Shown: in pieces, positions 1 to 64,000 of the stretch
Layout: the number at the start of each line of letters is the position of its first letter
Position numbering within the stretch: the stretch's first letter is position 1
DNA from: Pelomonas sp. Root405
GTDB taxonomy: Bacteria > Pseudomonadota > Gammaproteobacteria > Burkholderiales > Burkholderiaceae_C
DNA length: 64,000 nt
Direction of reading: 5' to 3'
NCBI RefSeq assembly: GCF_001425165.1
Contig: NZ_LMDU01000017.1
Span: 157,154 to 221,153 of the forward strand
The notes under the pieces: model-generated
Database searches by the model: none
The model's input: only the letters and a program-made list of their open reading frames with translations
Told to the model about the DNA's origin: nothing
Program-made: the position numbers and the translations under genes

Positions 1-332
1 AGCCAGCGCGGGCCGGGGCTGGCGCGCAGCAGCAACCAGGTGTCCAGGTCGATCAGCACGGCCAGCTGCACCTCGGCCTCGTCAGAGCGGCCGGGCTCGG
101 CCAGCCACCACGCCTGGCCATCCCAGCGCAGGCGGCGCGGCAGCACGGACGCTGCGCGCCAAGCCCAGACAGCGGCCAAAGGCGCGGCAAGCATTAGGGG
201 CCACGCGAGCGGTTGGTGACCGATCGCCGCGGCGGCAGGGCCGCCGCAGGCCAGCGTCGCGATCAAGGCAACGAGACCCTGAACAGCCGGCTGGGCTTGC
301 AGCTGCACGGCGACCGGCGGCGTGCGGCGCAT
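1..332 (-). CDS. Hypothetical membrane-associated protein, partial (runs off the left edge)
   Basis: An open frame starts with ATG at 332, 18 bases after the fabF stop, and is still open at base 1, so only about the first 110 residues are visible. They contain a hydrophobic stretch near residues 17-40 and a second one near residues 45-60, then a polar part rich in Trp. Two membrane segments close to the N-terminus are likely. I do not recognise a family. In related Burkholderiales a small uncharacterised membrane protein often follows fabF and precedes rpoE; that is from general knowledge of this region and the downstream neighbour is outside the window. Same strand and short gap suggest it is the last visible gene of the fab operon. 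Confidence 0.5.
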   Translation of the reverse strand, partial: MRRTPPVAVQLQAQPAVQGLVALIATLACGGPAAAAIGHQPLAWPLMLAAPLAAVWAWRAASVLPRRLRWDGQAWWLAEPGRSDEAEVQLAVLIDLDTWLLLRASPGPRW

Positions 333-350
333 CGCCGGGGCGCAGCGTCG

Positions 351-1595
351 TCAGACGCGCTTGAAGATCAGCGTGCCGTTGGTGCCGCCGAAACCGAAAT
401 TGTTCTTCGCCGCGACGTCGATCTTCATCGGCCGCGCCTCGTTGGCGCAGTAGTCCAGGTCGCACTCGGGATCCTGGTTGAAGATGTTGATCGTCGGCGG
501 GGCGACCTGGTCTCGGATGGCCAGGGCGGTGAACACCGACTCGATGCCGCCCGCGCCGCCGAGCAGGTGGCCGGTCATGGACTTGGTCGAGCTGATGACC
601 ATCTGCTTGGCGTGGTCGCCGAAGGCCAGCTTGATCGCATTGGTCTCGTTCACGTCGCCGAGCGGCGTGGACGTCCCATGGGCGTTCATGTAGTTGACCT
701 GGTCAGGATTCAGCCCCGAGTTGCGCAGCGCCGCGCGCATGGAGCGCTTGGGGCCGTCGACGTTCGGCGCGGTCATGTGGAAGGCATCCGCGCCCATGCC
801 GAAGCCTGCCAATTCACAGTAGATCTTGGCGCCACGTTTCTTGGCGTGTTCGTACTCTTCGAGCACCAGCACGCCGGCACCTTCGCCGAGCACGAAACCG
901 TCGCGGTCCTTGTCCCAGGGGCGGGACGCGGTCGCGGGGTCGTCGTTGCGGGTGGACAGCGCCCGGGCCGCGGCAAAACCGCCGATGCCCAGCGGCGACA
1001 CCGCGCCTTCGGCACCACCGGCGATCATCACGTCGGCATCGCCATACTCGATGAGGCGGCCGGCTTCACCGATCGCATGCAGGCCCGTTGTGCAGGCCGT
1101 CACGATCGCCAGGTTGGGGCCTTGGAAGCCGAACTGGATGGAGACGTGGCCTGAGATCATGTTGATGATCGAGGCCGGGATGAAGAAAGGCGAAATACGG
1201 CGCGGGCCGCGGTTCACCAGCTCGGTCTTGGTGTCCTCGATCAGCGGCAGGCCACCGATACCGGACCCGACCAGCACGCCGATGCGCTCGGCCTGTTCTT
1301 CCGTCAGTTGGTCACCGGTCGGAAGACCGGCGTCGCGCACCGCCTGCATGGATGCCGCCAGGCCGTAATGGATGAAGTTATCCATGTGCCGGGCTTCCTT
1401 GGCGGGGATGTAATCCTCGATCTTGAAGCCCTTGACCTCGCCCGCGAAGTGGCACGCCATGTTGCTGGCATCGAAGCGGGTGACGGTGGCAATGCCGGAA
1501 CGCCCGGCGAGGATGTTGGCCCAGCCCTCGGCAACGGTATTGCCGACGGGACTGATCAGGCCAAGACCGGTGACGACGACGCGGCGACGGCTCAT
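351..1595 (-). CDS. fabF: 3-oxoacyl-[acyl-carrier-protein] synthase II (FabF/KAS II)
   Basis: Condensing enzyme that extends acyl-ACP with malonyl-ACP in cytosolic type II fatty acid synthesis. At 414 residues it has the usual length. The Cys-His-His triad is visible: Cys168 in VTACTTG, His306 in [11 protein letters not shown] and His343 in [15 protein letters not shown]. The glycine-rich C-terminus ([10 protein letters not shown]) is typical of KAS II. It follows acpP by 34 bases, and that gap holds a small terminator-like hairpin, so fabF may be expressed below acpP. The FabF assignment rather than FabB rests on length, the triad context and the acpP neighbour. Confidence 0.97.
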
Positions 1596-1618
1596 GCGGT
1601 ACGGATCAGAGTTGCGAG

Positions 1619-1914
<296 letters not shown>

Positions 1915-1958
1915 AGGGCTCTAGATGGGCGTCCCTAAATCAGGACTCCCGGGCCAAA

Positions 1959-2702
1959 TCAGCCCATGTACATGCCGCCATTGACATGCAGCTCAGACCC
2001 GGTGATGTAAGCACCGCCCGGTGACGCCAGGAAGACGACCGCTGCGGCGATCTCCTCGGGCGCACCCAAGCGGCCCAGGGGGATCTGCGACAGCAGCGCG
2101 GCCTTCTGCGCCTCGGGCAGCACTTCGGTCATGTCGGTGGCGATGAAGCCCGGCGCGATGCAATTGACCGTGATGTTGCGGCTGCCCAGTTCACGGGCCA
2201 GCGAACGCGTCAGGCCTGCGACGCCGGCCTTGGCCGCCGCGTAGTTGGCCTGGCCCGCATTGCCGGAGGCGCCGACGACCGAAGTGATGTTGATGATGCG
2301 GCCCGAACGCTGCTTCATCATCGGCTTGGTGGCCGCGCGGGCGAGGCGAAAGACCGCTTTCAGATTTGTATCGACGACGGCATCCCAGTCGTCGTCCTTC
2401 ATCCGCATGGACAGGCCGTCGCGGGTGATGCCGGCGTTGTTGACCAAGACATGCAGGCCGCCTTCCTTGGCGACGATCTCGTCCACGGCAGCCTGGCTGG
2501 CCGCCGCGTCGGTCACGTTCAGCACGATGCCGCGGCCGCCTTGCGCAGCCAGCGCCTCGGTGATGCCGGCGGCGCCGGACTCAGACGTGGCCGTGCCGAC
2601 GACACGCCAGCCTTCTTTGGCCAAAGCCAGCGCAATCGCGCGACCGATCCCGCGGCTGGCGCCGGTCACGAGGGCGACGCCCTTGCTCAGCGGTTCATTC
2701 AT
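1959..2702 (-). CDS. fabG: 3-oxoacyl-[acyl-carrier-protein] reductase (FabG)
   Basis: NADPH-dependent reductase of 3-ketoacyl-ACP, first reductive step of the elongation cycle, a short-chain dehydrogenase of 247 residues. The cofactor motif TGASRGIG is at 13-20, NNAG at 88-91, and the catalytic Ser141, Tyr154 and Lys158 are in place (YAAAK). The C-terminal half ends with the usual GGMYMG. Its ATG overlaps the fabD stop by one base (TGATG), implying translational coupling. Confidence 0.97.
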   Translation of the reverse strand: MNEPLSKGVALVTGASRGIGRAIALALAKEGWRVVGTATSESGAAGITEALAAQGGRGIVLNVTDAAASQAAVDEIVAKEGGLHVLVNNAGITRDGLSMRMKDDDWDAVVDTNLKAVFRLARAATKPMMKQRSGRIINITSVVGASGNAGQANYAAAKAGVAGLTRSLARELGSRNITVNCIAPGFIATDMTEVLPEAQKAALLSQIPLGRLGAPEEIAAAVVFLASPGGAYITGSELHVNGGMYMG

Positions 2703-3649
2703 CAGCCACCCCCGAGGAGATTACGGGCCTCGGCGAGCGAGGCGGGATCGAAGACACAGGCGGCCTGCAGTTCGGCGTCGATGCGCTTGGCCATGCCGGT
2801 CAGCACCTTGCCGGGGCCGGCCTCGATGATGTGGCCCACGCCCTGCCTCTTGAGCGCCTGCACGACCTCTACCCAGCGCACAGGGCCGAAGGCTTGGCGG
2901 TACAGCGCGTCGCGCAGCGCATCGTCGCCGCCGGTGATCGCGACGTCGATGTTGTTGATGACCGGAAAGACCGCAGGCCGGAACTGCACCGTGGCCAGCC
3001 TCTCCTTGAGCCGCTCGGCCGCCGGCTTCATCAGGCTGGAATGGAAGGGGGCGGACACGGACAGTGGCAGTGCGCGCTTGGCGCCAGCGGCCTTCAGGAT
3101 TTCGGCGGCCTTGTCTGCTGCAATCTTGCTGCCGGCGATCACCGTCTGTTTGGGGTCGTTGAAGTTGACCGCTTCAACGGCCTCGCCTGTCTCGTCCGCC
3201 GCCTGGGCACAACCCGCGCGCACCGCGTCGCCGTCGAGGCCCAGGATGGCGTACATGGCACCTGCGCCGACTGGCACGGCTTCCTGCATCGCCTGAGCGC
3301 GAAAGCGCACCAGGGGCAGCGCGTCGGCCAGGCTCAACGCACCGGCGGCAACCAGGGCCGTGTACTCACCCAGCGAATGGCCAGCCGCGGCGACGGGCAC
3401 CGCGCCGGTCTCGGCGACAAAAGCGCGCCAGCAGGCGATGCCGGCCGTCAGCATGACCGGCTGGGTGTTGGTCGTCAGGTCGAGCTGCTCCTTGGGGCCG
3501 GCGTGAATCAGCGCGGCCACGTCCTCACCGAGGGCGTCGGACGCCTCTTCGAGGGTGCGGCGGACTTCCAGATGGTCGCCCCAGGCGTCGAGCATGCCGA
3601 CGGCCTGCGAGCCTTGGCCGGGAAAGACAACGGCGAAAGGTGCAGTCAT
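2702..3649 (-). CDS. fabD: Malonyl-CoA:ACP transacylase (FabD)
   Basis: Transfers malonyl from CoA to ACP to supply the extender unit. The 315-residue protein has the oxyanion motif GQGSQ at 11-15, the nucleophile elbow GHSLG with Ser92, and the catalytic His203 in SAPFHSSLM. Length is normal. It lies between fabH (57 bases away) and fabG (one-base overlap) on the same strand. Confidence 0.97.
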   Translation of the reverse strand: MTAPFAVVFPGQGSQAVGMLDAWGDHLEVRRTLEEASDALGEDVAALIHAGPKEQLDLTTNTQPVMLTAGIACWRAFVAETGAVPVAAAGHSLGEYTALVAAGALSLADALPLVRFRAQAMQEAVPVGAGAMYAILGLDGDAVRAGCAQAADETGEAVEAVNFNDPKQTVIAGSKIAADKAAEILKAAGAKRALPLSVSAPFHSSLMKPAAERLKERLATVQFRPAVFPVINNIDVAITGGDDALRDALYRQAFGPVRWVEVVQALKRQGVGHIIEAGPGKVLTGMAKRIDAELQAACVFDPASLAEARNLLGGG

Positions 3650-3706
3650 GAGATCAGTTCCAAATCAACAGCGGTCGGAGCTGCCGGTGCGGCAGCGCGT
3701 AGACGG

Positions 3707-4705
3707 CTAGTATTTCAGCAGGGCCGCGCCCCAGGTGAAGCCCCCGCCGACGCCCTCCAGCATGATGGTCTCGCCGCGCTGGATGCGCCCGCTGCGCACG
3801 GCGACGTCCAACGCCAGCGGCACGGAGGCGGCGGAGGTGTTGCCATGCTCGTCGACGGTGGCGATGAGCTTGTTCAAGTCCAGCTTCAGCTTCTTGGCCG
3901 TGCCTTGCATGATGCGGATGTTGGCCTGGTGCGGGATGAGCCAATCCAGGTCGGCCTCCGTCAGGCCGGCCTTGTCGAGCACGGAGCGGGCGACCTTCTC
4001 CAGCACGCCGACGGCTAGCTTGAAGACCGCCTGGCCGTCCATCTTCAGAAACGGGCTGCCCACAACCTGGCCGCCAGCGACCGTACCGGGCGTGCACAGC
4101 ACGTCGACATGCCGCGAATCCGCATGCAACTCGGTCGAGAGGATGCCCGGCTCGGCGCTCGCACCAAGCACGACGGCGCCGGCGCCGTCACCGAACAGCA
4201 CGCAGGTCGTGCGGTCCTTGAAGTCGAGGATGCGCGAGAACACCTCGGCACCCACGACGAGGGCCTTGTTGGCCGCACCGCTCTTGATCATCGAATCGGC
4301 CACGCTGAGGGCGTAGACGAAGCCCGAGCAGACGGCCTGCACGTCGAAGGCCGCGCAACCGTGCACGCCCAGCTTCTTCTGCAGCAGGCAGGCGGTGGAC
4401 GGGAAGACCATGTCCGGCGTGGACGTGGCGACGATGATGAGGTCGATCTCTTCAGCAATGATGCCGGCGGCTTCGAGCGCGGCTTGCGCCGCCGGGAAGG
4501 CCAGGTCACTGGCAGCCTGGTCGGGGGCCGCGAAGTGGCGCGCATGGATGCCGGTGCGCTCGACGATCCAATCGTCAGAGGTCTCGATGCCGTCGGCCGC
4601 AAGACGCGCGGCCAGGTCCTGGTTGGTCACGCGGTCGGCAGGCAAATAGCTGCCGGTGCCGAGGATGCGGGAATAGCGAGGGGTGTGGATTCCAGTAGGG
4701 CTCAT
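3707..4705 (-). CDS. fabH: 3-oxoacyl-[acyl-carrier-protein] synthase III (FabH)
   Basis: Starts each fatty acid by condensing acetyl-CoA with malonyl-ACP. It has 332 residues with the triad Cys126 (QAVCSGF), His259 (IPHQANIRI) and Asn289 (EHGNTSAAS). It overlaps the plsX stop by four bases (ATGA), so the two are translationally coupled, as in many proteobacteria. Nothing unusual in sequence. Confidence 0.97.
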
Positions 4706-5796
4706 GCGGCCTGCGCGACGGTGATCGCCGCGTTGTCTCCAGCATCGATCACCTTGGCTTGCAGCATGGCGACGATGCGGTCGTGGACCCGGTCAAGCAG
4801 CCGGTTGCGGGCGGCATCATAAGCGCGGGCCAGCGCCATCTCGAAGGCGAAGGCATCGGCCGAACCATGGCTCTTGAACACCAGCCCACGCAGACCCAGC
4901 AGCGCTGCCCCGTTGAAGCGGCGATGGTCGACGCGATGCTTGAAGGCCTTCAGCACGGGCATTGCGACCACGGCGGCCGCCTTGGTCAGCAGATTGCGGC
5001 TGAACTCCTCCTTGATGAAGGCGCCAATCATCGTGGCGAGGCCTTCGGAGGTTTTCAACATGACATTGCCGACAAAGCCGTCGCAGACGACGATGTCCGT
5101 GGTGCCCTTGTAGATGTCATTGCCCTCGACGTTGCCGAAGAAGTTCAGTTGGCCGGCCGCACCGGCCGCGCGCAGCAACTCGGCTGCCTGCTTGATCGTC
5201 TCGCTGCCTTTGATGGCCTCTTCGCCGATGTTCAACAGACCGACGCTGGGTTCTTCATTGCCCTCGACCGCAGACACCAGGGCACTGCCCATGACGGCGA
5301 ACTGCAGCAGATGGTCGGCGGTGCAGTCGACATTGGCACCCAGATCCAGCACGGTCGTGAAGCGCCCGCGCTGGTTGGGCATGACGGTGGCGATGGCCGG
5401 GCGGTCGATGCCGTCCAACGTCTTCAGCAGATAGCGGGCCACCGCCATCAGCGCCCCGGTATTGCCGGCCGACACGCAGGCGTGGGCGAGCGCTGGATTG
5501 CCGTCCCGGTCGGCCTTAAGCTGCTGGATGGCGACCCGCATCGACGAGTCGCGCTTGCGGCGCAAAGCCACCTCGACCGAATCCTCCATCGTGACGATTT
5601 CGCTGGCTGCGACGATGCGGCAGCGCGGCCAGGCCGCGGCAGCCTTGAGCTCGTCGGGCTTGCCGACGAGGAGAAGTTCAGCGCCGGGGTGCTTGTCGAG
5701 GAAGGCGCGGCAGGCCGGCAGCGTCACCGACGGGCCGTGGTCGCCGCCCATGCAGTCGACGGCCAACCGGATCGGTTCGGGCAGGGGCGAGGTCAT
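4702..5796 (-). CDS. plsX: Phosphate acyltransferase PlsX
   Basis: Makes acyl-phosphate from acyl-ACP, the donor for PlsY in phospholipid synthesis; a peripheral membrane enzyme. The N-terminal signature [11 protein letters not shown] is clear and the length of 364 residues is usual. I chose ATG at 5796 over a TTG eight codons upstream because the family begins just before the AVDCMGGD motif; no good Shine-Dalgarno is visible for either. It follows rpmF by 111 bases and overlaps fabH by four, linking ribosomal protein, phospholipid and fatty acid synthesis in one operon. Confidence 0.95.
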
Positions 5797-5907
5797 ATCA
5801 GTGGTTTTTGTGAGCCACAAAGACCAAACCCGGCGCTGCGCGGTACGCAGGCCGGGTCGGTAGATTCTTCAGTCGGGCGGCGCCGCAGCAAGCGGCACCC
5901 GGCACCA

Positions 5908-6093
5908 TCAGGCCGCGTCGGCCTTGCTCTTCAGCACCTTGCGCCCACGGTAGAAACCGGTGGGGCTGATGTGGTGACGCAGGTGCACTTCGCCGGTCGT
6001 CGGCTCGATGCCGGTACCCGGGGTGACCAGCGCATTGTGCGAACGGTGCATACCGCGCTTTGAAGGCGACTTCTTGTTTTGCTGAACAGCCAT
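5908..6093 (-). CDS. rpmF: 50S ribosomal protein L32
   Basis: Sixty-one residue basic protein of the large ribosomal subunit. It begins with the typical [19 protein letters not shown] and ends in a lysine-rich tail. The ATG has the Shine-Dalgarno GGAG seven bases upstream. A longer open frame extends upstream but is not used, because L32 starts exactly at MAVQQ. The four-Cys zinc site found in some L32 proteins is absent. It lies between yceD and plsX, the conserved order in proteobacteria, and has its own good promoter in the 191-base gap after yceD. Confidence 0.97.
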
Positions 6094-6210
6094 GAAATTC
6101 TCCAGACTCTGCGGGATTTGGGGGCGGACCATGGGGACTTGGGCCCTTTGAAGGCACCACCCCGGGGAGCGAGAATAAAGCTCGAACTCCAGGCCGCAGA
6201 AAAGCCCGCG

Positions 6211-6239
6211 AGTGTAGCAGTGGATGACCAGATCGCCAA
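6211..6239 (-). promoter_or_regulatory. Putative sigma70 promoter for rpmF-plsX-fab
   Basis: On the minus strand TTGGCG (6234-6239) is followed after exactly 17 bases by TACACT (6211-6216). Each hexamer matches four of six consensus positions. The predicted start near 6204 would give a leader of about 110 nt before rpmF. It allows rpmF and the fab genes to be transcribed independently of yceD. Confidence 0.5.
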
Positions 6240-6284
6240 GCCTGACTTGATTTAGAGCCTGCATGGGCTGGCCTGGACATGGCT

Positions 6285-6836
6285 TCAGCCGTCCCGGCGC
6301 TTCAGCGCGGCCAGCTTGGCGAAGGGATTGGGGCGTTCCTCCACTTCGGGCTCCGGCTCGTCGTCCACATGGGTCAGCGGCTCAGGGCAGACGTCATGGC
6401 GCGGCACCAGAGGCAGCGCGAGCAGCAGTTCATCTTCGATCAACTCACGCGCATCCAGATGGCGCGGTAGGGCAAGTACATCGTCATCGCTGTCGACATC
6501 CAGCGCGGCCGCTTCGGCCTCCGTGTCGACGAAGCGAATCCAGCGGTCAACCGCGATGTCTTCGTGCACGGGCTTCAGGCAACGCTGGCAGGTCAGCGCG
6601 ACCTGAGCCCCCGCTGTCAGATGGAGCCAGGTCTGGGGCTTGCCGGCCTTGGGTTGCCGCATTTCGCCGTGAAGGCTCCACCGCAAAGCGGGCCAGCCGG
6701 CGGCAGGAGCTTCGGGGGCGGCCGAGTCGGCCAGGCGCTCAAGCACCGTGGCGGACCATTCGCCCGCCAGACTGGCGTCGTCTTGGGCCAGCGCGGCGAC
6801 ATCGAGCTTCTCGGGAACAAAGGCGCGCGATTTCAT
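6285..6836 (-). CDS. yceD: YceD family (DUF177) protein
   Basis: A 183-residue acidic protein of the DUF177/YceD family, which is almost always encoded next to rpmF and has a suggested role linked to 23S rRNA or ribosome maturation. The family marker is the CxxC motif in [10 protein letters not shown], followed by an acidic linker with [10 protein letters not shown] and a tail with [10 protein letters not shown]. The ATG at 6836 was chosen because the upstream extension of the frame runs antisense into maf. It is divergent from maf with only 32 bases between starts, the same arrangement as E. coli yceD/yceF. Confidence 0.9.
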
Positions 6837-6868
6837 ATCCAGGAGTTTAGGCGGGCGAGAATGCCGTG

Positions 6869-7444
6869 ATGCCTCAGTTGATCCTCGCCTCGACCTCACG
6901 CTACCGGCAGGAATTGCTGGCCCGGCTGCGCCTGCCTTTCGAGGCCGTCGCACCCGAAGTTGACGAAACCGCCCATCCCGGCGAGGTGCCGGCGGCACTG
7001 GCCGAACGGCTGGCGCTGGCCAAGGCACGCGCCGTCGCTGGAACACGGCCGGGCGCCATCGTCCTGGGCTCGGACCAGGTGGCCGATCTCGGCGGGGAGG
7101 CGATCGGCAAGCCCGGCAATCACGAGGCTGCGGTCGCACAGTTGCGGCGAATGAGCGGCCATGAGGTCATCTTCCAGACCGCCGTCGCCGTCGTTGCCCC
7201 CGGCCTTGCGGCCATTGAGAGGGCCGAGGTGCGTGTTCGATTCCGAGAGTTGAGCGAGGCGGCCATCGAGCACTACCTGCGCGCTGACCAACCCTATGAC
7301 TGCGCTGGCAGCGCCAAAGTCGAAAGCCTGGGCATCGCACTGCTGCAGGCGGTGGAGTCCGACGATCCGACGGCGCTGATCGGCCTGCCGCTGATCCGCA
7401 CCTGTGCGCTGTTGCGTCGGGCCGGCCTGGAGCCGCTGGCATGA
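6869..7444 (+). CDS. maf: Maf family nucleotide pyrophosphatase, YceF type (7-methyl-GTP pyrophosphatase)
   Basis: Hydrolyses non-canonical nucleoside triphosphates; the YceF branch prefers m7GTP. The protein has 191 residues with the N-terminal motif LILASTSRYRQELL, the catalytic region LGSDQV and the conserved GKPGN. The divergent position next to yceD-rpmF argues for the YceF branch rather than the dTTP/UTP-specific Maf. ATG at 6869 is preferred to GTG at 6866. The stop overlaps the next gene by four bases. Substrate preference is inferred from context. Confidence 0.88.
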   Translation: MPQLILASTSRYRQELLARLRLPFEAVAPEVDETAHPGEVPAALAERLALAKARAVAGTRPGAIVLGSDQVADLGGEAIGKPGNHEAAVAQLRRMSGHEVIFQTAVAVVAPGLAAIERAEVRVRFRELSEAAIEHYLRADQPYDCAGSAKVESLGIALLQAVESDDPTALIGLPLIRTCALLRRAGLEPLA

Positions 7445-8202
7445 AGAACGGGCGCTTGATCCTGATGCCCAACACGCTGGACTTCGGCGTGGATGATTCC
7501 CTGGATTTGCGCGAGGTGCTGCCTCAGCGTGTCATCGAGCAGGCCGCGCGGCTGACGCATTGGGCTGCAGAAAACGCGAAAACGACGCGGGCATTGCTCA
7601 AGCGTGTGGACGCCATCGCACCCTTGGCCCAGCCGCTGCAGTCGATGCAGATCGCGGAACTGCCGCGTCCGCCCAAAGGTGGCAAACAGGCGGCGGACGA
7701 TACAGCGGCCTGGCAGTCGCTGCTGGCCCCCGTACTCGCCGGGCACGACCTGGGACTGGTCTCGGAGGCCGGCCTGCCTGCGGTGGCCGACCCCGGTGCG
7801 CGCTTGGTCGCGCTGGCCCATGAAGCTGGCATCGAGGTGGTGGCGATGTCCGGGCCGAGCTCCCTGCTGCTCGCACTCGCCGCGAGTGGACTCAACGGAC
7901 AGAGCTTCGCCTTCGTCGGCTATCTGCCGGTCGACGCGACGCCGCGCGCCGCGCGCATCCGGGAACTGGAGGCGCTGTCGGCGAAGTTCCAGCAAACGCA
8001 ATTGCTGATCGAGACGCCCTACCGCAACGAGGCGATGCGCCAGGCACTGCTGGCGGCCTTGAAGCCCGGCACGCGTTTGTCAATCAGCGTCGGCTTGACG
8101 CTGCCCAACGGCTGGACGCAAACCGCCACGGTGGCGGATTGGCGAAGCAATCGCACTACCCTGCCCGACCGCATCCCGGCGGTGTTCTCGATCCTGGCTT
8201 AA
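7441..8202 (+). CDS. SAM-dependent methyltransferase of the tetrapyrrole-methylase fold (RsmI-like paralogue)
   Basis: A 253-residue protein related to RsmI, which methylates 16S rRNA C1402. It keeps two family motifs: LVSEAGLPAVADPGA in the middle and GPSSLLLALAASG after it, then FVGYLP. The N-terminal signature of true RsmI (a TPIGNL-like loop) is replaced by LMPNTLDFGVDD, and the protein is shorter than RsmI. It is therefore probably a paralogue with a different, unknown substrate. The start overlaps the maf stop (ATGA). Its last four bases overlap the convergent rhlE stop. Confidence 0.8.
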   Translation: MKNGRLILMPNTLDFGVDDSLDLREVLPQRVIEQAARLTHWAAENAKTTRALLKRVDAIAPLAQPLQSMQIAELPRPPKGGKQAADDTAAWQSLLAPVLAGHDLGLVSEAGLPAVADPGARLVALAHEAGIEVVAMSGPSSLLLALAASGLNGQSFAFVGYLPVDATPRAARIRELEALSAKFQQTQLLIETPYRNEAMRQALLAALKPGTRLSISVGLTLPNGWTQTATVADWRSNRTTLPDRIPAVFSILA

Positions 8203-9680
8203 GAATCGGACGGCGCCGCGGAACTGGGCTTGCCGCCGAACAGTGCGGCCACCTGCTTCTTCGGCTTGATGTAGCTGGACAGGCCCTTGCCGATGCCTCC
8301 CGCCGGTGAGGCGGCCTTGGTTTTCTCCCAGGTCGGCGGCTCCTCGCGCGAACTCGCTTCGTAGGGCTTGTCGAAGAAGGGGTCCTTGGCCGGCGCCGGC
8401 GGGCGATAGGCAGGTCGAGCAGGCCGCTGCGGCTCCGCGCGCTCCATCACCTCTTCACTGCGCGGACGCTCGAAACGAGGCGGGCGGCTGTCCTGCAGCT
8501 CGAAGGGGTCGAGGTCGATCTTGCGCTTGATCAGCTTCTCGATGTCAGCCACGAGGCGTGCATCAGACTTGGCGACCAGCGTGACAGCCAGGCCCGAAGC
8601 GCCTGCACGGCCGGTGCGGCCGATGCGGTGGACATAGTCCTCGGCGTTGAATGGCACGTCGAAATTGAAGACGGCTGGCAGGTCGGCGATGTCCAGGCCC
8701 CGTGCCGCCACGTCAGTGGCGACAAGCAGGTCCACCTCGCCGCGCTTGAAGGCGTCCAGCGACTTCAGGCGCTCGTCCTGGGATTTGTCGCCGTGCAGCG
8801 CCGCCGTGCGCAAGCCGTCGCGCTCGAAAGTGCGGGCCAGGCGAGCCGCGCCCAGCTTGGAGTTCACAAAGATGATGGCCTGCGTGATCGCACGCTCCTT
8901 GAGGATCTGCTTGACCACCGCCCGCTTGTCGTCGTCGGTCGCGGCGATGAAGCGCTGCTCGACATTCGCCGCGGTCTGGTTGGGCCGGGCCGTCTCGACA
9001 AGGATCGGATCCTGCAGATAGCTCTGCGCCAGGCGCTTGATCTCAGGAGAGAACGTCGCCGAGAACAGCAGCGTTTGGCGCGTCTTGGGCAGGTAGCTGA
9101 GGATGCGCTGCAGGTCGGGCAGGAAGCCAATGTCCAGCATGCGGTCGGCCTCGTCGAGGACGACGTACTCGACCTGGTTGAGCACGCAGTTCTTGGCCTC
9201 GATGTGGTCTAGCAGCCGGCCTGGTGTGGCGATCAGCACCTCGACACCGGCCTTGAGCGCAGCGGTTTGCGGCTTCATGTCGATGCCACCGAAGACGACC
9301 ACGGAACGCAGATTCGTGTGCTTGGCGTACTTCTTGACGTTCTCGGCGACCTGGTCCGCCAGTTCCCGCGTCGGCGCCAGCACAAGCGCACGCACCGGAT
9401 GGCGGGCGGGTGAAACGCTCGGGTTCTCGTGCTTGAGCATGCGCTGAAGCAGCGGAATGGAGAACGCCGCGGTCTTGCCTGTGCCGGTCTGCGCCGCTCC
9501 CATGACATCCCGGCCTTCAAGCACGATGGGAATCGCCTTGGCCTGGATGGGTGTCATCGTCAGGTAGCCGGAATCGGCGACCGCGCGGAGCAGCTTGGGG
9601 TCCAGCGGCAGGGTGTCGAAGCGGGCAGGCGCGGGCGCCTCGTCGGGTACCGCAACTGCGGACTCAGGGGTTTCTTGCAT
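8199..9680 (-). CDS. rhlE: ATP-dependent RNA helicase RhlE (DEAD-box)
   Basis: DEAD-box helicase of 493 residues for RNA remodelling. In order it shows the Q motif (MTPIQAKAIP), Walker A AQTGTGKTA, PTRELADQ, GG, TPGRLLD, DEADRMLD, SATF, then the second RecA lobe with ATDVAARGLDI and HRIGRTGR. A basic, Pro-rich C-terminal tail of about 110 residues follows, as in RhlE. It is monocistronic and convergent with the methyltransferase. Assignment to RhlE rather than another DEAD-box subfamily rests on motif context and the tail. Confidence 0.9.
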   Translation of the reverse strand: MQETPESAVAVPDEAPAPARFDTLPLDPKLLRAVADSGYLTMTPIQAKAIPIVLEGRDVMGAAQTGTGKTAAFSIPLLQRMLKHENPSVSPARHPVRALVLAPTRELADQVAENVKKYAKHTNLRSVVVFGGIDMKPQTAALKAGVEVLIATPGRLLDHIEAKNCVLNQVEYVVLDEADRMLDIGFLPDLQRILSYLPKTRQTLLFSATFSPEIKRLAQSYLQDPILVETARPNQTAANVEQRFIAATDDDKRAVVKQILKERAITQAIIFVNSKLGAARLARTFERDGLRTAALHGDKSQDERLKSLDAFKRGEVDLLVATDVAARGLDIADLPAVFNFDVPFNAEDYVHRIGRTGRAGASGLAVTLVAKSDARLVADIEKLIKRKIDLDPFELQDSRPPRFERPRSEEVMERAEPQRPARPAYRPPAPAKDPFFDKPYEASSREEPPTWEKTKAASPAGGIGKGLSSYIKPKKQVAALFGGKPSSAAPSDS

Positions 9681-9707
9681 CCGGCGATTATCCCGGATGA
9701 AGAAAAC

Positions 9708-10838
9708 CTACTCTGGTCGAGCCACCGGGGGCTGCGGTTCGGGACGCGAATTGAGGACCATCCAGCGCGGCGTGCGAAAGCGAACGATGCGCCAGTACAG
9801 CAGCACATAGCTGACGACGAAGAGCCCCAGGATGATCTGCAGCATGACTGTGTCGTCCCACCAGATGGTGGCCGGCACAACCGACAAGCTGCAAAGAACC
9901 CACAGATAAGGTGCCGTCAGCGCGTTGCGACGGGTCAACACTGCCGCGTCCTTGCTGCCGAGCGCCCAGCGCATCAGGCGGCGGTAGATCAGGCTGTGCA
10001 GATGGATGCCGTCGGGCATGCCCACGGGGCGGCCACGCACGAACTTGCGGCGATACATGGAGAACACCGTCTCCCAGACCGGATAGGCGCACAGCAGCAA
10101 CGGGAACATCGGCGACACGTCGGGATTGCGCACGAGCAGCAGGATGGCGAGTTCCGAAAGCATGAAGCCGAGGAAATAGGCACCGCCATCGCCAAGGAAG
10201 ATCAGGCCGAATGGATAGTTCCACATGAAAAAGCCGAGTACCGCTCCAATGACGGCGATCGCCATAGCGGCAACGAGCGGGTCACCCGCCTGCAAGGCCA
10301 CATAGGCCAGGCCGGCCAGCATGATGGCCGAGCACATTGAAGCCAGGCCGTTCATGCCATCAATGATGTTGATCGAATTGGATACGCCGCTGACGACCAA
10401 CAGCGCCAGCACGTAGCCGCCCACTGCAGTCGCGGCGATCTGGTCAAGGCCGGGAATGGACGTGATCTTGATCTGCGCCCCCAGTAGCCAAGCCCCGAGG
10501 GCAGCGGCCAACAGCGTGGCAAGCATGCGGCGCAGCGGGCTGACGCGCTTCGTCAGGTCCTCGATGACACCGGAGATAAAAGCCGGCGTACTGCAGACCA
10601 GCAGCAAGGCCGCCGAGTTCCTCATGCTCGGATAGCGCCAGGCCAGGAGGGCGGTACCTACGGCGAAGCCGCCAAATATCGCAAAGCCGCCGATGCGCGG
10701 CACCGGCCGGGAGTGGAACTTTTGCGGGCCCGAGAGGTCGTGGTCGGCCGACAGCGCACCATGCAAGTGCGAAGAGCGAATGATGAGCAGCGTTGCGGCG
10801 GCCGCAATGGCAAAGCTCAGTGCAAGGATAGGAAGCAT
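9708..10838 (-). CDS. WecA/MraY-family undecaprenyl-phosphate glycosyl-1-phosphate transferase
   Basis: Polytopic membrane enzyme of 376 residues that loads a sugar-1-phosphate, commonly GlcNAc, onto undecaprenyl phosphate and so starts a cell-surface glycan. Motifs are PVPRIGG after the first helix, NIIDGMNGLAS, the acidic loop LIFLGDGGAYFLG and the basic cytosolic loop with MPDGIHLHSLIYRR. About ten hydrophobic segments are evident. ATG at 10838 is chosen because it opens directly into the first membrane helix; a TTG 19 codons upstream is less likely. It is divergent from the wza-like gene of the glycan cluster, so it is the likely initiating enzyme for that cluster. Confidence 0.88.
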   Translation of the reverse strand: MLPILALSFAIAAAATLLIIRSSHLHGALSADHDLSGPQKFHSRPVPRIGGFAIFGGFAVGTALLAWRYPSMRNSAALLLVCSTPAFISGVIEDLTKRVSPLRRMLATLLAAALGAWLLGAQIKITSIPGLDQIAATAVGGYVLALLVVSGVSNSINIIDGMNGLASMCSAIMLAGLAYVALQAGDPLVAAMAIAVIGAVLGFFMWNYPFGLIFLGDGGAYFLGFMLSELAILLLVRNPDVSPMFPLLLCAYPVWETVFSMYRRKFVRGRPVGMPDGIHLHSLIYRRLMRWALGSKDAAVLTRRNALTAPYLWVLCSLSVVPATIWWDDTVMLQIILGLFVVSYVLLYWRIVRFRTPRWMVLNSRPEPQPPVARPE

Positions 10839-10949
10839 GCGGTTTAGCGGGTCATGGGTCAGAAACTTCGGCGACCTACCCGCCTGTCGACTCAAATCGA
10901 AGTGTAGCCACCAGGCATTCGCGCACTGAAGCAGAGCTCAGGCGCTGGC

Positions 10950-10955
10950 TAGAAT
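10950..10955 (+). promoter_or_regulatory. Putative -10 element for the first glycan cluster
   Basis: TAGAAT followed by CCGCGCC lies 70 bases before the wza-like start, in the 186-base divergent gap. The same TAGAATCCGCG string occurs upstream of the xylF-like gene. The best -35 candidate is CTGAAG 18 bases upstream, a poor match. It may drive the long plus-strand run that reaches gspD. Confidence 0.35.
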
Positions 10956-11024
10956 CCGCGCCGCCTTGTCCGTCCTCATGTGTATGTGACGCGTGCAAGC
11001 AGTCCATCCATATGAGCTTCGCCA

Positions 11025-13076
11025 ATGAACATAAGAGCGCCCAGAAATCGAACACCGTTTTTTCCAGGACGACTAAACGCGGGCGTAGGCCGGAGCGGGC
11101 TTTTCAAGCGTGTGACTGAGTTCGCCTTGTGCGCTTGCCTCGGCCTGCATAGCATGGCAATGTCAGCGGAGGAAAACTCCGATTCCAGCGCAGTTGGACC
11201 TGTACGGCTTACAGCGCCAAATAGGCTTGCGACGACCGGAAGCCCCGATGCCGCGCCACTGACGCCTTCACAGCGCGAGACCGTGCTTCAGCAGCAGCAA
11301 CAAATGCTGCTGCAATTGCAGATGCTGCTGCAACCCATACCCGGCCAGCCGTTAACCCGCGAGCAATTGTCTGCCCGCGCCGCACAGCAGAGCGAATTTG
11401 AGCGCTATGTGCAGCGCGCGGTTGGCGATGATGTGGAGATTCGGCGCTTCGGCTCAGATCTGATGACACCGGCTTTGCCGCAGCCCTATGAACTGCAGCA
11501 GCCCTACGAACGGCAGCGGCCGGCGGCGGCGTCGATGGGAGAAACGTCGAGCCAAATCCCTCCAGACTACGTGATCAGCATTGGGGACGAAGTGCTCGTA
11601 ACGGTGTGGGGCACCGTCGAAGCCGATTTGCGGTTAACAGTGGACCGTAGTGGCCGCATCAACATCCCGCGGGTAGGCCCTGTGTTGGTGGCTGGCGTGC
11701 GCTACAGCGATCTGAATGCCGCTATCGAACAGCGCGTCGGCCAAATGTTCCGCAACTATCGCCTCAGCGCGTCGCTAGGGAAGCTTCGCAGCATCCGTGT
11801 CTACGTAACCGGCTTCACCCAGCGCCCCGGCGCCTACATCGTGAGCAGCCTGTCCACAATTGTCAACGCGGTGATTCAAGCCGGCGGCCCGTCAGGTTCG
11901 GGCAGCTATCGCAGCCTGGAACTCCGCCGCGGCGGCAAGCTCATCAGCACATTCGATTTTTACGAATTGCTGCTGCGAGGCGACCGAAGCAGTGACCGCC
12001 TCCTGCAAGCCGACGACGTCCTCCACATCGGTCCGGTCGGGCAGCAAGTCGCGCTGATCGGCAGTGTCAATCGCCAAGCTATTTTTGAGCTGAAGCGGGG
12101 CGAAACCGTCAACGACTTGATATTGATGGGCGGTGGCCTTAGTGCTGCAGCCGACCGGGGACGCGTGGCCATCGAAAGCGTCGAGAAGCGCAACCACGGC
12201 CGCGTTATCGAACTGAATCTTTCACAGCAAGGCAACTTGCCACTACAGGGCGGCGATATCGTGCGTGCCTTTAATGCACTCGACACAGTGTTGCCGCAGC
12301 ACAAGCAGAACAAGCGAGTCAAGGTCGATGGTGAGGTGCAACGCCCCGGCGAATACATACTGCCGCCAAGCAGCACGCTGAACGATGTGATCCAGGCCGC
12401 TGGAGGACTGACGCCTGCAGCGTTTATCTACGGCTCGGAGCTAAGCCGAGAAAGCGTGCGCCTCACGCAACAGGCGCAGTACGACCGCGCGATACGCGAC
12501 CTCGAGAGCGAATTTGCGCGAGCCACCTTCAAACCGCGGGGGCCGGCAGTTCAAGAGGATCCCGCCTCGCTTAGCAACCGGGGCCAGACAGCCGGTCGGC
12601 TGATCGAACGGCTACGCGCGGTCAAGCTGACCGGCCGCGTTGTGATGCAGATCGCTCCCGCAGCGGCGAGCCTGCCTGAATTGGCGGTCGAAGACGGAGA
12701 TCGTCTGACTATCCCATCACGACCGACCACAGTCGGCGTGTTCGGCAGCGTCTACAACTCCGGAAGCTATGCGTATAGCGCAGGGGCCAGCATTGAGGAC
12801 ATGCTACGACTGGCTGGAGGCCCGACGCGGGGGGCCGACTCCCGCAGCGCCTTCGTCATCCGGGCAAACGGCAATGTAGTGAGTTCAATGCAGCAGAACA
12901 GTGGCTGGTTCAGTTCCGGCTCCGGCCTGGCGACGGTCAGCGCCCAGCCCGGAGACACGATATACGTTCCGGAAGACCTCACGAAGGTCACCTTCAGCCA
13001 AGAGGCAAGGGAGTGGACGCAAATCCTCTATCAGTTCGGTCTGGGTGCAGCGGCTCTGAACTCTCTGAGGAACTGA
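11025..13076 (+). CDS. Outer-membrane polysaccharide export protein (Wza/SLBB family)
   Basis: Export channel component for a surface polysaccharide. The 683-residue protein has an N-terminal hydrophobic segment (about residues 31-48) that could be a Sec signal, then a Gln-rich stretch (83-105), a tandem QPYEL/QPYER repeat near 153-162, a polysaccharide export domain (about 178-255, DYVISIGDEV) and three SLBB-type repeats beginning near 257, 420 and 560. It is much longer than E. coli Wza. No lipobox Cys is obvious at the signal end, although two Cys lie within the segment. It heads the plus-strand cluster and is three bases from the Wzz-like gene. The ATG lacks a clear Shine-Dalgarno, so the start could be later. 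Confidence 0.85.
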   Translation: MNIRAPRNRTPFFPGRLNAGVGRSGLFKRVTEFALCACLGLHSMAMSAEENSDSSAVGPVRLTAPNRLATTGSPDAAPLTPSQRETVLQQQQQMLLQLQMLLQPIPGQPLTREQLSARAAQQSEFERYVQRAVGDDVEIRRFGSDLMTPALPQPYELQQPYERQRPAAASMGETSSQIPPDYVISIGDEVLVTVWGTVEADLRLTVDRSGRINIPRVGPVLVAGVRYSDLNAAIEQRVGQMFRNYRLSASLGKLRSIRVYVTGFTQRPGAYIVSSLSTIVNAVIQAGGPSGSGSYRSLELRRGGKLISTFDFYELLLRGDRSSDRLLQADDVLHIGPVGQQVALIGSVNRQAIFELKRGETVNDLILMGGGLSAAADRGRVAIESVEKRNHGRVIELNLSQQGNLPLQGGDIVRAFNALDTVLPQHKQNKRVKVDGEVQRPGEYILPPSSTLNDVIQAAGGLTPAAFIYGSELSRESVRLTQQAQYDRAIRDLESEFARATFKPRGPAVQEDPASLSNRGQTAGRLIERLRAVKLTGRVVMQIAPAAASLPELAVEDGDRLTIPSRPTTVGVFGSVYNSGSYAYSAGASIEDMLRLAGGPTRGADSRSAFVIRANGNVVSSMQQNSGWFSSGSGLATVSAQPGDTIYVPEDLTKVTFSQEAREWTQILYQFGLGAAALNSLRN

Positions 13077-13078
13077 AC

Positions 13079-14182
13079 ATGACCAGTTCTTTGATTGGCA
13101 TGACGCCCGAAGCCCCGAGCGAGGGGCCCTCTCTGCTGCGCATTCTGTCTCCGCACTGGCGCGAGATCATTGCGGCGACTTTCGTCGGCGGCGTCATCGG
13201 CGCGGCGGGCAGCTTCCTGATTCCTCCGACCTATACAGCGCGAACATCGTTTATCAGTCCCCAACCCCAGCAGGGCGGAATCGCGGCGGCAGCACTCGCG
13301 TCCTTGGGCGCTCTGTCGGGTCTGGCGGGCGCAGTGACAGGAGGCGGCAAGAGCCCGGCTGATCAATACGTCAGCTTGCTACACAGCGTCAACCTGTCGG
13401 ATCGCGTGATCGACAAATTTGCGCTCATTGAGGTCTATGACGTCAAGTACAAGGAAGATGCTCGCAAGAAACTCGCAATGAACACCCGCTTCGGTGTCGG
13501 AAAGAAAGACACGATCATCGCGATCGAAGTGGACGATCACGACGCCAAGCGCGCAGCCGACATGGCGAACACCTATCTGCAGGAACTGCGCAGCCTGACT
13601 GAAACGCTGAGCCTTACAGAAGCCCAGCAGCGGCGGGTCTTCTTTGAGAAACAGTTGAAGGAGACGCAGGCAAACCTGAGTGCCGCCCAACTTGCGCTGC
13701 AAAAAAGCGGCTTCAACGCTACAGCGTTGAAGTCCGAGCCGAAATCGGCGGCTGAAACCTACGCCCGTTTGCAAGCTCTCGCGACGGCTGCCGAGGTCAA
13801 GTTGCAAGCGCTTCGGCGCAGCATGAGCGACGCCGCGGCTGAGGTCCAGCAGCAGATGGGCATCGTTACCGAACTACGCGGGCAGTTGCTCCGGCAAGAG
13901 CGTCCGGTGTCGACGCAATCCGACCAGGACTACGTTTCGGCGTATCGCGAGTACAAGTACCAGGAGGCGCTGTTTGACATATTTGCGCGCCAGTTCGAGG
14001 TGGCGAAAGTGGATGAGGCGCGTGACGATCACGTCTTCCAAGTAATTGACGTGGCGACGCCGCCGGAGCGCAAGAGCAAGCCTAAGCGGCTCTACGTGGC
14101 GCTTGGCGTTGCCTATGTTGGCTTCATGCTCGCCTGCTGCTGGTTCTGGCGGAAGCACCAAACGCGACCTGCCGTCAGCTGA
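13079..14182 (+). CDS. Chain-length determinant / Wzz-like polysaccharide co-polymerase
   Basis: Inner-membrane protein of 367 residues that sets glycan chain length or couples export. It shows the family plan: transmembrane helix near residues 30-50, a large periplasmic part with a long coiled coil (about 170-290), and a second helix close to the C-terminus preceded by the Pro/Lys motif TPPERKSKPKR. There is no C-terminal tyrosine kinase domain and no kinase gene nearby, so it resembles Wzz/KpsE rather than Wzc. ATG at 13079 is used because the family starts near it; an upstream in-frame ATG lies inside the preceding gene. Confidence 0.85.
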   Translation: MTSSLIGMTPEAPSEGPSLLRILSPHWREIIAATFVGGVIGAAGSFLIPPTYTARTSFISPQPQQGGIAAAALASLGALSGLAGAVTGGGKSPADQYVSLLHSVNLSDRVIDKFALIEVYDVKYKEDARKKLAMNTRFGVGKKDTIIAIEVDDHDAKRAADMANTYLQELRSLTETLSLTEAQQRRVFFEKQLKETQANLSAAQLALQKSGFNATALKSEPKSAAETYARLQALATAAEVKLQALRRSMSDAAAEVQQQMGIVTELRGQLLRQERPVSTQSDQDYVSAYREYKYQEALFDIFARQFEVAKVDEARDDHVFQVIDVATPPERKSKPKRLYVALGVAYVGFMLACCWFWRKHQTRPAVS

Positions 14183-14188
14183 GCCGTT

Positions 14189-15598
14189 GTGCTGCGCCAG
14201 GCCAGCGTCTACTTCCTGTTCCGCGCCGGCAACGGCGTCGTGGCCTTGCTGAGCCTGACGCTGCTGACGCGCCTACTGACGCCAGAACAGTACGGCCACT
14301 ATGCCTTGGGCATCTCAACCGCCAACGTCATCGCTGCGCTTGGGTTCCAATGGTTAAACGTTTCGGTGGGGCGGTTCTATACCAGCCCTACCGTCTCGCC
14401 CAATCGGTTGTTGGACGCCGCGTACCGCCATGCCGCCAGCATCGGTGCGGTTGTGCTACTCGGCGCCTTGATCTTGGCAAGCAGCACAGCATTCGGCTCC
14501 ACGCCATTCACATTCATCATTGCGACGGCCTCGCTGGGCGTCGCACTGGGATTTCATAACCTCCACCTCCAGCTCCTTAATGCGCAGCAGAACACGTTGC
14601 GCTACGGTTGGCTCTTGGCCACGCGCGCTTGGCTCGCGTTTGCCTTGGCGATCGCCGCCGTGTGGTGCGGTGGCCAAGCCACGGGAGCGCTCACTGGGAT
14701 CGCGATCGGCAGCGTGGCCGCTGTGCTTGTGCTAGGCGCGCAGCGGCCTTCCGCGGACGCCACTGGCTGCCAAACGCTAGAACAAGATGTCGGCCGCAGA
14801 CTCGTGCGTTTCGGCCTACCACTTTCACTGAGCTACCTGTCGATCGTGACGCTAGATTCCGCGGACCGATACATGCTCAATCATTGGCAAGGCCCCGCCG
14901 CCGTCGGCGCCTACGGGGCCGCCTTCGACCTTATCCAGCACACCATGGGCGCAACCCTGAACGTTCTTTATGTTGCTGCCTACCCAAGAATCGTCGCGGC
15001 GTGGGAGCAAGGCGGCGCCGAGGCGGCCAGCACGTTGCTGCGCCCGTTGAGGTCAGCGATGCTGCTCGTCGCACCGCTCGCCGTGGTGATGTTCTCAGGT
15101 CTTGCCTCTGAGATTGCAAGCCTTGTCCTTGGCGAAAGCGTTGCGGATCAGTCGGCGGCGCTCATGACGCCCCTGGCACTTGCAGTGGCGTTCAGCTGTC
15201 TTCGAGCCTTCTGCTTCGACATTGCGCTGCATCTGCGTCAATCAACGCGAATGCAAGTTCTGACGACAGCGCTGATGGCTGGCATCAATCTGGCACTCAA
15301 TGTCCTGCTGATTCCTCGCTTCGGGGCTTTGGGTGCGGCGTGGGCTTCGGCCTGCGCCTTTGGCTGTGGCATGGCGGCCAGCCTTTGGTTCGGGCGTGCA
15401 GACCGGCTCTTTGCTGGCGTTGGACGGGAGCTTGCTATCGCCAGCTTCGCGGCAGCGCTGGCGCTCCTCGTAGCCAACACTGTGCCCAATCCCTTTGAAG
15501 CGGCTTTCGCCATCGGCTTGACAAAGGCATTGGTACTCGTCGTGACGTTCTTGTTGGCGTTTCATAGCGCAAAGACCCTTTTGACCAGGCTGGCATGA
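14189..15598 (+). CDS. Polysaccharide flippase, Wzx/MATE-like (first of three)
   Basis: Membrane protein of 469 residues with about 12-14 hydrophobic segments, of the MOP exporter superfamily that moves lipid-linked sugar units across the inner membrane. The N-terminus SVYFLFRAGNGVVALLSLTLLTRLLTPEQYGHYAL is typical of Wzx. The start is GTG, six bases after the wzz-like stop. The stop overlaps the EpsG-like gene by four bases, which pairs flippase and polymerase as in Wzx/Wzy pathways. Confidence 0.85.
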   Translation: MLRQASVYFLFRAGNGVVALLSLTLLTRLLTPEQYGHYALGISTANVIAALGFQWLNVSVGRFYTSPTVSPNRLLDAAYRHAASIGAVVLLGALILASSTAFGSTPFTFIIATASLGVALGFHNLHLQLLNAQQNTLRYGWLLATRAWLAFALAIAAVWCGGQATGALTGIAIGSVAAVLVLGAQRPSADATGCQTLEQDVGRRLVRFGLPLSLSYLSIVTLDSADRYMLNHWQGPAAVGAYGAAFDLIQHTMGATLNVLYVAAYPRIVAAWEQGGAEAASTLLRPLRSAMLLVAPLAVVMFSGLASEIASLVLGESVADQSAALMTPLALAVAFSCLRAFCFDIALHLRQSTRMQVLTTALMAGINLALNVLLIPRFGALGAAWASACAFGCGMAASLWFGRADRLFAGVGRELAIASFAAALALLVANTVPNPFEAAFAIGLTKALVLVVTFLLAFHSAKTLLTRLA

Positions 15599-16599
15599 TC
15601 GCCGTCGTCTTCGCTGTCACCTTCACGCTGATGCTCGTGCGTAGCACAAGCCGGTTTCAGACGCGAGCCACACTTGCAGTCCTTGCGGTGAGTTTCGCGG
15701 TCGCGGCCGGCCTGCGCACGGGAGGGTTCGATTACGACGAATACATAGAGCTGATCGAAACGCTGCGTTCCAACCAGGAACTGGAATACGCGGTGCGCTT
15801 GTATGTGGCCAAAGATCCCCTGTTCTTGGCGTTCATCGATGCGACCAATCTGTTTGGCTTAGCGGACAGCGCCTCGGTACTTCTGCTATTTGCCGTAGCG
15901 TCGCTGGCGTGCCGATATTTTTCTGCCCTGCCCTTGGGGCGGTGGGCGGTCGTCTACTTGGGCACTTTTATCCTCTTGTTGGCGCCAGCGCTGGAACTCG
16001 CTGCCATGCGCGCCGGGCTGGCGATCTCGCTATTGGTATGCGCTTTCGCCTATCGACAATCGGTTTGGGTGCGTGCACCCCTCGCCATTCTCGCTACGCT
16101 GTCGCACATCTCCGTGCTGCCGGCGGCCATCCTTCTGATATTCGGCAGGATATGGAACAGCCGAGTCAGCATCCTGGCGCTCAGCTCGGTCGCAGCGGCG
16201 CTCACTCTCGTAGGCACAAACTTTCTAGCCGACCTTGTCCGTGCCGAAGGCTTGACGAACAACCGCGGCAACCTCACGGCATTGTTGTTTCCCACAATCA
16301 CTGTGCTGATCCTAGCGGCGCAGTTACGCCTCACTCGCGCCAGTGACATCCGAGTGCACGCGCTGGCAGGTCTATTTGTGGCGCTGTCGTTGGGTACCGT
16401 ACTGCCCGCGGTCACCATCTCGATCCGGCTGCTCGAGATTGGCTGGTGTCTGATGCACTACGGCATGTTTGCTGACTTGCAGGCTCCAGAGAACCAAAGG
16501 ATCCAAAAGCCACTGAAAAGTACGCTCGGCGCTTTCTTGTCCATGCTTGTGCTCGCCAATCTGCTGCGCAATACGTGGGTAGCTGCCCTGGCGCTCTAG
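15595..16599 (+). CDS. EpsG/Wzy-like polysaccharide polymerase
   Basis: Polytopic membrane protein of 334 residues with about nine hydrophobic segments. The region GGFDYDEYIELIETL after the first two helices resembles the EpsG family (R..-D-Y..Y motif followed by the periplasmic loop), whose members are thought to polymerise exopolysaccharide repeats. Position next to a flippase and a chain-length regulator supports a Wzy role. Base composition here is lower in GC than in the later part of the cluster. The function is inferred from family likeness and context. Confidence 0.7.
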   Translation: MIAVVFAVTFTLMLVRSTSRFQTRATLAVLAVSFAVAAGLRTGGFDYDEYIELIETLRSNQELEYAVRLYVAKDPLFLAFIDATNLFGLADSASVLLLFAVASLACRYFSALPLGRWAVVYLGTFILLLAPALELAAMRAGLAISLLVCAFAYRQSVWVRAPLAILATLSHISVLPAAILLIFGRIWNSRVSILALSSVAAALTLVGTNFLADLVRAEGLTNNRGNLTALLFPTITVLILAAQLRLTRASDIRVHALAGLFVALSLGTVLPAVTISIRLLEIGWCLMHYGMFADLQAPENQRIQKPLKSTLGAFLSMLVLANLLRNTWVAALAL

Positions 16600-16605
16600 C
16601 TTTGA

Positions 16606-17625
16606 ATGAACAGAATCGCTGCGCTCACCCAAGGCGCCCATGTTCCGTCAGCACGTTTTCGGATCAGGCAGTTGATCTCCGCCTGGCATGCGCAGGGGCT
16701 GAACGTCCGTGAACTGGTAGCCCAGCCCTCCGCCTACCCGCCAGCGGGCCGACTGGCTCGGCTCGCCTGGGCGCCGCAAGCCTTGGCCGACGCCACACAC
16801 CGCGTACTGCGAGCTAACGCATTCGATGCCGTCATCGTGCAACGCGAGCTAATTTCGACGCTGCCCTCCGTCGAGGGCCTGATTCGACGGCCTCTGATCG
16901 CCGATGTGGACGACGCCATCTGGCTGCACCGCGGGGGCCACGCGGCCCATCACCTGGCGAAGCTGGCTACCCAATTCGTCGTCGGCAACAGCTATTTGGC
17001 CGAGCACTTCAGCCGCTATGGGAAGCCTGTGTCGGTCATTCCGACGGCTGTCGACGTGCAGCGCTTCCACCCTGCTCCCCGCAGCGACGCCACGCCGCGC
17101 GTGATCGGCTGGTCAGGAACCTCAGGCGGCTACCGTTATTTCGCGCCCCTACAGGATGCGTTGGCCGCGCTGCTGCGGCGCCACCCGGACTGGCGGCTGC
17201 GCTTCATCTCCGATCGGCCGCCCACGCTGGAACGCTTGCCAGCGGCCCAAGTCGAGTACCACGCCTGGAGCCAAGACACGGAAGCGGCCCTCACGGCCGA
17301 CATGGACATCGGCATCATGCCCTTGGACGACAGTCCCTGGTCGCTCGGCAAGTGCAGCTACAAGATGCTGCTCTACATGGCCTGCGGCATACCCGTCGTC
17401 GTGTCCGACCTTGGCATGAACCGCGACATCCTCGGCATGCGGGAAGTCGGCCTGGGCGTGCGCAGCCCCGATGATTGGGTGGAGGCGCTCGACGCGTTGA
17501 TGGGCGACGAACCGTGCCGCCAGCGCATGGGCCGCGAGGGGCGCAAACTGGCCGTCGAGCGATTCAGCCTGGCCGTCGCTGCCAGCCAGTGGTGCGAAGC
17601 AGTCGCGAGCCTGCATGCGCGTTGA
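16606..17625 (+). CDS. Glycosyltransferase, GT4-like (GT-B fold)
   Basis: Cytosolic glycosyltransferase of 339 residues. The C-terminal nucleotide-sugar domain has IGWSGTSGGYRYF, the later IGIMPLDDSPWSLGKCSYKMLLYMACGIPVVVSD and a terminal regulatory helix. The ADVDDAIWLH segment in the N-terminal domain is shared with a group of GT4-like enzymes of polysaccharide clusters. It probably adds one sugar of the repeat unit made by this cluster. Donor and acceptor cannot be told from sequence. Confidence 0.8.
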   Translation: MNRIAALTQGAHVPSARFRIRQLISAWHAQGLNVRELVAQPSAYPPAGRLARLAWAPQALADATHRVLRANAFDAVIVQRELISTLPSVEGLIRRPLIADVDDAIWLHRGGHAAHHLAKLATQFVVGNSYLAEHFSRYGKPVSVIPTAVDVQRFHPAPRSDATPRVIGWSGTSGGYRYFAPLQDALAALLRRHPDWRLRFISDRPPTLERLPAAQVEYHAWSQDTEAALTADMDIGIMPLDDSPWSLGKCSYKMLLYMACGIPVVVSDLGMNRDILGMREVGLGVRSPDDWVEALDALMGDEPCRQRMGREGRKLAVERFSLAVAASQWCEAVASLHAR

Positions 17626-18841
17626 GCTCGGACCGTCCATGACGCCGCCCCTGCATGCTCAAACCGGCCCTGCTCGGCCGAGCAGGCCAGAGGTCCTGCA
17701 TGTCATCACCGATCTCAGGCAGGGTGGCGCCGAGGCCATGCTCGAGAAGCTGATCCTCACCTCGCGTGCGGTGACGCCGGAGATCGTTCACCGCGTGATC
17801 TCGCTGCGCACCATCGGCACGGTTGGCCCACGCCTTGACTCGGCCGGCGTCCAAGTGGATGCGCTCGGTGCGACAGGGCTGCAGTCGCTGCCCGCCTGTC
17901 TGCGCCAGCTCACCGCGCTGCTGGCCCGCACGCCGCCGCCCACCGTCGTGCAGACCTGGCTCTACCACGCCGACCTGCTTGGTGGCCTCGCCGCGTGGCG
18001 TGCAGGCCGCACGGTCGTCTGGAACATCCGGCAGACAGGCCTCGAGCGCGCAGACATCGGCCGCACCACGCGAGCGGTTGTGCGCACTTGCGGCCTGCTC
18101 TCCAGGCACATTCCGGCTCGCATCCTGTGCAACGCCAGCGCCGCGATCCCGGCACACGCGCGCATGGGCTACGACCCGGATCGTTTCCAGGTCATTCCGA
18201 ACGGCTTCGACACCACGGTGTTCAAGCGCGACGAAGCCGGCGCCAGGCAGGTCCGCGCGGCCTGGGGCCTGCGCGACGATGAGGTGGCGATCGGCCTGGT
18301 CGCACGGCTTGATCCGCAGAAGGACCATGCCACCTTCGTCCGCGCTGCAGCGATCGCTGCCACCCACATGCCAGCACTGCGCTTCGTGCTGGTCGGGCGC
18401 GGCATTCCCGACAGCACTGCGCTGCGTCAGGCCATTGCCGAGGCCGGCCTGTGCAAGCACTTCGTGCTCGATTCGGAGCGCAGCGATATCCCGCGCGTCA
18501 TGAGCGCGCTCGACGTGTTCTGCCTGTCCTCGCGGGCCGAGGGCTTTCCCAACGTGCTCGGCGAGGCCATGGCCTGTGAGACGCCTGCTGTTTCCACCGA
18601 CTGCGGCGATGCGCGCATCGTTCTCGGCGACGACACGTACATCGCGCCCGTTCAGGATGCGGCAGCGCTGGCCGGGTGCATCATGGAGGTCGCCATGCTT
18701 TCTCCGGCGCAGCGGCGCGCCCTCGGCGCCCGGCAGCGCGAACGCATCGTGCGCGAATTCGACATTCGCGAGGTCTGGAATTCCTACCTAGCGCTTTACA
18801 CAGAGCTCGTCGGCGCGCCCTCCGCCGGCCAGCCCATTTGA
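17615..18841 (+). CDS. Glycosyltransferase family 4
   Basis: GT-B glycosyltransferase of 408 residues. The N-terminus has HVITDLRQGGAEAMLEKL, where the GG-E loop binds substrate. The C-terminal domain has GLVARLDPQKDH, VGRG and the catalytic E-x7-E region in SSRAEGFPNVLGEAMACETP. Either ATG at 17615 (11-base overlap with the preceding gene) or ATG at 17639 could start it; both lie before the conserved core. It belongs to the repeat-unit assembly set, followed by asnB after 11 bases. Confidence 0.85.
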   Translation: MRVELGPSMTPPLHAQTGPARPSRPEVLHVITDLRQGGAEAMLEKLILTSRAVTPEIVHRVISLRTIGTVGPRLDSAGVQVDALGATGLQSLPACLRQLTALLARTPPPTVVQTWLYHADLLGGLAAWRAGRTVVWNIRQTGLERADIGRTTRAVVRTCGLLSRHIPARILCNASAAIPAHARMGYDPDRFQVIPNGFDTTVFKRDEAGARQVRAAWGLRDDEVAIGLVARLDPQKDHATFVRAAAIAATHMPALRFVLVGRGIPDSTALRQAIAEAGLCKHFVLDSERSDIPRVMSALDVFCLSSRAEGFPNVLGEAMACETPAVSTDCGDARIVLGDDTYIAPVQDAAALAGCIMEVAMLSPAQRRALGARQRERIVREFDIREVWNSYLALYTELVGAPSAGQPI

Positions 18842-18852
18842 GGACAAGAACA

Positions 18853-20844
18853 ATGTGCGGAATTGCTGGAATCCTGTCCATCTCCGACGTCAGCCAAGAG
18901 TCACTGCTGGGCACCGCAAAGGCGATGTCGGATGCCCTTCGCCACCGCGGCCCGGATGACGATGGGCAATGGGCAGACGCGGACAACGGCATCGCCTTCG
19001 GCCACCGCCGCCTGGCCATCGTTGACCTGACGCCGCTCGGCCATCAACCCATGAAGTCAGCATGCGGCCGCTATGTGCTGGCGTACAACGGCGAGATTTA
19101 CAACCATCTGGCGCTGCGTGCGGAGATCGGTGCCTGGAACTGGCGCGGCCACTCGGACACGGAGACCCTGCTCGCGTGCATCACGCTCCACGGACTGCAG
19201 GCGACGCTGTCCAAACTGGTCGGCATGTTCGCGATCGCGTTGTGGGATCGGGAGCGGCGCGAGCTCACGCTGGCGCGCGACCGCATGGGAGAGAAGCCGC
19301 TCTACTGGGGCCGGCTGCCAAGCGGCGACATCGCCTTTGGCTCCGAACTGAAGGCGCTGCGCGCGCATCCGCGCTGGCAGGGCGAGATCGATCGGGATGC
19401 GCTGGCGCTCTATATGCGCCACAACGCGATCCCTGCTCCTTACAGCGTCTATCGCGGCGTCCGGAAATTGCGGCCGGGCGAATGGCTGACCGTCAAGCGC
19501 GACGGCACGACGCGCAGCGGCCAGTACTGGGACTGCATCACGGCAGCACGCTCGGGCCACGCGTCGCCGCTCGGTCTTGACGATGCGCAGGCCGTTGATG
19601 CGCTCGATGCCGTGCTCAGCGCCGCCGTGAAGGACCAAATGGTCGCCGACGTTCCCCTGGGCGCCTTCCTGTCGGGCGGCGTGGACTCGTCACTGATCGC
19701 CGCCATGATGTGCCGCCACGCCAGCGCACCCGTGCGCACCTTCACTATCGGCTTCACCGAGTCGGCCTACAACGAGGCCCATCATGCCAAGGCTGTGGCG
19801 GCTCATCTCGGAACCGATCACACAGAGCTGTACGTCAGCCCGGAAGATGCACTGGCCGTCATTCCGAAGCTGCCGGCCATCTACGACGAGCCTTTTGCAG
19901 ATTCCTCGCAGATCCCCACCTTCCTGGTGGCCGAGATGGCGCGTCGACACGTGACAGTGGCCCTGTCAGGCGATGCGGGCGACGAGCTGTTCGCGGGCTA
20001 CAACCGCTACCTCCTTGCCGACCGCGTCTGGCATCGCCTGGCGCGTCTGCCGCTCGCCGTGCGTCAAGTGGCCGCCAAGGCTGCGCTGGGACTGAGCCCG
20101 GGCGCGTGGAACGCGCTGGGCGGGCTGCTGCCCGCCACGCGTGCGCATGGCAATATTGGCGACAAGGTGCACAAATTCGCGCAGACGATGCTGCCCGCGC
20201 AGACGCAGGCCGAGATGTACCGCGCACTGGTTTCGCACTGGAGTGAGCCGGCGCGCACCGTGCTGGGAGCCACCGAACCGCCGACTCTGCTGCAACTCAA
20301 GCGTGAATCGTTCGCAGGCTTCTCTGACATCCAGTACATGAGCCTGCTCGACCAGATCACCTATCTGCCGGACGACATCCTCGTCAAGGTCGACCGGGCT
20401 GCCATGGCCGCCAGCCTCGAGACCCGCGCGCCACTGCTCGATCACCGCGTCGTCGAGTTCGCCTGGCGCGTGCCGATGCATCAGAAGATCCGCGGCGGCA
20501 AGGGAAAGTGGCTGATGCGCGAGTTGCTGTACCGCGATGTGCCGAGGGAACTGATCGAGAGGCCCAAGCAAGGCTTCGCCGTGCCGCTCGACGCCTGGCT
20601 GCGCGGGCCCCTGCGCGATTGGGCGGCCGACCTCATCGAACCTCGCGCACTGCACCGCGGCGGACTGTTCGACGTCGCAGAGGTCCAGCGTCGCTGGCAG
20701 GAACACCAGAGCGGAAAGCGCAACTGGCAATACCAGATCTGGGACGTGCTGATGTTTCAGGCTTGGTATCGCGAGACTAGCCGCGATTCGGGATTCGAGC
20801 AGTGCGGGGCTTCTCCGGCAGCTGAAGAGGCCTGCACCACGTGA
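18853..20844 (+). CDS. asnB: Asparagine synthase (glutamine-hydrolysing), AsnB family
   Basis: Two-domain amidotransferase of 663 residues. The mature N-terminal nucleophile is Cys2 (MCGIAGI), with RHRGPDD and the glutaminase residues NGEIYN following. The synthase domain carries the pyrophosphate loop SGGVDS at 274-279. The start is fixed by the obligate Met-Cys and by a purine-rich site (GAGGAC) upstream. AsnB-like enzymes are common in surface glycan clusters, where some amidate sugar carboxyl groups; plain asparagine synthesis is the other option. Its stop overlaps the next GTG start by four bases. Confidence 0.92.
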   Translation: MCGIAGILSISDVSQESLLGTAKAMSDALRHRGPDDDGQWADADNGIAFGHRRLAIVDLTPLGHQPMKSACGRYVLAYNGEIYNHLALRAEIGAWNWRGHSDTETLLACITLHGLQATLSKLVGMFAIALWDRERRELTLARDRMGEKPLYWGRLPSGDIAFGSELKALRAHPRWQGEIDRDALALYMRHNAIPAPYSVYRGVRKLRPGEWLTVKRDGTTRSGQYWDCITAARSGHASPLGLDDAQAVDALDAVLSAAVKDQMVADVPLGAFLSGGVDSSLIAAMMCRHASAPVRTFTIGFTESAYNEAHHAKAVAAHLGTDHTELYVSPEDALAVIPKLPAIYDEPFADSSQIPTFLVAEMARRHVTVALSGDAGDELFAGYNRYLLADRVWHRLARLPLAVRQVAAKAALGLSPGAWNALGGLLPATRAHGNIGDKVHKFAQTMLPAQTQAEMYRALVSHWSEPARTVLGATEPPTLLQLKRESFAGFSDIQYMSLLDQITYLPDDILVKVDRAAMAASLETRAPLLDHRVVEFAWRVPMHQKIRGGKGKWLMRELLYRDVPRELIERPKQGFAVPLDAWLRGPLRDWAADLIEPRALHRGGLFDVAEVQRRWQEHQSGKRNWQYQIWDVLMFQAWYRETSRDSGFEQCGASPAAEEACTT

Positions 20845-22898
20845 AGATCGCCATCATTGCGAACTCGGCCTGGTATCTGCACAACTTCAGGCTCAACCTG
20901 GCCCAGGAGCTGCGCCAGGCCGGGCACCAGGTGCTGTTCATCAGCCCCATGGACAGCTACACCGGGATGCTGCAAGCCGCCGGCTTCGAGCATTTCAACT
21001 GGGACGTTGCCAGCGCCGGCATGAATCCACTGGCCGAGCTGGGCGCCGTGTGGCGGCTGCGCCGGCTGCTCGTCAACCAGCGTATCGACGCACTGCTGTC
21101 CTATACCCCGAAAGCCAACATCTACAGCGGCCTCGCGCTGTGGGGCCAAAAGACGCTTTTCCTGCCCAACATCTCCGGCCTCGGGCGTGCGTTCATCCAG
21201 CCCTCGGCCATCACCCTGCTGGTCGTGCAGCTCTACCGGCTGGCGCTGCGCCAGGCTCACCGGGTCATCTTCCAGAACATGGACGATCTGGGCGTGTTCA
21301 CGACCCGAGGCGTGCTGCCGCGCAGCCAGGCGGTGCGCGTGCCGGGCTCCGGCGTGGACCTGCGGCGTTTCCTGCCTTCTCAACGTCCGCCTAGTCCTGG
21401 GCCGCAAACGCATTTCCTGTTCGTGGGCCGCCTGCTCAAGGACAAGGGCGCCGTCGAGTTCGCTGAGGCGGCGCGCATGCTCAAGCGCGACCATCCAGGC
21501 CTGCGCTTCACCATGCTGGGCTCGTCCACCTCCGACAACCCCACCGCCGTGCGCCCTGATCAGCTGCGCGAATGGAAGGACGCCGGCCTCATCGAGCACC
21601 AGGAGCACCTGGATGACGTGCGCCCCTTGCTCGACGCCGCCGACTGCGTGGTGCTGCCGTCCTACCGCGAAGGCGTGCCCCGCAGCCTGCTCGAGGCCGC
21701 TGCGATGGCCAAGCCCCTGGTGACGAGCGACGCGCCTGGTTGCCGCGACACCGTCGTCGACGGGGACAACGGCTACCTGTGCCAGCCTCGCTCGGTGGAG
21801 TCGCTGGCCCAGGCGATGCATCGCTTCGTCGCCCTCGACGCAGACGGCAAGCGCGCCATGGGCCTGCGCAGCCGGGCGCTGGCAGAGACGACCTTCGACG
21901 AACGGCGCGTCATCGACCAGTACCTGTACCTGTTGAGCCACCCCACGCCGCCGCGGGTGGCGTCCCAGGGCCCCGCAGAGCCGATGCCATACATCAGCGG
22001 ACTACCGACGGTCCACGTGCTGCTGGCGACCTATTGCGGCGAAGCTTGGCTGGACGACCAGCTCGACACCCTGCTGGGCCAGCAGGGCGTGAACCTTGCC
22101 GTCACGGCGGGAGACGACGCTTCCACGGACGGCACCCTGAAGATCCTGAAGCGGCGGGCCGCCACGGACGCACGCCTCACCGTCACTGTCAACGACAAGC
22201 GCCTGGGCTCGGCGGCAGCCAACTTCTATCACCTGCTCAAGCGCTTCGCCCGCAGCAGCACCGCCGACTACATCGCGCTGGCCGACCACGACGACGTCTG
22301 GGAACCCAACAAGCTGGCGCGGCACATCGCGTTGGCACGCAGCCAGGCCGCCGCGGGCGTCTCTTCAGACGTCATCGCGTTCTGGCCCAATGGCCGCCGC
22401 ATCTATATCCGCAAGTCGCATCCGCAGCGACGCTGGGATCACCTTTTCGAGCCGCCCGGCCCGGGCTGCACCTTCCTGATGACGCGCGCGTTTGCCTGCG
22501 AATGCGCTGACTGGATAGAACAGCTGGAGCGCAGCGGTGTCGGGCCATTGCCGAAGCACGACTGGTTTCTTTATCTCGTTGCGCGCTCCAGTGGTTACCG
22601 GTGGCACGTAGAGAACGCCAGCAGCATGTTCTACCGCCAGCACCCGCATAACGAAGTGGGCGCCAATGCCGGAGTCAAGGCGGCATTCCTGCGACTGCGT
22701 GAATTGGCCCGTGGCGGCTATCACCAGCAGATCCGGCAGGCTATCCACGTCTCGCGCATCGTCGCCGAGCAGCGTCGGCAACCGCTGCCGCCCGCCCATC
22801 TGAACGCGCTGCAGCTGCTGCGCCATGGCCGGCGACGCCGCCATGAGGCCTTGTTGCTGGCCGTGTTTTCCCCGTTTGGCATCCGCGCGAGCGCATGA
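20841..22898 (+). CDS. Two-domain glycosyltransferase: GT4 fused to GT2
   Basis: A 685-residue bifunctional enzyme. Residues 1-370 are a GT4 unit of the PglA/WbpU-like kind: IANSAWYLHNFRLNL, TPKANIYSGLA, FVGRLLKDKGAVEF and the E-x7-E region EGVPRSLLEA (Glu277 and Glu285). After a short linker, residues 390-620 are a GT2 domain of the RfbF-like kind: LLATYCGEAWLDDQLDTLL, DDASTDGT at 425-432 and the metal-binding ADHDDVWEPNK at 481-491. It would add two successive sugars. Start GTG overlaps the asnB stop (GTGA). The fusion is continuous with no frameshift in the reading frame. Confidence 0.88.
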   Translation: MKIAIIANSAWYLHNFRLNLAQELRQAGHQVLFISPMDSYTGMLQAAGFEHFNWDVASAGMNPLAELGAVWRLRRLLVNQRIDALLSYTPKANIYSGLALWGQKTLFLPNISGLGRAFIQPSAITLLVVQLYRLALRQAHRVIFQNMDDLGVFTTRGVLPRSQAVRVPGSGVDLRRFLPSQRPPSPGPQTHFLFVGRLLKDKGAVEFAEAARMLKRDHPGLRFTMLGSSTSDNPTAVRPDQLREWKDAGLIEHQEHLDDVRPLLDAADCVVLPSYREGVPRSLLEAAAMAKPLVTSDAPGCRDTVVDGDNGYLCQPRSVESLAQAMHRFVALDADGKRAMGLRSRALAETTFDERRVIDQYLYLLSHPTPPRVASQGPAEPMPYISGLPTVHVLLATYCGEAWLDDQLDTLLGQQGVNLAVTAGDDASTDGTLKILKRRAATDARLTVTVNDKRLGSAAANFYHLLKRFARSSTADYIALADHDDVWEPNKLARHIALARSQAAAGVSSDVIAFWPNGRRIYIRKSHPQRRWDHLFEPPGPGCTFLMTRAFACECADWIEQLERSGVGPLPKHDWFLYLVARSSGYRWHVENASSMFYRQHPHNEVGANAGVKAAFLRLRELARGGYHQQIRQAIHVSRIVAEQRRQPLPPAHLNALQLLRHGRRRRHEALLLAVFSPFGIRASA

Positions 22899-23689
22899 CG
22901 GCGCCTTCCATGCCCGACGCCCAGCTCTCTCTCTGGCAACGCGTGATGCGCCGCCTCGGCCACGCGATGGACTACCGCTGGCTGCACTGGCACCGGCTCG
23001 GCGAGCATCAACAGGCTGACTATCTGCGCCGCCTCTTCGACAGGCTGGACATCGACCTCGTCATCGACGTCGGCGCCAACCGCGGGCAGTACGCCGACTT
23101 CATTCGACGGCGCGTCGGCTACCGCGGCGAGATGGTCAGTTTCGAACCCATTCCCGCGCTGGCTCGGGACCTGAAGCAGCGAGGAGAGCGCGATGCGAAA
23201 TGGAGCGTGCACGCGTGCGCCCTGGGCGCGCGCGCAGAGACACGCCCGTTCCATGTCGTCCAGAGTTCGCCGATGAGTTCGCTGCTGACGCCCTCCACCG
23301 AAGCGACGTCGCGGCTTTCCGACTTCACCACGGTGCGGGAGACCCTGGAGATCAACGTCGACACTCTGGACGCCGCGCTGACGAGCTTCCCGCACAGCCG
23401 CAATGTCTACCTCAAGCTCGATGTCCAGGGGTACGAACGCCAGGTGCTGGACGGCGCCATCGCCAGCATGCCGCGCATTGCGGCCCTGCAGGCAGAACTC
23501 AGCGTCGTGCCGATGTACGAAGGCCAGCCCCACTACCTCGACCTGATGACCCACATCGAGTCACTGGGCTACGTCCCTTCGCTGATCCCAGCCCACGACG
23601 CCAAGTTCTTCCCGCTGCTCATCGACTTCGACTGCCACTTCGTCAGCCGCCAGCGCCTTGCCGACCTGGGTGTACTGAACCGTGCCTGA
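22895..23689 (+). CDS. FkbM-family SAM-dependent methyltransferase (first of two)
   Basis: A 264-residue protein with the FkbM fold: the SAM loop VIDVGANRGQYADFIRR, SFEPIP, CALG and the late LKLDVQGYERQVLDGA. Family members O-methylate sugars or other small substrates in surface glycan clusters. ATG overlaps the stop of the fused glycosyltransferase by four bases, so it likely methylates a sugar placed by this cluster. Substrate unknown. Confidence 0.87.
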   Translation: MTAPSMPDAQLSLWQRVMRRLGHAMDYRWLHWHRLGEHQQADYLRRLFDRLDIDLVIDVGANRGQYADFIRRRVGYRGEMVSFEPIPALARDLKQRGERDAKWSVHACALGARAETRPFHVVQSSPMSSLLTPSTEATSRLSDFTTVRETLEINVDTLDAALTSFPHSRNVYLKLDVQGYERQVLDGAIASMPRIAALQAELSVVPMYEGQPHYLDLMTHIESLGYVPSLIPAHDAKFFPLLIDFDCHFVSRQRLADLGVLNRA

Positions 23690-24698
23690 GGTGCATCTTT
23701 TCGCGCCGCCGGCCCAGCTCAACGACGCGACCCACCAATACCTGGCCAGCCTGTCCGCCGTGCTGGACGAACTGGGCCACCAGCTCGTTCACACGCCCGA
23801 TCTGGCCGCCATTCCGCACCGTGCCGATGTGCTGACCATCGAGTGCAAGAGTGCCGCCCGGATCAGCCTGCGCCGGCCACAGGCGCGGCTCTGGCAATGG
23901 CTGCAAGGGCTGTATCCGGAGGAGGCTCGATGGCAGTTCGACAGCCCGCTGCGGGAGTTCGCCTGGAACCGGGTCGAAGGCTGGGCCCTGCAACGCAGCC
24001 GCGGCGCGCTGATGGTGTCGCAGGCGATGCAGCAGCACTTCGCAGCGAAGTATCCGAGGCTGCAGCTGGACAGCGTCGTCATGCCGTGCGTCAACGCCAC
24101 GCCGGTGCCGGACGCCTTCCGAAGTCCGGGCAAATATCGGCGCCCCGCCTTTGTCTACGCTGGCGGGCTGCAGCGCTGGCAATGCATGGCCGCCACGCTC
24201 ACCGCGTTCGCGGCCGTCCATCGCCTGTTGCCGGAGGCCACGCTGACGCTGCTGACCGCCGACCAGGAGCAGGCCGCGGCCCTGGTGCAGTCCCTCGGCA
24301 CGCCGTCGACCCGCATCGCCTACGTGCCGGTCGCGGATTTGCCCCAGGCGCTCGCCGCCTTCAAATACGGGTTTGTGCTGCGCGAGGACCATGTCGTCAA
24401 CCGCGTCGCCACGCCCACCAAGGTGTCGAGCTACATGGCCGCCGGCGTCATACCGGTCATGACACGCGCCGCACAGGACTTCGCGCAACGCCTCGAACCG
24501 ACATCACCCATCGTCTGGCTCGATAACCTTGATGCCGCGCACATCCGTCAGCGGGTGCTTGCGCTGGAGGCGCTGCCGCTCGACGCCGAAAGCGTGCTGG
24601 CCGCCTACCGCGCCGCCTTCGACCGCTACCTCGACCCTGCCGGCTACCGGCCCGCGCTGCGCGACTTCTTCTCGCGAACCGGCATGGGAGCCGCTTGA
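23682..24698 (+). CDS. Glycosyltransferase-like protein (GT-B)
   Basis: A 338-residue protein with weak but recognisable GT-B features: VYAGGLQRWQCMAATL in place of the usual donor-domain start, LLTAD, VADLPQALAAFKYGFVLREDHVVNRVATPTKVSSYMAAGVIPVMT near the C-terminus. The E-x7-E motif is replaced by an acidic-poor variant. It starts at GTG with an eight-base overlap with the FkbM gene. Likely a sugar transferase of the same repeat unit. Confidence 0.7.
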   Translation: MPEVHLFAPPAQLNDATHQYLASLSAVLDELGHQLVHTPDLAAIPHRADVLTIECKSAARISLRRPQARLWQWLQGLYPEEARWQFDSPLREFAWNRVEGWALQRSRGALMVSQAMQQHFAAKYPRLQLDSVVMPCVNATPVPDAFRSPGKYRRPAFVYAGGLQRWQCMAATLTAFAAVHRLLPEATLTLLTADQEQAAALVQSLGTPSTRIAYVPVADLPQALAAFKYGFVLREDHVVNRVATPTKVSSYMAAGVIPVMTRAAQDFAQRLEPTSPIVWLDNLDAAHIRQRVLALEALPLDAESVLAAYRAAFDRYLDPAGYRPALRDFFSRTGMGAA

Positions 24699-25927
24699 TG
24701 GCCATGTGGCGGGAATTGCTGTCGCGCTCGGCCTGGCTCACCGCCGGCAGTGTTGTCGGCCGCCTGGCGCCCTATGCCGTGCTCATTGCACTCGGGCGGC
24801 AGCTTGACCCCGTGGCCTTTGCCTCGCTGTCCATCGCATTCGCCTGGGCGTCGGTGGCGGCCAGCCTCGTCACCGCCGCGCTGGGCGCGGTAACCACGCA
24901 GCGGCTGGCGGCCGACCCCGGCCCCGGGCGGCGCATGCTGGCACTGCGGGCGCTGGGCCAGGGCGCGGCCTGGTCCGGCCTGCTGACGATCGCCATCGCG
25001 GCCCTCGGCGCTCCGGTCGCCGTCCGCGCTTTCGGCGATCACCTCGATCCGGCGGCCTTCTGGCCCGCGCTCGCGCACGGCCTGGCCTGGTCACTGACGC
25101 TGCTTGTCGGCGCCCTGCTCAACGGCTTGCATGCGGTGCGCCGCTCGGCGCTGGTGCTTGGCGTTGGCGGCATCGGCCAGGCGCTGGGCATGGGCTTCGG
25201 TTTCGTCACCGGCCACAGCCTCGGCGCATCGCTTTGGGGGCTGGCGCTGGGCAGCGCCGCTTCGCTCGCCTTGGGGCTCGTCTTGCTGCATGGCGCATTG
25301 CCGCCGGCTGAGCCCTGCGCGCTCCAGAAGCCACGGTTTCGACTGGACGTGGCCTGGGGCACGCTTGCCAACGCTGCCGTGACCCCCGTCGCCTTTGCCG
25401 CCGCTGCGCTGGTCACGCGGCATGGCGCGCCTGCCGAAGACCTGGCGCAATACCAGGCGCTGGAACAGGTCCATCAGCTGCTGCTCTTCGCACCCGGCCT
25501 GATCGGGCAAGCCCTGCTGCCTCTGCTCGCGGCGCACGACCGCGGCAGCGAGGCGCAGCGCAGCCTGCGCCCGTGGGTCTACCGCAGCGCCGCAGCGGGC
25601 CTGCTGGCGGCCACCCTGATCGGTTGGCGGCCCGAGTGGGTCCTGCACGCCCTCGGCAACCCGGCACTGACCGATCTGTGGGCCACGCGCTGGATGCTGT
25701 GCAATGCCAGCCTTGCGCTCGCACTCAGCCTGCTTCACAACGAACTGATGGCGCGCAGGCTCTATGCTCCGGCGGCCCTGCTCAGCCTGTCGTGGGCGGC
25801 CGTCTTCCTCGGATTGGGCAGTCTGTTCGGCGGCGTGGCGGGCATGCAGGCGGGCCGGCTCGTCGCCTCGCTGCTGCTGTTTGCCGCCGTCTGCGCCCTC
25901 ACCTCGCGCCCCTTTCGATCCGCATGA
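24698..25927 (+). CDS. Polysaccharide flippase, Wzx-like (second of three)
   Basis: Membrane protein of 409 residues with about 12 hydrophobic segments, starting WRELLSRSAWLTAGSVVGRLAPYAVLIALGRQL as in MOP-superfamily flippases. Very rich in Ala and Leu and in GC at third positions. ATG at 24698 shares a base with the preceding stop (TGATG); the stop overlaps wecB (ATGA). A second flippase in one run suggests that two cassettes were joined here. Confidence 0.8.
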   Translation: MAMWRELLSRSAWLTAGSVVGRLAPYAVLIALGRQLDPVAFASLSIAFAWASVAASLVTAALGAVTTQRLAADPGPGRRMLALRALGQGAAWSGLLTIAIAALGAPVAVRAFGDHLDPAAFWPALAHGLAWSLTLLVGALLNGLHAVRRSALVLGVGGIGQALGMGFGFVTGHSLGASLWGLALGSAASLALGLVLLHGALPPAEPCALQKPRFRLDVAWGTLANAAVTPVAFAAAALVTRHGAPAEDLAQYQALEQVHQLLLFAPGLIGQALLPLLAAHDRGSEAQRSLRPWVYRSAAAGLLAATLIGWRPEWVLHALGNPALTDLWATRWMLCNASLALALSLLHNELMARRLYAPAALLSLSWAAVFLGLGSLFGGVAGMQAGRLVASLLLFAAVCALTSRPFRSA

Positions 25928-27063
25928 CCCGCGTCCGCATCCTCACTGTCGTCGGCACCCGGCCCGAGGCCATCAAGCTCGCGCCGCTCATCCAGCGCCT
26001 GCAGGCCCATCCGGACGTCGATCACCTGTTGTGCGCCACCGGCCAACACCAGGAGATGCTGGCCCAGGCCCTTAAGGCCTTCGGACTGACCCCGGACGAG
26101 AACCTGGGGCTGATGCAGGATCAACCCGACCTGAATCAGCTCACGGCCGGCACGCTGACCGGCATCGGCGAGCTCATCCGCACCACGCACCCCGATCGCG
26201 TTGTCGTGCAGGGCGATACGACCACTGCCTTTGCCGCCGGCCTTGCAGCCTTTCATGTCCAGGTGCCGCTGGCCCATGTGGAAGCCGGGTTGAGAACCGG
26301 CCAGCGTCATTCGCCCTGGCCCGAGGAGATCTACCGCCGCACCCTGTCGCTGCTGGCCGACGAGCATTTCGCCCCCACGCCGTGGGCCGCAGCCCAACTG
26401 CGCCGCGAAGGCATTGCCGAAGCGGCCATCCACATCACCGGCAACACCGTCATCGACGCGTTGCAGTGGGTGTGCGGCCGCACCGACCTGGATGCGCTGC
26501 TCGAGCGGGAGCTGGGCCCCGAGCTCTGCGCCAAGCTGGCCCAAGGGCGGCGCCTCATCCTGGTCACCGGCCACCGGCGCGAGAATCTCGACCATGGGCT
26601 GGCGGCCACCTGCGCCGCGCTGCGCCAGCTCGCCGCTCGTGGCGATGTGGACATCGTCTTCCCCGTCCACCTCAATCCTCGTGTGCGCGAGACTGTCGCC
26701 ACCCTGCTGGCCGGCACGTCGCACATCCACCTGATCGAACCGCTGGACTACCTCGGCTTCGTCGCGTTGATGCGCCGCTGCCATCACATCATCACCGACA
26801 GCGGTGGCATCCAGGAAGAAGCGCCCGGCCTCGGCAAGCCCGTCCTGGTCACCCGTGACACCACCGAGCGCCCGGAAGCCATCGAGGCCGGCACCGCCCT
26901 GCTCATCGGCCAGCACACCGAACCGCTGGTCGCGGCCAGCAACCAGTTGCTCGACAACCCGGCCGCCTTCGCCGCCATGGCCCAGGCCCGCCACCCCTTT
27001 GGTGATGGGCGAGCCAGCGAGCGCATCGTCGCCGTCCTGCTGCAGGCCGGCGCCCGACGATGA
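25924..27063 (+). CDS. wecB: UDP-N-acetylglucosamine 2-epimerase, non-hydrolysing (WecB family)
   Basis: Interconverts UDP-GlcNAc and UDP-ManNAc; 379 residues. Motifs are GTRPEAIKLAPLI at the start, HVEAGLRTG, TGHRRENLDHG and the C-terminal TDSGGIQEEAPGLGKPVLV. The start is set by the family N-terminus; a long upstream extension of the frame is not real. No WecC dehydrogenase is present. The related WbpI acts on UDP-GlcNAc(3NAc)A, and since wbpB, wbpD and wbpE occur at 51.8-54.6 kb, this protein could instead be a WbpI. Sequence inspection alone does not separate the two. Confidence 0.9.
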   Translation: MTRVRILTVVGTRPEAIKLAPLIQRLQAHPDVDHLLCATGQHQEMLAQALKAFGLTPDENLGLMQDQPDLNQLTAGTLTGIGELIRTTHPDRVVVQGDTTTAFAAGLAAFHVQVPLAHVEAGLRTGQRHSPWPEEIYRRTLSLLADEHFAPTPWAAAQLRREGIAEAAIHITGNTVIDALQWVCGRTDLDALLERELGPELCAKLAQGRRLILVTGHRRENLDHGLAATCAALRQLAARGDVDIVFPVHLNPRVRETVATLLAGTSHIHLIEPLDYLGFVALMRRCHHIITDSGGIQEEAPGLGKPVLVTRDTTERPEAIEAGTALLIGQHTEPLVAASNQLLDNPAAFAAMAQARHPFGDGRASERIVAVLLQAGARR

Positions 27064-28097
27064 CGCCCATCTACACGCTGATCACGCCGCGGCTCGACGC
27101 CACCGGGCCCAACAACGTCGCTGCCGAACTCGCGCGCGCTGCGCTCGCGAGGGGCTGGCAGGTGCGCTGGCTCTATCTTTCATCCGGCCCCGGCCGCGCC
27201 GATCTGGCGGGAGTGCATGAGGTGCGCCGCTTCCGGCTTGCCGACCTCTGGCGCCTGCGGGGTCTCGTCCACACCCACTGCCTGCGTCCCGACCTGCTCG
27301 GCGCGCTGCTCGCCGCCTCGCCCCAGCGCCGCGTGATCACCACGGCGCACAACAACTTCCTGGCCGACCTTCGCCATGGCTACGCGCGTTGGAAAGTCCG
27401 GATCGCCTGGTCGCTCTGGCGCCGCGCCGTCGCGCGACTGGACCGACGCTTCTGCGTCTCGCGCGCCAGCCAGCGACATTACGCACGGCTGGCGCCGGAA
27501 CTGAGCTTCGACGTGGCCTACAACTTCCGCGCGCCGGTCGCGACGGCACCCTTGCCCCGCCCGGTCGCCGCGTGGCTGGCGGAGCAGCGCGCCGCGGGAC
27601 GCACGGTCCTCGCCTGCGTCGGCACGCTGTCCACGCTGAAGAACGTCACGGCGCTGCTGCCCGCCCTGCGCGCCGATGCCACCCTGGCACTGGCGCTTTG
27701 TGGCGACGGCCCGCTGCACGCCTCGCTCGAGTCCGCCGCAGCCGAGTTCGGCGGCCGTCTTTTTCTTGCCGGCCATGTCGCCCAACCCGGCCCCGTCCTC
27801 GAAGCGGCCGATGCGATGGTGCTGCCCTCGCTGACCGAAGGCCTGCCGCTGGTCGTCGTGGAGGCGCTGCGCGCCGGCTGTCCCTGCCTGCTGTCCAACA
27901 TCGCCGTCCATCGGGAGCTGGCCGCGCTGGGCGCGGGCCTGACCTTCGACCACCATCGCTTGACCGATTTCCATACCCAGCTGCGCACGCTGTTGACTCG
28001 TGCGACGCCGGAGCACCGGGCCGGGTTGAAGCGGCTATGGGAAAATCGGTTTTCGCCGGTGGTCGGGTTCGCGCCCTACGCCGTACTCGCCCGCTGA
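27060..28097 (+). CDS. Glycosyltransferase family 4
   Basis: A 345-residue GT-B enzyme: LITPRLDATGPNNVAAELARAA at the N-terminus (glycine loop), VHTHCLRPDLLGALLA, VGTLSTLKNV at the second domain and E-x7-E in SLTEGLPLVVVEALRAGCP. It overlaps wecB by four bases. Its stop shares one base with the ATG of gspF (TGATG), which joins the glycan cluster to the secretion operon. Its donor could be the ManNAc derivative made by the neighbouring epimerase. Confidence 0.83.
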   Translation: MTPIYTLITPRLDATGPNNVAAELARAALARGWQVRWLYLSSGPGRADLAGVHEVRRFRLADLWRLRGLVHTHCLRPDLLGALLAASPQRRVITTAHNNFLADLRHGYARWKVRIAWSLWRRAVARLDRRFCVSRASQRHYARLAPELSFDVAYNFRAPVATAPLPRPVAAWLAEQRAAGRTVLACVGTLSTLKNVTALLPALRADATLALALCGDGPLHASLESAAAEFGGRLFLAGHVAQPGPVLEAADAMVLPSLTEGLPLVVVEALRAGCPCLLSNIAVHRELAALGAGLTFDHHRLTDFHTQLRTLLTRATPEHRAGLKRLWENRFSPVVGFAPYAVLAR

Positions 28098-29317
28098 TGC
28101 TCATGCCCTACGCCTATCAAGCCCTGGACACCCAGGGCCGCCTGCAAAAGGGCGAACTCGACGCTTCTACCGAAGACGAAGCCACTGAAGCGCTGGCCCG
28201 GCAGGGGCTCAGCCCCATCGAGCTGAAACCATTGCGCAAGCGCCGCACTGCGCAAGGCCGCAAAGGCCGCCGCGAGAAGCCACGCGTGGCCGCCATGCTG
28301 CTGGTGCGCGAACTCGCCTCGCTGCTGCAGGCGGGCGTCACGCTGGAGGAGTCGCTGCGCACCCTGCTCGATGGCCGTCGCGACGTTCCCCAAGGCGAGC
28401 CGCTCACTGCCGTGCTGTCGGCTGTGCTGTCCGGGGAACGATTCTCCGCCGCACTTCAACAGCAGGCCGGGTCTCCCGCCCTGCCACTGCCACCCTATGT
28501 GCTCGCCCTGGTTGCAGCCGGTGAATCGACGGGCGATCTGCCCGCCGCGCTGACCCGCGCTGCCGAGCAACTCGATTTCGATGAACAGATCCGGGCGGAG
28601 ACCTCCGAGGCGCTGGTCTATCCCAGCATCCTGATCGGCGCGGGCGTATCGGCCGTGCTCTTCGTGTTTTCTTTCGTCGTGCCGCGCTTCTCCAGCCTGC
28701 TGGCCGGCAAGAACGTCGAACTGCCCTGGCTGTCGGCGGCCGTGCTGACCGTCGGCACGTTCTTCAACGAGCATGTCGTCGCCGTCATGTTGGGCATGGC
28801 GGCTACCGTTGCTATTGGAATTGCGGTACGCCGAGCGCTGGGGCCCCAGCGCATCAGGAGCATGTTGTCGCAATGGCCGCTGCTCGGTCCCTGGCTGCAT
28901 CAGCAGGAGCTGTCGCGCTGGACCGGCATGCTTGCGCTGATGCTGCAAAGCCGGGTGCCCATCCTGACTGCACTCGACCTCACGGCCGCTGCCGTCAGCC
29001 TGCCCGATATCCAGCACGGGCTGCGCGAGTGCGTCGCGGACATCGGCCGTGGCGAACCGCTCTCGCGCTCGCTGCAGGAGCGCCAACTGCTGCCTGCCAC
29101 CGCCCTCAGCATGGTGCGTGTAGGCGAACGCACAGGCCAGCTCGGGCAGATGATGGGCCACGTGGCCGCCTACTCGCTGGAGGCGAACCGCAGCACCCGG
29201 CGCCGCCTGGTCGCGCTGATCGAGCCGGCGGCCATTTTGGTGCTGGGCGGTATCATTGCGCTCGTCGTCGTGGGCGTTGTGCTGGCCCTCACGTCCCTGT
29301 CTGAGGTGAAGTTCTGA
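28097..29317 (+). CDS. gspF: Type II secretion inner-membrane protein GspF
   Basis: Polytopic platform protein of the type II secretion system, 406 residues. Two repeated GspF domains are visible: the first around ELASLLQAGVTLEESL, the second around ELSRWTGMLALMLQSRVPILTAL, each followed by membrane helices; the last helix ends in SLSEVKF. The start is ATG at 28097 or the second ATG two codons later. It opens a ten-gene gsp run in the order F-G-H-I-J-K-L-M-C/N-D. The one-base overlap with a glycosyltransferase upstream implies coupled translation. Confidence 0.94.
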   Translation: MLMPYAYQALDTQGRLQKGELDASTEDEATEALARQGLSPIELKPLRKRRTAQGRKGRREKPRVAAMLLVRELASLLQAGVTLEESLRTLLDGRRDVPQGEPLTAVLSAVLSGERFSAALQQQAGSPALPLPPYVLALVAAGESTGDLPAALTRAAEQLDFDEQIRAETSEALVYPSILIGAGVSAVLFVFSFVVPRFSSLLAGKNVELPWLSAAVLTVGTFFNEHVVAVMLGMAATVAIGIAVRRALGPQRIRSMLSQWPLLGPWLHQQELSRWTGMLALMLQSRVPILTALDLTAAAVSLPDIQHGLRECVADIGRGEPLSRSLQERQLLPATALSMVRVGERTGQLGQMMGHVAAYSLEANRSTRRRLVALIEPAAILVLGGIIALVVVGVVLALTSLSEVKF

Positions 29318-29319
29318 AC

Positions 29320-29778
29320 ATGTTCAACAAGGCCCGCCGCACCCGCGGCTTCACGCTGCTCGAAATGCTGGTGGTCCTCGTGATCATTGGCTTGGTCGCC
29401 GGCCTCGTCGGCCCGCGTCTTTTCGCTAAGGTCGACTCCTCCAAGGTGCAGACCGCCGGCGTGCAGATCAAGCTGCTGCGCGGTGCCGTCGAATCCCTGC
29501 GCATGGACATCGGCAGCTACCCGACGACCGAGCAAGGTCTGGATCTTCTGAGCACGCCGCCCACCGACCCCAAGCTGCGGGAGCGCTGGAAAGGTCCCTA
29601 CCTCGATGAGGCCGTGCCGCAGGACCCATGGAGCAATCCGTATCAGTACCGCGTACCGGGCGAGGATGGCCGCGCCTTCTCCATTATTTCGCTTGGCGCC
29701 GACGGCAAGCCGGGAGGGGAAGGCATCGATGCGGACGTCGGCACCACCAAGAAGCCGGGCGCCGACGCGCCGAACTGA
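29320..29778 (+). CDS. gspG: Major pseudopilin GspG
   Basis: Main subunit of the secretion pseudopilus, 152 residues. The prepilin peptidase site is Gly10-Phe11 (RTRG/FTLLE), Glu15 is the conserved fifth residue and a hydrophobic helix follows. The GspG-specific region GSYPTTEQGL and WKGPYLDEAVPQDPWSNPYQY is present, as is the calcium-site loop near ISLGADGKPGGEG. The C-terminus is slightly longer than usual. No prepilin peptidase gene is in the window, so processing must rely on one elsewhere. Confidence 0.96.
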   Translation: MFNKARRTRGFTLLEMLVVLVIIGLVAGLVGPRLFAKVDSSKVQTAGVQIKLLRGAVESLRMDIGSYPTTEQGLDLLSTPPTDPKLRERWKGPYLDEAVPQDPWSNPYQYRVPGEDGRAFSIISLGADGKPGGEGIDADVGTTKKPGADAPN

Positions 29779-29788
29779 CCCCGCCACG

Positions 29789-30226
29789 ATGCCCGGCCGC
29801 CTCCGTGCTGACGGCGGCTTCACGCTGATCGAAGTCGTCGTGGCGCTCGCCATCATCGGCCTGGTTGCGGCCGTGGCCGTACCCGCGCTCGCGCGGCGGC
29901 TGGACGCCGCCTACCGGGCCGCTGACCTAGCCCAGGTGGTTGGCAGCGCCCGCTTGCTACCGGTGCGGGCTGCTGCGATGGGGGCAGAACTCAAGCTCGA
30001 CGCTAGCGGTCTTATCCGCCCGATGGCTGATGGTCAGCCGCCGATGGATCTCCCACCTGGCTGGACGCTGGTGCCGCAGGATCCCCCGCCACGCTTGGGC
30101 CGTGCCGGTAGCTGCACTGAGGGCAGCCTGCTGTTGACCGCCCCGACACCCGTGCGCACTTGGCGCCTACATTTCGGCGCACTGAGCTGTGAGCTGCAGG
30201 TCACCGAGCTGGGAGGCGGTTCGTGA
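29789..30226 (+). CDS. gspH: Minor pseudopilin GspH
   Basis: A 145-residue pseudopilin with the cleavage site Gly10-Phe11 (ADGG/FTLIEV), Glu at mature position 5, and a hydrophobic helix VVVALAIIGLVAAVAVPALARRL. The remaining domain is small and contains two Cys. It lies between gspG and gspI, where GspH is expected. The stop overlaps gspI by four bases (GTGA). The start was chosen at the ATG nine residues before the cleavage site. Confidence 0.88.
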   Translation: MPGRLRADGGFTLIEVVVALAIIGLVAAVAVPALARRLDAAYRAADLAQVVGSARLLPVRAAAMGAELKLDASGLIRPMADGQPPMDLPPGWTLVPQDPPPRLGRAGSCTEGSLLLTAPTPVRTWRLHFGALSCELQVTELGGGS

Positions 30227-30663
30227 ACACTGTCCGCGGCATTGCGCTGCTTGAGGTCATCGTGGCTCTGGTGATCGTCGCCACCTTTGGCGCCGGGCTC
30301 TTCAGCTGGGCGGGCCAGACCTACCGCACCGCCAACCGCGCGGTGGAGTTGCTTGACGAGGCCGAGATCGAACGCAACCTGATCGAGTTGAGCCAGGCTA
30401 TCAATCCCGCCAATCAGCCGCAAGGCAAGCTGCAGACCGAACTCTACGTCTACGACTGGCAATCCGAGCCGCTGCGCCCACTGGTGGACCAGGTCCGGCA
30501 TCCCATGGGCATGAGCCCCTACCAGGTGGCGCTTTACAAGGTCAACCTGCGCGTGCTGCGCCGGGCTGACGAGGTGATCGTGCTGCAGCGTGACTTGCAG
30601 GTCGCGGGACACAGGGCCGCGCGCGCAAGGCCCTCTGGCATCTTCGGCGCCAACCCGCCATGA
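30223..30663 (+). CDS. gspI: Minor pseudopilin GspI-like
   Basis: A 146-residue pseudopilin starting with GTG. A very short leader precedes Gly6-Ile7 (VRG/IALLEV), an unusual cleavage context where Phe is replaced by Ile, but Glu at mature position 5 is kept. The helix VIVALVIVATFGAGLFSWA follows. GspI forms the pseudopilus tip with GspJ and GspK. Assignment rests on position and the N-terminal helix; the globular part is divergent. Confidence 0.82.
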   Translation: MNTVRGIALLEVIVALVIVATFGAGLFSWAGQTYRTANRAVELLDEAEIERNLIELSQAINPANQPQGKLQTELYVYDWQSEPLRPLVDQVRHPMGMSPYQVALYKVNLRVLRRADEVIVLQRDLQVAGHRAARARPSGIFGANPP

Positions 30664-31310
30664 GTCGCTCCCGGCCGTTTCACCGGCAACTCGGCCTGTC
30701 GCTACTCGAGGTATTGGTTACCGTCACCATCTTCGCCATGCTGTTCGCCGTCCTCACGCTCGGCTGGCACCAGAGCCTGAACGCGCAGGCCAAGCTTGGT
30801 GCTGCCGCCGAACATGCCCGCACCCACCAGCAACTCGCGCTCTTGCTGCGCCAGTTGATCAGCGAAACACTTGTTCCGGACTACCAAGCCGGCGTGGAGT
30901 TCAGTGCCGATGACAAGGGCTTCGTCGCCGAGACCAGCACCTCGCTCCTCGCCACCATCGGCGCAGCACCGCTGCCCACCTCCGTCAAGCTTGAAACCAC
31001 CGACGCTGGCCGACGGCTGCAGATCACCCATGGCGACGCCGACAGCCAGCCCCTGCCCTGGCGCTTCAGCCAGGCTCGCTGGCGTTACCTCGACCAAGCC
31101 GGCGCCTGGCACGACGCCTGGCCCCCACCGTCGCCGCAAGCCGGCATGCCGCTGCCGATGGAGCGCGACAGCTATTTACCGGTGCTCGTGGCCTTTTCGT
31201 ACACCTTCATCGGCGAGACCCGCTCCCACGAACTCCTGGCCGCACCGCGGGCCTCCAGTTGGCGCCTGAGCGAGCCGTCCTCGCCCATCGCCGACTTGAA
31301 CAGTCCATGA
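30660..31310 (+). CDS. gspJ: Minor pseudopilin GspJ
   Basis: A 216-residue pseudopilin with cleavage site Gly12-Leu13 (RQLG/LSLLEV), Glu at mature position 5 and the helix VLVTVTIFAMLFAVLTLGW. The size and the later beta-rich domain with RWRYLDQAGAWHDAWPP fit GspJ. Start and stop overlap gspI and gspK by four bases each. Confidence 0.87.
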   Translation: MSRSRPFHRQLGLSLLEVLVTVTIFAMLFAVLTLGWHQSLNAQAKLGAAAEHARTHQQLALLLRQLISETLVPDYQAGVEFSADDKGFVAETSTSLLATIGAAPLPTSVKLETTDAGRRLQITHGDADSQPLPWRFSQARWRYLDQAGAWHDAWPPPSPQAGMPLPMERDSYLPVLVAFSYTFIGETRSHELLAAPRASSWRLSEPSSPIADLNSP

Positions 31311-32329
31311 AAGCGCCTCAAGCCTGCAGCGGATTCGTGCTGCCCGTGACCGTCGCCATCCTCGCGCTGATCGCGGTGGGCATAGCGATGATGGCCCAAC
31401 GCAGCGACGAATTGCGCCGGCTCGTGTTGGCCATCGAGGCAGACCGGATCGCTACCCGGCAAGTCGCGGAAGCGAGCGCCGACGCTCTTTTTCTCAGCGG
31501 CGCCCTCTACCGCCGCGGCGACAGCATGGGATCGATCAAGCTCGACGGCCGGCCCTATCTCAGCAGCTCCGGCGCCGTGGTCCGCTACACCGACGCCGGC
31601 GCGCTGCTCGGCCTGCGCCGCGCACCCCGCCAGGACATTTATCAATTGCTTGTCGCCCTTGGCCTGGCCGACCACGGCCAGATCGAAAGACTGACGGACG
31701 CGCTGCTCGACTACACTGACAAGGACGATCTGGAGCGGCTCAACGGCGCCGAGTTGCCCGATTACCTCCCCGCCAAGCTCCCGCCCCCTCGCAATGGCCG
31801 CGTGCTCACCCCGGCCGAGCTGCAGCGGCTTGTCGGTTGGCGGGACCTGCCGCAGGATTTCCTGGAACGCTTTGCCGCCAACGTCCACACCGGCCCGGTG
31901 CGCTCGGTGAACCGCTACACCGTTGTAGGTCCGGTGCTCTCCGCCATGACCGGCCTCGACCGGACCGTGGCGGACGAACTCGTGAAAGCTCGCGTGCCCG
32001 GCACCTTCCTGAACATTGACGCCCTGCCGACGCTCGCCGAAACCAGTTTCTTAGCCATGGGCCGTTACATCACCGTCCCGTCCAGTGAGGTGTTGGTCAC
32101 AATCTGCCCTTTGCGCGTCGACTGGTGCCAGCACCTGTCAGTGTCGAGCACGGGCGAGAGCGCGTTCACCCCCTGGCATGTCAACTACAGCTACCGCCAG
32201 CCGCGCCGACAACCGCTTCCCGACCCCAAACAGCTCCAAGCCCTGCCAGACCAGTTGCCCGACACGCCGCCGCCGCCGCTGTGGTCCCCCTTCAGCAACG
32301 ACCTGTCCAGCCCCCCATCTCCGCCCTGA
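31307..32329 (+). CDS. gspK: Minor pseudopilin GspK
   Basis: A 340-residue pseudopilin, the largest of the set as expected. Cleavage site is Gly9-Phe10 (CSG/FVLPV). The usual Glu at mature position 5 is missing, which is characteristic of GspK and lets it cap the pseudopilus. The helical GspK domain is seen around DALLDYTDKDDLERLNGAE, which has the typical D-x-D-D pattern. The C-terminus is Pro-rich. The ATG overlaps the gspJ stop. Confidence 0.9.
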   Translation: MKAPQACSGFVLPVTVAILALIAVGIAMMAQRSDELRRLVLAIEADRIATRQVAEASADALFLSGALYRRGDSMGSIKLDGRPYLSSSGAVVRYTDAGALLGLRRAPRQDIYQLLVALGLADHGQIERLTDALLDYTDKDDLERLNGAELPDYLPAKLPPPRNGRVLTPAELQRLVGWRDLPQDFLERFAANVHTGPVRSVNRYTVVGPVLSAMTGLDRTVADELVKARVPGTFLNIDALPTLAETSFLAMGRYITVPSSEVLVTICPLRVDWCQHLSVSSTGESAFTPWHVNYSYRQPRRQPLPDPKQLQALPDQLPDTPPPPLWSPFSNDLSSPPSPP

Positions 32330-32344
32330 CGCCGTCGCCGAGGA

Positions 32345-33406
32345 ATGTTCAGCCGCCCCAGCTTTGTCCCCATCGAGCGCAGTGAGCTGCGCCATGTGAC
32401 GCTCAAACTTCCGCCGCTGAAGGGGCGCGCGCTGCAGTCTGCGATGCGCCTGCAGCTGCTGCCCTACGCTCCAGCCGGCGCGCGACTGGCCTTTGTCTAT
32501 CGAGAGCAGGGCGACGGTCAGACCCATGCCTGGCTGTGGCAGCCAGCTGCCGATGTCCAGGCCAGCAAACTGCGACAGCACTGGCCAGAACCCTTGCTCG
32601 AACAAGCCGGCCAGGGACCGCGCCTGCTGGCTCGCGGCGCGGGCAGCGAAGCGCAGTACTGGGTCGACGGTGAACTTCGACTGACCCGCTGGTGGCCCTC
32701 CTTGCCCACAGCGCAGGACTGGGCCCTCTTCGTGCGTGCCGCCGGCCTGCAACCCGACGATCACCCGCTTCCGCAGCGTAGCGCGCCTGCCAAGCTCGGC
32801 GCTCCCTCTCAGCAATGGCTGCGCGGCGACAACCTTCCCGCGGCAGACCCATGGGCCGGCTGGCGCTGGCAGGCCGCCGTCTTGCTGCTGGGCGGCCTGA
32901 TCGCCTTCGGCATTGGCGCGCACCTGCAGACCTTGCACCAGTTGCGCGACGATCAGGCATTGCTCAAGCAACTGCGCAGCGAGCGGGAGCAGGCCCTGGG
33001 CCAGCGCAGCCGTTACCTGTCGCTGCGCGACGACTTCGATGCACTTCGCGCACTCGCTCCACGCAGTTCGCAGCTCGAGCTGCTGGACAAGGTGGTCGCC
33101 AGCGGCATCCTCGCCGCGCCACCTGGCGTGCCGCCAGTAGCGGCGTCCGCCCCGCCAGCCACGCCGGGGGCCATTACCGCCCCCCCAACCAATGCCGCGG
33201 TCGCCGCGCCGGTCGCCCCCAGCCTGGCCGAATGGGACTACCGCAACAGCCAGCTCAAGCTCACGCTCGACATCCCCGAGGGCCAGCTCGTCATGCTTGA
33301 CATCACCCGGCGCATCGAACGGCTGCAAGGCTTCAGCGACGTGCGCATCGGCCTCGACTCATCCAACACCAGCCTAATCCTGAACATGCGTGTCGTCGGC
33401 CCATGA
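32345..33406 (+). CDS. gspL: Type II secretion protein GspL
   Basis: Inner-membrane protein of 353 residues that couples the GspE ATPase to the membrane platform. A cytoplasmic part (about 1-175) precedes one transmembrane helix near 178-196 (AAVLLLGGLIAFGIGA), then a coiled segment and a periplasmic ferredoxin-like domain after a Pro/Ala linker (about 255-295). It is shorter than many GspL proteins. Assigned mainly by position between gspK and gspM and by topology. Confidence 0.83.
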   Translation: MFSRPSFVPIERSELRHVTLKLPPLKGRALQSAMRLQLLPYAPAGARLAFVYREQGDGQTHAWLWQPAADVQASKLRQHWPEPLLEQAGQGPRLLARGAGSEAQYWVDGELRLTRWWPSLPTAQDWALFVRAAGLQPDDHPLPQRSAPAKLGAPSQQWLRGDNLPAADPWAGWRWQAAVLLLGGLIAFGIGAHLQTLHQLRDDQALLKQLRSEREQALGQRSRYLSLRDDFDALRALAPRSSQLELLDKVVASGILAAPPGVPPVAASAPPATPGAITAPPTNAAVAAPVAPSLAEWDYRNSQLKLTLDIPEGQLVMLDITRRIERLQGFSDVRIGLDSSNTSLILNMRVVGP

Positions 33407-34098
33407 GCACGCTCGCCACTCAACTTTTGTCCCAGTGGCGGCAGCTGCGCGCCCAACTGCGGCCCTCGCCCCAGAACCGCACGCTGTGGCTTCTGATCGG
33501 CCTCGGCCTGCTCGCCGCAGGTGGCGAGCTGGGCATGCGGGCCTGGGAGTACCAGCAGAAGCTCGACCGGGAACTTGCCGCTCAGCGCAAGCGGGTCCAG
33601 GCCTTGCAGATCTCGGCCGACCGCGTCGACTGGGTGCAGTTGAGCGACCAGCTCGGCACCGCGCAGCAGACGCTGCAGAAACAGCTTTGGCACGCGCCCT
33701 CCGAAGCGCAGGCCCAGGCCATGCTCCGAGATTGGCTAAGCAGCATGCTGAAGGAGGCGGACATTGCCCGCCCCACCCTGCGCCTGCAGCCCGTACAGCC
33801 TGCCACGCCGGCTCAGGCGGCTTCGGCCAGCGAGCCCGCCGAAACCACGACACCGTCTGGCCTGGGTGCTCGGCTGGCCCGCGAGGCCGTGCGTGCGCGT
33901 GCGCAGATCAGCTTCGAACTCGCGCCCGGCACGCTGGAAACCGTGCTGCAGCGCATCGAGCGCGGTGGCCAGCTCGCCAGCGTCGACGCGTTGTCGGTCT
34001 CCAAGCGCAGCCGCCGCGTCGAGATGAGCGTCTCCATACCCGTCATCATTGAAGCTTTGCCTGCGGACAACGCCGTCGCCAAGCCTGCCACCCGATGA
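33403..34098 (+). CDS. gspM: Type II secretion protein GspM-like
   Basis: A 231-residue bitopic protein with one transmembrane helix near residues 28-45 (TLWLLIGLGLLAAGGELG), a coiled segment, a Pro/Ala linker and a small periplasmic domain. GspM partners GspL in the inner-membrane platform. Sequence conservation in this family is low, so the call depends on topology and gene order. ATG overlaps the gspL stop by four bases. Confidence 0.8.
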   Translation: MSTLATQLLSQWRQLRAQLRPSPQNRTLWLLIGLGLLAAGGELGMRAWEYQQKLDRELAAQRKRVQALQISADRVDWVQLSDQLGTAQQTLQKQLWHAPSEAQAQAMLRDWLSSMLKEADIARPTLRLQPVQPATPAQAASASEPAETTTPSGLGARLAREAVRARAQISFELAPGTLETVLQRIERGGQLASVDALSVSKRSRRVEMSVSIPVIIEALPADNAVAKPATR

Positions 34099-34580
34099 AC
34101 GCCTTGCTCACCCATCCGCTCGCCCGCCTCGCTGCGGCATGGATCGCCTGGGCAGGCCTGGCCGCGCTGGGCTGGTGGTGGCACCAGCCTGCACCGCTGC
34201 CCGGGCCGGCAGCGGCTGCCGCGCAGCCGCCCGCGCCGCCCGCAATCCGCGGCACGGCCGATCTGTCGCGCGACCCGTTGGCCTCCCGCCTTCAGGCGCT
34301 TGACCCTTTCGCACTGAAGCGGACCGCCGCAGCCCCGACACCTGGCACCGCTACGACGGCGGGCGCAGGTGGCGACGACATAGTCTGGCGCTTCGCCGCC
34401 CTGACCGAAAACCGCGGCCAACGCCAGCTGGTGATGACCGCCAATGAGCATCCCCCGCTGCTGTTGAAGGCCGGGGACAAGCTGCCCAACGGCGAACGCA
34501 TCAAATCCATCGGCGCTACCGGCGTCCTGCTGCAGGACGCCAAAGGCCGAAAGCGCACCATTCAGTTGATCGAGCCATGA
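34095..34580 (+). CDS. Short GspC/XpsN-like protein
   Basis: A 161-residue protein with an N-terminal transmembrane helix (about 11-30, AAWIAWAGLAALGWWW), an Ala/Pro linker and a small beta-rich domain near 95-160 (VWRFAALTENRGQRQLVM, LLKAGDKLPNGERIKSIGATGVLL). The last part resembles the homology region of GspC and the PilP fold that contacts the secretin. No PDZ domain follows, so it is shorter than classical GspC. The position just before gspD matches XpsN of Xanthomonas. It likely links the inner platform with the secretin. Confidence 0.7.
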   Translation: MNALLTHPLARLAAAWIAWAGLAALGWWWHQPAPLPGPAAAAAQPPAPPAIRGTADLSRDPLASRLQALDPFALKRTAAAPTPGTATTAGAGGDDIVWRFAALTENRGQRQLVMTANEHPPLLLKAGDKLPNGERIKSIGATGVLLQDAKGRKRTIQLIEP

Positions 34581-37024
34581 CCAAGCCCGCCCCATCCACG
34601 CCTCACCTGTTGCCCCGCCGCCTGATCGCCACGGCCGCGGCCGCCTCGGTGGCGACACTGCTCGCCGGCTGCCAGCATCTGACGTCCCCCATCCTTCCAG
34701 ATCGTCGTGCCGAATCGGCGGAGCCCTTGCCCATCCGGGGTGCGCCCGCAGGAGCGCCTGCTTCCGCCGCGGGCGCAGAGCAGGCCGGCAACGTCCGCCT
34801 TTTCCAGACCCCCGCAGCCCAACCCGGCGGGCGCAGTGCCACGCGCGCAAACCCTGCGCGCAGCAATCCTGCCGAGCCCGATATCGAAGCTTCGGTCGCG
34901 CTGGAACAACTGCCACTGCCCGTCTTCATCGACACCGTCTACGCCACCATCCTCAAGCGCAACGTTTCGGTCGACCCGGCTATCGCCACGCGCAAGGAAC
35001 TGGTCTCGCTCAAGTCGGGCAAGACGTTGTCCGCAACGGCGCTGGCCGAGGCCGCGCGGGCGGTGCTCAAGAGCTACGGCATAGCCGTTACTGAGTTCGA
35101 CAACCTTGTGCGGGTTACACCCGCGGGCGGCAACGCCGGCTACCTGCCCGAACTGCAACGTGGCCGCGCGTCTGCCGACGTGCCGCAATCGCTGCGCCCG
35201 GTGTTCTACATGGCCGAACTGGAAAGCGTCAGCCCCAGCAACGTGAGCAGCTGGCTCAAAACGTTGTTCGGGCAGCGCGTCAACGTGCAGGACGACTTGG
35301 CTCGCCAAGCCGTCTTGCTCAGCGGCCAGACCGATGACGTGAACGCGGCCCTAGAGGCCATTCAGGTGCTGGACCAGCCCCTGATGCGGGGCCGCACGAG
35401 CGCCCGCATCGCGCCCCTGTACTGGTCGGCCGACGAACTCTCGAAGAAGCTGACCGATGTTCTTCAGGCCCAGGGTTACAGCGTCGGCAACAGCGGCACC
35501 GCGCAGGCCCCGGTCATCCTGTTGCCCATCGGCCCATTGAATTCCGTCATCGTCTACGCCACGTCAGACAACGTGCTCAACCACGTGCTGCGCTGGGCCA
35601 CGGAACTCGACCAGCCCGCCAGCGGCCGTGGCTCGGCCGGCTATTTCACCTATCCCGTACGCAACATGGATGCGGGCGAACTGGCCAAGACGCTGCAGGA
35701 GGTCATGAATCCTGCTGCTGCCCCCGGCCCGAACAGCACCGCGGTCAAGTCCCGCGTGGTCGTCAATGCGGCCAGCAACACCCTCATCATTCAAGGCAGT
35801 CCCACCGAGTACCAGCAATGGTTCGGCCTCTTGCAGGAACTGGACCGCCCCGCCCGAACCGCGCTTGTTTCTGTCACAGTCGCTGAAGTCGCGCTGGACG
35901 ACACCGAGACCCTGGGTTTCAAATGGATTCTTGACCAGTTCCGTATCGGTGGATTCAACGTCAATCTGAGCAGCCTCACCAGCACCGGCAGTAGCGCGGG
36001 CATGGTGGCGCAAATCACCAGCCGCACCAGCAGCACCAACGCGCTGTTGAACGCGCTCGCCGTCGCCAGCAAGGCCCGCATCCTCGCCAACCCCAGCATC
36101 CTGGCTCGAAATGGAGAGACCGCGTCCATCCAAGTCGGACAGGACGTGCCAATCATCACCCAGCAGCAGCAGGCCACCAATGGCTCCGGCGTGCCTGGTG
36201 GCGGCTCGTCGGCCAATGTGCTGCAGACCATTCAGTACCGCAACGCCGGCGTCATCCTCAACGTCAAGCCCGTCATTCACGCGGGTGGCCGTATCGACCT
36301 CGACGTGAGCCAGGAGGTCTCTGCAGTCGTGGCCACCGACCTTGGTGTTCAAACAACCCCCACCTTTTCCAGCCGCAAACTCACGACCAAGCTCTCTGTG
36401 GCAGACGGCACAACCGTGCTGCTCGGCGGACTCATGCGCATGGACAACACCGTATCCAACAGCGGCATTCCCATGTTGAAGGACATCCCCGTGGTCGGCC
36501 ATCTCTTCAAGAGCAGCACCGACAAGCGCGTCCGCACGGAACTCGTCGTGCTCGTGACGCCGTACGTCATCAACGACGAATTCGAGGCGCGTGCCATCAC
36601 TGACGCATTCCGCCGGCAGTTCAGCTGGGACAACAGCACGCCTTTGCAACAGTTGCGCCCACCGTTGGTCGACCCCGTCACTCGCCCGCCCGCGGCGATT
36701 CGTCCCGGCGATGCCAACGTCGGCAAGCCTTATGAGCTACCGCCCGTCGAAGCCGAGAAGCCCTCGAGACCAAGTGCAGCCGCCTCCGGCGTTGGCACGC
36801 AACAACAATCCGCTCAGGACTTTCCCCTGGGTACAGCCACCCGACCGGCCGGAGTCCTCGACTCTTCCGCTAACGTTCGCTCCCAAGCCGGCGCTCCTGC
36901 GACGCCAGCCTCTGATCCCCAGCCCCGCCGGGCCGGTGACAAGCCGAATTCGGGTGCAGGGAAGCCTGTAGAAGACCCACAGCTACTGAAGGAGCTCATG
37001 GATGCCGTGAACCGCAAGCGATGA
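34577..37024 (+). CDS. gspD: Type II secretion secretin GspD, predicted lipoprotein
   Basis: Outer-membrane channel subunit, 815 residues. The N-terminus is a lipoprotein signal: basic start, hydrophobic stretch and lipobox Leu-Ala-Gly-Cys32, with Gln after the Cys (no inner-membrane retention Asp). Periplasmic N domains follow, then the secretin core from about residue 430 to 680 with VPIITQQQQ and TVLLGGLMRMDN. The last 120 residues are Pro/Ser-rich and low in order. A lipidated secretin like XpsD or HxcQ may reach the outer membrane without a separate pilotin, and no pilotin gene is seen. It ends the F-to-D operon. Confidence 0.95.
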   Translation: MTKPAPSTPHLLPRRLIATAAAASVATLLAGCQHLTSPILPDRRAESAEPLPIRGAPAGAPASAAGAEQAGNVRLFQTPAAQPGGRSATRANPARSNPAEPDIEASVALEQLPLPVFIDTVYATILKRNVSVDPAIATRKELVSLKSGKTLSATALAEAARAVLKSYGIAVTEFDNLVRVTPAGGNAGYLPELQRGRASADVPQSLRPVFYMAELESVSPSNVSSWLKTLFGQRVNVQDDLARQAVLLSGQTDDVNAALEAIQVLDQPLMRGRTSARIAPLYWSADELSKKLTDVLQAQGYSVGNSGTAQAPVILLPIGPLNSVIVYATSDNVLNHVLRWATELDQPASGRGSAGYFTYPVRNMDAGELAKTLQEVMNPAAAPGPNSTAVKSRVVVNAASNTLIIQGSPTEYQQWFGLLQELDRPARTALVSVTVAEVALDDTETLGFKWILDQFRIGGFNVNLSSLTSTGSSAGMVAQITSRTSSTNALLNALAVASKARILANPSILARNGETASIQVGQDVPIITQQQQATNGSGVPGGGSSANVLQTIQYRNAGVILNVKPVIHAGGRIDLDVSQEVSAVVATDLGVQTTPTFSSRKLTTKLSVADGTTVLLGGLMRMDNTVSNSGIPMLKDIPVVGHLFKSSTDKRVRTELVVLVTPYVINDEFEARAITDAFRRQFSWDNSTPLQQLRPPLVDPVTRPPAAIRPGDANVGKPYELPPVEAEKPSRPSAAASGVGTQQQSAQDFPLGTATRPAGVLDSSANVRSQAGAPATPASDPQPRRAGDKPNSGAGKPVEDPQLLKELMDAVNRKR

Positions 37025-37157
37025 CCACCAACCCTGCGGTGCCTCGGTTGTGTCTCACACAGACGTAAAGACCGCAACCATCCCTTCAGGGGTTGAATAA
37101 ACCCCTCAGACAAACCCGATACTTTCAACAAAACGAGCATTGCATAACGTTTCGCCA
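37025..37157. other. Intergenic region after gspD with a 7-bp inverted repeat
   Basis: Between gspD and the surface-protein promoter there is a perfect hairpin AGGGGTT-GAATA-AACCCCT at 37088-37106, 64 bases after the gspD stop. No T tract follows, so it is not a typical terminator; it could stabilise the 3' end of the gsp mRNA or be a protein site. Nothing else is evident. Confidence 0.4.
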
Positions 37158-37185
37158 TTGCCGCCCCCTGGGCAGTGGGTATACT
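37158..37185 (+). promoter_or_regulatory. Sigma70-type promoter of the surface-protein gene
   Basis: TTGCCG (37158-37163), 16-base spacer, TATACT (37180-37185). The -10 has five of six consensus bases and the -35 four of six, the best pair seen in the window. The predicted start near 37192 gives a leader of about 105 nt. The leader holds an 8-base repeat GTCCGGCA (twice within 37226-37247) and a small hairpin GTTGA-GGTG-TCAAC at 37253-37266. Confidence 0.6.
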
Positions 37186-37297
37186 GCTCGGTAGCTGTCA
37201 CATCAACCAACGGTGCAGCGGTGTGTCCGGCAAACCTAGGTCCGGCATGCTTGTTGAGGTGTCAACTTCAATCGTTCTCTTGATCGAGGAAATTTCA

Positions 37298-39001
37298 ATG
37301 AAACAAAAGCTTCTTTCTGCACTGGTCGTGGCCGCTGTCGCTGGCATGGCTGTCAATGCCAACGCTGGCGTGATCCAGTCTTCTTACAAGAACTACGCCG
37401 CTGAAGTCTTCGGCGACAACACCGTTGTTCTGACCGCTCCGACGATCGGTTACGCGCTGGCTCTGCCGCTGACCGGCACGCAAGCCAACCCCAACAGCTT
37501 CACCATCAGCTGGACGCTGTCCGGTGGCGCTACTTGGAACGCTGCACCCGCTGCCGCCACGATCGTGCTGGCCCAACCTGATGGCACGGTGCCCGTCGCT
37601 GGCCCCACGACCTATCAAGTCGCCGCTCCCACGCTGAGCGCTGACAAGACGACGCTGACCGCCGTCATCACCGTGTCCTCGAACTTCACCACCGGTTCGC
37701 AAGTCGTTCTGGGCGGTGGCGGTGCCGTGCAAGTCACCAAGGTTGGTACCACACTGGGTGCTCCCGCCCTGTCGACCGACGGTTGCAGCGATGCAGTCGC
37801 CTCGGTCAACGTGACGGCCAAGCTGACGAACGCTGCTGGCACCGAATTCGATTCGAACTTCACGCTGGCTCCGCTGCTGAACACGACCCCCATCGTGCAG
37901 TCGCGTCGCGCGCTCGAAGTGCTGGCCCTGAGCTCGTCTGCCTTCCCGCGCACGACCCTCGGCGCCGTGGACACCGACATCGAGCAATCGAGGGTCGATG
38001 TGCTGCAGCCTTCCGGCGGCAAGCTGTTCCTGAACAACCCGGTGGATATCACGAACAGCACCACCGTGCTGAACCTGGGCCAGGTCATCGTGCGTGACCG
38101 TTCCGTTCTGTTCGACCTGAACGGCACGAACGCGTACAGCGTGGGCACCGCCGCCTTCGGCACGAACCCGGCCAGCGCCGTCGGTATCGTCGAAGCCAAT
38201 GGCATCACCTTCAAGGTCTCCGGCAAGTTCGCTACCGGTGCCACGGTGACCGTTGCGCGTAACTCGATTGCCGCCACTGGCGAGACGGTTGTGGGTGCTG
38301 CCATCGCGTCCACGACCACGTTCAATGCAGACCGCACGGAAGCCACCGTCACGGTCGCTGCCGGCGACCTGACCGATGCCAACTTCACGCAAGACGGCAA
38401 CGGCGCCACGGCGACTGCTCGCCGCCTGAACGTGCTGTACACCGTGCCTGGCACCTCGGCGGTTCCGGTTACTCAGTTCAAGCTGGTCAGCGGTCAGCTG
38501 AACAAGTTTGCCTCGTCGCTGGAAGCACCGAACGTTGCCTGCCCGGGTAACCTGTACAACCTGATCGCCAATGGCGTGCAAGTTGACGTGCGCAACTACG
38601 TGCCGGACGTCGCTGCGGCTCCGTCGGGTGGCTGGAAGAGCATCGTCCGTATCATCAACACGGACGAATCGCAAACGGCTGACGTGAACGCTACGGTTCT
38701 GCATCGCAATGGCGACCTGGGCGCTTCGGCTCTCCTGGTGACCCTGAAGCCGCGTGAAGTGGTGTACCTGCAAAGCGCTCAGATCGACGCCAAGCTGAAT
38801 GCTGCCGCTACCGCGACCGCCACCAGCTTCGGTGCTGATGACATTGGCCAGAACGCTCGCCTGCGTCTGACCGCTGCCAACTCGTCGATCCGCGTCCAGA
38901 ACTACCTGTTCAACCCGGCCAACGGCAACTTCATCGAAGGTTCGTCGGCTCAGGGCGACGAAGGCCCGGCGCTGGCAGTTCGCGATTCCGTGAACAAGTA
39001 A
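37298..39001 (+). CDS. Abundant exported protein, candidate S-layer/surface protein and type II cargo
   Basis: A 567-residue protein of no family I can name. It starts with a clear Sec signal peptide (MKQKLLSALVVAAVAGMAVNANA, cut before GVIQSS), preceded by Shine-Dalgarno GAGGA seven bases before the ATG. The mature part is rich in Ala, Thr, Val, Asn and Gly and low in charge, with many short alternating hydrophobic/Thr runs that suggest beta structure, and only two Cys. Codon use is richer in GCT, GGT, GTT and CGT than in its neighbours, a mark of strong expression. With its own strong promoter, long leader and strong terminator it looks like a major secreted or surface protein. It lies between gspD and gspE, which suggests it is cargo of this secretion system. 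No PEP-CTERM or other sorting tail is seen. Confidence 0.75.
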   Translation: MKQKLLSALVVAAVAGMAVNANAGVIQSSYKNYAAEVFGDNTVVLTAPTIGYALALPLTGTQANPNSFTISWTLSGGATWNAAPAAATIVLAQPDGTVPVAGPTTYQVAAPTLSADKTTLTAVITVSSNFTTGSQVVLGGGGAVQVTKVGTTLGAPALSTDGCSDAVASVNVTAKLTNAAGTEFDSNFTLAPLLNTTPIVQSRRALEVLALSSSAFPRTTLGAVDTDIEQSRVDVLQPSGGKLFLNNPVDITNSTTVLNLGQVIVRDRSVLFDLNGTNAYSVGTAAFGTNPASAVGIVEANGITFKVSGKFATGATVTVARNSIAATGETVVGAAIASTTTFNADRTEATVTVAAGDLTDANFTQDGNGATATARRLNVLYTVPGTSAVPVTQFKLVSGQLNKFASSLEAPNVACPGNLYNLIANGVQVDVRNYVPDVAAAPSGGWKSIVRIINTDESQTADVNATVLHRNGDLGASALLVTLKPREVVYLQSAQIDAKLNAAATATATSFGADDIGQNARLRLTAANSSIRVQNYLFNPANGNFIEGSSAQGDEGPALAVRDSVNK

Positions 39002-39014
39002 TCTCTTCGGAGAT
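39001..39014 (+). repeat. Small UUCG hairpin at the stop codon
   Basis: ATCTC-TTCG-GAGAT, a perfect 5-bp stem with a stable UUCG-type loop, starts on the last base of the stop codon. With the terminator 11 bases later it makes two tandem tetraloop hairpins, which could protect the 3' end of the mRNA. Confidence 0.55.
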
Positions 39015-39025
39015 TGCACCTAAAG

Positions 39026-39054
39026 CGGAGGGCTTCGGCCCTCCGTTTTTTTTT
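39026..39054 (+). terminator. Strong Rho-independent terminator of the surface-protein gene
   Basis: CGGAGGGC-TTCG-GCCCTCCG, a perfect 8-bp GC-rich stem with a UUCG loop, followed by nine T residues. It is the clearest terminator in the window and lies 24 bases after the stop codon. Confidence 0.96.
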
Positions 39055-39158
39055 GCCGACGCTGTATTGGCGACAACTGCGGCAGCTCTATATGTTTGCT
39101 TGAAGCGCCCCAGGGCATACCGCGCGGTAGCAGCGCCGCGGAGACGCTGGCCGAGCCT

Positions 39159-40106
39159 TTACTGGATCAGAAGATCCGTGAATCGGCCGTCCACACCCAG
39201 CCGCTTCCACACGGCGTCAAAAGCGGCCTCAGAAACCGGTACTGCGCCTCCATCCAGCTCAAGGTCGTGGAAGCGCGTGTAGCCCGCCTGCAAGACAGCT
39301 TGCTTCAGTGCGTCATACGAGCCGTTGCGCTGCATGCCGTACGGCCAGAATTCGACGACCAGCGGCGGTCTGCTCTCCAGACTGCGGGCGGCGCCCTGCA
39401 GCACAAAGCCCTCGAAGCCTTGCGTGTCCATCCAGATCAAGCAGCCCTGCAGGTCACCGTTGATCTGGCTGTCCAGGCTTTCGCAACGCACCACGGTGCG
39501 TTCGCGTCGCGCTTCACTGAACCGACCGTCCAGCGTGCCAAAGCTAACGCGATGATCACCGAAGTTGTCCTCCGACAGCTCAAACAGAAGTTGCTCGCCA
39601 TCCCGTGCTCCCAATGCCATATTGCGCGCCTCGACGCGGGACGCCAGTCCATTGAGATGGATATTTGCCGTCAGTAACGAGAAATTGAAGGCCTCGGGTT
39701 CGAAGGCAAGGGCTCTTTCGAACAGCCCACGCTTCACCGCGGCGATGCAGATGCAGCCAATGTTGGCCCCGATATCCAGCAGCAGTGCGGGCCGGAATGT
39801 CGGCCCCAACAAATGCATGACCTTCTCGAATTTTTCGAAATCAAACTGCCCCTTGACATACAGCTCACGGGCAATGGCCCGGTCCGCCGACGACACCAGA
39901 TAGGTCTCCTGGCCCCGTTGGCTAACCAGCACGGCGCCGGCAGGAGCCGCGTCGAATACCGCCATGCGCCAGGATGCGCTGCGCTGCAAGCCTGCCCAGT
40001 GCAGCGCACGCGCCAGCGCTGTGGCCACCTCGCGCAAGCCTTTGCGCAGCAAGCGCTGCCGTGGGGCGGAAGAAGTGGAAGCAGAGGAACTGGGAGCGGA
40101 AGACAT
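39159..40106 (-). CDS. FkbM-family SAM-dependent methyltransferase (second of two)
   Basis: A 315-residue protein with an N-terminal part of about 90 residues, then the FkbM core: LLLDIGANIGCICIAAVKRG, AFEPEAFNFSLL, DNFGDHR, and the late IWMDTQGFEGFVLQGA. It differs clearly from the FkbM protein at 22895 and is not a duplicate. It stands alone on the minus strand between the surface-protein gene and gspE, with its own -10 element. It may methylate a surface glycan or a modification on the secreted protein. ATG at 40106 is preferred to a TTG 20 codons upstream. Confidence 0.85.
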   Translation of the reverse strand: MSSAPSSSASTSSAPRQRLLRKGLREVATALARALHWAGLQRSASWRMAVFDAAPAGAVLVSQRGQETYLVSSADRAIARELYVKGQFDFEKFEKVMHLLGPTFRPALLLDIGANIGCICIAAVKRGLFERALAFEPEAFNFSLLTANIHLNGLASRVEARNMALGARDGEQLLFELSEDNFGDHRVSFGTLDGRFSEARRERTVVRCESLDSQINGDLQGCLIWMDTQGFEGFVLQGAARSLESRPPLVVEFWPYGMQRNGSYDALKQAVLQAGYTRFHDLELDGGAVPVSEAAFDAVWKRLGVDGRFTDLLIQ

Positions 40107-40141
40107 GCAATGGGTGGCGCGGGTGCGCGAAGCAACGCGCG

Positions 40142-40147
40142 ATTCTA
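40142..40147 (-). promoter_or_regulatory. Putative -10 element for the FkbM gene
   Basis: TAGAAT followed by CGCGCG on the minus strand, 36 bases before the ATG. It matches the TAGAAT-plus-GC-rich pattern seen at several other starts in the window. No strong -35 is evident. Confidence 0.35.
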
Positions 40148-40190
40148 GGAAACGGCCAGCCGGCAACCGAAGTCCATTCGTGCCCCCGCC

Positions 40191-40196
40191 TATGAT
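40191..40196 (+). promoter_or_regulatory. Putative -10 element for gspE
   Basis: TATGAT followed by CCGGGCC on the plus strand, 34 bases before the gspE ATG. The -35 region (around 40168-40174) is weak. Together with the minus-strand element it makes a divergent promoter pair in the 123-base gap. Confidence 0.35.
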
Positions 40197-40229
40197 CCGG
40201 GCCGCGACGTCCCATCTTCTTCGGTATCC

Positions 40230-41918
40230 ATGCGCCTCGGTGAACTCCTGATTGAACGCAACTTGCTTGATGCAGCAGCCCTTGGGCAGGCGCTGCAGCA
40301 GCAGGCAGGCAACGCAGCCGGCCAGCGACTGGGTGCGATTCTGGTGCGCATGGGACTTGTCTCGGAGCCAAGCCTCTACGGGGCTTTGTCACACCAGCTC
40401 GGGCTGCCGCTGTGGGATGCCAAAGAGCAGCCGGAGTGGCTGGAGCAGGCGTTGACGCCAGCAGCCGCCGCGTCCCAGTTGCCCGCCGCGCTGTCGCGGC
40501 GCTGGAGCGCCTTCACGGTACCCGCCGATGGCTCGCTTCTGCTGATTGCGCGCGACCCGCTGCTGCCCGAATTGCAGGAATTTGCGCAAGGCTTGGCCGG
40601 CTTACGCCCCTTGCACCCATGGCTGGCGCAGAGCGCCGATATGGCCCGTGCCTTGGCCAAGATTCATGATCACGCAGCACCGGCGGCAGTCGCGTCCAAC
40701 GATCTGCGCCAGCTCGCTCAGGATGCACCTATTGTCGAGTTCGTCGCGACGATGCTGTCGCGGGGCACGGATCAGCACGCGTCCGACATCCACATCGAAC
40801 CCGCCGAGGGGGTCTTCCATGTGCGCTACCGCGTGGACGGCCAACTGCGTTCCACGGAGAGCCATGCACGCGAGCGCTTCGATGCAGTGGTGAGCCGCAT
40901 CAAGCTGGTGAGCGGACTGGACATCGCCGAGCGCCGACTGCCTCAGGACGGCCGCTTCTCGACAAGGGCTGCAGGCATCGAGACCGAGGTGCGGGTGTCG
41001 GTTATTCCGTCCGTCCATGGCGAATCGGTGGTCATGCGCCTTCTGCCAAAGACCGCCCATCGGCGCTTCCGTCTGGACGTGCTTGGCTTCGAGCCTGACC
41101 ACCTGGCGGCCCTGCAGGCTTCGCTCGCAGAGCCGGACGGCATCATCTTGGTGACCGGCCCGACTGGCTCCGGCAAGAGCACGACGCTGTACGCCGCGTT
41201 GGCTGCGACGGATACCGCCACGACCCGGGTACTGACGGTGGAAGACCCGGTGGAGTACCAATTGCCGGGCATTACCCAGTTTCAGGTGCAGTCAGATATC
41301 GGCTTCACCTTCCCGGCGGCCCTGCGCTCCATCCTGCGGCACGACCCAGACACGGTGATGATCGGTGAGATCCGCGACCCTGAAACGGCCAGCATTGCCA
41401 TCCAGGCGTCTTTGACGGGCCACAAGGTGCTTTCGACGCTCCATACCAATGATGCGCCGTCGGCCTTCGTGCGCTTGATCGACATCGGCGTGGAACCGTT
41501 CCTGTTGGCGGCCAGCGTACGCACCGTGATTGCACAGCGGCTTATTCGCCGACTTTGCCCACATTGCGCGACACCCGTGGCTCGAGAGACGCTGCCTGCC
41601 AGCGTACGCAAGCACGCCGAGACGCTCGGACTGGCTGCCTCCGATTACGCCGGTCGTGAGCCCCAGGGCTGCCCCGAGTGCGACAACACCGGTTATCGAG
41701 GTCGCACAGCCGTGCACGAGGTTCTGGCCGTGACGCCGGGGCTCCGCGCTGCGCTGTCGGGTGGGCGCATTTCCGATCACGAGGTGCGGCAGCACGCGCA
41801 GCCGGGTTTTCGCAATCTCTCGCAGGATGCGCTGATACGATTCTGGCGCGGCCTGACAAGCGTTGCCGAGGTGATAGCACTGGCCAGCAGCCAGGCTGAA
41901 CTCCGCGAACCGATCTGA
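40230..41918 (+). CDS. gspE: Type II secretion ATPase GspE
   Basis: Cytoplasmic hexameric ATPase that powers pseudopilus assembly, 562 residues. An N-terminal domain (about 1-150) binds GspL. The core has the Asp box region (ASDIHIEP), Walker A GPTGSGKST at 310-318, Walker B VMIGE at 376-380 and the His box THLHTND-like segment STLHTND. The tetra-Cys zinc motif is complete: Cys443, Cys446, Cys481, Cys484. It is the only gspE in the window and complements the F-to-D operon 3.2 kb upstream, from which it is separated by the surface-protein and FkbM genes. PilB or other ATPases share the fold, but the CxxC pair and context favour GspE. Confidence 0.93.
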   Translation: MRLGELLIERNLLDAAALGQALQQQAGNAAGQRLGAILVRMGLVSEPSLYGALSHQLGLPLWDAKEQPEWLEQALTPAAAASQLPAALSRRWSAFTVPADGSLLLIARDPLLPELQEFAQGLAGLRPLHPWLAQSADMARALAKIHDHAAPAAVASNDLRQLAQDAPIVEFVATMLSRGTDQHASDIHIEPAEGVFHVRYRVDGQLRSTESHARERFDAVVSRIKLVSGLDIAERRLPQDGRFSTRAAGIETEVRVSVIPSVHGESVVMRLLPKTAHRRFRLDVLGFEPDHLAALQASLAEPDGIILVTGPTGSGKSTTLYAALAATDTATTRVLTVEDPVEYQLPGITQFQVQSDIGFTFPAALRSILRHDPDTVMIGEIRDPETASIAIQASLTGHKVLSTLHTNDAPSAFVRLIDIGVEPFLLAASVRTVIAQRLIRRLCPHCATPVARETLPASVRKHAETLGLAASDYAGREPQGCPECDNTGYRGRTAVHEVLAVTPGLRAALSGGRISDHEVRQHAQPGFRNLSQDALIRFWRGLTSVAEVIALASSQAELREPI

Positions 41919-41961
41919 AAACGTCCTTCGCGCGGCTCTCGCGCAGCTCATTCGCTACCCC

Positions 41962-42714
41962 ATGTATCGCCATCTCTTTCTCCTGTTCATGGCCGGGCTG
42001 ACTGCCGGGTTCGCCGTTTCCACAGCTTCAGCCCAGACCACCCTGGCGCCTGTGAAGGCCGCCGCTTCTGCTCCTGCCACCGTCGAACGGCAGGAATGGG
42101 AATTGCGGCGCCAACGCTTCCTGCAGACCATCCAACTGCTCAAAGACAATGATGTGATCGCCCGCCGCGACTTTGAGCGTCAGGTGCGCGCTTTTGAGCG
42201 GCGTCCGTTCTCGCTCACGCCGTTGGAGGCGATGGATTACATCGGTGCGGTGTTTGTGCCTCAGGCCGGGGTCGAGAAGCTGCTGCCCCTGATTGCCGCG
42301 CAGGCGGCATTGGGCCTGTACGACGTTGATCGCTTCGGCAGCACATTGAGTGAGGCCCACCTGGTTCAGGTTGAGGGATTTCTGCGCCTGCCTTTGACCA
42401 TGGTCGGTCCGGAGCAAGCAGAGAAGTCCCGGGCCTTCCTACGCGACCATCCCGAGCGCGCTGCGCAGCTTGTGCGAGATGGGTTGGAACTGGCGAATGG
42501 CGAGCGCATTGGAACCGCCTACGATGCACGCTGGGTGCGCGCCTTGGGCCGTTGTGCGCCGGAAATTGCCGCCACCTGCCCTCAGCCGCGCGACCTGCCT
42601 GCAACCGAGTGGGACGACGTTTGGGCCAAGGTCAAACAGCGCGTGACGCTGTACTACCGTGTCGAGCCCAAGGGCGCTCCGGCGCCCGGCGCGCCAGCGT
42701 CAGTGCCGCGCTGA
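41962..42714 (+). CDS. Exported hypothetical protein downstream of gspE
   Basis: A 250-residue protein with a Sec signal peptide (MYRHLFLLFMAGLTAGFAVSTASA, cleavage before QTTLAP), then a mainly helical, charged mature part and a Pro/Ala tail. It contains two Cys near the C-terminus (GRCAPEIAATCPQPRD) that could pair. I do not recognise a family. It follows gspE by 43 bases on the same strand with no promoter seen, so it is probably co-transcribed and could be an accessory periplasmic factor for the secretion system. That role is only inferred from position. Confidence 0.7.
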   Translation: MYRHLFLLFMAGLTAGFAVSTASAQTTLAPVKAAASAPATVERQEWELRRQRFLQTIQLLKDNDVIARRDFERQVRAFERRPFSLTPLEAMDYIGAVFVPQAGVEKLLPLIAAQAALGLYDVDRFGSTLSEAHLVQVEGFLRLPLTMVGPEQAEKSRAFLRDHPERAAQLVRDGLELANGERIGTAYDARWVRALGRCAPEIAATCPQPRDLPATEWDDVWAKVKQRVTLYYRVEPKGAPAPGAPASVPR

Positions 42715-42718
42715 TTTT

Positions 42719-44602
42719 TCAGGGCCGCTCGGATGGGGCGTATTCAGGCAGCCACTGCTTCAAGCGCGTGCGCAATTCCGCCTCGCTCATCGGGGGCTCG
42801 GCCGCGGCGCCCTGCGCTGCTAGCCATTGCACGATGACAGCGCCTGCCGCCGCGTCGCCAGCTGCCCCCAACTGTGCAAGCCGCAATGCAGCGAACGGCG
42901 TGGCCAAGGTTCTGTCGCCGTCGGCCAGCAGTTCCTCATACAGTTTTTCCCCACGCCGCAGGCCGGTGAACTCCACGCGAATCTGATCCGAGGAATGGCC
43001 CGAGAGCCGGATCATGTCGCGCGCGAGGTCGACGATCTTGATCGGCTCGCCCATATCGAGCACGAACACTTGACCACTGTCACCGATGGCGCCAGCCTGC
43101 ACCACCAGTCGAGCCGCCTCGGGAATGGTCATGAAATAGCGCGTGACATCTGGATGGGTCACTGTAACGGGCCCCCCGCGGGCGATCTGCTCCTTGAACT
43201 TCGGGATCACGCTGCCGCTGCTGCCTAACACGTTGCCAAACCGCACGGCCATGAACTTCGTAGCGCCCTGCTTCCCAGCCATATGGCCGACGACGAGTTC
43301 TGCGGCGCGCTTGGTCGCACCCATGACGTTGGTCGGGTTGACGGCCTTGTCGGTGCTGATCAGTACAAAGCGCTCCGCTCCGCTTTCCAGAGCAGCCAGG
43401 CTGGCGTGATACGTTCCCAGCGTGTTGTTGCGCAATGCCGCCCACGCGTTCTCTTCCATCAGTGGCACATGCTTGTAGGCGGCTGCATGGAAAACGATCT
43501 GCGGACGGTACTTGCCGAAGATGAAGCGCAGCTGCTGCCGATCTTTCACGTCGCCAATTACCCGCAGCAGCGGCAGATGAGGGAATTTCTCGCTGAGCTC
43601 CTGCTCTATGGTGTAAAGCGCTAGTTCGCTCAGTTCATAGAGCACGATCTTCGATGGGCCGTAACGCGCGACCTGCCGGCACAGCTCGGAGCCAATAGAG
43701 CCGCCTGCGCCTGTAATCAGCACAACCTTGCCGTTCAGGCATTCGCTGATGCCGCCCTCATCCAGTTCCACCGGCTCCCTGCCTAGCAAGTCTTCAGGCT
43801 CGATGTCGCGGACCTGGTTGACTGCGCGGCCGGATAGCAGCTCTTCGCTGTTCGGCACCGTCAGCACCGGTAGTCCCACTTTTCCGGCCATGTCCAGCGC
43901 ATAGCGGCGCTGGGGCACGCTGGCCCCTGGCATGGCCACGATGACGTGCGTGATGCCGTGCAACGTCGCGAACTCGGCAGCCTGCGCCAGCCGACCGAGC
44001 ACGGGCACCCCGGCGACGCGAGCGCCCTGCTTCTCGGGCGCGTCGTCCAGGAAGCCGACGATCACCCAGCCCTGCGTATGCTGCAGGCCGGCCACCAGGA
44101 GCCGCCCGGCGTCTCCGGCCCCCATCACCAAGGCTCGCCGCTGCTCCAGCGCGCTGCCGCTGATGCGGCTACGCATGTGTTCGTAAAGCATGCGGTAGCC
44201 CATGCGCATCATGGCCAGCAACATCAGCGTGAAAAGCGGATGCAGGGCCAGTACCGCCCGCGGTACGCCGTAGAGCCGGGCCATCTGCACCAGCGTTGCA
44301 GCAACGAGACCAGCGCTGGCGCAGGCCAGCGCCAGACGCTTGACCTCGCCAAAGCCCGAAAAGCGCCACATGCCCTTCGGCACGCGCAGTGCCCGGAAGG
44401 CGATGGCGTAGATGAGAAGTAAGCCGAGCAAAACCGCACCGTCGTAGGCCGGGCGCGCGGCGAACCAGCGCTCGAAGCCAAGTCGAAACAGGTAGGTAGC
44501 CTGCCAAGCAACGACGACGACGGCGACGTCCAATGCGAGTGCGATTGCCTCACGGTGAGCGCGTAGGCGCGTGAGAAGGGTGTCGAGAAACTGCCAGTTC
44601 AT
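42719..44602 (-). CDS. Nucleotide-sugar 4,6-dehydratase, CapD/WbpM/PglF family
   Basis: Membrane-bound enzyme of 627 residues that makes UDP-4-keto-6-deoxy-GlcNAc (or a similar product) from UDP-GlcNAc. Four N-terminal helices (about 18-130) precede a Rossmann domain with VMGAGDAGRLL (159-169). The catalytic SDR domain has TGAGGSIG at 297-304, HAAAYKHVPLME, and the Ser-Met-Lys type active site (STDKAVNPTNVMGATK, Met427, Lys431) of this family instead of Tyr-x3-Lys. It is the last gene of the minus-strand glycan operon, after the DegT aminotransferase and the PglC-like transferase. The three form the set needed to make and load a 4-amino sugar. Confidence 0.92.
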   Translation of the reverse strand: MNWQFLDTLLTRLRAHREAIALALDVAVVVVAWQATYLFRLGFERWFAARPAYDGAVLLGLLLIYAIAFRALRVPKGMWRFSGFGEVKRLALACASAGLVAATLVQMARLYGVPRAVLALHPLFTLMLLAMMRMGYRMLYEHMRSRISGSALEQRRALVMGAGDAGRLLVAGLQHTQGWVIVGFLDDAPEKQGARVAGVPVLGRLAQAAEFATLHGITHVIVAMPGASVPQRRYALDMAGKVGLPVLTVPNSEELLSGRAVNQVRDIEPEDLLGREPVELDEGGISECLNGKVVLITGAGGSIGSELCRQVARYGPSKIVLYELSELALYTIEQELSEKFPHLPLLRVIGDVKDRQQLRFIFGKYRPQIVFHAAAYKHVPLMEENAWAALRNNTLGTYHASLAALESGAERFVLISTDKAVNPTNVMGATKRAAELVVGHMAGKQGATKFMAVRFGNVLGSSGSVIPKFKEQIARGGPVTVTHPDVTRYFMTIPEAARLVVQAGAIGDSGQVFVLDMGEPIKIVDLARDMIRLSGHSSDQIRVEFTGLRRGEKLYEELLADGDRTLATPFAALRLAQLGAAGDAAAGAVIVQWLAAQGAAAEPPMSEAELRTRLKQWLPEYAPSERP

Positions 44603-44615
44603 TGAGGCGGGATTG

Positions 44616-45215
44616 TCAGCGGTGCAGTACCCGCGCTAGCGTCGCCACGATCAAGCGCAGGTCGGTCGCCAAGTTGGCCCTCACCGCATAGTCGGCGGAG
44701 ATCCCCAACTTGGCCGGCAGCACGACCTCGCGGTACTCGCGTTCGGGGTCAGCGGCCTTGGCCAGCAGATCAGCCTCGTGCCTGAATGCAAGCGACGCCG
44801 GGTCGGTGATGCCCGGCCGCACCGACAGCACACGCTCGCGCAGGTCAGCGGGATAGAGCTCGACATAGCGTGGTAGCTCCGGCCGCGGGCCGACGAGGCT
44901 CATCGTGCCGCGCAGAACATCCCAGAGCTGGGGCAGCTCGTCGAGCTTGGTATCACGCAGCCATTGACCCGCGCGCGTGATGCGCGGGTCGGCGCCCACG
45001 GTGATGGCCGAGCCAGGCTCGGCGCGCATGGTGCGGAACTTGTGGATGGTGAAGGGCACACCAAAACGCCCCACCCGCGTCTGCCGGAATAGGACGGGGC
45101 CGGGGGAGTCGAGCTTGATCCAGGCGGCCGCCAGCAGCAGCAACGGCGCCAGCAGCAGCAGGCCCACGGCAGACGCTGCGATATCGAACAGGCGTTTGCT
45201 CAAGCCCGTACTCAA
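44616..45215 (-). CDS. PglC-like initiating sugar transferase (bacterial sugar transferase family)
   Basis: Monotopic phosphoglycosyl transferase of 199 residues that puts a sugar-1-phosphate on undecaprenyl phosphate. The N-terminal re-entrant hydrophobic helix ([25 protein letters not shown]) is followed by [16 protein letters not shown], the catalytic Asp-Glu pair in [15 protein letters not shown] and SLVGPRPEL. The short single-domain form fits PglC/WbaP-core enzymes for diNAcBac-type sugars. The start is taken as TTG at 45215, overlapping the preceding stop by four bases (TTGA), because no ATG precedes the conserved start. Confidence 0.88.
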
Positions 45216-46372
45216 ACGAACATGCCGCGCACCGAGGCGACGACGCGCTCCACATCCGCGTCGCTCATCGCCGTGTACAGCGGCAGACTGACCGTACGCT
45301 CGTAGGCCTTCTGGGAATGCGGGAACTGCTCGGGCGTCAGGCCGTACCGGTCGCGCCAGTAAGGATGCAGGTGCAGCGGCACGTAGTGCACGCTGCAGCC
45401 GATGCCGGCGGCATACATGCCTTCGATGAAGGCATCACGCGTGATGGCCGCATCGTCGGACAGACGCACGACGTAGAGATGCCAGGAATGGGTATCGCCT
45501 GCCGGAGCGTCCGGCGGCAGGATCAGCGGCAGGTCGGCGAAGGCTTCGTGGTAGCGCCTTGCGATCTGCTCGCGGCGCAGCTGAAAGCCAGGCAGGCGCT
45601 TGAGCTGGTGCAGGCCCAGGGCTGCGGCGATGTCGGTCAGGTTGTACTTGAAGCCGGGCGCGACGATCTCGTAGTACCAGCTCGGCACCTTGGCCGTGAA
45701 GCGGTCGAAAGCGTCGCGGCTCATGCCGTGCAGGCGCATGACGCGGGCACGCTTGGCGAGTTCGGCGTTGCGTGTGACCAGCATGCCGCCCTCGCCCGTC
45801 GTCATCGTCTTGTTGGCGTAGAAGCTGAAGACCGTGGCGTCGCTGCCCAGCGTGCCGATCAGCTCCTTCTCCAGCGTCGTCGGCAATGCGTGGGCTGCGT
45901 CCTCGATGACGCGCAGACCGTGGCGGCGCGCGATGTCGAGGATGGCCAGCATGTCTACGGCCAGGCCCGCGTAATGCACTGGCAGGATGGCGCGCGTCTT
46001 GGGCGTGATCGCAGCCTCGATGGCGGCGATGTCAATGTTCAGCGTGGCCGGGTCGATGTCGACCAGCTTCACGTCGGCGCCGAGGTAGCGCACCACCTCG
46101 GCCGTGGCTGTGAAGGTGTGGGTCGTCGTGATGACTTCGTCGCCCGGCGCCAGGCCGATGGCTTCCAGGGCCAGGTGCAGGCCGGCCGTCGCCGAGTTGA
46201 CGGCGATGCATTCGATCTGGGGGTCGCCGAGGAAGTCGGCGAAGGCCTGCTCGAAGCGCTTGGCCTTGGGACCGGTCGTGATCCAGCCGGATTTGAGCGT
46301 GTCGACGACCTCGGCAATCTCGTCGTCACCAAGATCAGGCAGGGCAAAGGGGAGGAAAGGAAGATCGGTCAT
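45212..46372 (-). CDS. DegT/DnrJ/EryC1 sugar aminotransferase (PglE-like)
   Basis: PLP enzyme of 386 residues that aminates a keto sugar nucleotide. Features are [37 protein letters not shown] and the PLP lysine Lys188 in [14 protein letters not shown]. Flanked by a PglC-like transferase and a PglF-like dehydratase it probably converts UDP-4-keto-6-deoxy-GlcNAc to the 4-amino sugar. It is not closely similar to the second DegT protein at 51.8-53.0 kb, which has SFFPSKPLG at the lysine. Its ATG overlaps the vapC stop by four bases. Confidence 0.88.
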
Positions 46373-46803
46373 GAAGCCAGCGTGACGAGGTGTTCGGGCC
46401 GGGCGCCGGGCACGGCATGCAAAGGGATACCGCGGTCGAAGGTGACCAACCGCAACCCGTGCCGCACCGCGAGCGCGAGCAGGTAGGCATCGGTGATCTG
46501 GCGGGAGCCGGTGATATGGCTCCAGTTGAGCACGCCCTGGTCAAGCAGGCTGAAATCGTCAGCGTAGAAGCGGTGCATCTCGTGCGCGGTGGCCTCAGCC
46601 AAGCGCTCGCGCACGGCGTTGGGCGTTTGCGCGTTGGGATGTCCGGGGCGGCTCAAGATGCGCAGGCAGCCGTTTTGCGTCAGCGGGCAGGAGGCCCAGC
46701 CACCGTCCCAGTGCGCGCCGAGCCATTGCATGGCAGCGGCATGGTGAACATGCGCTTGATCTTGCAACGCGAGAAGGACATTGACATCGAGAAGAGCCCG
46801 CAT
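46369..46803 (-). CDS. vapC: VapC-type PIN-domain toxin
   Basis: Predicted ribonuclease toxin of 144 residues. The PIN acidic residues are Asp6 ([10 protein letters not shown]), Asp105 ([10 protein letters not shown]) and Asp123 (TFDRG). At the site where many PIN proteins carry Glu, the sequence reads TQNGCLRIL, as in the TQ-type subgroup. It follows vapB with a one-base overlap, and its own stop overlaps the aminotransferase ATG by four bases. A toxin gene translationally coupled to a glycan gene is unusual. The antitoxin should keep it inactive. Confidence 0.88.
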
Positions 46804-47045
46804 CAGGTGCCTTCCTCGTCGCGAAGCTTGTTCAAGATGTCGTTGGTGACCACCACGCCGGCCTTGGCGGCGAAGGGGCGGAAGCCCGGCACCGCATAGC
46901 CAGCCGCCGGCTCGGCCACGACTTGGCCCGTCAGCGCCTGACGCAGCAGCCGCGACACCACAGCGCCCGCCGTGGTGCCCTCATGGCGAGCCAGCTCCTT
47001 GGAAGCAGCCAACAGGTCATCATCAATGTCGATCGTGGTCCGCAT
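46803..47045 (-). CDS. vapB: VapB-type antitoxin, ribbon-helix-helix
   Basis: Eighty-residue protein starting MRTTIDIDDDLLAASKELA, the ribbon-helix-helix pattern of DNA-binding antitoxins, with a C-terminal part that would wrap the PIN toxin. Its stop overlaps the vapC ATG (TGATG). It is 32 bases after the methyltransferase gene and may autoregulate an internal promoter in that gap, though no clear promoter is visible. Confidence 0.87.
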   Translation of the reverse strand: MRTTIDIDDDLLAASKELARHEGTTAGAVVSRLLRQALTGQVVAEPAAGYAVPGFRPFAAKAGVVVTNDILNKLRDEEGT

Positions 47046-47077
47046 GACAAATCATCAGATGCAGTGATGCACAGATG

Positions 47078-47752
47078 TTAGCGCTGAATCCAGATCAGCC
47101 GGTGGGTGCGCAGAAAGGGGAAGAGGTTGAGCACCCGGTAGGCAGAGGGCAGCGCCCGCGCCAGAGGTGGCGCGAGCGTCACGCGCCGAACGGTGAGGCG
47201 CCCTTGCGGGAAGAGTTCGCGCACCCGATTGAGCGGTACGCCGCGAACGTCCGGATTACGCGGGTTGTTGATCGTGAAGTCGTACCAGACGATGGCGCCG
47301 CCAGGCTTGAGCCACCTCCACATCGCGTCAGCCACGCGCCGCTGCAAGGCGTCATCGAGGATGGAGGAGAAGACGGTGGACTGCAGCACCATGTCCTGGC
47401 TGGCGGGTGCGATGTCCGCCTCCGACGCATCGCCGGCGATCAGGCGCACACCCTCCGGCAGGGATGCCCGCGCGGCGGTCAGGCGCTCAGGCAGCAGCTC
47501 GATGCCGCTCAGGTGGCTTGGCAGCAAACCCAAGCGCAGCAGGTCCAGCAGATTGCCGCCGGCGCCACAGCCGACCTCGGTGGCGCGCCATTCGGACGGA
47601 TGGCCCGGGCGCCGGGCTAGCAGCTTCAGCAGCTCGCGCTGGCGCTCCTGCCACATCTGCCAGACCTCGGGACGCAGCAGGCTGTAGCGGTCGGCCTTAC
47701 CGCGATCAGCGCGGCGGGCGTAGCGCTGAGCGATCTCGTCCAGCTCGCTCAT
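47078..47752 (-). CDS. Class I SAM-dependent methyltransferase
   Basis: A 224-residue Rossmann methyltransferase. The SAM motif is ATEVGCGAGGNLLDLLRLG, followed by GIELLPERL, LIAGDASEADI and the post-motif WLKPGGAIVWYDF. Overlaps the glycosyltransferase upstream by four bases. Likely modifies a sugar or a glycan end in this pathway; the substrate is not known. It is unrelated to the two FkbM proteins. Confidence 0.83.
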   Translation of the reverse strand: MSELDEIAQRYARRADRGKADRYSLLRPEVWQMWQERQRELLKLLARRPGHPSEWRATEVGCGAGGNLLDLLRLGLLPSHLSGIELLPERLTAARASLPEGVRLIAGDASEADIAPASQDMVLQSTVFSSILDDALQRRVADAMWRWLKPGGAIVWYDFTINNPRNPDVRGVPLNRVRELFPQGRLTVRRVTLAPPLARALPSAYRVLNLFPFLRTHRLIWIQR

Positions 47753-48975
47753 GACAGCGCTTCGATGAAACGGGCGGCGAGAACGGGATAGGCGTGATGC
47801 GCCATCGCAAATGCGCGGCCCCGGTCGCCCATAGCCGCGCGCTCCGCGGGAGTCAACATGGTGAGCTTCAACAGCCCTTGGGCCACGGCGCCGGCGTCTT
47901 CCGGCGCGACGGTCAAGCCGGCGCCAGCTTCGGCTACCGGGTCGTTGCCGGCCTCGACCGAATGCAGCACCGCCCGGCCGGCCATCAGGTAGTCGATGAG
48001 CTTGTTGGGCGCGATGCCGAAGCGGTAGATGGGCGTGCGCTGCCAGCCGATGTAGGCGATGTCGAAGCGCGCCAGCAGCGTGGGTATCTGAGCCTTCGGG
48101 ATGGGGGCGAAGAAGCGCACATTGATCAGCCGTGCGGTCGCCGCCCGGTCAGCCAGCCGCGCGGCTTCGTGGCCGCTGCCGACGAGCACGAAGCTCAACG
48201 GCGAACCCTTCAAACGCGCGGCCGCGTCCAGCAGCACATCCAAGGCATTGGGCAGGCCCATCGAGCCGGCATAGCCGACAACGACACGGCCAGCGGCGTG
48301 CTCTGCGTCGAGATGAGCCGCCAGCGTCGCATCCAAAGGCGCCGACTCACCCCGCCATTCCTCGGGCGCAAAGCCGTTGGGCACGATGTGCAGCTTGCTC
48401 AGGTCCAGGCCCCTGGATGCCATGTGTTCATGCACGCACGGCAGCATGGAGACGACGACCTGGGCGTCGCGGTAGGCATCGGCCTCGGCTTTGCCGCACA
48501 TCAGCGCAAACGGGTGGCGCGGCGACATGCCCGACAGCTCGATCAGCGATAGCGGCCAGAGGTCGTGCACCTCGTAGACCAGCTTGGCCTTGGCCAGCCG
48601 TGCCAGCTTCTTCGCCACCCAGACGTCCATGGGGTAGGTGCTGGAGGCGATGACCGCATCGGGACGGAACTCACGCGTCAGCCGCCAGGCATCGGCACGC
48701 ACTTGGCGCAAAAAAGACAGGATGTTGCGCAGCCGACCAACGCCGTTGCCCGCGTAATGCGGCGTGGGCAGCCAGCGATAGCGGATGCCGTCGATGAGCT
48801 CCTCGCGCGGCTCCGCGCCGACCTCGGGCTGGACAGCACGCACATGCGAATAACTGGCCGCGACGATGGTGACCTCGTGCCCTGCCCTCACCCACTCGCG
48901 GGCCAGGTAGTAGGGCCGGAACTCCATGCCGTGCGCGGGTGAGCCGGCGTAATGGTTGATGAGGAGGAGCCTCAT
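47749..48975 (-). CDS. Glycosyltransferase family 4 (WbuB-like)
   Basis: A 408-residue GT-B enzyme. N-terminal LLINHYAGSPAHGMEFRPYYLAREWVRAGHEVTIV, then VYEVHDLWPLSLIELSG in mid-protein, VGYAGSMGLPNALDVLLDAA at the donor domain and FGIAPNKLIDYLMAGRAVL near the C-terminus. These are typical of the WbuB-like GT4 subgroup, some of which transfer L-FucNAc. It starts at the ATG at 48975, overlapping the neighbouring GT stop by four bases; an apparent N-terminal extension is out of family. Confidence 0.87.
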   Translation of the reverse strand: MRLLLINHYAGSPAHGMEFRPYYLAREWVRAGHEVTIVAASYSHVRAVQPEVGAEPREELIDGIRYRWLPTPHYAGNGVGRLRNILSFLRQVRADAWRLTREFRPDAVIASSTYPMDVWVAKKLARLAKAKLVYEVHDLWPLSLIELSGMSPRHPFALMCGKAEADAYRDAQVVVSMLPCVHEHMASRGLDLSKLHIVPNGFAPEEWRGESAPLDATLAAHLDAEHAAGRVVVGYAGSMGLPNALDVLLDAAARLKGSPLSFVLVGSGHEAARLADRAATARLINVRFFAPIPKAQIPTLLARFDIAYIGWQRTPIYRFGIAPNKLIDYLMAGRAVLHSVEAGNDPVAEAGAGLTVAPEDAGAVAQGLLKLTMLTPAERAAMGDRGRAFAMAHHAYPVLAARFIEALS

Positions 48976-50048
48976 GCCGGGGTCAGCTCGCGCAGCCGGG
49001 TCAGGAAGCGCTGCACGTGCGGCTCGAACAGACCGTTCGCGGCAATCCAGTCGCGGTTGACGACGGCGAGCTTGGCCGTGTCCAGCGTGGCCATGCGCGC
49101 GGGCAGGTCGTCCAACGCCCCAACGATCAAGCCTCGCGCCGAATCGCCAATCAGCTCGCGGTTGGCGGGCAGTTCGGACAGCAGCGGCACGCAGCCATGG
49201 GCCATGGCTTCGAGCACGGAGACGGAGACGGCGTCGCTCTCGGGCATGCTCAGGAACCAGGTCGAGCGCGCGTACTGGCTGGCCTGCGCGTGGGCATCGA
49301 GCCGACCAACAAAGCTGACTTTGTCCGCCAAACCGCGCGCGGCGACATCGGCTTCCAGGGCGTTGCGAAGCGAGCCGTCGTTCGCCACGACGAGCCGCGC
49401 CTCCGGCTGCGCCGCCGCAATGCGCGCGAACGCTTCGACGACGCGCTGAGGCCGGTAGATCGGCTCCAGACCTCGGTTGGCGAAGCACAGCCAGGGCTGC
49501 TTCTTCGCGTTCTGCTTGGGCATGGCTTCAAGGCCGAAGGGGAAAGTCATGACCTCACCGGCGCCCAGCTCGCGCATGCGTTCGGCCATGTAGACCGAGT
49601 CCGACGTGGTCAGCGTGCAGTTGCGCAATACCTTCTTCGTCATCCAGCGCCAGGCGCTGCCGCGTTGCGGGGTGACGAGGATGTCGCTGCCCCAGGCCGA
49701 GCCGGCGATCTGCGCGCGCAGCCGCCAGCCCATGCGCGCCGCCCAGGCCAGGCTGCCGTGGGAGGTCAGGTAGTGGGCGTGCAACCAGTCGGCGTCGGTG
49801 TCGGCCAGCCAGGCGCCGATCTTGGGCAACTGCTTGATCAGGGCAACGTTGCCGCCAGCGTGGTCGGGTTCAGTGTTGAGCGCCAGGCGACGCGCATCGG
49901 GCAGCAACTGGTTGAACTCCGGCAGGAAGCCGCGTGACGAGATGGCGTGCAGCTGCACGCGCGGGTTGAGCGCGCGGGCCCATTTCAGCAGGTGCGGGCT
50001 TTCGCCGTCGCCGATGAGGACGAGTTTGAGGCCACCGCTCAGGCTCAT
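48972..50048 (-). CDS. Glycosyltransferase family 4
   Basis: A 358-residue GT-B protein: VLIGDGESPHLLKWARAL at the N-terminus, WLHAHYLTSHGSLAWAARMGWRLRAQIAGSAWGSDILV, CFANRGLEPIYRPQRVVEAFARIA as donor-domain start and SMPESDAVSVSVLEAMAHGCVPLLS holding the E-x7-E signature. Similar proteins occur in surface-glycan clusters. Both ends overlap neighbours by four bases. Confidence 0.85.
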   Translation of the reverse strand: MSLSGGLKLVLIGDGESPHLLKWARALNPRVQLHAISSRGFLPEFNQLLPDARRLALNTEPDHAGGNVALIKQLPKIGAWLADTDADWLHAHYLTSHGSLAWAARMGWRLRAQIAGSAWGSDILVTPQRGSAWRWMTKKVLRNCTLTTSDSVYMAERMRELGAGEVMTFPFGLEAMPKQNAKKQPWLCFANRGLEPIYRPQRVVEAFARIAAAQPEARLVVANDGSLRNALEADVAARGLADKVSFVGRLDAHAQASQYARSTWFLSMPESDAVSVSVLEAMAHGCVPLLSELPANRELIGDSARGLIVGALDDLPARMATLDTAKLAVVNRDWIAANGLFEPHVQRFLTRLRELTPA

Positions 50049-50614
50049 GGCTGGCGTCCAGCCCAGGCTTCATAGGCTTGGCGCAGTTCCGGATGTTTTG
50101 CTAGCAGCGCCGAGTCGCGCTCACGTGTGTCGCCCACCTGACGGGCAGGCTGGCCGGCCATGATGGCGAAGTCGGGCGCCGTGCCGCGCAATTGGGAATA
50201 GGCGCAGAGGATGGCGCCTTTGCCGAGGCTGCTGCCAGGCTCGATGAGGCTGTGCGGGCCGACAAAGCTGTATGCGCCCAGGCGGATGGGCGCCTTGCGG
50301 TAGCCGGGCAGCTCACCGCCCAGCGTCGCCGTGCGGCGGCCGTTGACGCGCAGTGCGTTGTGGGTGCTGTGGGTCACGATGGAGCAGAAGTTGGTGATCT
50401 GCACGCCTTCCTCGATGACGAGGCCGGCGCTGGCGTCGATGAAATTGAACTGGCCGATGAAGACGTGATCCGCAAGCTGCAACCCGGCTTCGCCTTCGAT
50501 GCAAGTGCTCGGTGCGATGCGCGAATGCGGCGCGCCGGGCTCGCCGAAGAGGATGCGAAACCCCAGCAGTCGCACGAGGCGGCGGCGGCAGCGGTTGATG
50601 AAGGCCCGGCTCAT
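50045..50614 (-). CDS. Left-handed beta-helix acyltransferase (hexapeptide repeat)
   Basis: A 189-residue acyltransferase. Hexapeptide repeats run from about residue 45 to 150 (HVFIGQFNFIDASAGLVIEEGVQI, SLGKGAILCAYSQL), with the catalytic-type His in HSTHNALRV and a final AGQPARQVG. The first residues are basic. It could N- or O-acetylate the sugar produced here, including the 4-amino group made by the DegT enzyme, which would be the PglD role; canonical PglD features are not clear. ATG at 50614 overlaps the flippase stop. Confidence 0.8.
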   Translation of the reverse strand: MSRAFINRCRRRLVRLLGFRILFGEPGAPHSRIAPSTCIEGEAGLQLADHVFIGQFNFIDASAGLVIEEGVQITNFCSIVTHSTHNALRVNGRRTATLGGELPGYRKAPIRLGAYSFVGPHSLIEPGSSLGKGAILCAYSQLRGTAPDFAIMAGQPARQVGDTRERDSALLAKHPELRQAYEAWAGRQP

Positions 50615-51822
50615 TCCCACGTCCAGAGTGCCCAGAAAAAGTAGCCGAAGTAGAGCAGCATCGCCGCCGACACGCCCCAGCCGGCACCGGCCAGGCCGCC
50701 CAGATGCAGGCCGGCCGCCAGGCCGCCCACGAACAGCACCTGCCCCACGAGGGCCAGCTTGAGCCCCCAGGCCTGCGCGCCCCAAGCCATCAGCACGACG
50801 GACAGTGGCGAAGCGATGAAGTGCAGCGCGATGTAGGGCGCCAGCGACCTCGCCAACTCGCCAGCGCCCCGCCATTCGGGGCCGAACACGGCCTCGAACA
50901 GCCAGGGGCCCAGCGCCAGCAGCGCCAGCATCAGCGGCAGCGCTATTGCCCCCAGCAGCAGCATGTTGCGCCTCACCAGCGAACGCGCCTCGGCGAGGCT
51001 GGCGGCCTGCGTAAGGCGCGGATAGAGCACCTGGGACAGCGACCCGCCGACCAGCGACGCGGGCGCCTTGAGGTAACGCAGCGCCAGCGCCCAGGCGCCC
51101 GCCTCCGGGCTGCCCAGCCAGGCGGCCAGCATCGCAATGGCCAGCGTGTCCTGCAGCGCACCGGCAAAGGCGTGCGGCGTGTTCAGCAGCGGAAAGTCGC
51201 GGTGCTTATGCGCCAGCGCGCGCAAAGGCTGAGAGTCGAGCAGACCGCCCCAGCCCCCCGCCGGCGCCGGCCGGGCCTGCAACGCAGCGGCGGCGGCAGT
51301 CGCCAGCATCGCGCCGCCGATCAGGCCCCAGGGCCCGGCCTGCAGCAGCCCGAAGCCCACCTGCGCCAGCGCGCCGCCGCCCCATTGCACGACGCGCCCC
51401 CAGGCGAGCGCCATAAAGTGGCCAGCGCGCGCCGCCCATTGCGACAGCGCCTGGCTGGCGGACGCGACGAGCACGATCAAGGGCAAGGCGGCGGCGAGCG
51501 ACAGGTCGGCCCACGCCATCCAGGCGGCGCCGACGAGGACGGTCATCGCCGTCATGGCGAGAAGCATTCGCAGGCACAGGGCCAGCAGCGACGCCGCGTC
51601 CTTGTCGCCAGTCTCCAGCGCCAGCGCGAACTCGTAGCGCGCACAGCCGACAACGGCCAGGTTGCTGGCCACCGTCCAGACAAGCGAGAACTGGCCGTAC
51701 TCGGCCGGCGTGTAGAGCCGCGCGATCCAGGGGCCCAGCAGCAGCGGCAGGGCTTGAGCCAGCGCGCTGCCGGCCAGCAGCGTCAGCGCCGAGCGCCGCA
51801 TGCCGCCTTGCGACGGCGCCAT
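50611..51822 (-). CDS. Polysaccharide flippase, Wzx-like (third of three)
   Basis: A 403-residue polytopic protein with about 12 hydrophobic segments, opening LTLLAGSALAQALPLLLGPWIARLYTPAEYGQFSL as in O-antigen flippases. It lies amid the minus-strand glycan genes and is probably the exporter for that repeat unit. It is separate in sequence from the two plus-strand flippases. No Wzy polymerase candidate is in this operon. Confidence 0.83.
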   Translation of the reverse strand: MAPSQGGMRRSALTLLAGSALAQALPLLLGPWIARLYTPAEYGQFSLVWTVASNLAVVGCARYEFALALETGDKDAASLLALCLRMLLAMTAMTVLVGAAWMAWADLSLAAALPLIVLVASASQALSQWAARAGHFMALAWGRVVQWGGGALAQVGFGLLQAGPWGLIGGAMLATAAAAALQARPAPAGGWGGLLDSQPLRALAHKHRDFPLLNTPHAFAGALQDTLAIAMLAAWLGSPEAGAWALALRYLKAPASLVGGSLSQVLYPRLTQAASLAEARSLVRRNMLLLGAIALPLMLALLALGPWLFEAVFGPEWRGAGELARSLAPYIALHFIASPLSVVLMAWGAQAWGLKLALVGQVLFVGGLAAGLHLGGLAGAGWGVSAAMLLYFGYFFWALWTWE

Positions 51823-51823
51823 G

Positions 51824-52950
51824 TCAGCCGGCGGCCAACGCGTGCCGCAGCGCGTCGACGACGACGTCTTGCTGCGCCTGGCTCAGATCGGCACTCATGG
51901 GCAGGCTCAACACGCGCTGCGCGGCGACCTCGGCATGCGGCAGCGGCCAGGCGGGCGGGAAGGACTGGTAGGCCGGCTGCTGGTGCAGCGGCCGCGGATA
52001 GTGGATGGCGGTGGGCACGCCTTGGGCGGTCAGCGACACCTGCACCCGCTGGCGCTGTTCGGCGTCGGTCAGCAGCAGCGTGAACTGCGCCCACACGCAG
52101 TCGCGGTCCTCGCGAACGGCGAGCCGCTGCACGGGCAGGTTGGCGAGCGCCTGCTGGTAACGCTGGCCGATCAGCCTGCGCTGTTCAAGCTCCCAGTCAA
52201 AGCGCTCCAGCTTGGCCAGCACCACGGCGCATTGCAGCGTGTCCATGCGGCCGCCCAGGCCCACGCGGGTGTGGGTGTAGCGCTGGCTCTGGCCATGCAC
52301 GCGGATCTCGCGCGCGGCCTGCGCCAGACCGGCGTCGTCGGTGAACATGGCGCCGCCGTCGCCGTAGCAGCCCAGCGGCTTGCTCGGGAAGAAGCTCGTG
52401 GCGCCCCAGGTCGACAGGCCACAGCTCTGGCGGCCGCCGTAGGTGGCGCCAAAGCTCTGCGCCGCGTCCTCGATCACCGCCAGGCCGTGGCGAGCGGCGA
52501 TCGCATTGATCTCGTCCATGTCCGCGACCTGCCCGTACAGGCTGACCGGCATGATGGCCCGCGTGCGCGGCGTGATGGCCGCCTCGATCAGGGCCGGGTC
52601 GATGTTGCAGCTGTCGGGCTGGATGTCGACGAACACCGGGACGGCGCCCAGCAGCACGATGACCTCGGCCGTGGCGGCAAAGGTGAACGGCGTCGTGATG
52701 ACCTCGTCGCCGGGCTTGATGTCCAGGGACATCAGCGCGATCAGCAGCGCTTCCGTGCCGCTGCATACGGTCACGCAATGCGCCACGCCGACGCGGGCGG
52801 CCAGTGCGGATTCAAGCTCCTGCACCTCGGGGCCCATGATGTACTGGCCGTGGTCGAGGACACGCTGGATGCGCGCGTCGATGCTGACCTTGAGGGCCTG
52901 GTACTGGGCCTGCAGGTCGATGAAAGGCAGAGCCGGTTTGATGGCGGCGT

Positions 52951-52954
<4 letters not shown>
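51824..52954 (-). CDS. wbpE: DegT family aminotransferase, WbpE/WlbC-like
   Basis: PLP aminotransferase of 376 residues, expected to make UDP-2-acetamido-3-amino-2,3-dideoxy-glucuronate. Features: [48 protein letters not shown] and PLP Lys192 in [16 protein letters not shown] chose GTG at 52954 because it gives the four-base overlap GTGA with the wbpD stop; an ATG ten codons upstream would overlap wbpD by 34 bases. The trio wbpB-wbpD-wbpE is the known route from UDP-GlcNAcA to UDP-GlcNAc(3NAc)A. Confidence 0.88.
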
Positions 52955-53538
<584 letters not shown>

Positions 53539-53539
53539 G

Positions 53540-54598
53540 TCAGAACACCAGCGGCAGGCCGACGCGGCGGGCGTCACGCGCGCTGCGGTAGCAGGCCACC
53601 AGCAGTTCCAGCGACCGCAGGCCTTCATAGCCGTCCACCTGCGCCTCGGCCTCGCCGCGCAGCGTCTTGAACACGTTGTCGTAATAGGCCGTGTGGCCGA
53701 AGCCGTAGACGCTGGGCGTCTCGTAGCTGGCCGACTTGATCGCCTCGTCGTCGGGATGCACGCTGTCGAAGCACCAGTGCTCGATCTTGTTGACGGCCGT
53801 GCCGCCGATCTTGACGGTGCCCTTCTCGCCCAGGATGGTGATCGAGCCCTCGAGGTTCTGCGGGTAGGTCAGCATGGTGACGCTGATCGACGCCAGGCCG
53901 CCGTGGCGCAGGCGCAGGCTCATGACGCCGGTGTCCTCGGCCTCGATGTCGCGCGCCAGCGTGGCGGTGTAGGCATGAACGTTGTCCACCGGGCCAACCA
54001 GCCAGTCCAGCAGGTCTACGTAGTGGCTGGCCTGGTTCATGAAGGCGCCGCCGTCCATGTCCCAGCGGCCGCGCCAGCTCGCCGCGTCGTAGTAGCTTTG
54101 CGGGCGGGTCCAGAACACGTTGACCGTGCTCATGTAGACGCGGCCGAAACGCCCGGCAGTCAGCGCCTGCTTGACCGCCTGGACGGTGGCGTTGAGGCGG
54201 TTCTGCTTGACGACGAACAGCTTGGTGCCCGCATCCCGGCAGGCCTGCACCATGGCCACGCCGTCCTCGAACTTGGTCGCCATCGGCTTTTCGCTGAGCA
54301 CATGGCGCCCGGCGCGCGCGACCTCGATGGCCTGCTGGGAGTGCAGCCCAGAGGGTGTGGCGAGCACGACGATGTCGGCGTCGCTGTGGGCCAGCAATTG
54401 GGTCAGGCTGCTGAAGCCTTCCACGCCCGTACGCTGTGCCGCCGCCATGAGCGTCTGCGGGTTGGTGTCGCAGACAGCCACCAGTTCGGCCTGGTCCTTG
54501 TGGCGGGCCAGCGCCTCGAAATGGTTGCTTGAGATGCGCCCGCAGCCCACGAGAGCCACGCGAATCGGTCGACCCAAGATCGGGAGCTGGATCGTCAT
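53540..54598 (-). CDS. wbpB: UDP-GlcNAcA 3-dehydrogenase WbpB/WlbA (Gfo/Idh/MocA family)
   Basis: Oxidoreductase of 352 residues that oxidises C3 of UDP-GlcNAc uronate. The NAD-binding [17 protein letters not shown], the catalytic EKPMA, KQNRLN and [18 protein letters not shown] are typical of this branch. It is the first gene of the minus-strand glycan operon, 115 bases from divergent lysS. The supplier of the substrate, a WbpA-type dehydrogenase, is not in the window. Confidence 0.9.
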
Positions 54599-54646
54599 TG
54601 CGGCGAGCCGGGCCGCTTGCAGCAGCCTTTTGTAGTGGAGCCCGGC

Positions 54647-54652
54647 ATTCTA
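54647..54652 (-). promoter_or_regulatory. Putative -10 element for the minus-strand glycan operon
   Basis: TAGAAT, followed by GCCGGGCT, 48 bases before the wbpB start. The 14-mer TAGAATGCCGGGCT is identical to the one upstream of acpP. No convincing -35 is visible. Confidence 0.4.
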
Positions 54653-54683
54653 GGAGCGTGTCGGGCGGCCCGGCCGCGCCGCA

Positions 54684-54689
54684 TAAAAT
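54684..54689 (+). promoter_or_regulatory. Putative -10 element for lysS
   Basis: TAAAAT on the plus strand 24 bases before the lysS ATG, in GCATAAAATCGCCG. The -35 region is GC-rich with no good match. With the element on the other strand it forms a divergent promoter pair 32 bases apart. Confidence 0.45.
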
Positions 54690-54713
54690 CGCCGCTGGAC
54701 ACCGACCGACACA

Positions 54714-56219
54714 ATGACTCAAGCACAAGCGCCCAGCCCCCTCGACGAAAACCAACTGATCGCCGAGCGCCGCGAAAAACTGGCCGCCATCCGCGCCACG
54801 ACGGCGGTGCCCTTCCCCAACGACTTCAAGCCTCAGCACCGCGCCCAGCCGCTGCATGAGCTGTACGGCGAACTGGAGAACGAGGCGCTGGAGCCGCAAG
54901 CCGTCAAGGTGACGGTGGCCGGCCGCATGATGCTCAAGCGCGTGATGGGCAAGGCGAGCTTCTGCACGCTGCAGGACGCCACCGGCCGCATCCAGCTGCG
55001 CGTGACCGTCGACAACCTTGGGCCCGAGCTGTACGACCAGTTCAAGCACTGGGACCTGGGCGACATCATCGGCGGCGAAGGCACGCTGATGAAGACCAAG
55101 ACCGGCGAGCTGACCATCACGGTCACCACGCTGCGTCTGCTGACCAAGAGCCTGCGCCCGCTGCCGGACAAGTTCCACGGCATGAGCGACCAGGAGCAGA
55201 AGTACCGCCAGCGCTATGTCGACCTGATCACCGACGAGGACGCCCGCAAGCGCTTCACGGCGCGCTCCAAGGCCGTGTCGGCCATCCGCAGCTTCATGGT
55301 GGACCACGGCTTCCTGGAGGTCGAGACGCCCATGCTCCACCCCATCCCGGGTGGCGCGAACGCCAAGCCCTTCAAGACCCACCACAACGCGCTGGATCAG
55401 GAAATGTTCCTGCGCATCGCGCCGGAGCTGTACCTGAAGCGCCTGGTGGTGGGCGGCTTCGAGCGCGTGTTCGAGATCAACCGCAACTTCCGCAACGAAG
55501 GCATCTCGGTCCGGCACAACCCAGAGTTCACGATGATGGAGTTCTATGCGGCCTACTGGACGCATCACGACCAGATGGACTTCACCGAGGCGGTGTTGCG
55601 CCACGCAGCCATCGCCGCGACCGGCAGCGCCGCACTCACCTATGCCGGCAAGCCGGTGGCGCTGGACAAGCCTTTCGCGCGCGTGTCGGTGCGGGACTCG
55701 CTGATCCAGTTCGCCGGCCTGACCGAGGCCGAGGCCGGCGATGCTGACGTGCTGCGCGCCAGGATCCTCGCCGCCGGCGAGGAAGCCCCCGCCCGCTGGA
55801 GCCTCGCCGAGCTGCAGTTCGGCCTGTTCGAGGCCGTCGTGGAGGAGAAGCTCTGGGAGCCGACCTTCATCATCGACTACCCCGTCGAGGTATCGCCGCT
55901 GGCCCGCGCGTCGGACGCGAACCCGCAGATCACCGAGCGCTTCGAGCTGTTCATCACCGGCCGCGAGTACGCCAACGGCTTCTCGGAGCTGAACGACGCC
56001 GAGGACCAGGCCGCGCGCTTCCACGCCCAGGTGGCTAACAAGGATGCCGGCGACGAGGAAGCGATGTTCTTCGACGCCGATTTCATCCGCGCGCTGGAGT
56101 ACGGCATGCCCCCGACGGGCGGCTGCGGTATCGGCATCGACCGGCTGATGATGCTGATCACGGACTCGCCGTCGATCCGGGATGTGATCCTGTTCCCGGC
56201 GCTGCGTCGAGAGGCTTGA
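54714..56219 (+). CDS. lysS: Lysyl-tRNA synthetase, class II
   Basis: Charges tRNA-Lys; 501 residues. An N-terminal OB-fold anticodon-binding domain ([26 protein letters not shown]) precedes the class II core with motif 1 ([18 protein letters not shown]), motif 2 ([23 protein letters not shown]) and motif 3 ([13 protein letters not shown]). The length is normal. A housekeeping gene placed between a glycan operon and an ABC transporter. Confidence 0.97.
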
Positions 56220-56274
56220 AACGACGGTCGGATCGAGCCACGGGCTGGCGCCGTTAGCCGATAAGTTCAGCGGG

Positions 56275-56670
56275 CTAGCTGATGACGCTCAGCGTCTTGC
56301 CTTCATCGTGGCTCGGATCGCCCTTGTTCCCATATCGGATGGAAACGATCTTTCCTTCGCGGATCCGGACCACGGCCACCAGATTGCCGGGTCCTCGGTC
56401 GTATAGCCACTCTTCAGTCACGACACACGTCACCTGAGAAACATGCGGTGAACCATAGGGAGCGGGGTGAGCGGGTTGCAGAACGCGCACGCAGTAGGCG
56501 TCGGAGATCGAGGGTTGCCCGCAAGCTCGGAGCAGCCACACCTTGGCGTCACCTTCGCTGACGCTGGTATCAGCGCAGCGAAGAGAGTCAGCATGGGCTC
56601 CGCCAGCCGTCAGCAATGCTGCCAGGGCCAAAGCACCAGGGCTGAAAAGCCCGCGAGCCAATCGATTCAT
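56275..56670 (-). CDS. Small exported protein, DUF2845-like
   Basis: A 131-residue protein with a Sec signal peptide ending AGGAHA before DSLRCADTSVSEGD. The mature part has conserved-looking features LRCADTSVSEGDAKVWLLRACGQP and a later EEWLYDRGPGNLVAVVRIREGKIVSIRYGNKG, similar in layout to DUF2845 periplasmic proteins. It has four Cys that may form disulfides. ATG at 56670 was selected for the signal peptide. Function unknown. Confidence 0.7.
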   Translation of the reverse strand: MNRLARGLFSPGALALAALLTAGGAHADSLRCADTSVSEGDAKVWLLRACGQPSISDAYCVRVLQPAHPAPYGSPHVSQVTCVVTEEWLYDRGPGNLVAVVRIREGKIVSIRYGNKGDPSHDEGKTLSVIS

Positions 56671-56764
56671 ACGGCATTCCCGGAAGCCTGAGCGAAGGTC
56701 GAGAAACGTCCTTCGGTCTTCCGGCGTTGACGCAATCCTGCGCAGGCGCGATGGCCCTACCCAG

Positions 56765-57508
56765 TCAATGCGCCGACGGCGCCTTGCCCGCAATGATCAT
56801 CGCCAGCACCTCGTCCTCCGTCACGTCAGAGGTGCGGCAGACGCCCACCAGGCGGCCGTTCTTCATCACGGCCAGGCGGTTCGACAGCGCGAACACATCG
56901 GGCATGTCGTGCGTGACGAGCAGGATGCCCACCCCCTCGGCGCTCAGGCGGCGAATCAAGTCGTGGACCATCGCCGTCTCGGCCGGGCCGAGCGCCGCGC
57001 AGGGTTCGTCCATGATCAGCACGCGGGCTTTGAACTGCAGCGCCCGGGCGATGGCGACGACTTGACGCTGACCGCCGGACAAGGACATCACCGGATCGGC
57101 GATGTTCTTGAAGTTGGGGTTCAGTCGCGCGAACAGCGGCACGGCCGCTGCTCGCATGGCGGCGTCGTCTAGAAGCCCGAAGCGGGTGCGCAGTTCTCGG
57201 CCGAGGAAGAGGTTGGCGACCGAGTCGAGGTTGTCGGCCAGGGCCAGCTTCTGGTGAATGGTCTCGATGCCGGCCGCGCGTGAGTCGGCCGGGCTGGCGA
57301 ACTTCGCCCGCTCGCCACTCAGCAGCAATTCACCGCCATCGAAAGGCAGGGCGCCCGCGATCATCTGCATCAGCGTGGACTTGCCGGCGCCGTTGTGGCC
57401 CAGCACGGCCAGCACCTCGCCGGGCGCGAGGCTCAGACTGATGCCGTCGACCGCGTGCACGCCGCCAAAGGATTTGCGCGCATCGCGCACTTCGAGCAGA
57501 GCCGTCAT
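56765..57508 (-). CDS. Sugar ABC transporter ATP-binding protein (single-domain, XylG/FrcA-like)
   Basis: ATPase of 247 residues with Walker A GHNGAGKST, the signature LSGGQRQVVAIARALQ, Walker B VLIMDEPCAALGPAET and a His switch VTHDMPD. It has one nucleotide-binding domain, whereas classical XylG has two in tandem, so it would act as a homodimer as in FrcA. Overlaps the permease by four bases. Partner of the next two genes. Confidence 0.9.
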   Translation of the reverse strand: MTALLEVRDARKSFGGVHAVDGISLSLAPGEVLAVLGHNGAGKSTLMQMIAGALPFDGGELLLSGERAKFASPADSRAAGIETIHQKLALADNLDSVANLFLGRELRTRFGLLDDAAMRAAAVPLFARLNPNFKNIADPVMSLSGGQRQVVAIARALQFKARVLIMDEPCAALGPAETAMVHDLIRRLSAEGVGILLVTHDMPDVFALSNRLAVMKNGRLVGVCRTSDVTEDEVLAMIIAGKAPSAH

Positions 57509-58647
57509 TTCTGCACCACGCGATCAAAGACGACGGCGGCAACCAGCACTTGACCCAGCACCACCATGCGCCAGCCGATGCCGACATCGGTCAGCAGCAG
57601 GCCACTGTCGATGCTTTGGATGATGAGGGCGCCCAGCACTGTGCCGCCGACGCTGCCGCTGCCACCGGCCAGACTCACGCCGCCGATGACGGCCGCCGCG
57701 ATGACGGTCAGCTCCATGCCTGTGCCCATCGAGTTGGTGCCCGCGTTCAGCCGCGCCATGGCAACCACGGCCGCCAGTGCCACAAGGGCCGCCAGCAGCA
57801 GGTTCAGCTGGATCATTACGCGCTTGACCGGGATGCCGGCCAAGCGCGCCGCATCCGGATTGCCGCCAATCGCATAGACGTAGCGGCCGAAGCGCGTGTG
57901 CTTGGCAATGAAGCCCAGCACCAGCACGACCACCACCCAGATCACCAGCGGCAACGGCAGGCCTTGCCCGTGCTCCTGGCCTTCCAGGCGGTAGGCGTTG
58001 AAGACGGCCACGCAACCGAACACCGCCACCGCCGCGATGGCGCCTTTGAGCAGCTCATGTCTGATGTCGCTCGGCACGCCGCCAGCGCGCTGCTGCGCCT
58101 GCCGCTGCACGGCCTGCCAGCCCCACAGCACGGCGATGAGGCCGATGCCCAGCAGCCAGCTGCCACGCTCACCCAGCGAGCCGTCGATGCCGCCCCCCAG
58201 CGCCAGCAGCCATGGTTCGCTGACGGGCTGGGTCTTGCCATCCGCGATCAGGAAGGCCACGCCGCGAAGCGATACCAGGCCGCCGAGGGTCACGACGAAG
58301 GATGGGATGCCGATGACCGACGACAGCCAGCCCTGGAAGAGCCCGACGAGAAGCGCCAGGCCCAGGCCGGCCAGCAGCGACGCACCGACGGACCAGCCTT
58401 GCGTGTACTGCAGCCATGCCATCAGCACGCCGACCGCGCCAAGCAGCGAGCCCACCGCGAGGTCGATCTGCCGCGCGACGATGATCAGCGCCATGCCGCT
58501 GGCGACGATGCCGACCACCGCCGTCTGCTGCGCGATGTTGTAGAGGTTCTCCGCCGTCAGGAAGCTGCCGGTGAGCACGTGAAAACCGATGGCAATCGCC
58601 ACCAGCACGGCCGCCATGACGGCAAGCCGCTGGGTCTGGGCGCTCAT
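57505..58647 (-). CDS. Sugar ABC transporter permease (XylH-like)
   Basis: A 380-residue membrane protein of the BPD-transport-2 family with about ten hydrophobic segments. Motifs are GMALIIVARQIDLAVGS early and YAIGGNPDAARLAGIPV in the cytosolic coupling loop. The middle insertion of roughly 60 residues is as in XylH. ATG at 58647 follows the binding-protein gene by eight bases. Confidence 0.9.
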   Translation of the reverse strand: MSAQTQRLAVMAAVLVAIAIGFHVLTGSFLTAENLYNIAQQTAVVGIVASGMALIIVARQIDLAVGSLLGAVGVLMAWLQYTQGWSVGASLLAGLGLALLVGLFQGWLSSVIGIPSFVVTLGGLVSLRGVAFLIADGKTQPVSEPWLLALGGGIDGSLGERGSWLLGIGLIAVLWGWQAVQRQAQQRAGGVPSDIRHELLKGAIAAVAVFGCVAVFNAYRLEGQEHGQGLPLPLVIWVVVVLVLGFIAKHTRFGRYVYAIGGNPDAARLAGIPVKRVMIQLNLLLAALVALAAVVAMARLNAGTNSMGTGMELTVIAAAVIGGVSLAGGSGSVGGTVLGALIIQSIDSGLLLTDVGIGWRMVVLGQVLVAAVVFDRVVQK

Positions 58648-58655
58648 GCCGTCTC

Positions 58656-59681
58656 CTATTTGCAGGCCGCGGGCGCCTTGGCCGCGTCGACACCCTTGCA
58701 AACCACCGCCTTGGGCACCCAGCCGGCGCTGATGACCTGGTCGAGGTTGGCCTGCGTGATGGCCACAGGCGCCAGGAACTTGGCTTGCAGCGAAACCTTG
58801 CGTTCACCACCCGCCCAGGCTGTCGCACCATCGACTTTCTTGCCGGCAGCCAGTTGGACGGCGGCCGCCGCGGCCTCCCTGCCCAGCGCACGCGAGTCCT
58901 TCCAGACCGAGACGGTCTGCGTGCCCAGCGCAATACGGTTCAGCGCCGCGTGGTCGGCATCCTGGCCGCTGACGGGCACGCCCCTGAGGCCACGCCCAGC
59001 AAGAGCGGCGATCGCACCGCCCGCCGTGCCGTCGTTGCTGGCCACGACGGCGTCGACGCCGCCCTTGAGGCGCGTCAGGATCTGTTCCATGTTCTTCTGC
59101 GCCACTTCCGGCTTCCAGCCGTCGGTGTATTCCTCCGCGACGATCTTCACGGCGCCGCTCTTCACGGCGTCGGCCAGCGCATCCTGCTGGCCGGCACGCA
59201 GGAAGTCGGCATTGGGGTCGCTGGGCGAGCCCTTGATCATTACGTAGCGGCCCTGCGGCTTGACTGCCAGCACGGCCTTGGCCTGCAGGCGGCCGACCTC
59301 GCGATTGTCGAAGGTCAGGTAGAAAACCTCCGGCGCCTCGATGAGGCGGTCATAGGCCAGGACCGGCACCTTGCGTGCCTTGGCCTTGTTCAACGCCGGC
59401 TGAATAGCGTCCTTGTCCATCGCCAGGATGATCAGCACCTTGGCGCCCTTGGCGAGCAAGGACTCCACATCGCCGATCTGCTTCTCGGGCGACCCGCCCG
59501 CGTCGGCGCTCAGGTAGCTGCCGCCAAGGCGTGCCAGTTCGGCCTTGATCGCCGCCTCGTCGGTCTTCCAGCGTTCTTCCTGGAAGTTGGACCAGCTCAC
59601 GCCCACCACCGGACCGGCAGCCAACGCTGTCATCGAGGCCATCAGCAGCGTCGTCGCTGCCCACATTTGCTGCATTCGCAT
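58656..59681 (-). CDS. Sugar ABC transporter substrate-binding protein (XylF-like)
   Basis: Periplasmic binding protein of 341 residues with signal peptide ([21 protein letters not shown]) before [28 protein letters not shown], the XylF-type start. [16 protein letters not shown] and [18 protein letters not shown] are typical of D-xylose-binding proteins. First gene of the operon. Xylose catabolic genes are not in the window, so the sugar cannot be confirmed. Confidence 0.88.
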
Positions 59682-59715
59682 CTTGTCTCCAACGCCCGTT
59701 CTGTCCGGGCCGCGG

Positions 59716-59721
59716 ATTCTA
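59716..59721 (-). promoter_or_regulatory. Putative -10 element for the xylF-like operon
   Basis: TAGAAT followed by CCGCGG on the minus strand, 34 bases before the ATG. The same TAGAATCCGCG string precedes the wza-like gene. A weak -35 only. Confidence 0.35.
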
Positions 59722-59735
59722 GGAACGCAGACAAC

Positions 59736-59759
59736 AAAAAAGCGACCCTCTCGGGTCGC
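59736..59759 (-). terminator. Rho-independent terminator of the DUF4148-like gene
   Basis: On the minus strand GCGACCC-GAGA-GGGTCGC is followed by six T residues. It lies 28 bases after the stop of the 123-residue gene and 55 bases ahead of the xylF-like ATG, so it separates the two units. Confidence 0.9.
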
Positions 59760-59786
59760 CTTTCATCAGCTTGAAACCGCTTTGTT

Positions 59787-60158
59787 TCAACGGCTGGCCA
59801 GCGCAGAGGCGCGGCGAGCGACCGGTGCAGGGAAATCCCCCAGTTCGCGGGCGGCGTTCTCGCCGTGATCAGCGGCCAGCGCAGCGGCGAGCTTCTGGTC
59901 AGCACGGACTTCGGTCGGCTTGATTGTCAGAACGGCCTGGCGGGGCAGCTGGACGGTGGCAATCGCGGCGGCCTTGGCAGCGGCGGGTGTCGGCGCGTCG
60001 ATGCCTTTTTCAGCTTGGAAGGCGGCCAGTTCGCCGCTGTTGCGGGCAGCAATCAGCTCGGCAATGACGGCTTCGCGGGTCAGCGGGGCGGTTTGGGCGG
60101 ATGCGGCACCGGCGGCGATCAACAGGGTGGCGGCGACGATGGTGGACAGCTTGCTCAT
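59787..60158 (-). CDS. Small exported protein, DUF4148-like
   Basis: A 123-residue protein with a Sec signal peptide ending AGAASAQ, then the DUF4148-like pattern LTREAVIAELIAARNSGELAAFQ. DUF4148 proteins are short, multicopy and found mostly in Burkholderiales; their role is unknown. The ATG has Shine-Dalgarno GGAG six bases upstream. A -10-like TAGGAT lies at 60251-60256. Terminated by a clear hairpin, so it is monocistronic and may be highly expressed. Confidence 0.8.
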   Translation of the reverse strand: MSKLSTIVAATLLIAAGAASAQTAPLTREAVIAELIAARNSGELAAFQAEKGIDAPTPAAAKAAAIATVQLPRQAVLTIKPTEVRADQKLAAALAADHGENAARELGDFPAPVARRASALASR

Positions 60159-60345
60159 GACGGGCTCCTTCAGTTCTTGCAGGAACGTCCTGCTTTCGGT
60201 TCACTTGGACATCGCGACCGCGGTGTCCATGGGCTGAACTGTAAGCAGGCATCCTAAGTAGAAACACTAGGCTCGCACGAACTGACTATTCAACTTTCGC
60301 AAACATTCACCCCTAGTTCGTCATCGATTCGCGACAGAAATGCGT

Positions 60346-61134
60346 TCAGCGATGCGCGAAGTCCGGCGCGCGCTTGGCCAGGAAAGCTTCCATGCCTTCG
60401 CGCTGGTCATGGCTGCCGAACAGCGCATGAAAGTAGCGCCGCTCCACCGCCACGCCGTCGCTGAGCGGCGCCTGATAGGCCAGGTTGACCAGCTCCTTGA
60501 TGAGCATCACCGAGGGGCCGCTGAAGCCGTTGATGGTCTCTGCCGCGGCCAGCGCCTCTTCCATCAGCTTGTCCGCCGGCACGACGCGCGACACCAGGCC
60601 AGCACTTTCGGCCTCGGCGGCGCCCATCATGCGCGCCGTCAACAGCATGTCCATGGCCTTGCTCTTGCCGACGGCGCGCGGCAGGCGCTGGGTGCCGCCG
60701 GCGCCCGGCACGATGCCGAGCTTGATCTCCGGCTGGCCGAACTTGGCGGTATCGGCCGCGATGATGAAGTCGCACATCATGGCCAGCTCGCAGCCGCCAC
60801 CCAAGGCAAATCCGCCTACCGCGGCGATCACGGGCTTGCGCACCTGCAGGATGGTCTCCCAGTTCTTGGAGATCAGGCCGCTCTTGAAGGCGCTGGCGAA
60901 GGTGTGCGGCAGCATGGTGGGGATGTCGGCGCCGGCCGCGAACGCGCGCTCGGAGCCGGTCAGCACGATGCAGCCGATGCCGTCGTCCGCGTCGAAGGCC
61001 AGCAGCGCCGCCCCCATCTCGTCCATCAACTGGTCATTGAGCGCATTCAGCGCCTTGGGGCGGTTCAGCGTGATGAGTCCGGTCTTGCGCGGGCCGTCGC
61101 CATGGACGGCGGTGATGATGCATTCGTAGGTCAT
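60346..61134 (-). CDS. Enoyl-CoA hydratase
   Basis: Crotonase of 262 residues, hydrating trans-2-enoyl-CoA in fatty-acid or phenylacetate breakdown. Both catalytic Glu sites are present, in GGGCELAMMCD and in FGQPEIKLGIVPGAGGTQRLPR. The last part RSHDQREGMEAFLAKR-like tail (FGSHDQREGMEAFL) is as in true hydratases. ATG at 61134 is chosen; the upstream extension overlaps the DUF3108 gene. The two genes overlap by four bases. Confidence 0.93.
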   Translation of the reverse strand: MTYECIITAVHGDGPRKTGLITLNRPKALNALNDQLMDEMGAALLAFDADDGIGCIVLTGSERAFAAGADIPTMLPHTFASAFKSGLISKNWETILQVRKPVIAAVGGFALGGGCELAMMCDFIIAADTAKFGQPEIKLGIVPGAGGTQRLPRAVGKSKAMDMLLTARMMGAAEAESAGLVSRVVPADKLMEEALAAAETINGFSGPSVMLIKELVNLAYQAPLSDGVAVERRYFHALFGSHDQREGMEAFLAKRAPDFAHR

Positions 61135-62198
61135 TGCGAGAGTCTCCTTGGGATGCCGTCGGTTGATTCTGGCGCGGCCTGCAGCGGCGCACTCTTGAGC
61201 ATGAGGTCGATGTAGGTGCCGGCATCCTGGCGGATGACGAGGCGCACCGGCAGGTATTGCAGCGAGGGCGCGAGCCAGACCTCGGCAGCGAGGTCGTTGC
61301 CACGAGCCGGCTGGCGGGGCCGCAGGTGCCAGGCCGCAAGCGGGCCCATGGGCGTGTTGAGCACCTCCTCGCCCACCACCTCGTACTGCCAGTCGTAAGG
61401 GCCGCTGGGCAATTGCAGCGGCAACTGGATGACGCGCCCTGCTTCCAGGGTTTCGCGGCCGGTCAGCGCGAGCCAGGTCAGTTGCACGAACTGGCTGACC
61501 GCGTCCTGCGGCGCGCCGCGTCCGCCAGGTGCCCATTGCTCCCCACCCAGGAAGGTGAGGTTGAGGCGCCGGGGCTCGCCGAAGATCAGCTTGGTCTCCT
61601 CGTCATAGCGCTGCGGCGAAATGCCGCCTGGTGTCAGGCGGCCGTGGCTGCTGATGCGCCGGGTGATCAGCGGCGCGAAGCTGGGGCCGACACCGACGTC
61701 GAGATGTATCTGGTAGTCGCGGCCTTTGCGCAGCCATTCGACTTGCGCCTGGCCAGTGACTGGCCCGCGGTAATTGCCGGTCAGCTCGTAGCTCAGCCGG
61801 GTGGACAGCGGCCATTCGGGGCCGGGCTCGTCACTCGGTGCGGCAGAAGCGGCTGGCGCAGCGAGTTCAGCAGGCGCCGCCTCGACGACCCTTTCGGGCG
61901 CAGGGGCTGGCTCGGGCGCTGGCTCTGGTGCGGATGCCGGCTCTTGCGGGGCCGAGGCCGCAGTCGTTGCCGGACTGGCCACGGGTCGGGGTGCGGGCGG
62001 TGGCGGCGGGACCGGCCGCGCAGCGGGCGGCGTCTGCAGCGCCATCTCCTGCACGAATTCCACTTGCATGCGGGCGGGCGTGGTCGGCGGGCTTTCGCTG
62101 ACCCAGCCATCGTGGATGCGCTGCACCTCGCGGCCGAGCAGCAGGTGCACGGCCAGCACGGCCGCCACGATCAGCCACGGTGGCCGCGGCGTCTTCAT
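61131..62198 (-). CDS. DUF3108 domain membrane-anchored protein
   Basis: A 355-residue protein with one N-terminal membrane helix (residues 8-22), a Pro/Ala-rich linker with EPAPEPAPAP repeats (about 55-115) and a beta-rich DUF3108 domain (about 130-345) starting LSTRLSYELTGNYRGPV. The layout resembles TonB-like linkers to a periplasmic domain. Role unknown. It lies between an M61 peptidase and enoyl-CoA hydratase in one operon. Confidence 0.8.
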   Translation of the reverse strand: MKTPRPPWLIVAAVLAVHLLLGREVQRIHDGWVSESPPTTPARMQVEFVQEMALQTPPAARPVPPPPPAPRPVASPATTAASAPQEPASAPEPAPEPAPAPERVVEAAPAELAAPAASAAPSDEPGPEWPLSTRLSYELTGNYRGPVTGQAQVEWLRKGRDYQIHLDVGVGPSFAPLITRRISSHGRLTPGGISPQRYDEETKLIFGEPRRLNLTFLGGEQWAPGGRGAPQDAVSQFVQLTWLALTGRETLEAGRVIQLPLQLPSGPYDWQYEVVGEEVLNTPMGPLAAWHLRPRQPARGNDLAAEVWLAPSLQYLPVRLVIRQDAGTYIDLMLKSAPLQAAPESTDGIPRRLSQ

Positions 62199-62205
62199 GC
62201 CAGGC

Positions 62206-63924
62206 TCAGGCGCCGAGCCAGCGACGCCGCATGACCTGCGCGCCGTCGGCCAGCGTCAGCGCCACAGCCGCCGGCTGCGCCGGTGGCAACACCACGGCGA
62301 GGTCGACCAGGCGCTGGTCGCGGCTGACCAGCAGGCGCAGCCGCGCATCGCCCGCAGCCAGCAGCGCCGGCGCGTCGTCCAGCCGGCGCAGGCGCCAACC
62401 GTTGCAGCCGATGATCTCGTCACGCGCATTGACCCCGGCCGCTGCGGCCGCTCCACCGGTCAGCACGTGCGTGACATGGATGCCCGTCAACGCCGCCTCG
62501 CGCACCCGCAGGCCCAGGCGCTGAGCGACCGTCTGGCGGCCCTCGTCGCGCCAGGCGATGCCGTGGCTCTCCAGCAGCTCGCGCAGCGGCAGTTCATCGG
62601 TGCCATGCACCCAGGCATGCAGGCTGTCGGCGGCCTCTTCTCCGCCCAGCGCGCGCACGGCACCTAGGATCGTGGCCTCACTGACGGGGCCGCCCGCGCT
62701 GTCCAGCCACAGCCGCTGCATCAGCGCGTCCAGACTGGACTCGCGCGCGCGCAAGACGAGGTCCAGGCACAGCGCCACCAACGCACCTTGCGCGTAGTAG
62801 TTGCTCGTCGAGTTGATGCTGTTCTCATCGGGCCGGTAGTACTTGGTCCAGGCCTCGAAGCTGGCGGACGCGAGCGGCTGCACACGTCGGCCCGGCGCGG
62901 CGAGCACGCCGTTGACGGACGCCTGCATCAGCTTCAGATAGCGCGGCGCGTCGACCAGGCCGGCGCGACACAGCATCAGCTCGTCGTAGTAGCTGGTGAA
63001 GCCCTCGAAGAACCACAGCAGCTCGGTGTAGTTCTCGCGCTGGTAGTCGAAGCGGGCGAACTCCGCTGGACGCAGGCGCTTGACGTTCCAGGCGTGGAAG
63101 TACTCGTGGCTGAACAGGCCGAGCAGGCGCACATAGTTGTCGCTCGGCGCTGCGGGTTCGGCGGCCGTCGGCAACTCGCGCCGCGCGCAGATCAGCGCCG
63201 TGCTGGCGCGGTGCTCCAAGCCGCCATGGCCATCGTCCAGGGCCCACAGCAGGAAGCTGTAGCGCTCGAAAGGCGCGCTGCCCCAGAAGGCGATCTGCGC
63301 CTCGCAGATGCGCTGCACATCGGCCAGCAGGCGCTCACCGTCGAAGCTGGGCCAGGCACCAGCGACGACGATGCGGTGCGGCACGCCGGCAGCCTTGAAC
63401 TCGCCCTGCCAATGCGGGCCGATCTCGAAGGGATGGTCCAGCAGCTCGTCGTAGTCGGCGGCCTCGTAAGCGCCCTGTTGCTCGCGCATCTCCGTCGCGA
63501 TCTGCCAGCCGCTGGGTACGCCCGCCAGTTCCACGCGATGCGGCTCGGCCTCGCGGCCATGCGCGCGCAGGCAGACGCTGCTGGCATTGAAGAAGGCGCG
63601 CTGGCTGTCCAGCCAGGCGGTGCGCACCGACGCGTCGAAGGCATAGACGTCGTAGCTGAGCACCAGTGCCTTGGCTCGCGCCCCGCCAATGCAGCGCACG
63701 CGCCAACTGGCCTTGTCGATCTGCTCGATGGCCAAGTCGCGGTCGCCCTGGCGGGCGGTCATCCCGCTCAGGTGCTTGGCGAACTCGCGGACGAGGTAGC
63801 TGCCAGGGATCCACACCGGCAGGCTGAAGTCCTGCTCGGCTGCCGGCGACGCCAGCGTCAGCGTGACGCGAAAACGATGCGCCGCGATGTCGGCCAGCTC
63901 GACCTTGTAGCTCGGTCCGGTCAT
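62206..63924 (-). CDS. M61 family peptidase with C-terminal PDZ domain
   Basis: Zinc aminopeptidase of 572 residues, related to glycyl aminopeptidase. The HExxH motif is HEYFH at 273-277 with the third ligand Glu307 in FFEGFTSYYDE. A PDZ-like domain occupies about 465-550 (THVLTGGAAAAAGVNARDEIIG). No signal peptide is visible, so it is probably cytosolic. Its ATG overlaps the stop of the gene to the right (TGATG). Confidence 0.92.
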   Translation of the reverse strand: MTGPSYKVELADIAAHRFRVTLTLASPAAEQDFSLPVWIPGSYLVREFAKHLSGMTARQGDRDLAIEQIDKASWRVRCIGGARAKALVLSYDVYAFDASVRTAWLDSQRAFFNASSVCLRAHGREAEPHRVELAGVPSGWQIATEMREQQGAYEAADYDELLDHPFEIGPHWQGEFKAAGVPHRIVVAGAWPSFDGERLLADVQRICEAQIAFWGSAPFERYSFLLWALDDGHGGLEHRASTALICARRELPTAAEPAAPSDNYVRLLGLFSHEYFHAWNVKRLRPAEFARFDYQRENYTELLWFFEGFTSYYDELMLCRAGLVDAPRYLKLMQASVNGVLAAPGRRVQPLASASFEAWTKYYRPDENSINSTSNYYAQGALVALCLDLVLRARESSLDALMQRLWLDSAGGPVSEATILGAVRALGGEEAADSLHAWVHGTDELPLRELLESHGIAWRDEGRQTVAQRLGLRVREAALTGIHVTHVLTGGAAAAAGVNARDEIIGCNGWRLRRLDDAPALLAAGDARLRLLVSRDQRLVDLAVVLPPAQPAAVALTLADGAQVMRRRWLGA

Positions 63925-64000
63925 CAGCTGCCCGCAGCGGCGAGGAAGCAGCTCAGCGCGGCGACGGCGGTGAGCCGAAAGCGCAGCGTCAGCCAGTCTC
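63924..64000 (-). CDS. C-terminal end of an unidentified protein (runs off the right edge)
   Basis: A frame open to the right edge ends with TGA at 63924-63926, sharing a base with the M61 ATG. Only 25 codons are visible; they encode a basic then hydrophobic tail (LRFRLTAVAALSCFLAAAGS). Could be the end of a membrane protein. The tight overlap is the main evidence that it is real. Confidence 0.4.
   Translation of the reverse strand, partial: DWLTLRFRLTAVAALSCFLAAAGS

Follow-up and report, generated by a model that had tools for sequence, protein, structure and literature searches.

A candidate S-layer-type protein and its linked type II secretion system in Pelomonas sp. Root405

To our knowledge, the export of S-layer proteins by Gram-negative bacteria, together with its regulation, is a mostly open subject, and in Aeromonas these proteins attach to LPS. 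Among the closest described systems is that of Delftia and Paracidovorax, where the S-layer protein NpdA is linked to gsp genes (PMC10765051); hosts of NpdA are reported across Beta- and Gammaproteobacteria (PMC3110197, PMC10765051). LPS was needed for NpdA reassembly, according to passages of one of these papers (PMC3110197); the authors of the other ask that the need for the linked type II secretion system (T2SS) be tested (PMC10765051). Slr4 is another gsp-linked S-layer protein, and passages of its description also present it as a major matrix component (PMC7821379).

The window analyzed here is a stretch of 64,000 nucleotides from Pelomonas sp. Root405. Inside a glycan locus, and between gspD and gspE, it carries a gene for a protein that a preliminary description had proposed as a new S-layer or matrix protein with an exporter of its own. 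The dedicated T2SS is well supported by linkage, by a separate exporter lineage and by the matching of protein type to exporter type. The case for an entirely new kind of protein is weakened, because the gsp-linked S-layer proteins NpdA, Slr4 and VapA have already been published, and for the same reason absence from the family libraries was rejected as a sign of novelty. Taken as a whole, the explanation that we regard as likely is an abundant S-layer-type coat protein with a dedicated T2SS, held by glycan and perhaps tuned by c-di-GMP. The observations behind it are the conserved linkage, the separate exporter lineage, the pairing of protein with exporter type and a domain of GspE.

The protein gene and the secretion cluster around it

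Features of the window are collected in Table 1. Profiles for the Gsp proteins were grown from window ORFs, and annotated E. coli K-12 genes served to check those for D, E, F, G, I, J and K; gene order or weak matches underlie the assignment of H, L, M and C, with gspH excluded from the profiles. The presence of a secretin, an ATPase, a platform protein and pseudopilins in one cluster places it among type II secretion systems. The models for the canonical T2SS were not reached, GspE scoring 498.7 bits against a TIGR02533 cut-off of 630 (the same genome's general GspE scores 684.3 and that of E. coli 656.8) and GspD 309.1 bits against a TIGR02517 cut-off of 351. The Pelomonas sp. Root405 genome also encodes a general T2SS.

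Table 1. Positions of the secretion, protein and glycan genes and of the putative expression signals in the window
Feature	Position	Strand	Basis
Upstream glycan genes: asparagine synthase-like, glycosyltransferases, FkbM, flippase-like, UDP-GlcNAc 2-epimerase	18853..28097	+	Pfam
gspF	28094..29317	+	Profile from ORF matches E. coli K-12 gspF, E 1.6e-67; exact start unsettled
gspG, major pseudopilin	29320..29778	+	Profile matches E. coli gspG, E 3.4e-33
gspH-like pseudopilin	29606..30226	+	Pseudopilin-like N-terminus (by eye) and gene order; start uncertain, downstream of 29606
gspI	30223..30663	+	Profile matches E. coli gspI, E 1.3e-7
gspJ	30660..31310	+	Profile matches E. coli gspJ, E 8.3e-7
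gspK	31307..32329	+	Profile matches E. coli gspK, E 1.5e-19
gspL-like	32345..33406	+	Gene order; no library match; profile without match to E. coli gspL
gspM-like	33403..34098	+	NF040576 GspM, E 8.5e-5, under cut-off
gspC/N-like short periplasmic component	34095..34580	+	Gene order; no library match over cut-off
gspD, secretin, 815 aa	34577..37024	+	PF00263, E 6.4e-47; TIGR02517 under cut-off; tree
Sigma-70-like promoter, TTGCCG-16-TATACT	37158..37185	+	Consensus match only
Candidate S-layer-type protein gene, "family A", 567 aa	37298..39001	+	Modelled as a beta-rich chain of Ig-like domains
Putative intrinsic terminator, 12-pair stem then T run	39022..39049	+	Sequence
FkbM-type methyltransferase	39162..40106	-	TIGR01444 over cut-off; between protein gene and gspE
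gspE, T2SS ATPase	40230..41918	+	PF00437, E 1e-120; NF053729 domain, residues 2-56; trees
250-aa protein after gspE	41962..42714	+	Also in L022/L063, L061, L062; no family over cut-off
Downstream glycan genes: nucleotide-sugar dehydratase, sugar transferase, aminotransferase, glycosyltransferase	42719..50048	-	Pfam

The protein gene is a real ORF, present in a single copy in the genome, and its start codon is favoured over upstream in-frame GTG and ATG codons because the nearest relatives share the MKQKLL start. A Sec-type signal peptide, judged by eye, covers approximately residues 1–23, leaving a mature protein of 55.4 kDa with a pI of 4.9. The composition first described, rich in Thr, Val and Ala and low in charge and Cys, was borne out (65 Thr, 62 Val, 87 Ala, 71 Asp+Glu+Lys+Arg and 2 Cys), as was the lack of any recognized family in Pfam or NCBIfam, and a profile of the protein likewise had no match in the PDB sequence set.

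The highly expressed look of the gene also held up. Its effective number of codons is 33.0 at a GC3 of 0.769, which is 14.7 under the GC3 expectation, compared with 6.1 and 7.1 under expectation for gspD and gspE; among the 19 entries for which such residuals were computed, one 195-aa ORF of odd composition lies even lower (17.7 under expectation). Similarly, a putative promoter, leader and terminator of its own could all be located, with a predicted leader of approximately 105 nt between the promoter-like site and the start codon. Promoter-like sites numbered one against 0.3 expected in shuffles; terminator-like sites, taken together, showed no enrichment (3 against 4.2 expected). Together, the promoter-like site, the terminator and the biased codons suggest that the protein would be made in larger amounts than its exporter.

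It is conceivable that the same dedicated machine secretes not a lattice-forming protein but an adhesin or biofilm-matrix protein that acts as single molecules or fibres. The structure model weakly resembles domains of streptococcal surface adhesins and pilins, and its fold scores would fit an adhesin equally well; moreover, sizes and sequences differ greatly within the protein families, and Slr4 is found in the matrix as well, as passages of its description state (PMC7821379). Against this, the strong codon bias and the gene's own promoter-like site and terminator suit a major coat, and the published gsp-linked proteins NpdA and Slr4 form S-layers, so that we consider an adhesin or matrix protein rather unlikely and an S-layer-type coat protein the better reading.

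Linkage to gsp genes and lineage of the exporter

A homologue search of the kind proposed in the preliminary description found relatives mostly beside type II genes rather than away from them, since 47 of the 51 distinct loci of two families, A and B (window included), have gsp genes within the DNA fetched. This linkage spans three main gene arrangements and both families, and it reaches another order. Family-A loci lacking gsp genes are L037, on a 4.7-kb contig, and L074, where the gene lies at a contig edge; the extra family-B copies L108 and L109 show no gsp linkage, L026 shows gspF and gspG only, and at L042, L044 and L072 a distance of 3 to 7 kb separates the protein gene from the closest gsp gene found. 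The counts leave out nine duplicate loci on contigs already counted, short or partial GspD and GspE sequences and the 1689-aa family-B-like ORF L116, and L074 is included in the linkage tally but omitted from alignments A3 and A4.

Family B is a distant sister of family A (approximately 17% identity in a profile alignment). The two were never found together in one genome, and they share one T2SS lineage; within one genus, different species carry either A or B. Hosts of the superfamily are Betaproteobacteria and one genome from another order of the same class, and the named genera of family A are Undibacterium, Ramlibacter, Rhodoferax, Pelomonas, Mitsuaria, Piscinibacter, Sulfuritalea and Comamonas. 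A profile search found family A in at least 16 of 399 genomes of the family, whole-genome counts being lower bounds because few first-look candidates were scored per genome, and an earlier single-protein search found it in 13 of 299. A tblastn search of a plasmid collection with two members of each family returned no match.

On the trees, the linked GspD, GspE and GspF separate from the genus's general T2SS with an SH-aLRT of 100 (general rows: 10 chosen from 20 genus genomes), and this split, together with the conserved linkage, makes it probable that a dedicated exporter serves an S-layer-type protein here. The type of protein, A or B, is matched to the type of T2SS. On the GspF tree the labels require five changes, one over the minimum, and the A-collinear loci do not form a single clade on either the GspD or the GspF tree; the B-labelled rows of the trees and of the domain count below include L076 and, in part, L081, where no B gene was seen. 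Distances between proteins and their GspDs are correlated within family A (r 0.74, 25 loci), within family B (0.72, 17 loci) and overall (0.65, 42 loci), values that 0 of 2000 permutations reached in any of the three sets. As proof of an interaction between protein and GspD this correlation was rejected, given that joint descent yields the same pattern.

Joint descent of the linked block alone would also make the trees agree if the gene were a mere neighbour, its product leaving through the general T2SS or in some other way while the linked T2SS serves other substrates. Such a reading could draw on the general T2SS in the genome and on the fact that dedicated export is deduced from sequence. 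It is nonetheless very unlikely, in that the linkage persists across arrangements, protein families and orders, and the protein was found in none of the 11 genus genomes that lack a linked-type GspD. Among the nine that have one, two show neither an A nor a B protein, namely G408, whose contig begins just before gspG, and G412, which is 83% complete and fragmented. Finally, a periplasmic protein or a part of the secretion machine (secretin-associated, or a pseudopilus accessory), as the position between gspD and gspE might suggest, is barely credible for proteins so divergent between families A and B, with a promoter-like site and terminator of their own in the window and codon bias far beyond what gspD and gspE show.

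The GspE domain, glycan genes and a proposed route to the surface

ATPases of the MshEN type, such as MshE and PA14_29490, possess two tandem N-terminal motifs of 24 residues (PMC5013675). The window GspE also has two such motifs at its N-terminus and scores 49.7 bits with the MshEN model NF053729 (cut-off 38). Its second motif is in full agreement with the published pattern; unlike in the described ATPases, the first has Asn for the conserved Gly and the spacer is 7 rather than 5 residues. Binding of c-di-GMP is putative. The domain occurs in 29 of 39 linked GspEs compared with 0 of 10 general ones, which renders c-di-GMP control of export testable. Because the ATPase bears this domain, the motor of the linked exporter may be switched by c-di-GMP, and export might thus be tuned. 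As a trait of every linked exporter such control is ruled out, the domain being found in none of the nine A-divergent GspEs. Undibacterium aquatile, an environmental isolate with family A, has this divergent arrangement and lacks the domain.

An FkbM gene on the opposite strand, absent from the preliminary description, separates the protein gene from gspE. Among the loci searched, only one other contig (L022/L063) has it, which rules it out as part of the core unit. Of the 31 family-A loci, the window among them, 7 showed genes resembling the window's dehydratase or sugar transferase, and the glycan neighbourhood is therefore not general in family A; the window-type dehydratase was seen at 12 of 18 linked family-B loci.

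From these features we infer a route by which the protein, made with a Sec-type leader, would cross the inner membrane and then pass the outer membrane through the dedicated T2SS formed by gspF to gspM, the secretin and the ATPase. Outside the cell it would assemble into a coat, presumably a lattice anchored, by analogy with NpdA, to LPS or some other surface glycan whose synthesis would fall to the flanking genes. It is tempting to go further and see in this T2SS lineage an exporter gated by c-di-GMP and reserved for S-layer proteins, with the coat as an exchangeable cassette in which A or B comes with its matching exporter. This extension is tentative and somewhat doubtful; if it were true, coat export would be toggled by the same signal that governs biofilm life, and lineages would exchange coats as they exchange O-antigens.

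Comparison with described gsp-linked S-layer proteins

Likened by description, NpdA of Delftia acidovorans and Paracidovorax citrulli (WP_011797163, DELCS14_RS25720) is a hypothetical protein without known domains and with an N-terminal signal peptide, of 52.4 kDa when mature in P. citrulli and approximately 61 kDa as predicted in Delftia; the window protein shares these traits and falls in the same range of approximately 50–60 kDa. The NpdA family is further marked by an S-layer visible by EM, an SDS-stable oligomer of more than 150 kDa and nanopods. Both genes adjoin a gsp cluster (gsp1 in P. citrulli, whose genome has a second one). The arrangement differs, in that 12 gsp genes lie upstream of npdA and the window gene splits its cluster. 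Of the eight family-A genera, the NpdA ortholog tables include only Comamonas, with other species, and four of the remaining genera are not mentioned in that paper; the reach of its BLAST search may have restricted the published list. Our contig scan for family A returned no Delftia or Paracidovorax locus. The T2SS-linked superfamily of the window protein is probably that of NpdA, a putative assignment.

Slr4 of Pseudoalteromonas tunicata (EAR28894), also compared by description, resembles the window protein in passages of its report that give no known domains, a Sec signal peptide, a size of approximately 59 kDa and a gene directly downstream of a T2SS operon; it differs in its marine gammaproteobacterial host and in being threaded on the beta-helical RsaA rather than modelled as an Ig-like chain (PMC7821379). 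VapA and AhsA of Aeromonas, from other hosts and again likened by description, are similar in that the S-layer gene lies beside a T2SS considered dedicated, as cited in the NpdA and Slr4 papers (PMC10765051, PMC7821379).

To these systems the present locus adds sequence profiles now able to find such proteins and their exporter in unstudied genomes, an exporter that forms a separate T2SS lineage within the sets compared, and a defined ATPase domain through which c-di-GMP control can be tested. What is new relative to the described systems is the MshE-type domain on linked GspEs and the existence, on one T2SS lineage, of two candidate coat-protein families, each carried by different species within a single genus.

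The protein gene and its surroundings

In this piece of a 5.8-Mb genome, the founding member of family A is encoded between gspD and gspE, the arrangement that the preliminary description had reported along with nearby glycan genes, and that observation holds. The type II secretion system (T2SS) cluster is itself embedded in a glycan locus whose contents, by Pfam, include glycosyltransferases, a flippase-like protein, UDP-GlcNAc 2-epimerase, a nucleotide-sugar dehydratase, a sugar transferase and an aminotransferase. The family-A gene and gspE are separated by an oppositely oriented FkbM methyltransferase gene. The effective number of codons is 33.0 (GC3 0.769) for the family-A gene, as against 40.5 for gspD and 41.6 for gspE, and this low value points to high expression. 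The gene is present in single copy, its sole match in its own genome being itself.

Features of the T2SS cluster and the family-A gene in the window
Feature	Position	Remarks
Family-A protein ORF	37298-39001	567 aa; Sec-type leader judged by eye
gspD	34577-37024	directly before protein gene
gspE	40230-41918	after protein gene
gspF to gspM and gspC/N-like gene	about 28.1 to 34.6 kb	rest of T2SS cluster
Promoter-like site	37158-37185	upstream of protein gene
Strong terminator	39022-39049	downstream of protein gene

Two further genes were noted here. One, 3' of gspE (41962-42714), encodes a 250-aa protein with no family assigned and recurs at the window-type loci L022, L061 and L062; the other, within the glycan locus (46369-46803, minus strand), resembles by eye a PIN-domain (VapC-type) toxin.

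Two protein families linked to gsp genes

By profile, family A was detected in 16 of 399 genomes of the same taxonomic family and in two of 20 genomes of the genus, and scanning named genomes yielded 24 loci, with hosts including Undibacterium, Pelomonas, Ramlibacter, Rhodoferax, Mitsuaria, Piscinibacter, Sulfuritalea and Comamonas composti. Two parts are conserved among its members, the N-terminus and a C-terminal region marked by the motifs DVRN and RVQxY. In one family-A genome, G164, a lipoprotein-like ORF (L155:9608-10687, minus strand) is a partial match to the same profile, with no gsp genes detected in the surrounding 20 kb.

A second, more distant family emerged from GspD. Seven other species of the genus possess a GspD that is 44-49% identical to that of the window across roughly 660 to 770 of its 815 residues. 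In five of them a secreted protein of some 470 aa, rich in Thr, Ala and Val and here called family B, is encoded directly upstream of gspG. Family B (loci L075, L077, L078, L079, L080 and L102-L115) is present in 15 of the 399 genomes. None of these 399 was found to carry both A and B, and in five genera some species have A while others have B. Profile-profile alignment of A (30 rows) with B (20 rows) gave a probability of 97.6 and an E-value of 3.9e-12, with 17% identity across 406 columns, so the two probably form one superfamily. A combined profile recovered 31 of the 399 genomes (all 16 carrying A, 14 of the 15 carrying B, and additionally G084), and two among 369 genomes across the class, namely the window's own and one of another order.

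Linkage to secretion genes is conserved in both families. In the DNA fetched, gsp genes were found at 29 of the 31 distinct loci of family A (the window among them), the remaining two lying one on a contig of 4.7 kb and the other at the edge of its contig; and at 18 of 20 family-B loci, the other two being extra copies in a genome that also holds a linked one. Three main arrangements were seen: gspF...gspD-protein-gspE, as in the window; gspF...gspD divergent from protein-gspE; and B-gspG...gspD-gspE-gspF. A relative from another order (L153) likewise lies between gspD and gspE, with an additional ORF before gspE and with gspF and gspG after gspE, and an extra relative (L154) follows gspD. Among glycan genes, a window-like dehydratase gene accompanies 12 of the 18 B loci that have gsp linkage; such a dehydratase or a sugar transferase accompanies only seven of 31 A loci, window included.

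Genome G206 has three family-B copies (L107, L108 and L109), one of them gsp-linked, which could possibly serve as a stock of alternative coats. At L116 (3224-8290, plus strand), a 1689-aa ORF has several partial C-terminal matches to the family-B profile, on a 10-kb contig without gsp genes. At L076 (154-891, plus strand), where the contig begins, an ORF that by eye resembles a reverse transcriptase of the group II intron type lies directly 5' of gspG, in the place occupied by the family-B gene in other species; no family-B gene was found in that genome.

A separate exporter lineage and a predicted c-di-GMP-binding domain

In the sets compared, the linked T2SS, that is, the gsp genes around A or B genes, forms a lineage apart from the general system of the genus. 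Trees of GspE and GspF (40 and 32 linked rows, respectively, with 11 general rows from ten genus genomes and E. coli K-12) and of GspD (compared with ten general rows from the genus) all split linked from general proteins with SH-aLRT 100. On the GspE and GspD trees, four labels required three changes, the minimum, and on the GspF tree five labels required five, one above the minimum; on neither the GspD nor the GspF tree do loci of the A-collinear arrangement form a single clade. The window GspE and GspD score under the NCBIfam cut-offs for their canonical counterparts; E. coli GspE and the general GspE of the window's own genome exceed the GspE cut-off. Linked-type GspD was found in nine of 20 genus genomes. 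An A or B protein was seen in seven of these nine and in none of the remaining 11 (Fisher p 0.0005, on genomes related by descent). Of the two exceptions, one is a contig whose start lies immediately before gspG and the other is a fragmented genome.

The N-terminus of the window GspE (40230-40400) is predicted, by sequence match, to be an MshE-type c-di-GMP-binding domain (49.7 bits against NF053729, whose cut-off is 38). Of the published motif RLGxx(L/V/I)(L/V/I)xxG(L/V/I)(L/V/I)xxxxLxxxLxxQ, which occurs in two copies (PMC5013675, in part), copy 2 fits completely; copy 1 has Asn in place of the conserved Gly, with a spacer of 7 residues rather than 5. At an E-value of 1e-5, the domain was found in 11 of the 12 GspEs in a set combining A-collinear loci with the relative of another order, and in all 18 of the B set; it was found in none of nine from A-divergent loci, none of ten general GspEs of the genus, and not in E. 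coli GspE. All these counts go by E-value, and one member included in them, L030, is under the bit-score cut-off at 32.9 bits.

Comparison with known S-layer systems

That the family-A gene encodes an S-layer-type protein with a dedicated T2SS, as originally proposed, appears quite likely; the idea of a wholly new kind of system is weakened, since NpdA, Slr4 and the Aeromonas proteins are known T2SS-linked S-layer proteins. The most novel element would be the gating of S-layer export by c-di-GMP, together with two putative coat-protein families in one genus, an idea amenable to direct test. MshE-type domains on T2SS ATPases are already described in the consulted part of PMC5013675. In the portions of the literature searched, no link of such a domain to S-layer export was found, and one source mentions c-di-GMP separately from that export.

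According to the sections consulted, NpdA of Delftia and Paracidovorax was established as an S-layer protein by gene disruption, proteomics and microscopy (PMC3110197, PMC10765051), and reassembly of the extracted protein required LPS (PMC3110197). Its gene adjoins a gsp cluster, one of two in P. citrulli, and orthologs are reported across Beta- and Gammaproteobacteria (PMC10765051). Slr4 of Pseudoalteromonas (PMC7821379) and the Aeromonas S-layer proteins (PMC10765051, PMC7821379) are further T2SS-linked cases in the same extracts. Compared by description, NpdA agrees with the window protein in size, leader and gsp linkage; however, of the eight named family-A genera, seven are absent from the ortholog tables in the published portions consulted. 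On this analysis, the window unit looks as if it works like the NpdA, Slr4 and Aeromonas S-layer systems.
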